A stretch of 43,469 nucleotides of DNA from Candidatus Parcubacteria bacterium (GTDB taxonomy: Bacteria; Patescibacteriota; Minisyncoccia; Phycocordibacterales; JAKAEA01), in NCBI GenBank assembly GCA_019661945.1, contig JAIFWI010000004.1, forward strand, positions 1 to 43,469. The letters are read 5' to 3'. The notes under the pieces were generated by a model. That model had not been told where the DNA came from and searched no databases. It saw nothing but the letters and a program-made list of their open reading frames with translations. Position 1 is the stretch's first letter, and every line of letters begins with the position of its first letter. Both the position numbers and the translations under genes were made by a program. Of this stretch, positions 1-43,469 are shown piece after piece.

Positions 1-1
1 A

Positions 2-490
2 TTACCGTCCAGAGCGTACAGGACGTGGCGGGTATGGCGGTGGGCTGCCATGCTGCCTGTGCACACTGTTTATGAAGCTGTGTGCAACAAGCGTTAGGTT
101 GAAGTAGTCGTAGATTGCCGCCACAACCACTGCAGTCGCTGACCACTCCAAGAGCATCATGCCGGTGACTGTGTTCTCCACAGTGCCGAACCATGCCTCG
201 CTCATCGAGGTAATCCGCCGGCCGTTCGCCGTGAACTTCTCATGCGTGTCGCTAGCACCCGGCGCCAAGCCGTAGGCCAGGATCCGCCCGAGGGTCTGAG
301 GATTCATCCTCACCACCCTCATAAGCACATCCTGGAACACCTGCTTGGAAAAGGACTGCGGCGAGAAGTGGTTACGAACAGTGTCGAGGGTGATTCTGCA
401 TTCACCCGCGATCTGCTTCGCGATGTTCTCGAGGTACAGCTGGTTCATCTGCTCTTGAGTGCGGACGGATGCCGTTAGTGCAGTTCTCAT
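2..490 (-). CDS. hypothetical protein (start re-assigned to MRTALTAS...)
   Basis: ORF 2..547; ATG at 490 is preceded by a strong SD (AAAGGAG-N6-ATG), so the N-terminal 19 aa of the tracked ORF are probably leader. No recognised family. Confidence 0.75.
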   Translation of the reverse strand: MRTALTASVRTQEQMNQLYLENIAKQIAGECRITLDTVRNHFSPQSFSKQVFQDVLMRVVRMNPQTLGRILAYGLAPGASDTHEKFTANGRRITSMSEAWFGTVENTVTGMMLLEWSATAVVVAAIYDYFNLTLVAHSFINSVHRQHGSPPPYPPRPVRSGR

Positions 491-740
491 TTTTTCTCCT
501 TTCGGGAGATTCTCGTCACCACTATGGATGTAGATATCGAGAGACACCTACATAAGAATCCGAGATAGATTCTTTGACGACCCGATCGTGCCCAATCGAT
601 GCCAATATAATATCATACTTCTAACGCAGGGTCAAGTATTGAGATAGCTTTGCTCGCTCTACAGGACGATTTTCGAACTATTAAATGGGAGGAGGAATGT
701 CCTTTTCCAAGCATTACGTTAAAAGAAATACAGAGTTTAT

Positions 741-777
741 TAAAATAAAAAAAACACCCCAGGGTAAGCCGGGGTGT
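741..777 (-). terminator. intrinsic terminator
   Basis: Minus strand reads ACACCCCggcttaccctGGGGTGTttttttttatttt; lies just downstream of the 810..1418 minus gene. Confidence 0.85.
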
Positions 778-809
778 GAGTGTGCCATGAAATACTGAGT
801 AGCCATCGA

Positions 810-1418
810 TTAAGCCTGGCGGTACATCCGGCGGATTTCTGCAATCCACTCGGGATGATCGGCACTTCGGCCGCAGGCAACCCACTTCTGGTAAAGTTTT
901 ACTTGCGATTCGAGGACGGGTTTGCGGGTTGTCGCAAAGTGCTCAAGTGTGTGTTCGCAGGTTTCGCCATGTGCCAACCGTTCGAACTCAATCATTTTTT
1001 CGTAATCGAGATCCGCCCCAATCCAACCGTTAGCCAGGTGTTCCATTTCGTGCATCATCCCGATTACTACAACCGCCTCAAAAGTAGCATTGATGAGGTG
1101 AGGGTCCTGAGTCAGAGATCGAAGCTTGTTCATCCCTGCCATGAAAGCTTGGATAAACACCGCAACGAGCGGTTTGCCATTTTCGATTTTGCACGCAATA
1201 GGATTGTACTCCACTTGCTTACCTGCCAGCTGGATAGCAGTGTTGTATGGTTGGACCAAGTAGCTCTGACTGTACCGCTGCACGATTCTGTTTGCGTTCA
1301 GGGTGTACCGTTCTTGGACTGGCCTCAAGCTGTACTTACCAGTCATGAGCTGGCTTACGTGGGGTTGAATCTCATTTTCCCAGAATGCAGTTGCCTCTTC
1401 GTGACTTGGCTGTTGCAT
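810..1418 (-). CDS. hypothetical protein with an HExxH-like motif (MMHEMEHLANG)
   Basis: 202-aa ORF, SD-like GGAG 8 nt upstream of ATG, terminator downstream. Confidence 0.75.
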   Translation of the reverse strand: MQQPSHEEATAFWENEIQPHVSQLMTGKYSLRPVQERYTLNANRIVQRYSQSYLVQPYNTAIQLAGKQVEYNPIACKIENGKPLVAVFIQAFMAGMNKLRSLTQDPHLINATFEAVVVIGMMHEMEHLANGWIGADLDYEKMIEFERLAHGETCEHTLEHFATTRKPVLESQVKLYQKWVACGRSADHPEWIAEIRRMYRQA

Positions 1419-1538
1419 TAATGTGCTCCGGTATGAAGATCGTATTCAATGTAAAAGGACGCCATTACTGTAATAACATGATCAGATAGATAGGTCAAAT
1501 ATTTGCTCCAAGGGTTGGGAGCTGTTCGAACGTATCTT

Positions 1539-1961
1539 TTATATGGAAAATTCAATTATCCACTCAATGCCATATTTATCTCTAAACATGCCCGCATATG
1601 TTCCCCAAGGACTATCCCCCATTGGTCCTTCTACTTTTCCTCCAGCTGAAAGGCCACTAAATAATTTGTCTGCTTCTTCTTTGCTTTCGGTGTTTATTAT
1701 AATCTTACTTCTGTTTTCATTCTCATTTACTTTTCCCATTATTTCTGGAACATCATTTGCCATTAACATATTATTTTTACCGATGGGCAAAGTAATAAGC
1801 ATTATTTTATTTTCCTCGTTTTTTGCCACCGGGAATTCAGTACTTGCGATATCCTTGAAACGTATCACTTTTGCGAACTCTCCGCCGAATACTGATTTGT
1901 AAAAAGTAAAAGCTTCTTCAGCATTACCATTAAAGTTAATCCAAGGATTTATTGTTGCCAT
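1539..1961 (-). CDS. VOC/PhnB-like glyoxalase-fold protein
   Basis: MATINPWINFNGNAEEAFTFYKSVFGGEF...; typical PhnB-like N-terminus and DKYGIEWII C-terminus. Confidence 0.88.
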   Translation of the reverse strand: MATINPWINFNGNAEEAFTFYKSVFGGEFAKVIRFKDIASTEFPVAKNEENKIMLITLPIGKNNMLMANDVPEIMGKVNENENRSKIIINTESKEEADKLFSGLSAGGKVEGPMGDSPWGTYAGMFRDKYGIEWIIEFSI

Positions 1962-2072
1962 ACTTCAATGATATCAAATTAAATTAATTTGATGAAGCGT
2001 TTTTTATTTTGCTCGCCCTGGTGGATGATTTTCGAATTTTTTTAATACGGAAAGAGTAATGGTGCCTGTTAT

Positions 2073-2978
2073 CTACTGGTCATTAAAGCAATTTTCAACT
2101 AGATCTACTGCTGTTTCATATACATGGATTTTTTCTGTCGCCATGGCATACCTTTTGCTGAGGAAATTTACAACAGACCCTATTCTTTCGGGGTTATGAA
2201 CGGTGACATAAATTTCTGAAATTGGGTTCCGAATAGTCAGGTTATTTAGGTTTACTTCTAAGCCGGCGCCGAGACCTATGATATATAGCTGTATAGCTGC
2301 AGTAATGTCATGTGTACTAAAAGTATGACTATGGCTTTCATGGCATGACACTGCATCTATATATTCACCACTATTTGTTTTATGAGTTTCCTGAACTCTG
2401 AATATGTGAGCCGAGTTTGTTTCCAGTTCGCGGTACAAACTGCCATGTGGGTATAGTGCATTTACTATCACATCTGATAACTGACTCAATCTACCGCGAC
2501 GAATTGAAAGACGGTCTTTTTGTGGTAAAAAACTAAAGTCGAGGAAATTATCCTCCAAAACGCGGTCATAGTTATAATTCACAAAAGCAATTTTTCCGTC
2601 GAGGTTTGGCTTAGTAAGAATTTTAACATTCAGTCGCTCCAACCATCCATTTTCGGGAGCTCGATACTTTTCCTCAAAAATATCCCGCATTACTTGGAAT
2701 ATGTCGTTCTCAATATCAAGACCGGTTGAGTGATACTTTTTTGCGCGAGATTCAATGCTTATACAAACATCGATTGTCGGATGGTCCTTACCACTTCCAA
2801 CTTTTTCCACCCACTCCGAGATGGCCTCTTTGTGTTTATAACGATTCACTGTATCGCGCTTCATATGCTCAAGAATTAAATCCTGTAGTTCATCCCAAAC
2901 TGGCAGGCCGTAGTCTACAGATGCTCCAGCTCCAAGAATGACAAGTCGTTTTACATTACTATTGGGGCGAAAATGCAT
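2073..2978 (-). CDS. SIR2-like domain protein
   Basis: RLVILGAGASVDYGLPVWDEL (GAGxS), FVNYNYDRVLEDN (NYD), YPHGSLYR (HG) and IIGLGAG: the motif order of SIR2-like NAD-binding proteins. Confidence 0.7.
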   Translation of the reverse strand: MHFRPNSNVKRLVILGAGASVDYGLPVWDELQDLILEHMKRDTVNRYKHKEAISEWVEKVGSGKDHPTIDVCISIESRAKKYHSTGLDIENDIFQVMRDIFEEKYRAPENGWLERLNVKILTKPNLDGKIAFVNYNYDRVLEDNFLDFSFLPQKDRLSIRRGRLSQLSDVIVNALYPHGSLYRELETNSAHIFRVQETHKTNSGEYIDAVSCHESHSHTFSTHDITAAIQLYIIGLGAGLEVNLNNLTIRNPISEIYVTVHNPERIGSVVNFLSKRYAMATEKIHVYETAVDLVENCFNDQ

Positions 2979-3006
2979 TGAATGTCATTATTAAAAAACT
3001 CTAGGG

Positions 3007-3078
3007 CTCCCCCGGCAGGATTCGAACCTGCGACCAATCGCTTAACAGGCGACTGCTCTACCGCTGAGCTACAGGGGA
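3007..3078 (-). tRNA. tRNA-Asn (GTT), CCA not encoded
   Basis: Minus strand TCCCCTGTAGCTCAGCGGTAGAGCAGTCGCCTGTTAAGCGATTGGTCGCAGGTTCGAATCCTGCCGGGGGAG folds into a cloverleaf: 7-bp acceptor, anticodon loop CTGTTAA, T-loop GGTTCGAATCC. Confidence 0.95.
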
Positions 3079-3156
3079 ATGTAAGAAAATAATATCAGAA
3101 TTTGCTGAATTGTAAACGCCGTGGTTGAGGTGAGCATACCTTGCTATACTAATAAT

Positions 3157-3321
3157 ATGAGTTCGAAATCGTTGATCTGGCTTTGTATGGTCATTGGTTC
3201 CACTATCGGCGGAGCTATTCCAAATCTATGGGGCGCGACTTTCCTATCAATGTCCTCTGTCTTTCTAACTGCCCTTGGCGGTATTGTCGGCATCTGGATT
3301 GGTTTTAATCTCAGCAGGTAA
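3157..3321 (+). CDS. small hypothetical membrane protein (AtpZ/AtpI-like size and topology)
   Basis: MSSKSLIWLCMVIGSTIGGAIPNLWGATFLSMSSVFLTALGGIVGIWIGFNLSR; two hydrophobic segments; TGC-TATACT 6 nt before ATG. Confidence 0.6.
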   Translation: MSSKSLIWLCMVIGSTIGGAIPNLWGATFLSMSSVFLTALGGIVGIWIGFNLSR

Positions 3322-3342
3322 AATACTCTGCCGCTTTTTTAT

Positions 3343-3371
3343 TCGACAATCTTATACATTCTAGTTATAGT
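3343..3371 (+). promoter_or_regulatory. putative sigma70-type promoter for purB
   Basis: TCGACA (3343-3348), 17-bp spacer, TATAGT (3366-3371); TSS expected near 3378. Confidence 0.45.
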
Positions 3372-3380
3372 ACCTCCAGA

Positions 3381-3406
3381 GCTGTCTATTGTGGACAGCG
3401 TTTTTT
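3381..3406 (+). terminator. hairpin plus T-run; terminator or attenuator in the purB leader
   Basis: GCTGTC tattgtg GACAGC gTTTTTT. Confidence 0.65.
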
Positions 3407-3433
3407 GAGAAATTTTTTAGAGAGGAATAGACC

Positions 3434-4894
3434 ATGATCTCTGCGACCTCGGCCTTTCGGATTTACAAGTCGCCGCTGACGAGCCGTTACACGGGTGCAG
3501 CCATGCAGGAACTCTTCGGTGATCAGAGAAAGTTTACCACCTGGCGAATTCTCTGGTACAAGATGGCGTTCTGTCAGCACCGGCTTGGAGTGTCACGTGT
3601 GACCATGCCTCAAGTTGAAGAACTTGAGAGACATGTGAACATCACCGACGAAGAAATTCGGGCGGCCATGGCACTGGAGAAAACGCTGAAGCACGATGTC
3701 GTCGCTCACTCACAAACGTATGGAGTCGCCTGTCCCCTTGCGGCGCCGATTATCCACCTTGCATGCACCAGCATGTTCGTGTGCGACAACACCGATCTCA
3801 TCATCATGCGCGATGGCCTTGACCTCCTCATCACCAAACTCGTCCGATGTATCGATCGGATGGCCAAGCAAGCTGAGAAATGGGCACACCTGCCCACTCT
3901 CGGCTGGACTCATTTACAGCCCGCTCAACCAACAACGGTCGGCAAGCGCATTGCGATCTGGATGCAGGATCTGGTGATGGACCTTGAGGATCTTGTTTCG
4001 GTCAGGGATGGCATGAAGTTTCTCGGGGCCAAGGGAGCTACTGGTACTCAAGATAGCTACCTCAAGCTTTTTGGCGGAGATGACGAGAAGGTGCTGCAGC
4101 TCGACAGAATGATTACAAATAAGTGTGGCTTTACGTATACCATGTCTGCTGTCTGCGGGCAGACCTACACTCGGAAAGTTGATGCCAAGATTCTCTCAGT
4201 GCTCGGAGGTATCGGATCAAGCATCCACAAAATGATGCAGGATCTACGCCTACTTCAGCACATGAAAGAAATCGAAGAGCCGTTCGATGAAAGCCAGGTC
4301 GGCTCAAGCGCTATGGCCTACAAGCGCAATCCAATGCGTTCAGAGCGCGCCTGCGGTTTGGCTCGGCACAGTATCATGCTTCCTCTGGAAGCCCTGATGA
4401 CTCATGCCACGCAGATGTTTGAGCGAACGCTCGATGACAGCGCTCCCCGGAGAATTTATATTCCGGAAGCATTCTTGGCGGCAGATGCCACCTTGACGAT
4501 TGTCCAGAATGTCTTCGAGAGACTGGTTGTCTATCCGAAGATGATTCAAAGGAATCTGGCCGAGGAGCTACCTTTCATGGCCACCGAGGACATCATCGAC
4601 GCCGTGGTCAAGGTGGGCAAGAATCGCGCTGAATGCCACGAAAGACTGCGAGTCATTGCCCAAGAATCCGGCCGACAGGTTAAGGAAGAAGGCAAGGACA
4701 ATCCATTCATTGAATTGATCAAGGCCGATCCTTACTTCGAAGATGTCACAGAAGTTGTCGGCCAAGCTCTCAAGGGTGCAAACTTCATCGGCCGGGCCCC
4801 AGCTCAGACACGAACTTTCTTGAATAATGAAATCAGACCGGTTCTCAACCGGTACCGTGATCAACTCGAAGGCAGTAGCGAGCTTCGAGTTTAG
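3434..4894 (+). CDS. purB: adenylosuccinate lyase, eukaryotic ADSL-like subtype
   Basis: SPLTSRYTGAAM, LPTLGWTHLQPAQPTTVGKR, GATGTQDS, signature SSAMAYKRNPMRSE, FERTLDDSAPRR; SD AGAGGAA upstream. Confidence 0.95.
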   Translation: MISATSAFRIYKSPLTSRYTGAAMQELFGDQRKFTTWRILWYKMAFCQHRLGVSRVTMPQVEELERHVNITDEEIRAAMALEKTLKHDVVAHSQTYGVACPLAAPIIHLACTSMFVCDNTDLIIMRDGLDLLITKLVRCIDRMAKQAEKWAHLPTLGWTHLQPAQPTTVGKRIAIWMQDLVMDLEDLVSVRDGMKFLGAKGATGTQDSYLKLFGGDDEKVLQLDRMITNKCGFTYTMSAVCGQTYTRKVDAKILSVLGGIGSSIHKMMQDLRLLQHMKEIEEPFDESQVGSSAMAYKRNPMRSERACGLARHSIMLPLEALMTHATQMFERTLDDSAPRRIYIPEAFLAADATLTIVQNVFERLVVYPKMIQRNLAEELPFMATEDIIDAVVKVGKNRAECHERLRVIAQESGRQVKEEGKDNPFIELIKADPYFEDVTEVVGQALKGANFIGRAPAQTRTFLNNEIRPVLNRYRDQLEGSSELRV

Positions 4895-4909
4895 TTCAGT
4901 TCTTTCCCG

Positions 4910-4934
4910 ACGGAGTAATGTTGCTCCGTTTTTT
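4910..4934 (+). terminator. intrinsic terminator downstream of purB
   Basis: ACGGAG taatgttg CTCCGT TTTTT. Confidence 0.9.
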
Positions 4935-4968
4935 ATACCCAAATTTTTAAGTACATTTTTTGCTGCCA

Positions 4969-4997
4969 TTGACAATACATAGATTTTGTTATAATAT
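4969..4997 (+). promoter_or_regulatory. sigma70-type promoter upstream of 5051..5389
   Basis: Perfect TTGACA (4969-4974) with TAATAT at 17-bp spacing (4992-4997), or TATAAT at 15 bp (4990-4995). Confidence 0.6.
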
Positions 4998-5050
4998 ACA
5001 TACCAGTTGCACTGATTCCCTGTTCCCCATTCACACCAACGAGGTGAATC

Positions 5051-5389
5051 ATGACAGAGATACTTGCCTTCGTTGCTCTGGTTGTCCTGGCAGTCGGTAT
5101 CTTCCTCATCCTCTACGGCATCAGGATGATCCGTGAGCTTCGTCAGCTGGATATGATGTTCAAGATGACCGGCGAATGGGTCAAGCGCCAGATGCTGACA
5201 ACTCCTCTGTATGAAGGTGAGCCGACGTACATGAGGACATACCGCGTCGCCAAGGATGAAAGCGACGAGCAACTTGGCCGAATTGCGATCAAGGTCAACA
5301 CCGCGGTTTACTGCGGTGGCTCGATCCTTCTCGGCCTTGGGCTCTGCATCGCCGCTCTAATCTGGTTGACACAACTCGCCGCCGCGTAA
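5051..5389 (+). CDS. hypothetical membrane protein, two predicted TM segments
   Basis: SD GAGGTG before ATG; hydrophobic N- and C-terminal stretches. Confidence 0.75.
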   Translation: MTEILAFVALVVLAVGIFLILYGIRMIRELRQLDMMFKMTGEWVKRQMLTTPLYEGEPTYMRTYRVAKDESDEQLGRIAIKVNTAVYCGGSILLGLGLCIAALIWLTQLAAA

Positions 5390-5403
5390 TGAGCGAGCCG
5401 AAA

Positions 5404-5445
5404 CACCCCCACAGTGAACCACTGGAGGGGGTTTACTGTTTTATA
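5404..5445 (+). terminator. intrinsic terminator
   Basis: CCCCCaCAGTGaacCACTGgaGGGGG followed by TTTACTGTTTTAT. Confidence 0.85.
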
Positions 5446-5484
5446 TAATTAAACTCTCTTTTTTATCAATGCTACTATATATAG

Positions 5485-6096
5485 ATGCTTAACCTTACTA
5501 AAAGCGAATTAGCGATTCTACGGAAGCTTAATACTCCTATTAAGATACAAGACTTTTTAGATACACTTCCAATTAATTTCGAAAAAAAGGGCAACACTAA
5601 TATGTCACCACGAAGAGTTCTTCGAGAAAAAAAAGCTCATTGTATGGAAGGAGCACTTCTGGCAGCGGCGGCTTTATGGCTCAATGGCCAGTCGCCGCTT
5701 TTGCTTGATCTTAAAGCCATGCCTCATGATGATGACCATGTAGTCACTTTGTATAAAATTAATGGCCTTTGGGGAGCAATCTCAAAAACAAATCATGCCA
5801 CATTGAGATTTCGCGATCCAATTTACAAAACAGTGCGCGAATTAGCCCTGTCATATTTCCACGAATATTTTCTCGAGAAAAACAGTAAAAAAGTCCTGTA
5901 CAGTTATTCCAAGCCCTTTAATTTAAAACGCTTTGGCCAAAATTGGATTACTTCTGAAGAAGATCTCTGGGATTTAGCTATAGATCTCGATGACTCACCT
6001 CACACCAGGCTTTTCCCTAAGAAAAATAAAAAATACTTCCGTAAAGCTGATGCCATGGAACGTAAAGCCGGCAAGCTTCTTGAATGGAAAAAATAG
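5485..6096 (+). CDS. hypothetical protein, possibly transglutaminase/papain-like fold
   Basis: KKAHCMEGALLAAAALWLNG (Cys) followed by DDDHVVTLYKINGLWGAISKTNH (His), reminiscent of Cys-His transglutaminase-like domains. Confidence 0.55.
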   Translation: MLNLTKSELAILRKLNTPIKIQDFLDTLPINFEKKGNTNMSPRRVLREKKAHCMEGALLAAAALWLNGQSPLLLDLKAMPHDDDHVVTLYKINGLWGAISKTNHATLRFRDPIYKTVRELALSYFHEYFLEKNSKKVLYSYSKPFNLKRFGQNWITSEEDLWDLAIDLDDSPHTRLFPKKNKKYFRKADAMERKAGKLLEWKK

Positions 6097-6107
6097 AAGT
6101 GTATAAT
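6080..6107 (+). promoter_or_regulatory. promoter of the 6114 gene, leaderless arrangement
   Basis: TTGAAT (6080-6085), N16, TATAAT (6102-6107), N6, ATG (6114). Confidence 0.65.
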
Positions 6108-6113
6108 AGCTTT

Positions 6114-6599
6114 ATGCAAAAAATAGTTCCATCATTATGGTTTGATAATCAAGCAGAGGAAGCGGTGAAGTTATACACGTCACTGTTCGAAAATTCTAAA
6201 ATTTTAAGTGAAGCTCGGTATAATGCCGAAGGAGCTAAAGTTGCCGGTAGGCCTGAAGGTTCTATTATGACTATGGAATTTGAATTGAATGGTCAAAAAT
6301 TCATGGCATTAAACGGCGGTCCAATATTTAAATTTACCGAAGCTGTATCGTTCATGGTTAGCTGCGAGACACAGGAAGAAGTGGACAAATTTTGGAATGC
6401 CCTGACGGCAGACGGAGGACAAGAAAGTCAGTGTGGCTGGCTCAAAGATAAATTTGGTCTATCATGGCAAATTGTTCCCACAGCCTTAGGTAAAATGATG
6501 AGTAGCAAAGATCCCAAGAGAGCCCAACAAGCGATGCATGCCATGTTTCAAATGAAGAAACTCGATATTGCCAAGCTCCAAGAAGCATACGACAAATAA
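6114..6599 (+). CDS. PhnB-like VOC family protein
   Basis: MQKIVPSLWFDNQAEEAVKLYTSLFENSKIL...LNGGPIFKFTEAVSFMVSCETQEEVD; ORF track starts earlier at 6084. Confidence 0.9.
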   Translation: MQKIVPSLWFDNQAEEAVKLYTSLFENSKILSEARYNAEGAKVAGRPEGSIMTMEFELNGQKFMALNGGPIFKFTEAVSFMVSCETQEEVDKFWNALTADGGQESQCGWLKDKFGLSWQIVPTALGKMMSSKDPKRAQQAMHAMFQMKKLDIAKLQEAYDK

Positions 6600-6625
6600 A
6601 AGGATATAGGTGTATACTATGGGTA

Positions 6626-8197
6626 ATGGACAGACTTCCCATACGCCTTAGTCTGTGGTATTTAATACAACTCCTTTTCCTTTGTAATGCATACTTTTTC
6701 ACGGCTCGGCTAGGATTAAGCCTTGACGCCGTTGGTGGTTTTGCCACTCTTGTCTGGCCGCCAACCGCTATTGCCCTGGCAGCTCTCTATCTGTATGGAT
6801 ATCGTCTCTGGCCAGGAATTTTTCTTGGAGCATTTCTGGTAAATTTGTGGACTGGCGCACCAATCCTGGTTGCACTTGGAATAGGCATCGGAAATACACT
6901 CGAAGCAATTATCGGTATATATCTTTTACATCGTTTCGATGATTCACCTCACCTGTTTGAAAATGTCCGCAGTGTTGTCAAGTTCATATTTCTGGTTGCA
7001 TTTATTGCTACGCTCGTTAGCGCCACTATTGGAGTATTCAGTTTATGGCTTGGAGGAATAGTTCCCTCTTTAAATATACCAATTACTTTGTCCGCATGGT
7101 GGGTTGGAGATATACTCAGCGCCCTGATTATTTTTCCCCTACTCATCATTGTACTTTCAAAAAATTATACCAATACAATAAAATCAAATCCTTGGGAAGC
7201 AATTGGCCTGTTACTTATTACTACTATAATTAACGTTATAATATTTTGGTCACCATCTGGTGAATTGCGCGAAGCATCACTTTTATATCTTGTCTTTCTG
7301 CCGCTTACCTGGTCGGCATTTCGATTTGGTGTTTTTGGTACAGTTATAAGCATTTTCCTGACATCGAGAATTGCCATTTGGAGCACAGTGTATGAGCATG
7401 GTCCATTTGTTCAGATGTCTCTGAGCGAAGGGCTTACCTATTTACAATTATTTATGGCAGTAATTGCTATAACATTTTTGGTTTTTTCGGCAGTGGTTAG
7501 TGAACTGAAAAAAGCAGTAGCGACGCGAGATACTTTCATGAATATTGCCAGCCATGAATTAAAAACACCGATTACTAGTCTCAGACTTTATACACAAGTT
7601 ATAGAAAAACAAATTAACGGTCGTGAAGATATACCTATCCTTACCTCATCCCTATCGAAAATAAATAGGCAAATTGATAAATTAATGACACTTATTGAAG
7701 ATTTACTTAATGTTTCCAGAATTCAGCTGGATAAATTAGAATTACATCAAGAAGCATTTGACCTGCAGGTGCTTGTCCAAGAAGTAGTCAGCGATATTCA
7801 GGTAGATTCCTTACATCATACTATTGTCACCAAAGGGACACTTTCAAAAAATATATTTGCTGATCGAGATCGGATTGGACAAGTTTTGATTAATCTTCTG
7901 AATAATGCAATTAAATATTCTCCGCATGCCGATACAGTGCTTATTGTATTAAAAGATGAGAAGGACAAGGCTCGAGTTATTATTCAAGATTTTGGCATCG
8001 GCATTCATCCTGATCACCATCAGATAATTTTCAATCGCTTTTATCGGATAATAAGCGCCAATAATACTGAGATTCCCGGACTTGGAATAGGCCTCTTTAT
8101 TTCTCAAGAAATAATCCGCCGCCATGGAGGGCAGATAGAAATTAAAAGTGAATTAGGGAAAGGCTCTGAGTTTAGTTTCTGTTTAGCGTGTACATAG
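6626..8197 (+). CDS. MASE1-domain sensor histidine kinase
   Basis: Polytopic N-terminus (VGGFATLVWPPTAIALAALYLYG), HisKA motif ASHELKTPITSL, N-box LLNNAIKYSP, DFGIGI, GLGIGLFIS. Confidence 0.9.
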   Translation: MDRLPIRLSLWYLIQLLFLCNAYFFTARLGLSLDAVGGFATLVWPPTAIALAALYLYGYRLWPGIFLGAFLVNLWTGAPILVALGIGIGNTLEAIIGIYLLHRFDDSPHLFENVRSVVKFIFLVAFIATLVSATIGVFSLWLGGIVPSLNIPITLSAWWVGDILSALIIFPLLIIVLSKNYTNTIKSNPWEAIGLLLITTIINVIIFWSPSGELREASLLYLVFLPLTWSAFRFGVFGTVISIFLTSRIAIWSTVYEHGPFVQMSLSEGLTYLQLFMAVIAITFLVFSAVVSELKKAVATRDTFMNIASHELKTPITSLRLYTQVIEKQINGREDIPILTSSLSKINRQIDKLMTLIEDLLNVSRIQLDKLELHQEAFDLQVLVQEVVSDIQVDSLHHTIVTKGTLSKNIFADRDRIGQVLINLLNNAIKYSPHADTVLIVLKDEKDKARVIIQDFGIGIHPDHHQIIFNRFYRIISANNTEIPGLGIGLFISQEIIRRHGGQIEIKSELGKGSEFSFCLACT

Positions 8198-8214
8198 TAT
8201 AGTATACTGATCCT

Positions 8215-8505
8215 ATGAAAATTCGTAAATCAAACATTGGTTTAGTTTTATCACTCATATATATAGTAGTATCGATATTCTTTATTTCGACTCAGGGACT
8301 ATTGGGAGAAAGTTTCATTACCCTCATTCTCGGCTTGCCGTGGAGCATGATTCCAGCTTTCTTTGAATATGCTCATTCTACCAGTATTATTCTCTATATC
8401 TCGCTTATTGTGCCGCTTATTGTTAACGTATTTGTGCTCTATTGGATTGGCTCATTTTTTGACCGGAAAAAACCTGAGGCTACATTCCCACCTTCCCATC
8501 TTTAA
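8215..8505 (+). CDS. small hypothetical membrane protein
   Basis: Hydrophobic 96-aa ORF; TATACT 6 nt before ATG. Confidence 0.6.
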   Translation: MKIRKSNIGLVLSLIYIVVSIFFISTQGLLGESFITLILGLPWSMIPAFFEYAHSTSIILYISLIVPLIVNVFVLYWIGSFFDRKKPEATFPPSHL

Positions 8506-9671
8506 TTACCGAAGTATAGTTCCGATGGAGATGGTTTACCTAAGAGTTTATGAGCAATATGCTCCCCGGCCATAAAGCAAACAACCTGCGATCCAGCACC
8601 AGAAATTGTTGCTTCGTTTTCAGAGACCTTAATAAAGGGCCCTTGTGACCAATGTTTATTAACTCCAAAATGTCCAGACCAGGTATATTCTATTTCAAGA
8701 TCTAAGTAAGGAAATATTCTTTTTATAAATCCCTGAAGCTGTTTTAAGTGAGGGAAATGTGGATCAGTCTTTCGATGTTTTTTATGTACTACAATACCAC
8801 CAAATCCAAGAAGGATCCGATTATCTTTTGTCAGTTTAAAATAATTCTCATTCTTGCGTGAATCCCAGACGACTTTTTTTCTTTCAGCAAAACCAATTTT
8901 CATGACTTCCTCCGAAGTAAGCGGTCTTGTGACGATAATTGTCGTCCGCAAATTCCTGATATCATCAGATGGATAATCGACATCAATTGCCCAAATAATT
9001 TTTTTGTATTTTATAGTGCCATGATTTGTCCGAGCTATACCATTGATAGCTTGTACCACAGCAGTATTCTCGTATATCCTGACTCCATTCTTCTCAACTA
9101 CCCCGGAAAATCCTTGAACAAATCTTAAGGGATCAACACATAACCCATGTTGCGCAGACAAAACACCATGATTGAAGAGTGGAGAATTAATTTCCTTTTT
9201 TAATTCGTCACCCTCAAGAATTCTTGTCGTACTTTCTATTCTTTTCTCTGCTTCATATTCTTCATATAAATTATTGTAATTCTTGCCTGGGAAACCACAA
9301 ATTAAGGTATCCTGTGACTCTGCATCACAATCTATTGCCTCTGTAGCAATGATCTGTCTTAATGCTCTCAGTGCCTCATGAGTTTTATTCCAAAGAAGAT
9401 GAGTCTTTTCTAGACCATACTCTTTAATCATATCTGTTAAATCTCTCTCGCCCCGGGTTACAAGTGTTCCGGCCGCCTTGCCTGTAGCCCCACTACCGAT
9501 ATACTGTTTTTCTACTAAAACGACATTTTGAGCACCAAATTTTGTTAAAAAATGAGCGGCTGAAACCCCCGTTATTCCCCCGCCGACTATTAAATAATCA
9601 CACTCGATATCTTCCTTGAGCTCTGGACGGATAACATACCCTGGATTTTGCCAAAATATTTCATGTTTCAT
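8502..9671 (-). CDS. FAD-dependent oxidoreductase (DAO family)
   Basis: CDYLIVGGGITGVSAAHFLTKFGAQNVVLVEK Rossmann motif; SGATGKAAG; start set at MKHEIFWQ (TATGCT-N6-ATG). Confidence 0.88.
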   Translation of the reverse strand: MKHEIFWQNPGYVIRPELKEDIECDYLIVGGGITGVSAAHFLTKFGAQNVVLVEKQYIGSGATGKAAGTLVTRGERDLTDMIKEYGLEKTHLLWNKTHEALRALRQIIATEAIDCDAESQDTLICGFPGKNYNNLYEEYEAEKRIESTTRILEGDELKKEINSPLFNHGVLSAQHGLCVDPLRFVQGFSGVVEKNGVRIYENTAVVQAINGIARTNHGTIKYKKIIWAIDVDYPSDDIRNLRTTIIVTRPLTSEEVMKIGFAERKKVVWDSRKNENYFKLTKDNRILLGFGGIVVHKKHRKTDPHFPHLKQLQGFIKRIFPYLDLEIEYTWSGHFGVNKHWSQGPFIKVSENEATISGAGSQVVCFMAGEHIAHKLLGKPSPSELYFGN

Positions 9672-9893
9672 GTCCCTAGCATACCATAAACAACATACCG
9701 CCCGTAAGGGCGGCATATTGAGGCTCTATTCTACATTTATCTTTCGTTAATGAGTAATAGAATTTGATTTTTTCGGTCAAGCTGTACGCACAGCCTGTAG
9801 CAAAAACAATACACTATATACATGAAAATAGTATGAACTATTCCGAGCTCAAGTTTGTGATATACTAAACACGTAAGCTAATATACAAAAATT

Positions 9894-10058
9894 ATGAATA
9901 ATTCATGCGCTACCTGCGGCAAAGAAACCAAAGGTTTTACCTGTAAAATCTGCAATAATCATTTTGAAACAACAGAGACAGCACATGCTGACTGCGAAGG
10001 AGTTATGGAAGCAAAATGCGTCGGCTGCAGCCAAGCCGAGAGCACATGTAGCTGCTAA
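9894..10058 (+). CDS. small Cys-rich putative zinc-ribbon protein (54 aa, absent from the ORF track)
   Basis: Manual translation MNNSCATCGKETKGFTCKICNNHFETTETAHADCEGVMEAKCVGCSQAESTCSC*; 9 Cys with three CxxC; ends 12 nt before the ZIP gene. Confidence 0.7.
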   Translation: MNNSCATCGKETKGFTCKICNNHFETTETAHADCEGVMEAKCVGCSQAESTCSC

Positions 10059-10070
10059 TATCCACCGTTC

Positions 10071-10793
10071 ATGCCTATCATCATAAGCATCGCTACATTC
10101 GTCTTTACGTTTCTCGGAGGTCTGTTTGCTTTGCGGTTTAAAGATAAGCTTCATCTTATTTTAGGCTTTAGTGCTGGCGCAGTTATTGGTGTAGCTTTTT
10201 TTGATTTAATTCCTGAGGCAATTGAATTGGGCAGTTCTGCGTATGATATCGCTACTATTACTTCAATCACTGCATTAGGTTTCATTAGCTACATGATTCT
10301 CGATCGATCTATCATCATGCACAGCCATGTTCACGAAGAACACGATCATGCTCATTCTTATCGCGGCAAATTAGGAGCAGCTAGTTTAGCTATTCACAGC
10401 TTTCTTGATGGCGCAGCCATCGGTTTAGCCTTTCAAGTTTCAGCGGCAGTTGGGGTAATCGTGGCCACAGCAGTGCTCGTCCACGATTTTTCTGATGGCC
10501 TTAACACTGTTAATTTAATTTTAAAAAACCATGGCGGCCGAAAACAAGCCCTGCGCTGGCTTCTTATTGATGCTATCGCTCCTGTTATCGGAGTTATCTC
10601 TACTTCATTCTTTACTCTACCGGAACATAGTTTGGGAGTCATCCTGGCCCTTTTTGCAGGATTTTTCTTATATATCGGCGCCAGTGACCTTTTACCAGAA
10701 AGTCACCACAGTCACCCAACAATTTGGACAACGGTCATGACTATTATCGGCGCAGGCATATTGTATGTCGCTATTCACATCGCTGGTTTCTAG
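10071..10793 (+). CDS. ZIP-family metal transporter
   Basis: HVHEEHDHAH His-rich loop, AIHSFLDGAAIGLAF and HDFSDGLNTVN ZIP motifs. Confidence 0.92.
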   Translation: MPIIISIATFVFTFLGGLFALRFKDKLHLILGFSAGAVIGVAFFDLIPEAIELGSSAYDIATITSITALGFISYMILDRSIIMHSHVHEEHDHAHSYRGKLGAASLAIHSFLDGAAIGLAFQVSAAVGVIVATAVLVHDFSDGLNTVNLILKNHGGRKQALRWLLIDAIAPVIGVISTSFFTLPEHSLGVILALFAGFFLYIGASDLLPESHHSHPTIWTTVMTIIGAGILYVAIHIAGF

Positions 10794-10846
10794 TTTGTAT
10801 CCAAGCTCGACACTATAGTACAATATAAAGTGTAATACACGCTCAT

Positions 10847-12283
10847 ATGCGAAAGCTTTTTATCATTGTACAAAGTCTTACTCTCATTTTCATTCTATTG
10901 TTCTCATTTCCCCTGGCAATCTTCGCTCAGCAAGTCATTCAGGCTAATCCCATAAATCAAAAAGCGACTGTGTTTATTACTCCCCGAAGCGGCACCTTTC
11001 TTGAGGGTTCAACATTTGAAGTACCAATCTTTCTTAATACCCATAATAATAGTATTAATGCTCTTCAGCTTGAGGTGAAATTTGATCCAAAAAAATTATC
11101 AATCGTGAAGCCATCAGGTGGTCAGTCAATTATTGGCATTTGGGTTGAGCCACCAAGTTTCTCAAATACTCAAGGTTTTGTCAGAATTGTTGGTGCCATT
11201 CCAAATAGTATTACTACTGAGAGTGGCTTGATCACGACCATTACCTTCAAAGCTATAGCTTCCGGTCCGACCACAATCTTCATTTCAAAAACCACAAAGG
11301 TTCTGGCTAGTGATGGTTTTGGTTCAGAAGTGCCTACAAGTCTCGATCAAGCTGTCTATACTATTATGCGCCGACCACCGGAAGACGTAAAAGTTTTTTC
11401 TGAAACCCATCCCTTTACTGACCAATGGTACAACAATGACAGTCCGATTGTTTCTTGGGAAAAAAATCCTCAGGTAACTGATTTTAGTTTTACCTATGAT
11501 AATAAGCCGTTCACTATTCCTGACAATATTCCAGATACTGAAGAAACAACAATATCATTTCCAGATTCAGCTGAGGGTATTAGCTACTTTCATATAAAAT
11601 CACGGAAGAAGGATGTGTGGGGAGCAACAACGCACTTCCCGATTCGAATTGACACTACTGCACCTGCAGGTTTTACTCCTCATGTTGAAAGTTTACAGAC
11701 TAAAACTGATGAAGAAAGTAGTCGAGCTATTGTCTCATTCTTTACTACAGATAATCTTTCAGGTATTGATCATTATGAAATTGGTATCATTGATCAGAGC
11801 ACACCCGCAGATGTTTCACCGGCTTTTGTTCAAAGCGAGAGCCCCTTTCTTTTACCGGTAAATACTGAGCATGGTTCGCGCCTTATCGTCAGAGCTTTTG
11901 ACCGAGCCGGCAACGTTCGAGATGTTTCAATGAATGTATCAGTGCCTTTTGCTTTGACTACAGCTATCAGAAGCAACGTGGTTTGGATTCTAGCTCTCCT
12001 TCTTATTATTATTTTAATTTTGCTCCTCATTCACTACCTTATCGGTCATAAGATTTTGGCTAACTTCAAGAAAGCCCTGAAAATTATTCACGATGAAGAA
12101 CGCCAGCCATTTGCAATCGTACCAAGACTTCAACCCCAAGGCGTTTCTGAGCATTTTGAACCCCAATTCCAACAAAAGGCCATGCCTCAACACATTCAGG
12201 TTCCAGAAATTCAGATTCCTGTAGTCCGGCTACCTGAAGATCATATCTACACCCCTAATGCAGATAGCGCCTTGAATCGCTAA
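10847..12283 (+). CDS. cohesin-domain protein with signal peptide and C-terminal TM
   Basis: SGTFLEGSTFEVPIFLNTHNNSINALQLEVKFDPKKLSIVKPS...GLITTITFKAIASGPTTIFI; TM segment VWILALLLIIILILLLI. Confidence 0.8.
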   Translation: MRKLFIIVQSLTLIFILLFSFPLAIFAQQVIQANPINQKATVFITPRSGTFLEGSTFEVPIFLNTHNNSINALQLEVKFDPKKLSIVKPSGGQSIIGIWVEPPSFSNTQGFVRIVGAIPNSITTESGLITTITFKAIASGPTTIFISKTTKVLASDGFGSEVPTSLDQAVYTIMRRPPEDVKVFSETHPFTDQWYNNDSPIVSWEKNPQVTDFSFTYDNKPFTIPDNIPDTEETTISFPDSAEGISYFHIKSRKKDVWGATTHFPIRIDTTAPAGFTPHVESLQTKTDEESSRAIVSFFTTDNLSGIDHYEIGIIDQSTPADVSPAFVQSESPFLLPVNTEHGSRLIVRAFDRAGNVRDVSMNVSVPFALTTAIRSNVVWILALLLIIILILLLIHYLIGHKILANFKKALKIIHDEERQPFAIVPRLQPQGVSEHFEPQFQQKAMPQHIQVPEIQIPVVRLPEDHIYTPNADSALNR

Positions 12284-12290
12284 GCTTTGG

Positions 12291-12296
12291 TATAAT
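12291..12296 (+). promoter_or_regulatory. extended -10 of mutS
   Basis: TGG-TATAAT-N6-ATG; no SD. Confidence 0.65.
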
Positions 12297-12302
12297 AGAT
12301 AG

Positions 12303-14747
12303 ATGAGGCAGTTTAGTACCCCGATGATGCGGCAGTATGCTGCCATCAAACAAGAATATGCAGATTGTCTGCTTTTTTTCCGTTTGGGTGATTTTTATGA
12401 ACTTTTTCTTGAAGATGCTCTAATTGGAGCAAAAGTCCTTGATATTGTTCTTACTCGCCGGCCACGCGGCAAAGACGGCGATGTGCCGATGGCTGGTGTA
12501 CCCTTTCACGCTGCTGATGCTTATATTGCAAAATTGGTGAAAGCCGGTCATAAAGTTGCTATTTGCGAGCAAACAAGTGAACCAAATGGCCGAAGTTTAG
12601 TCGAAAGAGAAGTAGTACGTATTGTTACGCCGGGCACTATTCTAGATGAGAAAAGCCTATCTTCAAAAGAGCACAATTATACGATGAGTCTGGCCATCGC
12701 TGAAAATATAATTGGTATTGCTGTAGCTGATATTTCTACTGGTGATTTCGAGACTCAAGAATATGAATATACCGATAATCTGGCTCATATTATTGCCAAT
12801 GAGTATGCCCGCTTCCGGCCTGCTGAGTGTATTGTCAATTTCGCTGTCTATAATAATCCTACTCTTTTAAAACTTTTGAAACTTGAGAGAAATATCAATA
12901 TTTATTGCTTTGAAACTTGGGATGAGTCAGCCGAGCAAGCCGAAAGATTATTAAAGAGACACTTTGAAGTAAAGAGTCTGCGCGGCTTTGGCCTTCATGA
13001 CAAAGAACATGCCCTTCGAGCTTCGGGAGCTCTTTTAGCATATTTGGCAAATACTCAAAAAAATAATATCGGTCACATAAAAAAGATAACGAGTGTTGCC
13101 TCAGATAATCATGTTGGCCTTGATGCATCAACGATAGCAAATCTTGAACTCTTCGAAACAATTCGAGAAGGTGAAGAACAAGGAGCTTTTATTGGCAGTA
13201 TTGATAGCACTAAGACTGCTATGGGCGGCCGAATGCTTCGAACCTGGATTCGTGAGCCATTGAGAAACAAAAAAGAAATTGAAATGCGATTTCAGGCTGT
13301 GGAAGGCTTGCTTCACGAACGCAGTATCAGAAACAAAACACGGGCAGAGCTTCAAACTTTGTATGATATTGAAAGAATTATCTCGCGGCTTTCAGTTGGC
13401 ATTGGTAATCCCCATGATCTCATTAATTTAAAAAACACTCTTTTTGCTATTCAAAAAACTCATACCCTGCTTTCAGCTATTTCAACTTCCTCGATCCAGG
13501 AGCTCATTCGCGAAATTCCTGATGCCAAACATATCGCTGAACAAATTGATACCTACATTATCCAATTCCCTGCTCTTGATCCTAAAAATGGCGACATTAT
13601 TAATGAAGGAGTTGATAAGGAACTTGATACATTACGCGAAAATATCCGTGATAGCAAACAATGGATTGCCAATTTAGAAACACTCGAACGAAAACGCACC
13701 GGTATCGGCTCACTCAAAGTAAAATTTAATAGTGTTTTCGGCTACTATATTGAAATTACCAAGTCTAATCTTGATTCTGTGCCCGCAGATTACATTCGCA
13801 AACAGACAACCGTTAATGCTGAACGATTTATTACTCACAAGCTTCAAGAATACGAAGACACAGTTTTACGCGGTCAAGAACTGATTAATAAACGTGAGTA
13901 TGAACTTTTTATTGACTTGATTAAAAAAGTTCTGGCTGAAACGCATATGCTGCAGAAAATTTCAGAAAATATCGCTACCCTTGATTGTTTATTGAGTTTC
14001 GCTGATACAGCTGAGCGTGAGCGGTACACAAAACCAATCATTACTTCCGACGGTGAACTTACTATTGAAGACGGCCGGCATCCTGTGGTGGAACAGCTGC
14101 ATGAATCGTCATTTGTGCCGAATAATACCCATCTTAATCAAACTGATCATCAACTTCTCATTATTACAGGGCCAAATATGGCCGGAAAATCGGTGTATAT
14201 GAGGCAAGTGGCATTAATAGTACTCATGGCTCATATGGGCAGCTTTGTACCCGCGCGTCGTGCCTCAATCTCATTGGTAGACAAGATATTTGTTCGAAGC
14301 GGGGCTGCAGACAACATTGGCCGTGGTTTATCAACTTTTATGGTAGAGATGGTTGAGACAGCCTATATTTTAAACCACGCTACCCGCGACAGTTTGATTA
14401 TCATGGACGAAATAGGCCGTGGTACTTCAACATATGATGGCATTAGTATTGCCTGGGCTATTGCTGAATATCTGGTCACTCATCCAGATCACGCCGCAAA
14501 AACTCTTTTTGCTACTCACTATCACGAACTCCAGCAACTAGAAAAAGTCCATCCAAAACGCATTAAAAATTTCCATATGGCCATCGAGGAATCAAATAAT
14601 GCGCCAATATTTTTATATCGCCTCATCCGCGGCGGCGCCCTCGGTTCCTACGCTATTGCCGTTGCTAAACTCGCTGGCGTACCTCAAGAAGTTACCAACC
14701 GCGCCGCCGCACTACTTTTGACATTTACCGAGAAAAAAGAAAAATGA
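12303..14747 (+). CDS. mutS: DNA mismatch repair protein MutS
   Basis: TPMMRQYAAIKQEYADCLLFFRLGDFYELF, Walker A GPNMAGKSVYMRQ, DEIGRGTSTYDGISIAWA, ATHYHEL. Confidence 0.98.
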   Translation: MRQFSTPMMRQYAAIKQEYADCLLFFRLGDFYELFLEDALIGAKVLDIVLTRRPRGKDGDVPMAGVPFHAADAYIAKLVKAGHKVAICEQTSEPNGRSLVEREVVRIVTPGTILDEKSLSSKEHNYTMSLAIAENIIGIAVADISTGDFETQEYEYTDNLAHIIANEYARFRPAECIVNFAVYNNPTLLKLLKLERNINIYCFETWDESAEQAERLLKRHFEVKSLRGFGLHDKEHALRASGALLAYLANTQKNNIGHIKKITSVASDNHVGLDASTIANLELFETIREGEEQGAFIGSIDSTKTAMGGRMLRTWIREPLRNKKEIEMRFQAVEGLLHERSIRNKTRAELQTLYDIERIISRLSVGIGNPHDLINLKNTLFAIQKTHTLLSAISTSSIQELIREIPDAKHIAEQIDTYIIQFPALDPKNGDIINEGVDKELDTLRENIRDSKQWIANLETLERKRTGIGSLKVKFNSVFGYYIEITKSNLDSVPADYIRKQTTVNAERFITHKLQEYEDTVLRGQELINKREYELFIDLIKKVLAETHMLQKISENIATLDCLLSFADTAERERYTKPIITSDGELTIEDGRHPVVEQLHESSFVPNNTHLNQTDHQLLIITGPNMAGKSVYMRQVALIVLMAHMGSFVPARRASISLVDKIFVRSGAADNIGRGLSTFMVEMVETAYILNHATRDSLIIMDEIGRGTSTYDGISIAWAIAEYLVTHPDHAAKTLFATHYHELQQLEKVHPKRIKNFHMAIEESNNAPIFLYRLIRGGALGSYAIAVAKLAGVPQEVTNRAAALLLTFTEKKEK

Positions 14748-14768
14748 CATCCCTGGAAATTCAACAGC

Positions 14769-14787
14769 TTGGGAATTGAGTTCCCAA
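14769..14787. repeat. REP-like palindrome copy 1
   Basis: TTGGGAATTGAGTTCCCAA. Confidence 0.75.
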
Positions 14788-14825
14788 ATTCATAAATATT
14801 TTATCTCGCAATGTATATAATCTAT

Positions 14826-14845
14826 TTGGGAATTGGATTCCCAAG
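14826..14845. repeat. REP-like palindrome copy 2
   Basis: TTGGGAATTGGATTCCCAAG, immediately upstream of the RAYT ATG. Confidence 0.75.
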
Positions 14846-14846
14846 T

Positions 14847-15500
14847 ATGCGAAAAACACCTCTTGTAAACGGCCAGTATTATCATATCTATAATCGAGGT
14901 ACTGAAAAGAGACCAATATTCCTTGATAATTCAGATTTAGATAGATTTTTTGAAGGTATGATTGCCTTTAATTCAGTTAAACCAATTGGTAGTATCTTCG
15001 AATACTCCTTACCCAAAAACAAGAATACCGCTGGGCTTGGGAACTCAATTCCCAAGCTGGCAAACATTATTGCCTATAGTCTTAACCCGAATCATTTTCA
15101 CCTAATCCTCGAGCAAATTTCTGACCAAGGGATTCAAAAGTTTATGCATCGACTGAGCTTAGGCTATACGAACTTTTTCAACCTAAAATATAAAAGATCC
15201 GGGGCTCTTTTTCAAGGAAGATACAAGGCAAAGCATATAAATTTTAATTCTTATCTCCTGCATTTAAGTGCTTATATAAATCTAAACAATAAGATCCACT
15301 ATTACAGGAAAGGTGTTTTTTACAAATCTGGTTGGAGCGAATATGTAAAACTAAGTAAGGATAACTCTATTTGTACTTCAGATATTATACTTCAGCAATT
15401 TAAGAATATTGAGGATTACATCGACTTTGCATATTATTCTGTCCAAAATACCATCGAGCTACGACAAGACGAAGCCTTACAAGGTTTATTCCTAGAGTAA
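14847..15500 (+). mobile_element. REP-associated tyrosine transposase (RAYT, Y1/IS200-like)
   Basis: MRKTPLVNGQYYHIYNRGTEKRPIF, HUH motif NPNHFHLILEQ, LGYTNFFNLKYKRSGALFQGRYKAKHI. Confidence 0.93.
15037..15056. repeat. REP-like palindrome copy 3, inside the RAYT CDS
   Basis: TTGGGAACTCAATTCCCAAG, encoding GLGNSIPKL. Confidence 0.75.
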
Positions 15501-15503
15501 TTC

Positions 15504-15523
15504 CTTGGGAATTGAGTTCCTGA
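15504..15523. repeat. REP-like palindrome copy 4 (3' arm degenerate)
   Basis: CTTGGGAATTGAGTTCCTGAGG just after the RAYT stop. Confidence 0.65.
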
Positions 15524-15549
15524 GGAATTTGATATACTGATTATGTCTT

Positions 15550-17289
15550 ATGAAAACCATTCACATCCTGCCGCCGGAATTGGTGGCTAAAATTGCTGCA
15601 GGTGAGGTGGTTGAGCGACCAGCTTCGGTTATAAAAGAACTTATTGAAAATGCCCTTGATGCTGGAGCAATGCACATTGATGTGGAAGTTGAAGAAGCCG
15701 GTACGAAAAAGATTATTGTCCGAGACGATGGCAAAGGCATGAGTAAAGAAGATCTCGAAATATGCTACCGGCCGCACAGCACCAGTAAAATTTTAAATGC
15801 TGAGGATTTAGTAACCATCCGATCATTTGGCTTCCGTGGCGAGGCACTTTCGAGTATTGCGGCAGTAAGCCACCTGGCAATCAAAAGTCGGCAGTCTAAT
15901 TCCGAATTTGGTCACATTATTGAACTCGGAAGTGCCACACCCAAGGGTACAGTGAGGTGGCCGGCAGAACCCACGCGCGACTTGAGCCTGCGAAACGAAG
16001 CGCGTGGGTCTGAAGGCCCACAAGCACATCCAATTGGTATGCAAGTAGGAACTGAAATAACTGTCGAATTCTTTTTTCACTCAACCCCAGCTCGTAAAAA
16101 GTTTCTGAAGGATGTCAAAACAGAACTCCGGCTAATTACTGAAGTCATGACTCAGTTTGCTATTGCCTTCCCCGCTGTTGGTTTTACCTTGACTCATAAT
16201 GACAAGCAAATTTTAAATCTTTCTGCCGGGCAAAATCTTCACGGAAGAATCCGATCTGTTCTCGGTGAGCATTTGAGCAGCTATCTCATTCCCATCGAAC
16301 ATGAATCCCGTTATGGGGAAATTTCCGGTTTTATTACCAAACCTCAAGCGGCACATGAATCAAAACAATACCAGTATCTTTTTGTAAATAATCGCGCTGT
16401 TACTGATAATCATGTAGGGCGGACCCTGAAAGAGAGCTATGGCTCACTACTTGAACCCCGAGCTCAGCCGCCATTTGTCTTATTTCTGACACTTCCCTAC
16501 GAATCAGTTGATGTCAATATTCACCCGCGTAAAGAAGAAGTGGCTTTTGCATATCCAAAAGAAATTTTCGCATTGGTAAAAGAGGGCTCTTTAGAAACCC
16601 TCTCGAAGCACAATTTAATGTACACCCACTCTTCCCGACCTAAAGACATGGATTATCACACTGCAGATTTCCTCAAAAGCATTGTCACACCCTGGAATGT
16701 AAAAAATATTGCTCTAGGAGAAATTCTTCAAATTCATAATATATATCTTCTGGCTGGGACTGACGATGGTCTTTTACTTATTGACCAACATGCAGCACAT
16801 GAAAGAATTCTCTTTGAACAATTTAAAGAAGCGTATGAAAAAACCCGGTATCTTCAAAAGTCCCTTGAACTGACCGAACCAAAAATGTTTGAACTCTCAG
16901 CCTCAGATGCTCAGGTTTTGCAGGAACATCTGGAAACATTAAGGAAAATTGGCTTTGACCTCGAGCATTTTGGAAAATATAGTTTTAAACTCGCTGCTGT
17001 GCCAGAAATATTTAAAACTCGAGATCATATCAAACTTATCACTGAAGTTTTACATGATTTGAAACTCGGCAAAGGAGTAAAGCATCTTGATCGAGAGACT
17101 GAAAAGACTCTCTCGTATCTCGCCTGCCGTTCTGCCATCAAAGCTGGTGACGCACTAGAACCTGAAGAACAAAAGAAGCTTGTAGATAAGCTTCTTTTGT
17201 CTCCTTCTTCATATACTTGTCCGCACGGCCGGCCGACTCATATCGAGATTTCACTTAAAGAGCTCGATAAGATGTTCAAGCGCCGTTAA
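15550..17289 (+). CDS. mutL: DNA mismatch repair protein MutL
   Basis: IHILPPELVAKIAAGEVVERPASVIKELIENALDAGA, FRGEALSSIAAV, DQHAAHERILFE endonuclease motif, CPHGRPTHIEI. Confidence 0.98.
   Translation: MKTIHILPPELVAKIAAGEVVERPASVIKELIENALDAGAMHIDVEVEEAGTKKIIVRDDGKGMSKEDLEICYRPHSTSKILNAEDLVTIRSFGFRGEALSSIAAVSHLAIKSRQSNSEFGHIIELGSATPKGTVRWPAEPTRDLSLRNEARGSEGPQAHPIGMQVGTEITVEFFFHSTPARKKFLKDVKTELRLITEVMTQFAIAFPAVGFTLTHNDKQILNLSAGQNLHGRIRSVLGEHLSSYLIPIEHESRYGEISGFITKPQAAHESKQYQYLFVNNRAVTDNHVGRTLKESYGSLLEPRAQPPFVLFLTLPYESVDVNIHPRKEEVAFAYPKEIFALVKEGSLETLSKHNLMYTHSSRPKDMDYHTADFLKSIVTPWNVKNIALGEILQIHNIYLLAGTDDGLLLIDQHAAHERILFEQFKEAYEKTRYLQKSLELTEPKMFELSASDAQVLQEHLETLRKIGFDLEHFGKYSFKLAAVPEIFKTRDHIKLITEVLHDLKLGKGVKHLDRETEKTLSYLACRSAIKAGDALEPEEQKKLVDKLLLSPSSYTCPHGRPTHIEISLKELDKMFKRR
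15969..16009. repeat. 10-bp inverted repeat inside mutL
   Basis: ACCCACGCGC gacttgagcctgcgaaacgaa GCGCGTGGGT. Confidence 0.75.
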
Positions 17290-17295
17290 ATAAGA

Positions 17296-17970
17296 CTACC
17301 TAAGTTGTGGAGGATTCAATTCGATTTGAGTAGCATTAAATTTTTGCTCATCAATGAATGTTCCTGTTGCCGCAATTTTTGCATTCTTTACAAGCTTTGC
17401 TCGAGTAATTGGTTTGCCATTTTGATCTGAAAGTTGAATTTTTGAATCGAGAGTGAGCACAATATCAAGTTCTCGTGATCCGCCATTCGATAATCGTAAC
17501 GTATTACCTGAAAGTTCCCGAACTAAACCAAAAATAGTCATCTGGACAGGTGCGGGCCATACAGCACTGGCAATTGCTTCTTTACCCTTCTGAGGTAGAG
17601 CACGTTTACCAGCCTCACTATTTTCTGTGTTATATGCTATAGCATAAATCTCGGCAATTGGTCTTTTTTCAGTCTCATTTGGTGTGGCCAATATCCATGT
17701 CTGCTCGCCAGCATCATTCTTTTCAACAAGCTCCATAGTACCTAGATTGAGGCTATCCTTGCCTAATTTTTTACCCTCGAGTACTCCCAATACTTCTATT
17801 TTTGAAGCATTTTTGGCATTAGCTACAAAAGTACCCTCTTCTACAGTAAATGCAGATAGAATGTTTTCTTGGGGTCCTAGGTATTTTGACCATACAATAC
17901 CTGCTACAATGATAATAATAATACCAACAATAATAAGTGCATTTCTCTTCATATGAGGATATCTTATCAT
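17296..17970 (-). CDS. hypothetical single-TM protein (DUF5666-like C-terminus possible)
   Basis: N-terminal TM (NALIIVGIIIIIVAGIVWS); start may be 17952 (MKRNALIIVG). Confidence 0.7.
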   Translation of the reverse strand: MIRYPHMKRNALIIVGIIIIIVAGIVWSKYLGPQENILSAFTVEEGTFVANAKNASKIEVLGVLEGKKLGKDSLNLGTMELVEKNDAGEQTWILATPNETEKRPIAEIYAIAYNTENSEAGKRALPQKGKEAIASAVWPAPVQMTIFGLVRELSGNTLRLSNGGSRELDIVLTLDSKIQLSDQNGKPITRAKLVKNAKIAATGTFIDEQKFNATQIELNPPQLR

Positions 17971-18004
17971 AGTAAATTCATTATTCCAATGGTACTATTA
18001 CGCC

Positions 18005-18604
18005 ATGATTATTAATGACGATTTTATACCAAAGCGAAAGACGAGTTCAAAGTTGCCGCCAGGCCAATATGAAGAGCGTGGCTTTCCGGTGCTTTCGCTT
18101 GGCCCGACGCCTGACATAGATATTAATACATGGAAATTAGAAGTAACTGGATTAGTTGATAATCCAATTTCTTGGACCTGGCAAGAATTTAATAAATTAT
18201 CAAAAGAATTAATTATTAAAGACATTCACTGTGTCACCAAGTGGTCAAAATTTGATTCAAAATGGGAAGGCGTGCCGATGCAGGAGATTTTTAATATTGT
18301 AAAAGTTCAGCCAGGTCCGACACATCTTATTGCCCATTCATACGATGGCTACACAACCAACTTACCAATTGAAGATATTTCAAATGGCAAAGCTTGGGTA
18401 GCAACAGCATATGATTCAGATGAAATAGAAGCCGAACACGGCGGTCCGGCTCGACTTTTAGTTCCCCACCTTTATTTTTGGAAAAGCGCTAAGTGGCTCA
18501 ACAAATTAGAATTCGTTGACCGCGATCAGCCGGGCTTTTGGGAAACTCGCGGCTATCACAACTACGGCGACCCGTGGCAAGAGCAACGCTATTGGAATGA
18601 TTAA
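18005..18604 (+). CDS. sulfite-oxidase-like molybdopterin-dependent oxidoreductase
   Basis: WKLEVTGLVDNPISWTWQEF, DIHCVTKWSKFDSKWEGVPM (Moco Cys region), AEHGGPARLLVPHLYFWKSAKWL. Confidence 0.9.
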   Translation: MIINDDFIPKRKTSSKLPPGQYEERGFPVLSLGPTPDIDINTWKLEVTGLVDNPISWTWQEFNKLSKELIIKDIHCVTKWSKFDSKWEGVPMQEIFNIVKVQPGPTHLIAHSYDGYTTNLPIEDISNGKAWVATAYDSDEIEAEHGGPARLLVPHLYFWKSAKWLNKLEFVDRDQPGFWETRGYHNYGDPWQEQRYWND

Positions 18605-18608
18605 TGAA

Positions 18609-18683
18609 GCAAAAGTTACTAATTTTTATGGTCTGGCCCGCGCAGACGGGAGATCCGAGGACCTAAAAATTAGTAACTTTTGC
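18609..18683. repeat. long inverted repeat: 20-bp perfect arms, 35-nt loop
   Basis: GCAAAAGTTACTAATTTTTA (18609-18628) / TAAAAATTAGTAACTTTTGC (18664-18683). Confidence 0.9.
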
Positions 18684-18693
18684 GAAATGTAAC

Positions 18694-19452
18694 ATGATAA
18701 AAAATTGGCAGGTAGGGACATTGCTAAAAAAAGAAATGGTAGCCGACAATGTTATGTCTCTGACTTTTTCACTGCCTCAGTGGCAGTCGTTTAAAGCCGG
18801 ACAACATTATGATATCCGTTTAACTGCACCGGGCGGTTATATGGCCGAGCGAAGTTACTCAATTGCCTCATCTCCTGAAGATAAAGGTATTGTAGAATAT
18901 GGCGTTCAGCTTCTCGAAGACGGTGAAGTATCTCCTTACCTTTGGAAATTAGCAGAGGGAAAACAAGTCGAAATGCGCGGGCCGATAGGCGGACACTTTA
19001 TTTGGGATGTATCCGTGCCCGGCCCGCTTATTTTAATCGGCGGAGGTTCGGGTATGGTCCCTCTTATGAGTATGCTTCGACATCATGCAAATCATTTGGA
19101 TGACCCGCCTTCGCCTGAGGGCTTCGGCGAGGCGAAGCGAGAAATTGTCTTTATGATCAGCGCTCGGACATACGAACACATCTTATACAGACGAGAATTA
19201 GAAAGAATCGGCAGCCAAGATAGAAATATAAATGTCGTAGCAACTATTACTGACAATGCCCCGGAATCTTGGTCAGGCTACAAACGCCGCATTGATAAAG
19301 AAATGCTAGAAGAAATTCTTGGAAAATATAAGAACACTGATGCTAAAACATTTATCTGCGGGCCGACACCCTTTGTCGAAGCTGTAGCCAAGCATATGAA
19401 AGCTTTAGGATTTAAATCCTCAGATATTAAAACCGAACGCTTTGGCGGCTAA
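18694..19452 (+). CDS. FAD/NAD(P)-binding ferredoxin-reductase-type oxidoreductase
   Basis: AERSYSIASSPED, GPIGGHFIW, LILIGGGSGMVPLMSMLRH, FICGPTPFVEAV. Confidence 0.93.
   Translation: MIKNWQVGTLLKKEMVADNVMSLTFSLPQWQSFKAGQHYDIRLTAPGGYMAERSYSIASSPEDKGIVEYGVQLLEDGEVSPYLWKLAEGKQVEMRGPIGGHFIWDVSVPGPLILIGGGSGMVPLMSMLRHHANHLDDPPSPEGFGEAKREIVFMISARTYEHILYRRELERIGSQDRNINVVATITDNAPESWSGYKRRIDKEMLEEILGKYKNTDAKTFICGPTPFVEAVAKHMKALGFKSSDIKTERFGG
19109..19137. repeat. short palindromic element inside the reductase CDS
   Basis: CTTCGCCT gagggcttcggcg AGGCGAAG; alternative stem GCTTCG/CGAAGC. Confidence 0.65.
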
Positions 19453-20408
19453 TGCGATCTTCTGGCGCTGTCTTTTAAAGATTTGAGATCCTTTTCAAGG
19501 TACGCCTCCGTATCTTTTATGTTATGTCTGAAGTAACTTATGAATTTTTGCTCTTCAGCCGAAAGTGAACGCGTGCCGCGAGCCTGTTCAAGTTCATCAA
19601 TATGTTCTGCTATATCATCTCGCAGGAGATGAAAAGCGCGATGGAAATCAGAATCAAATTTAGCCAGCTGATGTCGCAAATCACCTTTCAACTTTCTGGT
19701 CATATACCACATATACAGCAAGAACAATAGAAGCATCAGTAGAAATGCTAGAAGCAAGGACCAGTACTGCTGCCACCAGCGGAGCTGGCTTGTTGATACT
19801 ACGGATGTTACAACAGCCGGTACAGGTGTCGGAGTTGGAGTTGGTGCTTCTCCAGGAGTTATCGTTGCAGGAGCTGGTGTGGCCGTAGTAATTGGTACTT
19901 CAGGTGCAGGCTGCAATGTATATTCGGCATTGGTAAAATTTGTTAAAATGTCAGTCCCTTCGCCATCATTAGCCAGAACGGAAGCATTGGTATAAATTAC
20001 CGGAGCCTGACCAGTAGCAATAGCTTTAAAGTAAATTGTTATTATTTTTCCGCCTGGTCCTGTATAGCCTGGATTTGGAATTACTCCTTCAAAGTGAATA
20101 GTACCGTCTGCATTTGAAAATACAGGCTCGGCCGCCCACAGTTGAACAACTGAACCTGCTTTTGAAAGCGTCACTACCTGCAGTTTATTTTGAGGAAATT
20201 TTATCGTTCCGGACATAGCATTTGCTGACTGAGCCGATGAAGCCATCAAAACTGTCACCGCAATTGTTTGACCAACTGTATAGGTACCAGATGGAGGTGT
20301 TACCGACATTACAGCTGCATATGCCGGAAGTACTTGCAGACCAAAAATAGCTACTACCAGAGCAATAACAAAATATTTTGCAAAATAGTTAGACGGTCCC
20401 TTTAGCAT
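19449..20408 (-). CDS. cohesin-domain protein with C-terminal TM and coiled cytoplasmic tail
   Basis: SVTPPSGTYTVGQTIAVTVLMASSAQSANAMSGTIKFPQNKLQVVTLSK...GKIITIYFKAIATGQ; start set at MLKGPSNYF; the ORF track begins at an upstream TTG. Confidence 0.8.
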   Translation of the reverse strand: MLKGPSNYFAKYFVIALVVAIFGLQVLPAYAAVMSVTPPSGTYTVGQTIAVTVLMASSAQSANAMSGTIKFPQNKLQVVTLSKAGSVVQLWAAEPVFSNADGTIHFEGVIPNPGYTGPGGKIITIYFKAIATGQAPVIYTNASVLANDGEGTDILTNFTNAEYTLQPAPEVPITTATPAPATITPGEAPTPTPTPVPAVVTSVVSTSQLRWWQQYWSLLLAFLLMLLLFLLYMWYMTRKLKGDLRHQLAKFDSDFHRAFHLLRDDIAEHIDELEQARGTRSLSAEEQKFISYFRHNIKDTEAYLEKDLKSLKDSARRSH

Positions 20409-21285
20409 GCTTCTTATATATATAGTATACGCTATAGATGAGCAGTGCGCTGACAGCAATACACAGGAGAGTAAGTATAATCCAGGTCACCATTCCAAAT
20501 CCTTTTGGCGGGATTTTTTTTACGATCTCATTACCTTGATAATCAACGGCTTTGATAAAAACGAAACTGCCTCGTGATTGGTCTTTAAGAATGTAGGGAC
20601 TTTCGGTCACAGCCCATGCGTTTTGATCAGGTATATCGTCATCCGATTCTTGAACTTCGTACTGTTTCAAACCCGAAGCTTTATCCTGAGTTTGAAAGAG
20701 TAAAACCCATCTACCTTCATATAGAGATGGATCTCGGGTAATAATAGGTAGGAAATCTTCCGGCCGCTCACTATCAGAAACTTCGGTAATATCTTCATTC
20801 TTTTCTGAAGTAACAACAATAGTTTTTATCCTGAATACGGGCTTAGCATCTTCTGTTCCTTGGCCGTCATTCAAGAGTATTTTACTCTTTGTTGTGTCAA
20901 AAGAAATGCTGAGTGAGCCTGCTGTAGTCGCTTTTAAAACAAGCTGAACGATTCTACCCCCTTGTCCCTGAAATCCTCCAGGCACCACCCCAGATAATGA
21001 AATAGTACGATTTGCTGAATTAAACACTGGTTTCTCAACCCAGAGGCTAACAATAGAACCACTATCAAGAATACGTACCACCTCAGCTCCTTCATTAACA
21101 TGGATGCCAAGTTCAACAACATTAATTGATTGCTCTGCATCAAGGTAGATATCAACAACAAGTTCCTGGCCAATACCAAATGTATTTTCAGGTGTATTCA
21201 CATACACGGTTGAAGCATGCACAACTCGAAAACCTGCACTACACATCGTCACAACAATTACGATAAATAAAAGTATTTTTTTCAT
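20389..21285 (-). CDS. cohesin-domain protein with signal peptide and C-terminal TM
   Basis: NTPENTFGIGQELVVDIYLDAEQSINVVELGIHVNEGAEVVRIL...GRIVQLVLKATTAGSLSISF. Confidence 0.78.
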   Translation of the reverse strand: MKKILLFIVIVVTMCSAGFRVVHASTVYVNTPENTFGIGQELVVDIYLDAEQSINVVELGIHVNEGAEVVRILDSGSIVSLWVEKPVFNSANRTISLSGVVPGGFQGQGGRIVQLVLKATTAGSLSISFDTTKSKILLNDGQGTEDAKPVFRIKTIVVTSEKNEDITEVSDSERPEDFLPIITRDPSLYEGRWVLLFQTQDKASGLKQYEVQESDDDIPDQNAWAVTESPYILKDQSRGSFVFIKAVDYQGNEIVKKIPPKGFGMVTWIILTLLCIAVSALLIYSVYYIYKKHAKGTV

Positions 21286-21286
21286 A

Positions 21287-22606
21287 TTAGCCGGTCCAAT
21301 AGTAAGCCATGATACTAAAATCGACGAGATCTATCTTATTATCACCATTCAAGCGCTCTTTTTCTTTTTCAATAAATGCGCCGACTAATGGTCTCTTATA
21401 CCAGAATGCGGCAATAGAGAAATCTATAAGATTAACGAAACCATCATCATTTAAATCACCTTTCAAGAACTTTTTTATGCCCTTAGGAATATCTTTGTCG
21501 CCAACCTGAAAAGCTACACTTCGGCTGAAAGGACTGATCTCACCACCAACAATTGATTTTGATTTAGCCGAGTGCTGGCCAAGTTCAAGAACAGATGAAT
21601 CAAATTGATGCAAATATATTCCATCTTCATCAGCCTGGGTTTGAACAAAAAATTCTTGCTCGGAATTGACGGTAATAGTAACCTGGCTTTCTGAGGCCGC
21701 CTGGCCGAAAAATGTTACTGCACTGCCTTTTTTAACAAACTCTTTATCAACATCAATTGTTGGAGCTAAAAATATACCGGTAACTCTAACCGTCACTCCG
21801 GCCGTAAGGGTTACAGGAAATGTCAAAACACCGGAGCGGATGTCATTTTTATCCTCTCCATATATTGAAAAAAGATAACTTCCAGAACCCAAACCTGAGA
21901 GATCTATCTGAAAATGACTATCGGGGCTAGCATTAATCTTAGCCACAAGCTGACCATCTCGGAGAAGTGTCACAGGTGTGTCTGGATAAGCTCGACCACT
22001 AAAAATAACTGAAGCAGTTCCAAGTTGTTGACCACCTCCACCTCCACCTCCTCCACCGCCACCCCCTCCGCCTCCCGAAGGGGCTGTCGGTTGCGACGAA
22101 ACTTCTGATGATGTAGCAATAGCATTCCCTAAAGCATCATGAACTCGAATAACAAAATAATATGTTGTACCGGCTGTCAGCCCTGTTCGAGTGCTGGCCA
22201 AGACAGCTCCGACATTAGTAAATGAATATGGACCACCTGATACTTCGGCTTGACCGATATGATAACTACCGACGGTAAAACCAAGTCCGGCTGAGGCACT
22301 TGTCCAGGTCAATGCTACCTGATTAGCTCCTGGTGTAGCCGAAACAATGGGTGTCGTTACAAAAGGAAAGTAAAGGAAACCAGGATTAACTCCAAAATTT
22401 GTTATAGAACTTGTACCAAGAGCAGGCTGTGACAATACACCATACAATTGGTAATTAGTTGAAGTAGCATATACAGCCGGAAACATATGCGGTGTCGTTA
22501 CCTCAAAGTTAGTGGATTGTTGAGCTGAAAGAGCTGCTGGTATGAGAAGAGAAATAAATGCCAGTATCAGAGTATAGAAAATAACAGTGCTGATTTTTTG
22601 GAGCAT
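21287..22606 (-). CDS. secreted FnIII-like/poly-Gly/dockerin protein
   Basis: Signal peptide, FnIII-like segment, 15 consecutive Gly, C-terminal dockerin repeats GDLNDDGFVNLIDFSIAAFWY and LNGDNKIDLVDFSIMAYYW. Confidence 0.82.
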   Translation of the reverse strand: MLQKISTVIFYTLILAFISLLIPAALSAQQSTNFEVTTPHMFPAVYATSTNYQLYGVLSQPALGTSSITNFGVNPGFLYFPFVTTPIVSATPGANQVALTWTSASAGLGFTVGSYHIGQAEVSGGPYSFTNVGAVLASTRTGLTAGTTYYFVIRVHDALGNAIATSSEVSSQPTAPSGGGGGGGGGGGGGGGQQLGTASVIFSGRAYPDTPVTLLRDGQLVAKINASPDSHFQIDLSGLGSGSYLFSIYGEDKNDIRSGVLTFPVTLTAGVTVRVTGIFLAPTIDVDKEFVKKGSAVTFFGQAASESQVTITVNSEQEFFVQTQADEDGIYLHQFDSSVLELGQHSAKSKSIVGGEISPFSRSVAFQVGDKDIPKGIKKFLKGDLNDDGFVNLIDFSIAAFWYKRPLVGAFIEKEKERLNGDNKIDLVDFSIMAYYWTG

Positions 22607-22646
22607 TGATTCCTATAGTATAACCTGCTTTAATGAGCTAATCCAT

Positions 22647-23888
22647 ATGCAGAAAAGCCTGATTAAGAGGAAAAAATGCCTTATTTGTGGCTATAAACCG
22701 TTGAAAAAATACCTGGATCTCGGCAAGAGCGCTCTGGCAAATTCATATCTAATAAGATTAGATTCTAAGAAGCCAGAGCCCAGATATCCTTTGCGAGTAT
22801 TTTGTTGCTCCAACTGCCACCTAGCCCAGCTCATAGACATTGTAGATAGAAAACAACTCTTTGATGAGTATGCCTATTTTTCTTCAACCTCGCCCGAGCT
22901 CGACCTTCATTTTAAAGACTTCGCTCGACATATCTCCCAGAGATTTCCGGATCAAACCAAAAGAATGGTTTTGGATATAGGTAGTAATGATGGCGTCCTT
23001 TTAAAACATTTCAGGAAATTGGGATCAACCGTACTTGGAATTGACCCTGCAAAAAATGTTGCCGAAACTGCTCAAGAAAATGGCATCCCGACTTTGCCAT
23101 TATTTTTTGATCATCTCCAGGCTGAGAAAATTCTCAAAAAATATGGTCCTGCCGGTATTATCACCTCTAACAATACCCTAGCTCACACCGATAATCTTCA
23201 CAATATTTTTAGTGGAATTAAAAAACTTCTTGATATACATGGAGTGTTTGTATTTGAAGTCCATTATGTTGGTAATATTTTAAAGAAAAAAGAATTTGAT
23301 AATACGTACCATGAGCATATTTGCTACTATTCACTCGCTCCAATTCTGACACTCTTGGCTATGCATACCATGAATGCCTTCGATGTTGAAAAAGTCGAAA
23401 CTCATGGCGGCTCCATTCGAGTCTACGCTAGTCATCCTAATGTATTCCCTATTAAACCTTCAGTCAAAAAACTTTTTGACCAGGAAAAGAAACAGGGTTT
23501 ACATACTTTTTCTACATACAAAAAATTCAGTAATGTACCACAAAAAATCAAAAAGAATCTGACTGCCCTGTTACAAAAATATAAGAAACAAGGCAAAAAG
23601 ATAGCTGGCTACGGCGCTTCAGCTAAAGGCACTACCTTGCTGCAGTATTGCCAATTAGGACCCCAAATTATCGATTATATAGTAGACAATGCGCCCTCAA
23701 AACAAGGGAAATACACTCCTGGTTCGCACATACCAATTAAAGCCCCTGAGCATCTGAAGAAAGACATTCCTGATATCGTTGTTATTTTTGCCTGGAACTA
23801 TGCCAATTCTATTATGAAAAAAGAGGCTTGGCTCAAAAAACAAGGAGTGAAATTTGTCATCCCAATTCCAGATATAAAAGTTATCTGA
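22647..23888 (+). CDS. SAM-dependent C-methyltransferase with zinc-binding N-terminus (deoxysugar type)
   Basis: KCLICGY..CCSNCHLAQL, LDIGSNDGVLLKHF, TYHEHICYYSL, HGGSIRVYA, GYGASAKGTTLLQY. Confidence 0.92.
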   Translation: MQKSLIKRKKCLICGYKPLKKYLDLGKSALANSYLIRLDSKKPEPRYPLRVFCCSNCHLAQLIDIVDRKQLFDEYAYFSSTSPELDLHFKDFARHISQRFPDQTKRMVLDIGSNDGVLLKHFRKLGSTVLGIDPAKNVAETAQENGIPTLPLFFDHLQAEKILKKYGPAGIITSNNTLAHTDNLHNIFSGIKKLLDIHGVFVFEVHYVGNILKKKEFDNTYHEHICYYSLAPILTLLAMHTMNAFDVEKVETHGGSIRVYASHPNVFPIKPSVKKLFDQEKKQGLHTFSTYKKFSNVPQKIKKNLTALLQKYKKQGKKIAGYGASAKGTTLLQYCQLGPQIIDYIVDNAPSKQGKYTPGSHIPIKAPEHLKKDIPDIVVIFAWNYANSIMKKEAWLKKQGVKFVIPIPDIKVI

Positions 23889-24615
23889 ATAGTTTCGTTT
23901 TAAATCCAATTCGAGCTAAAACATATTTGCCCAAAACTCCAAAGGTTTTTAAAGCATAGACAATAGATTTTTTCATACTAATAGAGGTATGATCTTTGCC
24001 ATAATCAGCCCGTTCAGATACTTCCCCCACTTTAAGATTATGATATCGGGCCTGGGCAATAATTTCAAAGCTGTATAAATAATCATTAGAAGTATTTTTA
24101 AAGCCTATAGTTTCAATAAGCCGGCGACTGTATATTCGGGCGCCATTATGAAATTCTGTTAGCCGCAAACCTAACACCAATCGATCAATAAAGCTCAAAG
24201 AAATATTTGCCAGATATCGCGGCACGGGCATTTTATCCCGCAACGGCTGGCGGATGTCTGTGAATCTCGAGCCTAATATAAAGTCATAGCCTGATTTCAT
24301 CTTCTCAAGTCCTGGCACAATAAATTCAGGACTAAATTGGCCATCGCCATGAATTTCGACCATATACTCTGCACCCATTTCAAGCGCTTTGGCCAGACCT
24401 AATTTTATATTTCCTCCGTATCCGGTATGTTCGTGTTTGAGACATTCAATACCTAACGTATACGCAACTTTTTGGATATCATCTTTCGAACCATCATCTG
24501 TAATAAAAATACTGTCAAAAACATTCTTTGGTAGACGATTATATATCCCTTCTACCAGATGGGCACAATTATAGGTCATGATAATACCTATTACTTTTGA
24601 AGTATTACTGGGCAT
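23881..24615 (-). CDS. family 2 glycosyltransferase (dolichyl-phosphate-sugar synthase-like)
   Basis: VIGIIMTYNCAHLVEGIYNRLP, FITDDGSKDDI, EIHGDGQFSPEFI. Confidence 0.9.
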   Translation of the reverse strand: MPSNTSKVIGIIMTYNCAHLVEGIYNRLPKNVFDSIFITDDGSKDDIQKVAYTLGIECLKHEHTGYGGNIKLGLAKALEMGAEYMVEIHGDGQFSPEFIVPGLEKMKSGYDFILGSRFTDIRQPLRDKMPVPRYLANISLSFIDRLVLGLRLTEFHNGARIYSRRLIETIGFKNTSNDYLYSFEIIAQARYHNLKVGEVSERADYGKDHTSISMKKSIVYALKTFGVLGKYVLARIGFKTKLFR

Positions 24616-26572
24616 TTTTTGCTACATTAAGTATATTAAGCCATTCCTTGCCATCTGGGCTTTCTGGATTTATATCTAATTCTTTTTTTACTGCGGCCTC
24701 TGCTTCTTTGAAGTTGCCCATTCTGAAATACGCCAATGCTATATAACTATAAACCTCCGGTGTTTTCCAACCGACCCTCAAAGCATTATCTAAATATACC
24801 AATGCGCGCTTTGGATTTGATTGGGTCTTTTGACCAAGTTCCATTTGACCAAGGATCATCCAAATGATTCCCTGCTTGGGGTGTTCTCTAACAATATCAA
24901 AATATGTATTCATAGCTAGGTCTTCCCGGCCAATAATGTTAAACAAGTCCCCAGCCGCTATTTGATCAAATACATGTGAGGAAGTCACAAGATGATTCAG
25001 TTTTTGTTCTGCATTCTCAGCAGTTATTTTGAATGCATTGATAATTTTTTGATTTTCAAGATTATTTCTTAAAAAAATGACCGCATACGGATCTGCGTAG
25101 ACTAAGACCCATGCTGGATCATGAGTTCTGGTATATAAAAATCTTCGTCCACCGACAATATTATCATAGTGATAAAAATAAATGGCATTGAAATTATATT
25201 TCTGAACCATTTCCTGCCATTTCGCTTGGTCTAAAATCATGGCTTGATAGGTATCTTTAAAGAACTCTGGCGAATATGCATCGCCAAAACGATTATCAAC
25301 AAACACTTTTTCTTTAGGATACAAGTGATAAATAAGGTAACTGCCAATATCGGCATCATTAAAAATCGGTCCCTTCAAATCATTTGCTTTAAAAAATTCA
25401 GCCGAACTATTTGCGTATGTCGTTAACCCAAGACCAAACTGTTCACGATAAGAGGTTATATCACGACCCCAAATCATAAGATAGAAAATAATGATGATGA
25501 GGGTGACCATCAGTGCCTGCTTGAATATATGTATGTAATAGAAATGTGTATTGAGATACCTTTTAGATTTTTCAAAAATAGTACTAAAATTTGTTGAAAT
25601 AGCGGGTAGTAAAATAAGCCCAAATAATGCCTGACTTCTAATGACAGAAAAACCAAGGACAGTAGTTCCAACACCTGCCAAAAAATAGAAAATAGGTTTT
25701 CGCTTTATGCTGACAATAAAACTTATACCTAAAAAAACAGTCATTATCATAAATACCACAACGGGCATATCAAATGCTATTGGCTGAAGTGTAAATAATT
25801 CAAATGCCGAACGATTTTCAGAAATGGTAATGGGGAAATCTTTCAGTACATTTAAGCGCAAAGCAAAAAGCGCACCCTTTGGACCATATGGATTTATCAT
25901 GCTCACTAAAACAAGAGCCCCAAGGAGCATGGCAAGTTTTTTAATAATTTTGTTATTCCATAGATTCTTGTAATTTACAATTATCTTTTCAATCATAAAC
26001 CCACCAACGAGTAAAATACCGATGCCGAAAAACAGATGGAGATTAACCCATAAAAGCTGTGCAGGAATTAACCACCAGATTCTCTTGTGGTTAGGATGTT
26101 CTTCGAGATCAAATAGAAAATAAAGAAATAAGACAATAAAAAAATAACTGAATATTTCAGGCCTTGTTGAAGACCGGCCTGATAAAATAATAATGGTAGG
26201 AATAGAAAAAAATGCCACCAGCCAAAAGTCAGCTTTTTTTAGGGCCAACCAAAACAATAATGAGAATGCAGACAGCAGTAAGATAACCTTAAAAATAACT
26301 ATCCCCGTAAAACCAACTGTTTGATTCAAAAGATAGAAAACAACGCCAGAAAGCCAATGATGATTAGCAAATGGCTGATCGGGCTCAGTGTACGAATAGA
26401 CATTCTTTGTTAAAACATCTGAATTTTTGAAAACATCTTCACCATTCTTGATGATCCGTGCCAAATCTTCCGCAACCGGTAATGGTATTTTATGGATCAA
26501 GACTGACGCATAAAAAACCAGGATGAGGATAAAAACAAGAGTTTTAAGATGTTTACTAAGAAGGGTTTTCAA
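24605..26572 (-). CDS. polytopic membrane protein with C-terminal TPR
   Basis: Multiple TM segments; C-terminal TPR-like ALVYLDNALRVGWKTPEVYSYIALAYFRMGNFKEAEAAVKKELDINPES. Confidence 0.82.
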   Translation of the reverse strand: MKTLLSKHLKTLVFILILVFYASVLIHKIPLPVAEDLARIIKNGEDVFKNSDVLTKNVYSYTEPDQPFANHHWLSGVVFYLLNQTVGFTGIVIFKVILLLSAFSLLFWLALKKADFWLVAFFSIPTIIILSGRSSTRPEIFSYFFIVLFLYFLFDLEEHPNHKRIWWLIPAQLLWVNLHLFFGIGILLVGGFMIEKIIVNYKNLWNNKIIKKLAMLLGALVLVSMINPYGPKGALFALRLNVLKDFPITISENRSAFELFTLQPIAFDMPVVVFMIMTVFLGISFIVSIKRKPIFYFLAGVGTTVLGFSVIRSQALFGLILLPAISTNFSTIFEKSKRYLNTHFYYIHIFKQALMVTLIIIIFYLMIWGRDITSYREQFGLGLTTYANSSAEFFKANDLKGPIFNDADIGSYLIYHLYPKEKVFVDNRFGDAYSPEFFKDTYQAMILDQAKWQEMVQKYNFNAIYFYHYDNIVGGRRFLYTRTHDPAWVLVYADPYAVIFLRNNLENQKIINAFKITAENAEQKLNHLVTSSHVFDQIAAGDLFNIIGREDLAMNTYFDIVREHPKQGIIWMILGQMELGQKTQSNPKRALVYLDNALRVGWKTPEVYSYIALAYFRMGNFKEAEAAVKKELDINPESPDGKEWLNILNVAKNAQ

Positions 26573-26921
26573 TATTGAGCGGCGCTACATCTATAATCTT
26601 GTCAGCTACTGGGTCATAAAGAATCACTCTTTGCGCTTTTGAATAGATAAGTACTTTGTCTCCTTTCTTTGCTTTTGTAAAAAATGTCTGCTCTTTAAGT
26701 GCCTCAGGGTCTGAAACTGTGGCTACAGTTGGTTCCTCACCTTGAGGCAAGACCATAAGCTGTCCTACAGCCTTAACGACTAATGCTGCTTGTTGCTGGG
26801 TACTCTGAGCACTGCCAGTTGACCATAATTTATAGGCTAAAAACCCTGATGTACCGACGGCTAGTAAGGTAATAAGGAAAAGACCCGTCCATATGATTTT
26901 GATTCTCTGTAGATTGGGCAT
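26556..26921 (-). CDS. conserved hypothetical membrane-anchored protein
   Basis: TM near N-terminus, then LPQGEEPTVATVSDPEALK...GDKVLIYSKAQRVILYDPVADKIIDVAP; start set at the second ATG (TATCAT-N6-ATG). Confidence 0.75.
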   Translation of the reverse strand: MPNLQRIKIIWTGLFLITLLAVGTSGFLAYKLWSTGSAQSTQQQAALVVKAVGQLMVLPQGEEPTVATVSDPEALKEQTFFTKAKKGDKVLIYSKAQRVILYDPVADKIIDVAPLNIENPS

Positions 26922-27020
26922 ACCCATATGATACCGAGTTCAGCATTTTAAATCAAATGACGATCCCCACTCAGAAATCAACCTATTTTAGCGGTATAAT
27001 ATATTTATAAATAGTATCAT

Positions 27021-27054
27021 AAAAAGAAAAGACCCCTGAGGGTCTTTTCTTTTT
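27021..27054. terminator. bidirectional intrinsic terminator
   Basis: AAAAAGAAAAGACCC ctga GGGTCTTTTCTTTTT. Confidence 0.9.
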
Positions 27055-28057
27055 ATTGAATTCGTCTCGAATCTACTTCTTCATAGATCATTCTTGAGAT
27101 ATCTTGAATAGTTTGTGCAAGTTTTTGAAAATTGTTGCCGCGAGTCATAATACAAATAAGATAGGGGTTTTGCGGATAGTACACAATACCGCAATCGTGA
27201 AGCTGATTATGATCTTTAGAATTAGGTATGCCTGAACGTTCACCATATTTATGAGCCACTACAATCTCAGCTGGAACACCAGCCTTGATGCCTTGATTAA
27301 AGGTTGTACTGGCAAGCAGAGACAGAGCCTGAGTTGATGCCTGCGTTGTGTTTAAAAAAGAAACATTATAGAGTGTCCTAAAAATCGAGGCATATGACTT
27401 CACGCTTATCGTTTCATCTCCTACATTCTGTGGATTCACAATACCAAGATCAAGAAGTGTCTGATATAAAACATTTTGTTTAGGATAGAGACTCTCTAAA
27501 TAACTCTTGAGCACTTCTGCAGATGCATTGTCAGAATAAGTAATCATTCGCTTCAAAAGATCATCAATACTGTAGGGCATTTGTTCCTTAATAGATTCAG
27601 GTGGAGTAATCCACTGAGCTCCCTCAACAATATGCTTGTCAGTGTGATACACCAATTTTGTATTCAGTAATTGTGGATTTTCTTCGGATAGCCGTAAGTA
27701 TGTTAATAAGACGGGTAATTTAAGCAAACTGGCCGGAATAAATTTTGCATCTTCTCTAATACCCATAGTTGGACCATTTTGAAGATCCCGAAAATAAACA
27801 GAAACTGCCGAAATATCACCCGCTTGAGTTTTGAGCTTTACAAACTCATCAATCTTACTTTTAAGAACAATATAATCATGCTTTTTAATCACCTGTTTCT
27901 CAGGAAGATCGGCAAGTTCACAGTTAACATAGGAAAATTCACCATCACTACATGAGGTCTTAGCTCGAGCAAGAAAAAATGACCAGGTTATTGCCCCGAT
28001 GGCAAAACCAATTACAAGCGAGATTGTAATAATAATTCGATTTCTTGAGTTACCCAT
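27053..28057 (-). CDS. class A beta-lactamase-like serine hydrolase
   Basis: FIPASLLKLPVLLTYL (SxxK), ITYSDNASAEVLKSYL (SDN), AHKYGERSG (KTG-like position). Confidence 0.87.
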   Translation of the reverse strand: MGNSRNRIIITISLVIGFAIGAITWSFFLARAKTSCSDGEFSYVNCELADLPEKQVIKKHDYIVLKSKIDEFVKLKTQAGDISAVSVYFRDLQNGPTMGIREDAKFIPASLLKLPVLLTYLRLSEENPQLLNTKLVYHTDKHIVEGAQWITPPESIKEQMPYSIDDLLKRMITYSDNASAEVLKSYLESLYPKQNVLYQTLLDLGIVNPQNVGDETISVKSYASIFRTLYNVSFLNTTQASTQALSLLASTTFNQGIKAGVPAEIVVAHKYGERSGIPNSKDHNQLHDCGIVYYPQNPYLICIMTRGNNFQKLAQTIQDISRMIYEEVDSRRIQ

Positions 28058-28106
28058 CTTTATTAAGGCTTAAAACTAATTCTTATGTAGTATACACTAG
28101 ATCATT

Positions 28107-31100
28107 CTACTCGGAAACTGTAGCTGCCGGCACATCAGTAATTTCTACGACTGGTTCGGTAGGTTGTACTTCAGGTTCAGTTGCTTCATTGTCGACTTCT
28201 TCTACTGGAAGCTCCTCTTTGGCCGGCTCTTCTGTAATTTCTTCTTTAGGCTCTTCCTTCGGCTCTTCAGCAGGAGGTTTTTCTTCGACTACCGGCTGTT
28301 CGACTGGAGGCGGTGGAGGCACTACCACTGCTTCAGTTGAGGTACTTGTTTTTGCACCCTTCACGGCAAGCGCTATCCAGCTAAAGGTAATATCTTCAGG
28401 GGCTGCTTTATTCAGGGTAATCCTGAAACCATGAGTAGTCTTCTTAGAAATGAGGTGCCGAATATCATTGCCAAAGAGCGCATCTTCGAGAGCCTCATCA
28501 GTACTTGAAGCATTTTCTAGAGAAATAGAAGCATTGATAATTGGCTGCTCAAGATATTCTCGTCCAAAGGTGACATCAGCGAATTTCGCTCCCTTTTTAA
28601 TCAGAGCAAACCCAGCTGTATCAGTGGTAAAGTATGGCCGGCCGATGAAGATAAGATCTGATTGAAATGCGAGCATTTCGCCTCCGGTACCAATGCTATC
28701 TACTTCGAGACCATCCCAGATCGTAGCTCGGTTTATAGTCAAAGCTTTTCCTATTGGAGTTGAACTAGCAATTTGGGTCTCAAGCGCTGCAAGACTCGAC
28801 GCCAGATTTACATAGTGCTCTGAAGATGAAGCAAGTAATGCTTTTGTTTCATTAACAAATCCAAAGACTGAAGCAAGCTGGGCACTAACACTCATAGAGC
28901 TCGATGCAGTACTTGTAGCCAAGCTTTCCAATCTATCGGTCAGAGAGGAAATTGAATCTGTAAATATTTCAAGACCCTCTATTTGCTTAGCTACAACTTT
29001 ATTTGCGGTGACCGTGCCAGCAAAGACAGCATTACCATCTGCATCGAAGGTAATAACCGGTGTGCTTGATGCAGAAGCATCTTTAAATGTAGCTGACATG
29101 TCTTCCTTACCAGCCTTAGTTATAATCATCTTGCCACCTTGGGCAAGTTTTAGTTTTATATCATCTTCAACTGCTTCAATAGTATTTACTACCAATGTAT
29201 CAGTCAAAACTCTTGGTGTAATCAATTCAAGTCCGGCGACGACTCTGTCGGTAAAGACTTCAGAAATTGAACTTGAAGCTGTAATATTCTTTTTCTCAAC
29301 CATGAGCTGTGCAAGCATTATTCGGCCAATGTCTAAGCCTGCAGGTATATTATCGCTATCGATACCAGCTCGTTCCAAAAGAACATTCGTTCTAGCACCA
29401 CTTGAATATTGAGTTTGAACAAACATCATTACTTTTCCAGTTGAAGTAGCACCATCTGCTGGAGAAATATAATCTTCAAGAGCCGCACCAATAATTATGC
29501 CCGACTTCTCCATTTTAGCCGCTACGCCTGGAATAGAAGATGGACCAAGTAAATCTCCGGCTTTAATAGGACCGTTTTCCAAAGATACTTTCACTGGTGT
29601 TCGTCCAGCCAAGGCAATAGGTTGTGGATTTTTAGCATCCACACTTTCGCTAATCTTTCTACCCATAGTTATAGCCGGAGCAGTTGAGACAACACCAACC
29701 ACCTTGCTGTCAGGTCCAGCTTTCTCGAGTATTGAAATTTTTTGTAATCCCCATTCTGAGTCGTAATTAAATGAATCTTTACTGATTGAAACAATATCAC
29801 CAACTTCTACATCCTCTTTTGTTTCATACATTTCGGCAAGGTCAGATCCGTTTGTTCCCGAAAGTTCCCAGACGAGGACCATACCTCGAGCACCGGCCGA
29901 AGCAGCACCAGCAGATTCAGATCCACCACCACCTCCACCACCTGGAATTGCACCTGCTTGTCCAGCAGCACCAGTACCTCCAGTAGCAACTGCAGTACCT
30001 CCCATACCTCCCGCGCCTCCAAATGGTGCTCCACCACCATTACCTCCAGCAGCACCGTCGCCAGCTGCGGCACCAAGCGTGCTTCCTCCAGCTTGACCAG
30101 GAACAGTTATCGTACCACCAGAAGCTGTACCACCAGCACCACCAGTGGTACCGGAGTTTGTCTGGCCTGCACCACCGGTAAGAGTACCACCGCTCGCAGC
30201 AAAGCTTGAGGCATTTCCGTTAGCGCCGACAGTTGATGTTGCACCAATAGTCACAGTTACGTTTGCATTGACTGCCACTACTCCAGCGGCGTAACCACCA
30301 CCTCCACCACCTCCGTCAGAGTTGTTTGCGCCTGCAACACCTCCACCACCACCTCCTCCCCAAACTTCAACATAGACGTTATTAACGAAGGCTGGCTTTG
30401 TCCATGTACCGTTGACTGTATGAACTCGGACTGCTTCGACACCGAATCCAGCATCACCACTGCCACCCCCGCTAATACAAGTACCATTAACAGCATAACA
30501 GCCAGTTGTAATATTAAAGCCGACATCTGAGGTTGAAGTAGCTGAAGCATCAATATTCAAACCAGAGAGGGTCGTTGTACCGAAACCATTTCCGGCAACA
30601 GACAGGAATTTGACAGCATTTGAGGAACTGGCAACTTCAAAGACGGGGTTGGTCTGGAGAAGGTTACCTTGAACTGACAGTTTGGCATATGGACTTGTTG
30701 TGCCGATACCTACATTGTTCGCATTGGCTGTTGTTGTACCAATAACGATTGTTGTTGTTCCAGAAACGGCAGTGCCGTTTGCTCCGTAAAATGCAAGTTG
30801 TCCGAATACGCCAGTATTAACAGTACCTGATCCTCCTGAGCCACCAATACAAGTATTGCTAATAGCGTAACATCCTCCAGTAATATTCAAACCAACGTTT
30901 GAGGTTGAGGTTGCTGAACCGGAAATAGTTAAACCTGAAAGGGTTGTCGTGCCAAAACCTGTGGCAGAAACTGACAAAGCCGTAGTTGATGCTGAGGTAA
31001 CAACATTAAAAATAGAACCTGTTAATCCGCCCCATACAGTCAATTTTGATGTAGGTGAGCTCGTACCGATTGCAATACCGCTATTTTGAATACCACCTGA

Positions 31101-34100
31101 ACCATCTGACTGAGCATATACCGTCAACAATGGATTACCGTCAATTTGGGCTGAGTAACTTTGAACCGTGCTAGCTACAGCAGATGAAGTCACCGGCATA
31201 TCAATCCAGCTTAGAATACCACCATCACTATCAAATGTTGTGGCACCGAGAGCTAGATTATCAATACTTGTTAGTCCTGATGAAAAATCATGTCTCAAGG
31301 CTCCATTGCTGACATCAAGCCCACCGGCAAAGGTTGATGTCGCTGTTGTTGAGGTAGCGGTAATATTTCGGCCAACTATTTCTCCGACAACTGAGAGCTT
31401 GGCGTACGGTGAAGTCGTACCAATACCAACATTACCTGAAGAGTTAATTCTCATATACTCAGTCAGTGTTGCTAAGTTATCCGACAATGTACCAAATGTC
31501 AGTGATCCTGCAGTTGATGATGCATACCAGTGTTTAAGGTTTGAACCGGCACTGGTGTCAGTCAAAAGTAGCTGTGGAACAATACCGCTGGCTACTGAAA
31601 GCTTAGCATACGGTGTAGTTGTACCAATTCCAATCTTGCTTGCTGTTGAGGTAAACAGGGTTGATGTACCAACTACCGCTGTACCGTCTGCTGAATAGTA
31701 TGCAAACTGGCCCGTCGTACCTGAACTGACTGTGCCTGATCCGCCTGAACCTCCGACACAAGCACCTGAGATGGCGAAACAACCTCCCGTGAGATTAATG
31801 CCAACGTTTGAGGTTGATGTCGCAGAACCTGAAATAGTCAGACCGGAGAGAGTGGTGGTACCAAAACCATCTCCGGCTACCGTGAGAAATTTAACAGAAT
31901 TCGAGGAGCTCGCAACTTCAAAGACTGGGTTTGTCTGGAGAAGTGTACCCTGCACAGATAATTTTGCATATGGCGAAGAGGTGCCGATACCAATATTGTT
32001 GGCATTTGCAGTTGTAGTACCAATAACAATAGTGGTTGTTCCAGACACGGCAGTGCCGTTGGCTCCGTAGAATGCGAGTTGTCCAAAGATGCCCGTATTA
32101 ACAGTACCTGATCCGCCTGAACCTCCGACACAGGCACCTGAAATAGCGAAACAACCTCCCGTGAGATTAATGCCGTTAGCAAATGTTGATGAGGCATTTG
32201 AAGAGATGATATTAAGAGCATTTGCCTGAACTCCCCAAGCAAAAGTAGATGTAGCTGTCGTTGACGTAGCAACAAGATAATTAACTGTTGGCGACGTTGA
32301 TGCTGCTAATACACTTGTGCCGCCTGTTGAATAAAGCCAGCCTTGGCCAAATGATGTCGCTCCTGTTCCACCATAGAGAACTCCAATTGATGTCGTTGCT
32401 CCAACTACTCCATTTCGAGCATCAAGTGGTCCATTTAATGCGCCGATTGTTACACTACCGTTAAAAATACTCGAACCTGAAAATGTGTTGGTATCGGTGA
32501 ACGTATTAGCAGTGTAAAGTTTCGGAATCGTTGTTGATGCATGAATATAAGAATTAACTCGAGCATCAGTGTAATATAAATTTGTACCCTCAGGGATAGT
32601 AGTAGTAATAAGACCAAGAGATGTCGTCGCTACCTGAGTAATTGTGTTACCTGCCCCACCGATCAGAAGTTGGTTGTTAGTAATTGTCGATAATCCCGTT
32701 CCACCCTTCGTTGCAGCAAGAGTTCCTGAGATTGTTGCAAGTGTTGTTGTTGCCTGCCATGTTGGTACACCACTTACCAAGGCAAGGACAAAGCCATCTG
32801 TTCCAACTGATGTTGTGGCTAATGCTCCCGTACCATTACCAAGAAGAATACTATTTGACAGAATATTGCTCCAACCGGTACCTCCATACAAAACCCCAAT
32901 ACTTGTTGTAGCCGAGACTACTCCAGCATTTGCTTGAAGTGGACCATTGAGTGACCCGATAGTTACACCGCCGTTAAATATACTCGAGCCAGAAAATGTA
33001 TTGGTGTTTGTAAACGTATTAGTAGTATAGAGTTTTGGAATTGTTGTTGATCCGTGAATATATGCATTAACACGAGCGTCGGTGTAATAGAGATTTGTGC
33101 CTTCGGGGATAGTAGTGGTAATGAGTCCGAGAGATGTTGTCGCAACTTGAGTAATCGTGTTACCTGCTCCACCAATTAATAACTGATTGTTTGTAATCGT
33201 TGAAAGTCCGGTGCCACCTTTTGTAGCAGCTAATGTTCCTGAGATTGTTGCAAGTGTCGTCGTTGCCTGCCAAGTTGGCACGCCACTCACCAAGGCCAGA
33301 ACGAAACCATCGGTGCCGGCACTTGTTGTAGCTAAGGCACCTATACCATTACCTAATAAAATACTGTTGGCCTGAATATTATTCCAGCCTGTACCACCAT
33401 ATAATACTCCGATTGATGTTGTTGCTCCGACTACACCATTCCGAGCATCAAGCGGTCCATTTAATGCACCAATAGTTACACCACCATTAAAAATACTTGA
33501 GCCGGAGAATGTATTGGTGTTTGTAAATGTGTTGGCAGTATATGTTTTTGGAATCGTGGTTGAACCATGTATATATGAATTAACCCTGGCATCAGTATAG
33601 TAGAGATTTGTACCTTCAGGAATCGTTGTCGTGATGAGACCTAATGATGTTGTCGCAACCTGAGTAATAGTATTACCGGCACCTCCGATGAGAAGCTGGT
33701 TGTTGGTGATCGTTGATAATCCCGTTCCTCCCCGAGTTGCTGCTAATGTGCCGGTTGTGTCAGCTATTGCAATTCCCAATGTTGAAGTTGCCACGAGTGT
33801 ATAGCCACCTGTGCCATTACCTCGAAGAATTTCTCCAAAATTTGGCGCAGAGGTTAATCCTGTGCCTCCATATAATACTCCTATTGAGGAAGTTGCACTT
33901 ACTACACCTGCATTTGCTTGAATCGGGCCGTTTAGTGCACCAATTGTTACACCACCATTAAAAATACTCGAACCTGAAAATGTGTTGGTATTGGTGAACG
34001 TATTAGCAGTGTAAAGTTTCGGAATCGTTGTTGATGCATGAATATAAGAATTAACTCGAGCATCAGTGTAGTAAAGGTTTGTCCCTTCAGGAATTGTCGT

Positions 34101-37100
34101 GGTAATCAAACCTAAAGATGTTGTCGCTACTTGAGTAATGGTATTACCGGCACCACCAATAAGGAGTTGGTTATTTGTAATCGTTGAAAGTCCCGTTCCA
34201 CCCTTCGTTGCAGCAAGAGTTCCTGAGATTGTTGCAAGTGTCGTCGTTGCCTGCCAGGTTGGCACGCCACTCACCAAGGCCAGAACGAAACCATCGGTGC
34301 CAGCTGATGTCGTGGCCAGTGCTCCAGTACCATTTCCAAGTAAGATGCTATTCGCTTGGATATTGGTCCATCCTGTACCGCCATACAAAACTCCAATACT
34401 TGTCGTCGCTCCAACTACTCCATTCCGAGCATCAAGTGGTCCATTTAATGCACCAATAGTGAGCGTACCATTAAATATATTATTTCCACTGAAGGTGTTA
34501 TTGGTATATGTTTTTGGTATTGTTGTCGAGCCGTGGATAAATGTATTAACACGAGCATCCGTGTGATACAGATTTGTACCTTCAGGTATTGTAGTAGTAA
34601 TAAGACCAAGAGATGTGGTTGCTACCTGAGTTATTGTATTTCCAAGACCGCCAATTAATAACTGATTGTTTGTTATTGTAGATAATCCTGTACCACCTCG
34701 TGTTGCAGCCAAAGTTCCGGTTGTATCTGCAATGGCAATTCCCAATGTTGATGTTGCCACTAAAGAGTATCCTCCAGTATCATTACCGCGAAGAATTTCT
34801 CCAAAGTTTGGCGCAGAAGTTAATCCCGTTCCACCATAGAGTACTCCGATTGAAGTAGTAGCCGATACAACGCCAGCGTTCGCTTGGAGTGGACCGTTTA
34901 ATACGCCAATCGTTACACCACCATTAAATATACTCGAGCCAGAAAAAGTATTGGTGTTTGTAAATGTATTAGTAGTATAGAGTTTCGGAATAGTTGTTGA
35001 TGCATGAATGTACGCATTTACTCGAGCATCAGTGTAGTAGAGGTTTGTGCCTTCAGGAATGGTCGTGGTGATAAGCCCTAATGATGTTGTCGCAACCTGA
35101 GTAATAGTATTACCTGCCCCGCCGATCAAAAGTTGGTTGTTTGTTATCGTTGAAAGCCCGGTGCCGCCTCGAGTCGCTGGTAAAATGCCAGTAGTATCAG
35201 CTAGAGCTATTCCTAAGGTTGATGTTGCAACTAGTTCATAACCACCTGAACCATTTCCTCGTAAAATCTGGCCAAAGCTAGGAGTCGCATTTAAGCCTGT
35301 ACCTCCAAAGGCAACACCTATAGTATCACCCTGCCAGATACCACCAACAACCGTACCAACATTTGATTGAGTTGCTGTAAATCGTGGGAAGGTCGAAGTT
35401 GCTGTTGTCGTTGCAGTAAAGTATGCGCCAACTATTTCACCAACTACAGAAAGTTTTGCATAGGGTGATGTTGTACCAATACCGACATTACCGCTAATAT
35501 AGCTATTACCAATAACTTCAAGAGCTGCCAATGATGTCGTAGCTGAGGCACCAACCAGCACTTGATTTGTGGTTGTGGCCAATCTAATACCCGAACCATT
35601 AAAGAATGTCCAATTAGTATCAGAACCGCTGCCGCTGCCAGATCCACAATTCGAACCAGTACCGGTCAGAAGTCCGCCAGTGCTAAATTGTGCACAACCA
35701 GTTTGGCCGATAACATTAAATGAACCTGATACTGCGAGATTGGTAGAAGTAGCATTCGATGAAGTGGCATTTGTAAATATTGCTGTTGATGCTGAACTTG
35801 CTCCAATAGGAGTATTGTTAATTGTTCCACCTGAAATAGTAAGATCATTAGCAACTCGTGCATCCGCCAATGTTCCTGTCCATGTTGGCGTAAAGGTATG
35901 TGTTGAGCCTGAAGAAGTAATTGTTAATCCAATATTCGTGTCAGTTGATGTGGCAAATGTCTGACTTGCAGCAGTAAGCGCTGGTGAAAATTCCGCACCA
36001 AGTGATGTAATCGCTGTGGTCACTAACCCCAGCGACGACGTGGCGGTTAAGGTATATCCTCCTAGTGCATTACCCAGGAGAAGCTGACCATATGTTGGTG
36101 CAGTGCTGAGGCCGGTTCCACCATATAAAACTCCGATACTTGTTGTAGCGGAAACGACTCCCGCATTAGCTTGAAGTGGTCCATTCAATGCACCAATAGT
36201 TACTCCACCGTTAAAAATACTTGGGCCAGAGAATGTGTTGGTATTCGTAAATGTATTCGAAGTGTACAATTTTGGAATTGTAGTCGAACCATTGATGTAC
36301 GCATTAACTCGGGCATCCGTATAGTAGAGATTTGTACCCTCAGGAATTGTTGTAGTGATGAGACCTAATGAGGTTGTAGCGATCTGAGTAATAGTATTAC
36401 CTGCCCCGCCAATCAAAAGTTGGTTGTTGGTGATGGTCGATAATCCTGTTCCACCTCGAGTTGCAGCTAAGGTACCAGTTGTATCACCAATGGCTATTCC
36501 CAAGGTTGATGTTGCAACCAGAGTGTATCCACCAGTACCATTACCTCGGAGAATTTCTCCGAAGTTTGGTGCTGAAGTTAAACCAGTGCCACCATACAAA
36601 ACTCCAATTGATGTCGTTGCTCCAACTACTCCATTTCGAGCATCAAGTGGTCCATTTAATACACCGATAGTCACACCTCCATTAAAAATACTTGCGCCAG
36701 AAAACGTATTGGTGTTTGTGAAAGTATTAGCTGTGTAAAGCTTCGGAATCGTTGTTGACCCGTGAATGTAAGAATTGACTCGGGCGTCAGTGTAGTAAAG
36801 ATTTGTACCTTCGGGAATTGTTGTGGTAATGAGTCCAAGAGAGGTAGTCGCAACTTGGGTAATTGTGTTACCTGCCCCGCCAATCAAAAGTTGGTTGTTC
36901 GTGATAGTCGAAAGTCCGGTGCCACCTTTTGTAGCAGCTAATGTTCCCGAGATTGTTGAAAGTGTTGTGGTTGCTTGCCAGGTTGGTACACCACTCACTA
37001 ATGCAAGTACAAACCCATCGGTGCCGGCACTTGTTGTAGCTAATGCTCCCGTGCCATTTCCAAGCAAAATGCTATTCGCTAGGATATTTGTCCATCCAGT

Positions 37101-40007
37101 ACCGCCGTAGAGCACTCCAATTGATGTTGTTGCTGTCACGACTCCAGCATTTGCCTGAAGTGGGCCATTAAGTGTACTAATGGTTAAACCACCATTTAAA
37201 ATACTTGAACCTAAAAACGTATTGGTATTGGTGAACATATTTGAAGTATATAATTTCGGAATTGTGGTAGAACTGTGAATGTAAGAATTAACGCGAGCGT
37301 CAGTGTAGTAAAGGTTTGTCCCTTCAGGAATTGTCGTGGTAATCAAACCTAAAGATGTTGTCGCTACTTGAGTAATAGTATTTCCTAATCCACCAATCAG
37401 TAACTGATTGTTCGTGATGGTTGAAAGTCCTGTACCACCTCGCGTTGCTGCTAATGTTCCGGTTGTGTCAGCAATGGCAATTCCCAAGGTTGATGTTGCT
37501 ACCAGAGTGTATCCGCCACTACCATTTCCCCGAAGAATTTCTCCAAAGTTTGGCGCAGAAGTTAGTCCTGTTCCCCCATAGAGTACTCCGATTGAAGTCG
37601 TTGCTGTAACGACTCCAGCGTTTGCTTGAAGGGGACCGTTGAGTGAGCCAATAGTTACACCTCCGTTGAAAATACTCGAGCCAGAAAATGTATTGGTGTT
37701 TGTAAATGTATTTGAAGTGTACAGTTTTGGAATTGTCGTTGATGCATGGATGTAAGAATTGACTCGAGCATCGGTGTAGTAGAGATTCGTGCCTTCGGGA
37801 ATCGTTGTCGTAATGAGTCCGAGAGATGTTGTTGCAACCTGAGTAATAGTATTGCCTGGACCACCAATCAGTAATTGATTTTGGGTGATTGTAGATAATC
37901 CCGTACCACCTCGTGTTGCGGCCAAGGTTCCTGACCACGTTGGGGTAAAGGTATGGGTCGATCCAGAGGATACTATATTAAGGCCGATGTTTGTATCAGA
38001 GGTCGTGGCAAAGGTTTGGGTCGAATTAGTCAGACCATTAAGTGAAGTAATGGCGCTTGTTGGTAAACCAAGAGAGGATGTTGCTGTTAATGTATAACCA
38101 CCCAAAGAATTTCCGACTAGTATCTGTCCTAAATTGGGTGCTGAAGTTAAACCAGTGCCACCGTATAAGACACCAATTGAGGAAGTTGCGCTCACTACTC
38201 CTGCGTTTGCCTGCAATGGACCATGTAATGTTCCGACTGTCAGTCCACCGTTGAAAATGCCAGCGCCTGAGAATGTATTTGTATTGCTAAATGTATTGGC
38301 AGTATATGTTTTAGGAATTGTGGATGAACCTTGAATAAAGTCGTTGACTCGAGTTGGGGTATAGTAGAGATTATTAACACCTTCGGCTAAATTGTTTGTT
38401 GATTTGGTGGTTAACCAATAATCAGCTGATGTGGTCGAGTATGAGTTTGCTAAATAATAGGTTCCGTCAGCTCCATCAAAGGTTCCTGTCCAATTTCCAC
38501 TTGTATCAACTGTTAATGCCCCACCTGAAATCGTCAGACCAGCCCCAGTAATGTCTGTAATGTACTCAGAGCCAACGCCAAGAACTGTTGTCCTAAATGT
38601 AGTTGAAGTCGCATTTGTTGTCGTAGCATTTATAGCAATAAGATTTGCTAATGTTGTCGATCCTGTAAGATTAAGATTGCCGGTAATTGAAACATTACCG
38701 CCAAATTTTGAATTACCGACAACTTCAAAAATATTTCCGGTTGTAGTTGTGGCGCTCGTGCCAATAAGAACGACGTAACCAGTATCTGATGGATAAATTG
38801 ACAAGCTGTCACTTGATGTCGCCCAAGCACCTGCGCCACCACCACCGCTCGTTAAATCTGAACCCCAGGTTGGCACGCCACCGGAAATTTTAAGCACTGT
38901 TCCATTAGAACCTCGAGCTAATCTGGTTAATGAAGTAGTTGTATCAGCATACAAAAGATCACCAACAGCATACACAGTCTGACCAGTGCCGCCTCGAATC
39001 GCGTTTAGTGTTCCTAAAGTATCAGCAAGATTAATACCCAGAGTTGATGTCGCAATTTGAATGATAGTATTGCCTGGACCGCCGATCAGTAATTGATTTT
39101 GGGTGATTGTAGATAATCCCGTACCGCCAAAATCAGCAGCGATGGTGCTACCCTGCCAGGTACCGCCAACAACCGTACCAACATTTGATTGAGTTGCAGC
39201 CAGAAGTGGAAACGTTGATGTCGCTGTCGTTGAAGTTGCCGTAAATGTCGAGCTTGTAACATGACCACCGACTGCAAGGTTACTATACAAAGTTGTATCG
39301 CCTGTTATTTGTAATGTAGAAGATCCAAAAAGACCGCCATTTTGATTTACATAAAAGAGTGGATTTCCTGTCGAACTTTGAATTCTAAAAAGATGCGCTG
39401 CTTGGCCAAGAGCTGCTTGAATCGTAAGCCCAACAGCATTTGTTGACGTCGCCTGAATTGAGACAACAGAATTATTAAGCACTGTGGTTGTACCGAATGT
39501 TGATGAATCAGTACCACGGACTGATCGCGCCAGCTCGGCAAATGTTGAGGCGGTTATGAGCTGGCGTGGTGCAAGCGTCTCAAATGTTACATTGTCATCA
39601 GAAACTTCAATTTGAAGATAGATTGTGTCATTAGTGCCAAAATCATAGTCCAAGGTATTAGGATATCCGTTTGCGGTATCACCAATATTTACATTAAATA
39701 CACCCTGTCGAATTGTGGTAGTGACCGTGCCTGGTGCTGAGGATGGCCAAAGTTGAGTGCCACCAGGAACTGTCGGACTATTCCACAAGGAAAATTTAAA
39801 ATATGCCGGCGCGCCTGATCCTCCCAAAAGATTTCCATTTTCATCAGTCAGGCGACCTTGATAACTTAAAATTTTTGGCACACCGGCTGCAGCTTCAGCA
39901 ATGGTTGGCAGAAGTGGAGAAAAAGGAGAAATTAAAATCGAAATAATCAGAGCAATAGAAAGAACTTTCGATATACCAAATCGATAGTAGATATTTCTAA
40001 ATCTCAT
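28107..40007 (-). CDS. giant (~3966-aa) secreted modular surface protein, tail-fibre/adhesin-like
   Basis: Signal peptide; KILSYQGRLTDENGNLLGG; 10 full IPEGTNLYYTDARVN... modules; GIGTTSPYAKLSV repeats; Gly-rich domain; SDLAEMYE region; Glu/Pro-rich tail. SD AGGAG-N7-ATG places the start at 40007, 18 nt inside the tracked ORF. Confidence 0.9.
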   Translation of the reverse strand: MRFRNIYYRFGISKVLSIALIISILISPFSPLLPTIAEAAAGVPKILSYQGRLTDENGNLLGGSGAPAYFKFSLWNSPTVPGGTQLWPSSAPGTVTTTIRQGVFNVNIGDTANGYPNTLDYDFGTNDTIYLQIEVSDDNVTFETLAPRQLITASTFAELARSVRGTDSSTFGTTTVLNNSVVSIQATSTNAVGLTIQAALGQAAHLFRIQSSTGNPLFYVNQNGGLFGSSTLQITGDTTLYSNLAVGGHVTSSTFTATSTTATSTFPLLAATQSNVGTVVGGTWQGSTIAADFGGTGLSTITQNQLLIGGPGNTIIQIATSTLGINLADTLGTLNAIRGGTGQTVYAVGDLLYADTTTSLTRLARGSNGTVLKISGGVPTWGSDLTSGGGGAGAWATSSDSLSIYPSDTGYVVLIGTSATTTTGNIFEVVGNSKFGGNVSITGNLNLTGSTTLANLIAINATTTNATSTTFRTTVLGVGSEYITDITGAGLTISGGALTVDTSGNWTGTFDGADGTYYLANSYSTTSADYWLTTKSTNNLAEGVNNLYYTPTRVNDFIQGSSTIPKTYTANTFSNTNTFSGAGIFNGGLTVGTLHGPLQANAGVVSATSSIGVLYGGTGLTSAPNLGQILVGNSLGGYTLTATSSLGLPTSAITSLNGLTNSTQTFATTSDTNIGLNIVSSGSTHTFTPTWSGTLAATRGGTGLSTITQNQLLIGGPGNTITQVATTSLGLITTTIPEGTNLYYTDARVNSYIHASTTIPKLYTSNTFTNTNTFSGSSIFNGGVTIGSLNGPLQANAGVVTATTSIGVLYGGTGLTSAPNFGEILRGNGSGGYTLVATSTLGIAIADTTGTLAATRGGTGLSTITNNQLLIGGLGNTITQVATTSLGLITTTIPEGTNLYYTDARVNSYIHSSTTIPKLYTSNMFTNTNTFLGSSILNGGLTISTLNGPLQANAGVVTATTSIGVLYGGTGWTNILANSILLGNGTGALATTSAGTDGFVLALVSGVPTWQATTTLSTISGTLAATKGGTGLSTITNNQLLIGGAGNTITQVATTSLGLITTTIPEGTNLYYTDARVNSYIHGSTTIPKLYTANTFTNTNTFSGASIFNGGVTIGVLNGPLDARNGVVGATTSIGVLYGGTGLTSAPNFGEILRGNGTGGYTLVATSTLGIAIGDTTGTLAATRGGTGLSTITNNQLLIGGAGNTITQIATTSLGLITTTIPEGTNLYYTDARVNAYINGSTTIPKLYTSNTFTNTNTFSGPSIFNGGVTIGALNGPLQANAGVVSATTSIGVLYGGTGLSTAPTYGQLLLGNALGGYTLTATSSLGLVTTAITSLGAEFSPALTAASQTFATSTDTNIGLTITSSGSTHTFTPTWTGTLADARVANDLTISGGTINNTPIGASSASTAIFTNATSSNATSTNLAVSGSFNVIGQTGCAQFSTGGLLTGTGSNCGSGSGSGSDTNWTFFNGSGIRLATTTNQVLVGASATTSLAALEVIGNSYISGNVGIGTTSPYAKLSVVGEIVGAYFTATTTATSTFPRFTATQSNVGTVVGGIWQGDTIGVAFGGTGLNATPSFGQILRGNGSGGYELVATSTLGIALADTTGILPATRGGTGLSTITNNQLLIGGAGNTITQVATTSLGLITTTIPEGTNLYYTDARVNAYIHASTTIPKLYTTNTFTNTNTFSGSSIFNGGVTIGVLNGPLQANAGVVSATTSIGVLYGGTGLTSAPNFGEILRGNDTGGYSLVATSTLGIAIADTTGTLAATRGGTGLSTITNNQLLIGGLGNTITQVATTSLGLITTTIPEGTNLYHTDARVNTFIHGSTTIPKTYTNNTFSGNNIFNGTLTIGALNGPLDARNGVVGATTSIGVLYGGTGWTNIQANSILLGNGTGALATTSAGTDGFVLALVSGVPTWQATTTLATISGTLAATKGGTGLSTITNNQLLIGGAGNTITQVATTSLGLITTTIPEGTNLYYTDARVNSYIHASTTIPKLYTANTFTNTNTFSGSSIFNGGVTIGALNGPIQANAGVVSATSSIGVLYGGTGLTSAPNFGEILRGNGTGGYTLVATSTLGIAIADTTGTLAATRGGTGLSTITNNQLLIGGAGNTITQVATTSLGLITTTIPEGTNLYYTDARVNSYIHGSTTIPKTYTANTFTNTNTFSGSSIFNGGVTIGALNGPLDARNGVVGATTSIGVLYGGTGWNNIQANSILLGNGIGALATTSAGTDGFVLALVSGVPTWQATTTLATISGTLAATKGGTGLSTITNNQLLIGGAGNTITQVATTSLGLITTTIPEGTNLYYTDARVNAYIHGSTTIPKLYTTNTFTNTNTFSGSSIFNGGVTIGSLNGPLQANAGVVSATTSIGVLYGGTGWSNILSNSILLGNGTGALATTSVGTDGFVLALVSGVPTWQATTTLATISGTLAATKGGTGLSTITNNQLLIGGAGNTITQVATTSLGLITTTIPEGTNLYYTDARVNSYIHASTTIPKLYTANTFTDTNTFSGSSIFNGSVTIGALNGPLDARNGVVGATTSIGVLYGGTGATSFGQGWLYSTGGTSVLAASTSPTVNYLVATSTTATSTFAWGVQANALNIISSNASSTFANGINLTGGCFAISGACVGGSGGSGTVNTGIFGQLAFYGANGTAVSGTTTIVIGTTTANANNIGIGTSSPYAKLSVQGTLLQTNPVFEVASSSNSVKFLTVAGDGFGTTTLSGLTISGSATSTSNVGINLTGGCFAISGACVGGSGGSGTVSSGTTGQFAYYSADGTAVVGTSTLFTSTASKIGIGTTTPYAKLSVASGIVPQLLLTDTSAGSNLKHWYASSTAGSLTFGTLSDNLATLTEYMRINSSGNVGIGTTSPYAKLSVVGEIVGRNITATSTTATSTFAGGLDVSNGALRHDFSSGLTSIDNLALGATTFDSDGGILSWIDMPVTSSAVASTVQSYSAQIDGNPLLTVYAQSDGSGGIQNSGIAIGTSSPTSKLTVWGGLTGSIFNVVTSASTTALSVSATGFGTTTLSGLTISGSATSTSNVGLNITGGCYAISNTCIGGSGGSGTVNTGVFGQLAFYGANGTAVSGTTTIVIGTTTANANNVGIGTTSPYAKLSVQGNLLQTNPVFEVASSSNAVKFLSVAGNGFGTTTLSGLNIDASATSTSDVGFNITTGCYAVNGTCISGGGSGDAGFGVEAVRVHTVNGTWTKPAFVNNVYVEVWGGGGGGGVAGANNSDGGGGGGGYAAGVVAVNANVTVTIGATSTVGANGNASSFAASGGTLTGGAGQTNSGTTGGAGGTASGGTITVPGQAGGSTLGAAAGDGAAGGNGGGAPFGGAGGMGGTAVATGGTGAAGQAGAIPGGGGGGGSESAGAASAGARGMVLVWELSGTNGSDLAEMYETKEDVEVGDIVSISKDSFNYDSEWGLQKISILEKAGPDSKVVGVVSTAPAITMGRKISESVDAKNPQPIALAGRTPVKVSLENGPIKAGDLLGPSSIPGVAAKMEKSGIIIGAALEDYISPADGATSTGKVMMFVQTQYSSGARTNVLLERAGIDSDNIPAGLDIGRIMLAQLMVEKKNITASSSISEVFTDRVVAGLELITPRVLTDTLVVNTIEAVEDDIKLKLAQGGKMIITKAGKEDMSATFKDASASSTPVITFDADGNAVFAGTVTANKVVAKQIEGLEIFTDSISSLTDRLESLATSTASSSMSVSAQLASVFGFVNETKALLASSSEHYVNLASSLAALETQIASSTPIGKALTINRATIWDGLEVDSIGTGGEMLAFQSDLIFIGRPYFTTDTAGFALIKKGAKFADVTFGREYLEQPIINASISLENASSTDEALEDALFGNDIRHLISKKTTHGFRITLNKAAPEDITFSWIALAVKGAKTSTSTEAVVVPPPPPVEQPVVEEKPPAEEPKEEPKEEITEEPAKEELPVEEVDNEATEPEVQPTEPVVEITDVPAATVSE
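32340..38400 (-). repeat. coding repeat array in the giant gene
   Basis: 10 IPEGTNLYYTDARVNxYI..TTIPKLYT..NTFTNTNTFSG modules plus one diverged AEGVNNLYYTPTRVNDFI copy. Confidence 0.92.
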
Positions 40008-40059
40008 GTACAAACTCCTATTCAACTTTTTATTGAAATATCCTTATATTAATAGCTAA

Positions 40060-40065
40060 ATTATA
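40060..40065 (-). promoter_or_regulatory. extended -10 of the giant gene
   Basis: Minus strand TGC-TATAAT about 50 nt upstream of the SD-led ATG. Confidence 0.55.
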
Positions 40066-40158
40066 GCATATGGCAGAGCCCGGAAGGCATGGTTTTGAAG
40101 CTAAAACTGTTGAAAACTCAGCATTCTAATTGTTGCAATGTATGGTATAGTTCAGGTA

Positions 40159-40554
40159 ATGAAAAACGTGAGATTATTTTCTCGCTTTGCTCTTTTTGTT
40201 ATCTATTTTTGGTTTGGAATTTTAAAAGTTTTTGATCTGAGTCCTGCTACTCCCCTGGTTAATGCTTTAGCTCAAAAAAGTTTTGTTATTCTGCCTGATT
40301 TTCTGCAAATTTTCTTATCCCCGTCACGATTTATTATTTTATTTGGTCTCATCGAAGTACTTATTGGCATATTGTTTCTGTTTCCTGCCTTGACCAAGCC
40401 GACAAAAATTATTTTCGGCCTGCACATGATCACTACTTTCCTACCACTCTTCCTCTTGCCCTCACTTGTTTGGCAATCCCTGCTCGTGCCAACCCTCGAA
40501 GGTCAATACATCATCAAAAATCTCGCCCTCATCGCTATAGTTTTACATTTGTAG
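40159..40554 (+). CDS. DoxX-like membrane protein
   Basis: LFSRFALFVIYFWFGILKVFDLSPATPLV...FIILFGLIEVLIGILFLFPALTK; TGG-TATAGT 7 nt before ATG. Confidence 0.75.
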   Translation: MKNVRLFSRFALFVIYFWFGILKVFDLSPATPLVNALAQKSFVILPDFLQIFLSPSRFIILFGLIEVLIGILFLFPALTKPTKIIFGLHMITTFLPLFLLPSLVWQSLLVPTLEGQYIIKNLALIAIVLHL

Positions 40555-40660
40555 TGCTTGCTTGGACGCTTGCGGCATGTGACTCGTTTGCTACAATCAC
40601 GTTACTAGAACTCACTCAATACGTAGTTATAGTGTTATCAGTCGTTAGTCAATTTGTATA

Positions 40661-41953
40661 ATGGATAGTAGTGGAACTCTGTGGGATCTTGGTTTTGAAA
40701 CCATTAAGGAGCTTGAAGTTGAGCAAGGCATTCTGGCATCAGGCAAAGAAGAAATCTTTGGATGTATTTTTGGCCGAGATTCACTCATCACCAGCCTCAA
40801 ATTACTTCGGGTCTATGAAAATACAAAAGATCCGTACTTTTTAGCTCTGGTTAAAAAAATTTTACAAAATCTTGTAGCTCTTCAGGGCACCGAAGTCAAT
40901 ATTGAAAGCGGTGAAGAGCCCGGCAAGTGTATTCATGAATTCCGACCGTCAAATCATGAGCACTTAACCCGTGATCTAGAAATTCCTTGGTATTTGTACC
41001 CTGATAACATGATGCGTAACTATGACTCGGTTGATAGCACGCCGCTTTTTCTCATTACCCTCTACCGTTATTTTCAAGCCAGTGCCGACAATGCCTTTAT
41101 GCAAGAAACCCTGCCGAATGTGAAGTTGGGTTTAAATTGGCTAGTAACGTACGGCGATAAAAATGGCGATGGTTTTGTAGACTACGGCTTAAATCCTGAG
41201 CGAAAATTCGGCGGTTTGGCAACACAAAGCTGGATGGACAGCGGCGAATCTGTTTTTCATGAAGATGGCAGTGCTGTTGCCTTCCCCATTGCACCCGTCG
41301 AAGCTCAAAGTTATACTTTTTTAGCTCTGCGATTGTGGTCTGACTATTTCAAAAATTCTGACAATATACACAGCGATGCCCTAAAACAGCGCGCCGATAA
41401 ACTTAAGGCTCACTTCAATGAAGTATTTGTGACCGCAAATGACCAAGGTGTATTTCTGGCTACAGGAGTTGATGGCAATGGCAAGCTTTTAACATCGGTC
41501 CGCTCAAGCATGGGTCATTGCATTTGGTCATCACTTGAAAAAAGCCGTGACGGCGTTCAAGAATCAATCATTAAAGATGAGTTCATTCCAAAAATTATTG
41601 AACGATTGATGGCTCCTGATATGTTCGCGCCTAAAGCTGGCATCCGCACTTTAAGTTCGCTGTCAGTTTCATACTCTCCGAATAGTTATCACAATGGTTC
41701 AATCTGGCCGCATGATACAAGCATTATCGCTGAGGGTTTTGATCTTTTCGGCTACCACGCTGAGGCTAAGCAAGTTCGAGAAGCATTGCTGTATGCTTTG
41801 ACTCACTTCAATAGTCCAATCGAACTTTTCGTATACGAAGAAGATTACTCGGAGTATTGTTCTCCGCATGGTCAAAAAGCATGTCTCAAGCAAGCCTGGA
41901 GCGCTGCCACTCTTCTCAAGGAATTGGCTTCAACTCGAACAATTACTTCTTAA
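40661..41953 (+). CDS. glycogen-debranching / (alpha/alpha)6-barrel glycoside hydrolase-type protein
   Basis: FGRDSLITSLKLL, YDSVDSTPLFLITLYRY, GLATQSWMDSGES, PIAPVEAQSYTFLALR, SYHNGSIWPHDTSIIAEGF. Confidence 0.82.
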   Translation: MDSSGTLWDLGFETIKELEVEQGILASGKEEIFGCIFGRDSLITSLKLLRVYENTKDPYFLALVKKILQNLVALQGTEVNIESGEEPGKCIHEFRPSNHEHLTRDLEIPWYLYPDNMMRNYDSVDSTPLFLITLYRYFQASADNAFMQETLPNVKLGLNWLVTYGDKNGDGFVDYGLNPERKFGGLATQSWMDSGESVFHEDGSAVAFPIAPVEAQSYTFLALRLWSDYFKNSDNIHSDALKQRADKLKAHFNEVFVTANDQGVFLATGVDGNGKLLTSVRSSMGHCIWSSLEKSRDGVQESIIKDEFIPKIIERLMAPDMFAPKAGIRTLSSLSVSYSPNSYHNGSIWPHDTSIIAEGFDLFGYHAEAKQVREALLYALTHFNSPIELFVYEEDYSEYCSPHGQKACLKQAWSAATLLKELASTRTITS

Positions 41954-43469
41954 GATGTCGGTGTATTGTTGCCGCTCTCAGATTTCAAATCAAGGTGGCT
42001 ATTAATATCAATCAGGTTATTCAAAAATTTACTGGCCCATTGATATACATTATTTTTTGAGACAGCCGCTTGAAGTTTTTCCATGCGCTGTTTCCTTTCA
42101 TCCTTGGGCATTTCAAGAGCGCGTTTAATAGTATCGGCTAACTGCTCAATGTCATATGGATTAACAATAAGTGCATCTTGTAATTCATCAGCTGCTCCTG
42201 TTTGCTCTGAAAGAATTAAGGCACCATCAGCCGGTCCTGCCGTGACATATTCTTTAGCAACGAGGTTCATACTCTCAGCCAATGATGTAACCATCATCAG
42301 GTTGGCGCTCTTATACAAACTATAGAGCTCTGTTGGTGTTTGAGTTTCTTTAATGACGTGAATAGGCTGCCAATTTGAGGTGGCATATTTAAAATTGACT
42401 GTTTCAATCAAGGTTTCAATTTCTTGATCAAGCTGTTCGTATCGTTTCAAAATAGTGCGCGATGGCTGTAAAACATTAATATGCACAAATCTTTCCTGAT
42501 ATTCTGGATATTTTTCCAAAAAGCGGTCAATAGCCTTTATACGTTCAACAACTCCCTTAATGTAATCAATACGCTCGACACCAAATGAAAGAAATTCATA
42601 TCGACCAGTGACAATTTGTTTAATGTGAGATTTGCCAAAACGCTTCGATTTCTGAGAAGCATACGAAATGGCCTGATAATCAATACTAATTGGAAAATGA
42701 CGAACATAGGTTACTCGATCATTATAGGTAATGGTTAAATTATCAAAATCAACTTTGGCCTCAAGTGTTTTTGAGACCGAAGTTAAAAAGTTTCGACAAT
42801 GTGAGTGCCGGCTGAAACCAATAAGCTGATTGCCGAGCATTCCTTCCAATACTTGCCTATCCCATGGAAAAATCCGAAAAATTTCTGCCACCGGCCAGGG
42901 AACATGCCAAAAATGTCCGACAATAATGTCTGGATATTTTTCCCGAAGCATTTGTGGTACTAAGGCTAAGTGATAGTCATGAATCCAAACTACTACTTTT
43001 TCTTTATGGTCAGGATCAATTTCTTTGAGCACAGCGTCGGCATACTGTTGATTGACAGCCGTGTACGCTTCCCAATCACCTTGTCTGAAAATCGGCCGTT
43101 CAAAAACAGAGTGGCACAGCGGCCAGAGGGCTTCGTTACACAAGCCATAATACCAACCCAATAAATTTCTTTTGGTAATCCATAAGCGCTTCAGGGTGTA
43201 TTGCCTACGTCCAGGCGGCATTTTTATTTTATCTTCTTCATTAACAACTTCTTTGTCAGAGGCACCGCGGCCATGAGCAATCCAGAGTCCGCCATTCAAC
43301 TTTATGATCGGTTCCATAGCGGTAATCAGTCCGCCGGCACCTCGAACAACCGTAATTTTATCTTTGTAATAACCGTGAGTGTACGGCTCAGCTGATGAAA
43401 CCACAATAAGTTTATAATCGCCGATGCGATCTCCCAACAATTTTTCAATGACTTTTTTTGCCGGTGACA
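41950..43469 (-). CDS. otsA: alpha,alpha-trehalose-phosphate synthase (GT20), 5' end outside the window
   Basis: GGLWIAHGRG, VWIHDYHLALVPQMLREKYPDIIVGHFWHVPWP, SFGVERIDYIKG, LAESMNLVAKEYV. The tracked M is a TTG; the frame stays open to the window end (...SPAKKVIEKLLGDRIG). Confidence 0.93.
   Translation of the reverse strand, partial: SPAKKVIEKLLGDRIGDYKLIVVSSAEPYTHGYYKDKITVVRGAGGLITAMEPIIKLNGGLWIAHGRGASDKEVVNEEDKIKMPPGRRQYTLKRLWITKRNLLGWYYGLCNEALWPLCHSVFERPIFRQGDWEAYTAVNQQYADAVLKEIDPDHKEKVVVWIHDYHLALVPQMLREKYPDIIVGHFWHVPWPVAEIFRIFPWDRQVLEGMLGNQLIGFSRHSHCRNFLTSVSKTLEAKVDFDNLTITYNDRVTYVRHFPISIDYQAISYASQKSKRFGKSHIKQIVTGRYEFLSFGVERIDYIKGVVERIKAIDRFLEKYPEYQERFVHINVLQPSRTILKRYEQLDQEIETLIETVNFKYATSNWQPIHVIKETQTPTELYSLYKSANLMMVTSLAESMNLVAKEYVTAGPADGALILSEQTGAADELQDALIVNPYDIEQLADTIKRALEMPKDERKQRMEKLQAAVSKNNVYQWASKFLNNLIDINSHLDLKSESGNNTPTS

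What the first reader, a model, noticed from the sequence alone, without database searches (positions are those of the whole stretch)
28107..40007. Giant tail-fibre-like surface protein taking 27% of the window
Domain order: signal peptide; SYQGRLTDENGNLLGG module; 10+ LYYTDARVN/GGTG modules; GIGTTSPYAKLSV repeats; Gly-rich domain; SDLAEMYE...VVGVVSTAPAITMG segment; coiled region; acidic-Pro tail with no C-terminal TM or LPXTG. YGGTG, LYYTDARVN and GIGT..P..KL.V motifs resemble phage/bacterial fibre proteins, so it may form a long trimeric fibre for host-cell contact.
Basis: partly seen in the sequence, partly recalled or inferred. Interest (0 to 1): 0.68.

Follow-up and report, generated by a model that had tools for sequence, protein, structure and literature searches.

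The report
Giant phage-like surface fibre protein
A tiny bacterium, probably one that lives attached to other cells, devotes about 1.4% of its genome to one huge secreted protein built from virus tail-fibre parts, including a relative of the self-cutting folding helper of phage phi29, and it probably forms a long three-stranded fibre for gripping other cells.

Summary
In detail: one uninterrupted ORF on the minus strand (28107-40007, 3966 aa, about 396 kDa), with every named feature present. The fibre reading is well supported and can be sharpened. (1) The SDLAEMYE segment (aa 3386-3540) is related to the self-cleaving intramolecular chaperone of phage phi29 gp12 (Peptidase_G2 type). A confident AlphaFold model (pLDDT 92) has phi29 gp12 as its two best PDB matches. 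SD-x-x-E aligns with gp12 S691/D692/E695, and D and E are kept in all 32 relatives checked. It is not S74. (2) The same domain ends virion proteins of jumbo and Campylobacter phages. (3) A Pfam Gly_rich_2 fibre domain directly precedes the predicted cut. (4) The NLYYTDARV modules are common in viral fibre-like ORFs. (5) The GIGT..P..KLSV region matches Bdellovibrio MAT fibre Bd2133, and the N-domain is related to the MAT N-domain. The giant is an extreme member of an unannotated, cross-phylum fibre family: in a class sample the N-domain occurs in 44 of 286 genomes and the C-domain in 87. Elsewhere the chaperone is C-terminal; here further domains and a Pro-rich tail follow. Trimerisation, cleavage, surface display and host contact are inferred, not shown. 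Rated a new variant of a known kind.

The parts
28107..40007 (-). Giant fibre-like protein gene, 3966 aa, ATG at 40007, stop at 28107-28109
   Evidence: Single open frame with RBS-like AGGAG upstream
39891..40007 (-). Signal peptide, aa 1-39 (AEA/A cleavage-like site)
   Evidence: Hydrophobic core, best KD19 window 2.31 at aa 15; the only TM-like segment
39504..39890 (-). N-terminal beta-rich domain, aa 40-168 (SYQGRL...)
   Evidence: 44 of 286 class genomes; many other phyla; BALO MAT N-domains after iteration
32292..38504 (-). Stalk with 11 LYYTDARVN/GGTG modules, aa 502-2572
   Evidence: Module alignment and shuffles; motif abundant in viral fibre-like ORFs
30456..32210 (-). GIGT..P..KLSV beta-helix-like region, aa 2600-3184
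   Evidence: 8ond Bd2133 E 8e-9; PHROG tail fibre 1.6e-7
29847..30470 (-). Glycine-rich domain, aa 3180-3387, ending at the predicted cut
   Evidence: PF21722 Gly_rich_2 E 3.4e-9, above cutoff; phrog_863 4.5e-21
29388..29852 (-). phi29 gp12/Peptidase_G2-like intramolecular chaperone, aa 3386-3540; predicted scissile S3388-D3389 at 29843/29844
   Evidence: AF2 pLDDT 92.2; Foldseek best hits 3SUC and 3GQH; hhalign to gp12 91%; D and E kept in 32 of 32 relatives
28773..29387 (-). Post-chaperone helical (coiled) region, aa 3541-3745
   Evidence: Conserved in several class relatives; low-confidence helices
28338..28775 (-). C-terminal beta domain, aa 3745-3890 (PYFTTDTAGFA...FSWIALAVK)
   Evidence: Conserved in class relatives; no PDB or Pfam match; fold unresolved
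28110..28352 (-). Acidic Pro/Glu-rich tail, aa 3886-3966
   Evidence: Sequence; Pro-rich tails are common in relatives

Best explanation
It is a secreted, phage-tail-fibre-like giant adhesin of an ultra-small, probably epibiotic bacterium. Shown by homology: a secretion signal; an N-terminal domain shared with mosaic adhesive trimer (MAT)-type proteins; a stalk of phage-fibre modules; a Gly-rich fibre domain; and a phi29-gp12-type intramolecular chaperone. Inferred mechanism: three exported chains are nucleated at the C-terminal chaperone and helical region and wind into a trimeric beta stalk. The chaperone may then cut between S3388 and D3389 and free the Gly-rich domain as the distal sticky tip. 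The N-domain would sit near the cell, and the fibre, roughly 0.13-0.24 um long by scaling from Bdellovibrio MATs, would reach and grip another cell. Fibre homology is firm; trimerisation is likely; cleavage, polarity and target are less certain.
For: The only strong PDB sequence hit is MAT fibre Bd2133, E 8e-9. The C-domain model has pLDDT 92, and its two best PDB fold hits are phi29 gp12, 3SUC and 3GQH. PF11962 finds 6 of 26 relatives, best 2.8e-5, and independently lands on a C-domain relative, G025. hhalign aligns SDLAE with SDFAE of gp12. The same domain ends the PA5oct virion protein gp359 (detected by ESI-MS/MS) and a Campylobacter phage protein. Gly_rich_2 directly precedes the cut here, and three relatives are Gly-rich at the same place. 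At least 120 viral contigs carry NLYYTDARV; 148 of 149 copies lie in frames of at least 150 aa and 52 in frames that also hold GGTG. The N-domain plus C-domain architecture recurs in Thermodesulfovibrionia and Phycisphaerae proteins of 618-1010 aa.
Against: The window's own C-domain does not reach PF11962. The fold match has TM 0.55-0.58 and high rmsd, and phage head-cement proteins share the fold at slightly weaker E-values. P1 serine is kept in only 9 of 32 relatives. The chaperone is not C-terminal here: 578 aa follow the cut, and part of that region is conserved, so cleavage may not release a disposable cap. The post-chaperone model is poor (pLDDT 49). No trimer model or experiment was possible.
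Confidence: 0.7

Rival explanations
1. The chaperone-like domain no longer cleaves; it is a permanent trimerisation or cement-like module inside an uncut fibre, and the C-terminal beta domain plus Pro-rich tail is the working tip or the wall-associated end.
For: 578 aa follow the D-x-x-E site and part is conserved in relatives; P1 is variable; the fold is shared with non-cleaving phage cement proteins.
Against: Asp and Glu are invariant in 32 of 32 class relatives and kept in several other phyla and in phages, more than a purely structural role would need.
Confidence: 0.35
2. It is a tail fibre of an integrated or degraded phage, not a cellular surface protein.
For: Domains are of phage-fibre type.
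Against: It has a signal peptide and lies among cellular genes (MutS/MutL-type, glycosyltransferases, beta-lactamase-like, GT20) with no phage gene recognised. Relatives are widespread in the class and other phyla with signal-like N-termini.
Confidence: 0.05
3. A secreted, low-complexity Thr/Gly-rich matrix or S-layer-like protein that is not a discrete trimeric fibre.
For: Thr 16.6%, Gly 14.8% and few charged residues; no LPXTG or TM anchor.
Against: Ordered modules keep 82% protein identity while codons have diverged to 72% DNA identity; chaperone and fibre homologies.
Confidence: 0.12
4. The fibre is real but serves biofilm or surface attachment or self-aggregation rather than host-cell contact.
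For: Named relatives occur in many phyla, including ones not known to be predators or epibionts.
Against: The small genome (861 kb) suggests host dependence; the closest studied proteins act at predator-prey contact (PMC10769870).
Confidence: 0.3

Closest known systems
Bdellovibrio mosaic adhesive trimer (MAT) fibres, e.g. Bd2133 (8OND) and Bd3182 (PMC10769870)
   Same: Signal peptide, then a related beta-rich N-domain; GIGT..P..KL-type beta-helix modules; mosaic of phage-fibre parts; GGTG also in a Bdellovibrio relative (L107).
   Different: About four times longer; G2-type instead of S74 or NS74 ending; 11 LYYTDARVN modules; extra post-chaperone domains and Pro-rich tail. No C-domain was found in three BALO genomes.
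phi29 gp12 pre-neck appendage, Peptidase_G2 chaperone (PF11962; 3SUC, 3GQH)
   Same: Fold, SD-x-x-E site, GV(I/V)S core, position just after the fibre body.
   Different: Cellular secreted protein; chaperone not C-terminal; below the Pfam cutoff; no enzymatic spike domain.
Jumbo phage PA5oct virion protein gp359 and Campylobacter phage fibre-like proteins
   Same: Same YADLAE...GVxS...PVKV domain (hhalign 99.4% for PA5oct).
   Different: The domain ends the protein, which is only 400-478 aa, with no signal peptide.
Phage fibre glycine-rich domain (Gly_rich_2, PF21722; phrog_863)
   Same: Above Pfam cutoff over about 180 aa.
   Different: Sits inside a cellular giant protein, directly before the chaperone.
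Giant surface proteins of the CPR predator Vampirococcus lugosii (PMC8080830)
   Same: Very large surface proteins of a reduced-genome attached bacterium, proposed for host attachment.
   Different: Reported domains are PKD, DUF11, fibronectin and WD40; no phage-fibre type was described in the passages read.

Membership tests
phi29 gp12-type intramolecular chaperone (Peptidase_G2) | Fold of the gp12 C-terminal fragment | tested here: met
   pLDDT 92 model; 3SUC E 2.5e-4 and 3GQH E 3.6e-4 are the two best of 350,542 chains, TM 0.55-0.58; cement proteins share the fold
phi29 gp12-type intramolecular chaperone (Peptidase_G2) | Scissile-site motif S-D-x-x-E (gp12 S691, D692, E695; catalytic role recalled from memory) | tested here: met
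   S3388/D3389/E3392; hhalign alignment; D and E in 32 of 32 relatives, S in 9 of 32
phi29 gp12-type intramolecular chaperone (Peptidase_G2) | Match to PF11962 above cutoff | tested here: not met
   No hit for the window protein; 6 of 26 relatives match, best 2.8e-5; genome hits below cutoff
phi29 gp12-type intramolecular chaperone (Peptidase_G2) | C-terminal position of the chaperone | tested here: not met
   578 aa follow the predicted cut; C-terminal in phage and most other-phylum relatives
phi29 gp12-type intramolecular chaperone (Peptidase_G2) | Trimerises and self-cleaves | not testable with these tools
   Needs expression and mutants
Mosaic adhesive trimer (MAT) superfamily | Conserved ~130-aa beta-rich domain directly after the signal peptide | tested here: inconclusive
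   BALO N-domains found only after iteration and mostly over the first half (L136 9e-8, L115 1e-4, L093 3e-4)
Mosaic adhesive trimer (MAT) superfamily | Trimeric beta-helix stalk with capping-loop motif | tested here: inconclusive
   8OND sequence match E 8e-9; VGIGTTSPYAKL present, but a strict regex for the published consensus finds none; trimer not modelled
Mosaic adhesive trimer (MAT) superfamily | Surface display on the cell | not testable with these tools
   Signal peptide only
Peptidase_S74 fibre (S74-MAT, T5 pb1, K1F) | SDxxxK catalytic motif | tested here: not met
   Residue at +5 is M here and never K in 32 relatives; no S74 Pfam hit
Trimeric autotransporter adhesin | C-terminal membrane anchor | tested here: not met
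   No TM-like segment after the signal; Pro-rich tail

The most novel reading that the evidence does not exclude
Ultra-small, host-dependent bacteria carry a widespread, unannotated class of giant fibres that are folded by a phage phi29-type chaperone and then self-cut to expose a glycine-rich adhesive tip. This would be a host-recognition apparatus parallel to, and distinct from, the S74-type fibres of predatory Bdellovibrio.
Probability: 0.35. Interest if true: 0.8.

Novelty: new variant of a known kind. Interest (0 to 1): 0.6.

Why it matters
How host-dependent ultra-small bacteria recognise their hosts is largely open. This gives a concrete candidate with a testable mechanism: a predicted cut site, a predicted tip and a predicted trimer. 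It links the fibres of these bacteria to those of Bdellovibrio and of phages. It also defines two domains (N-domain and G2-like C-domain) that Pfam and NCBIfam do not recognise in this protein. Such genes seem often broken in draft genomes: 15 of the 30 closest N-domain genes (the window's own included) run into a contig end within 1.5 kb, so the family is probably under-counted.

Tried and rejected
Whole-protein Pfam and NCBIfam scans gave nothing usable; Pfam's Gly_rich_2 match appeared only when segments were scanned alone. S74 was rejected by motif. A tblastn of one 156-aa module against named phages found nothing; the viral link came from the short motif scan. The post-chaperone model (pLDDT 49) was too poor for a fold search, and phmmer of that domain and of the Gly-rich domain found no PDB relative. 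Sigma-70-like promoter sites were below the shuffled expectation. No paper found describing this family in Patescibacteria, within a library of open papers only.

Full report
OBSERVATION. The finding is one ORF on the minus strand, 28107-40007, 3966 aa, with ATG at 40007 behind an AGGAG and no internal stop. It is 27.4% of the window. The window is the whole of contig C22 of an 861-kb genome in 41 contigs, 97% complete, so the gene is about 1.4% of the genome. The repeats are far beyond chance: 10 LY[YH]TDARVN against 0 in 500 shuffles, 25 GGTG against 2.1, and 5 GIGT-type motifs against 0. Module proteins are 82% identical at the median but their DNA only 72%. Excluding the divergent first module, matched residues share the same codon in 47% of cases against 38% expected from codon usage. 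The repeats are therefore probably old and held at protein level. The longest exact repeat is 78 bp.

C-TERMINAL CHAPERONE. The SDLAEMYE segment recurs in 87 of 286 genomes sampled from the class, in open frames up to 6621 aa. Pfam's Peptidase_G2 does not hit the window protein, but it hits 6 of 26 relatives (best 2.8e-5). Searched on its own over 35 genomes, it lands on G025, at the place the C-domain search had also found. A profile of the family has phi29 gp12 as its best PDB sequence hit, though only at E 0.37. hhalign pairs SDLAE with gp12 SDFAE, whose S is residue 691 (91%). AlphaFold2 with the 26-row alignment gives pLDDT 92.2. Foldseek's two best PDB hits are 3SUC and 3GQH, both phi29 gp12; phage capsid cement proteins with a related fold follow. 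Best hits in predicted viral structures include preneck appendage proteins. D and E are kept in all 32 class relatives inspected; the serine before them is not. One relative (L010) reads DVGE and was missed by the first search pattern only for its G. That gp12 is cut between S691 and D692, with D692 and E695 needed, is my recollection. [quoted passage not shown]

PHAGE AND CROSS-PHYLUM RELATIVES. The same domain ends PA5oct gp359, a virion protein seen by mass spectrometry, and a Campylobacter phage protein (hhalign 99.4% for PA5oct). A scan with the GIGT part of Bd2133 found relatives in many phyla. Two of these proteins carry the N-domain and the C-domain together: L070 (Thermodesulfovibrionia, 618 aa) and L126 (Phycisphaerae, 1010 aa). 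In these and in phages the chaperone is usually the last domain. In the window's class it is generally followed by further sequence, which in several relatives is a conserved helical region and beta domain, and often by a Pro-rich tail.

N-DOMAIN. Aa 40-168 recur in 44 of 286 class genomes and in other phyla. Predatory Bdellovibrio and relatives appear only after HMM iteration, mostly over the first half. That is suggestive of common origin with the MAT N-domain (PMC10769870) but not conclusive. Within the same family of genomes one of four others has a weak match, so the gene is patchy.

STALK AND GLY-RICH DOMAIN. 148 of 149 copies lie in open frames of 150 aa or more, typically as T-D-x-x-E-G-S/T-NLYYTDARV, and 52 lie in frames that also hold GGTG. 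By rough estimate about one chance match is expected in the collection. Aa 3180-3387 match Gly_rich_2 above cutoff and phrog_863, and end exactly at the predicted cut. Three relatives are Gly-rich at the same place.

MECHANISM. Shown: domain homologies, order and conservation. Likely: trimer formation, because the closest studied proteins are trimers. Inferred: self-cleavage after S3388, exposure of the Gly-rich tip, N-domain near the cell, length 0.13-0.24 um (scaled from about 0.4-0.7 A per residue in Bd2133 and Bd3182), host contact. The 578 aa after the cut are the main difficulty: they may be a cap, a second tip or an attachment part.

IDENTITY OF THE ORGANISM. No tool names it. The small genome, the class sample of 0.5-1.3 Mb genomes and similar proteins in named Parcubacteria-type genomes suggest Patescibacteria; this is inference.

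KNOWN OR NEW. The kind, a bacterial mosaic fibre built from phage-fibre parts, is known from Bdellovibrio MATs. New here are the G2-type chaperone in place of S74, the size, the module array and the extra C-terminal region, in a group where giant surface proteins have been noted (PMC8080830) but, in the papers I could search, not of this type.

Noticed in passing
10847-12283 +, 19449-20459 -, 20389-21285 -, 21287-22606 -: A Cohesin-domain protein (PF00963 1.2e-9), two similar-looking membrane proteins without a Pfam hit, and a secreted Gly-rich protein ending in a dockerin-like repeat (PF00404 9e-4, below cutoff): a possible cohesin-dockerin surface set in a very small genome.
   Followed up: partly
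aa 1438/1454, 2619/2626, 2743/2750, 3046/3053, 3170/3177 of the giant protein (within 30476-35696 -): All ten cysteines form five close pairs (mostly C-x6-C); relatives show similar CVDNDGGC hairpins before the chaperone. This suggests disulphide hairpins in an exported fibre.
   Followed up: partly
L005-L009, L012-L015, L018, L022, L023, L028-L030: 15 of the 30 closest N-domain genes run into a contig end within 1.5 kb downstream, sometimes in genomes of two or three contigs: repeat-rich fibre genes may break assemblies.
   Followed up: yes
27053-28057 -: Beta-lactamase-family protein (PF13354 1.3e-34) directly downstream of the giant gene on the same strand.
   Followed up: no
40661-41953 + and 41950-43440 -: Amylo-alpha-1,6-glucosidase-like protein and GT20 (trehalose-6-phosphate synthase-like) converging next to each other.
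   Followed up: no
L111 (Candidatus Pacearchaeota contig): A Bd2133-like GIGT fibre region on a contig assigned to an ultra-small archaeon; it could be transfer or contamination.
   Followed up: no
L140 (G108) 6516 aa and L141 (G021) 4995 aa: Even longer class relatives with the same C-domain but 37 and 8 GIGT motifs and no LYYTDARVN modules: stalk modules seem to be swapped freely.
   Followed up: partly
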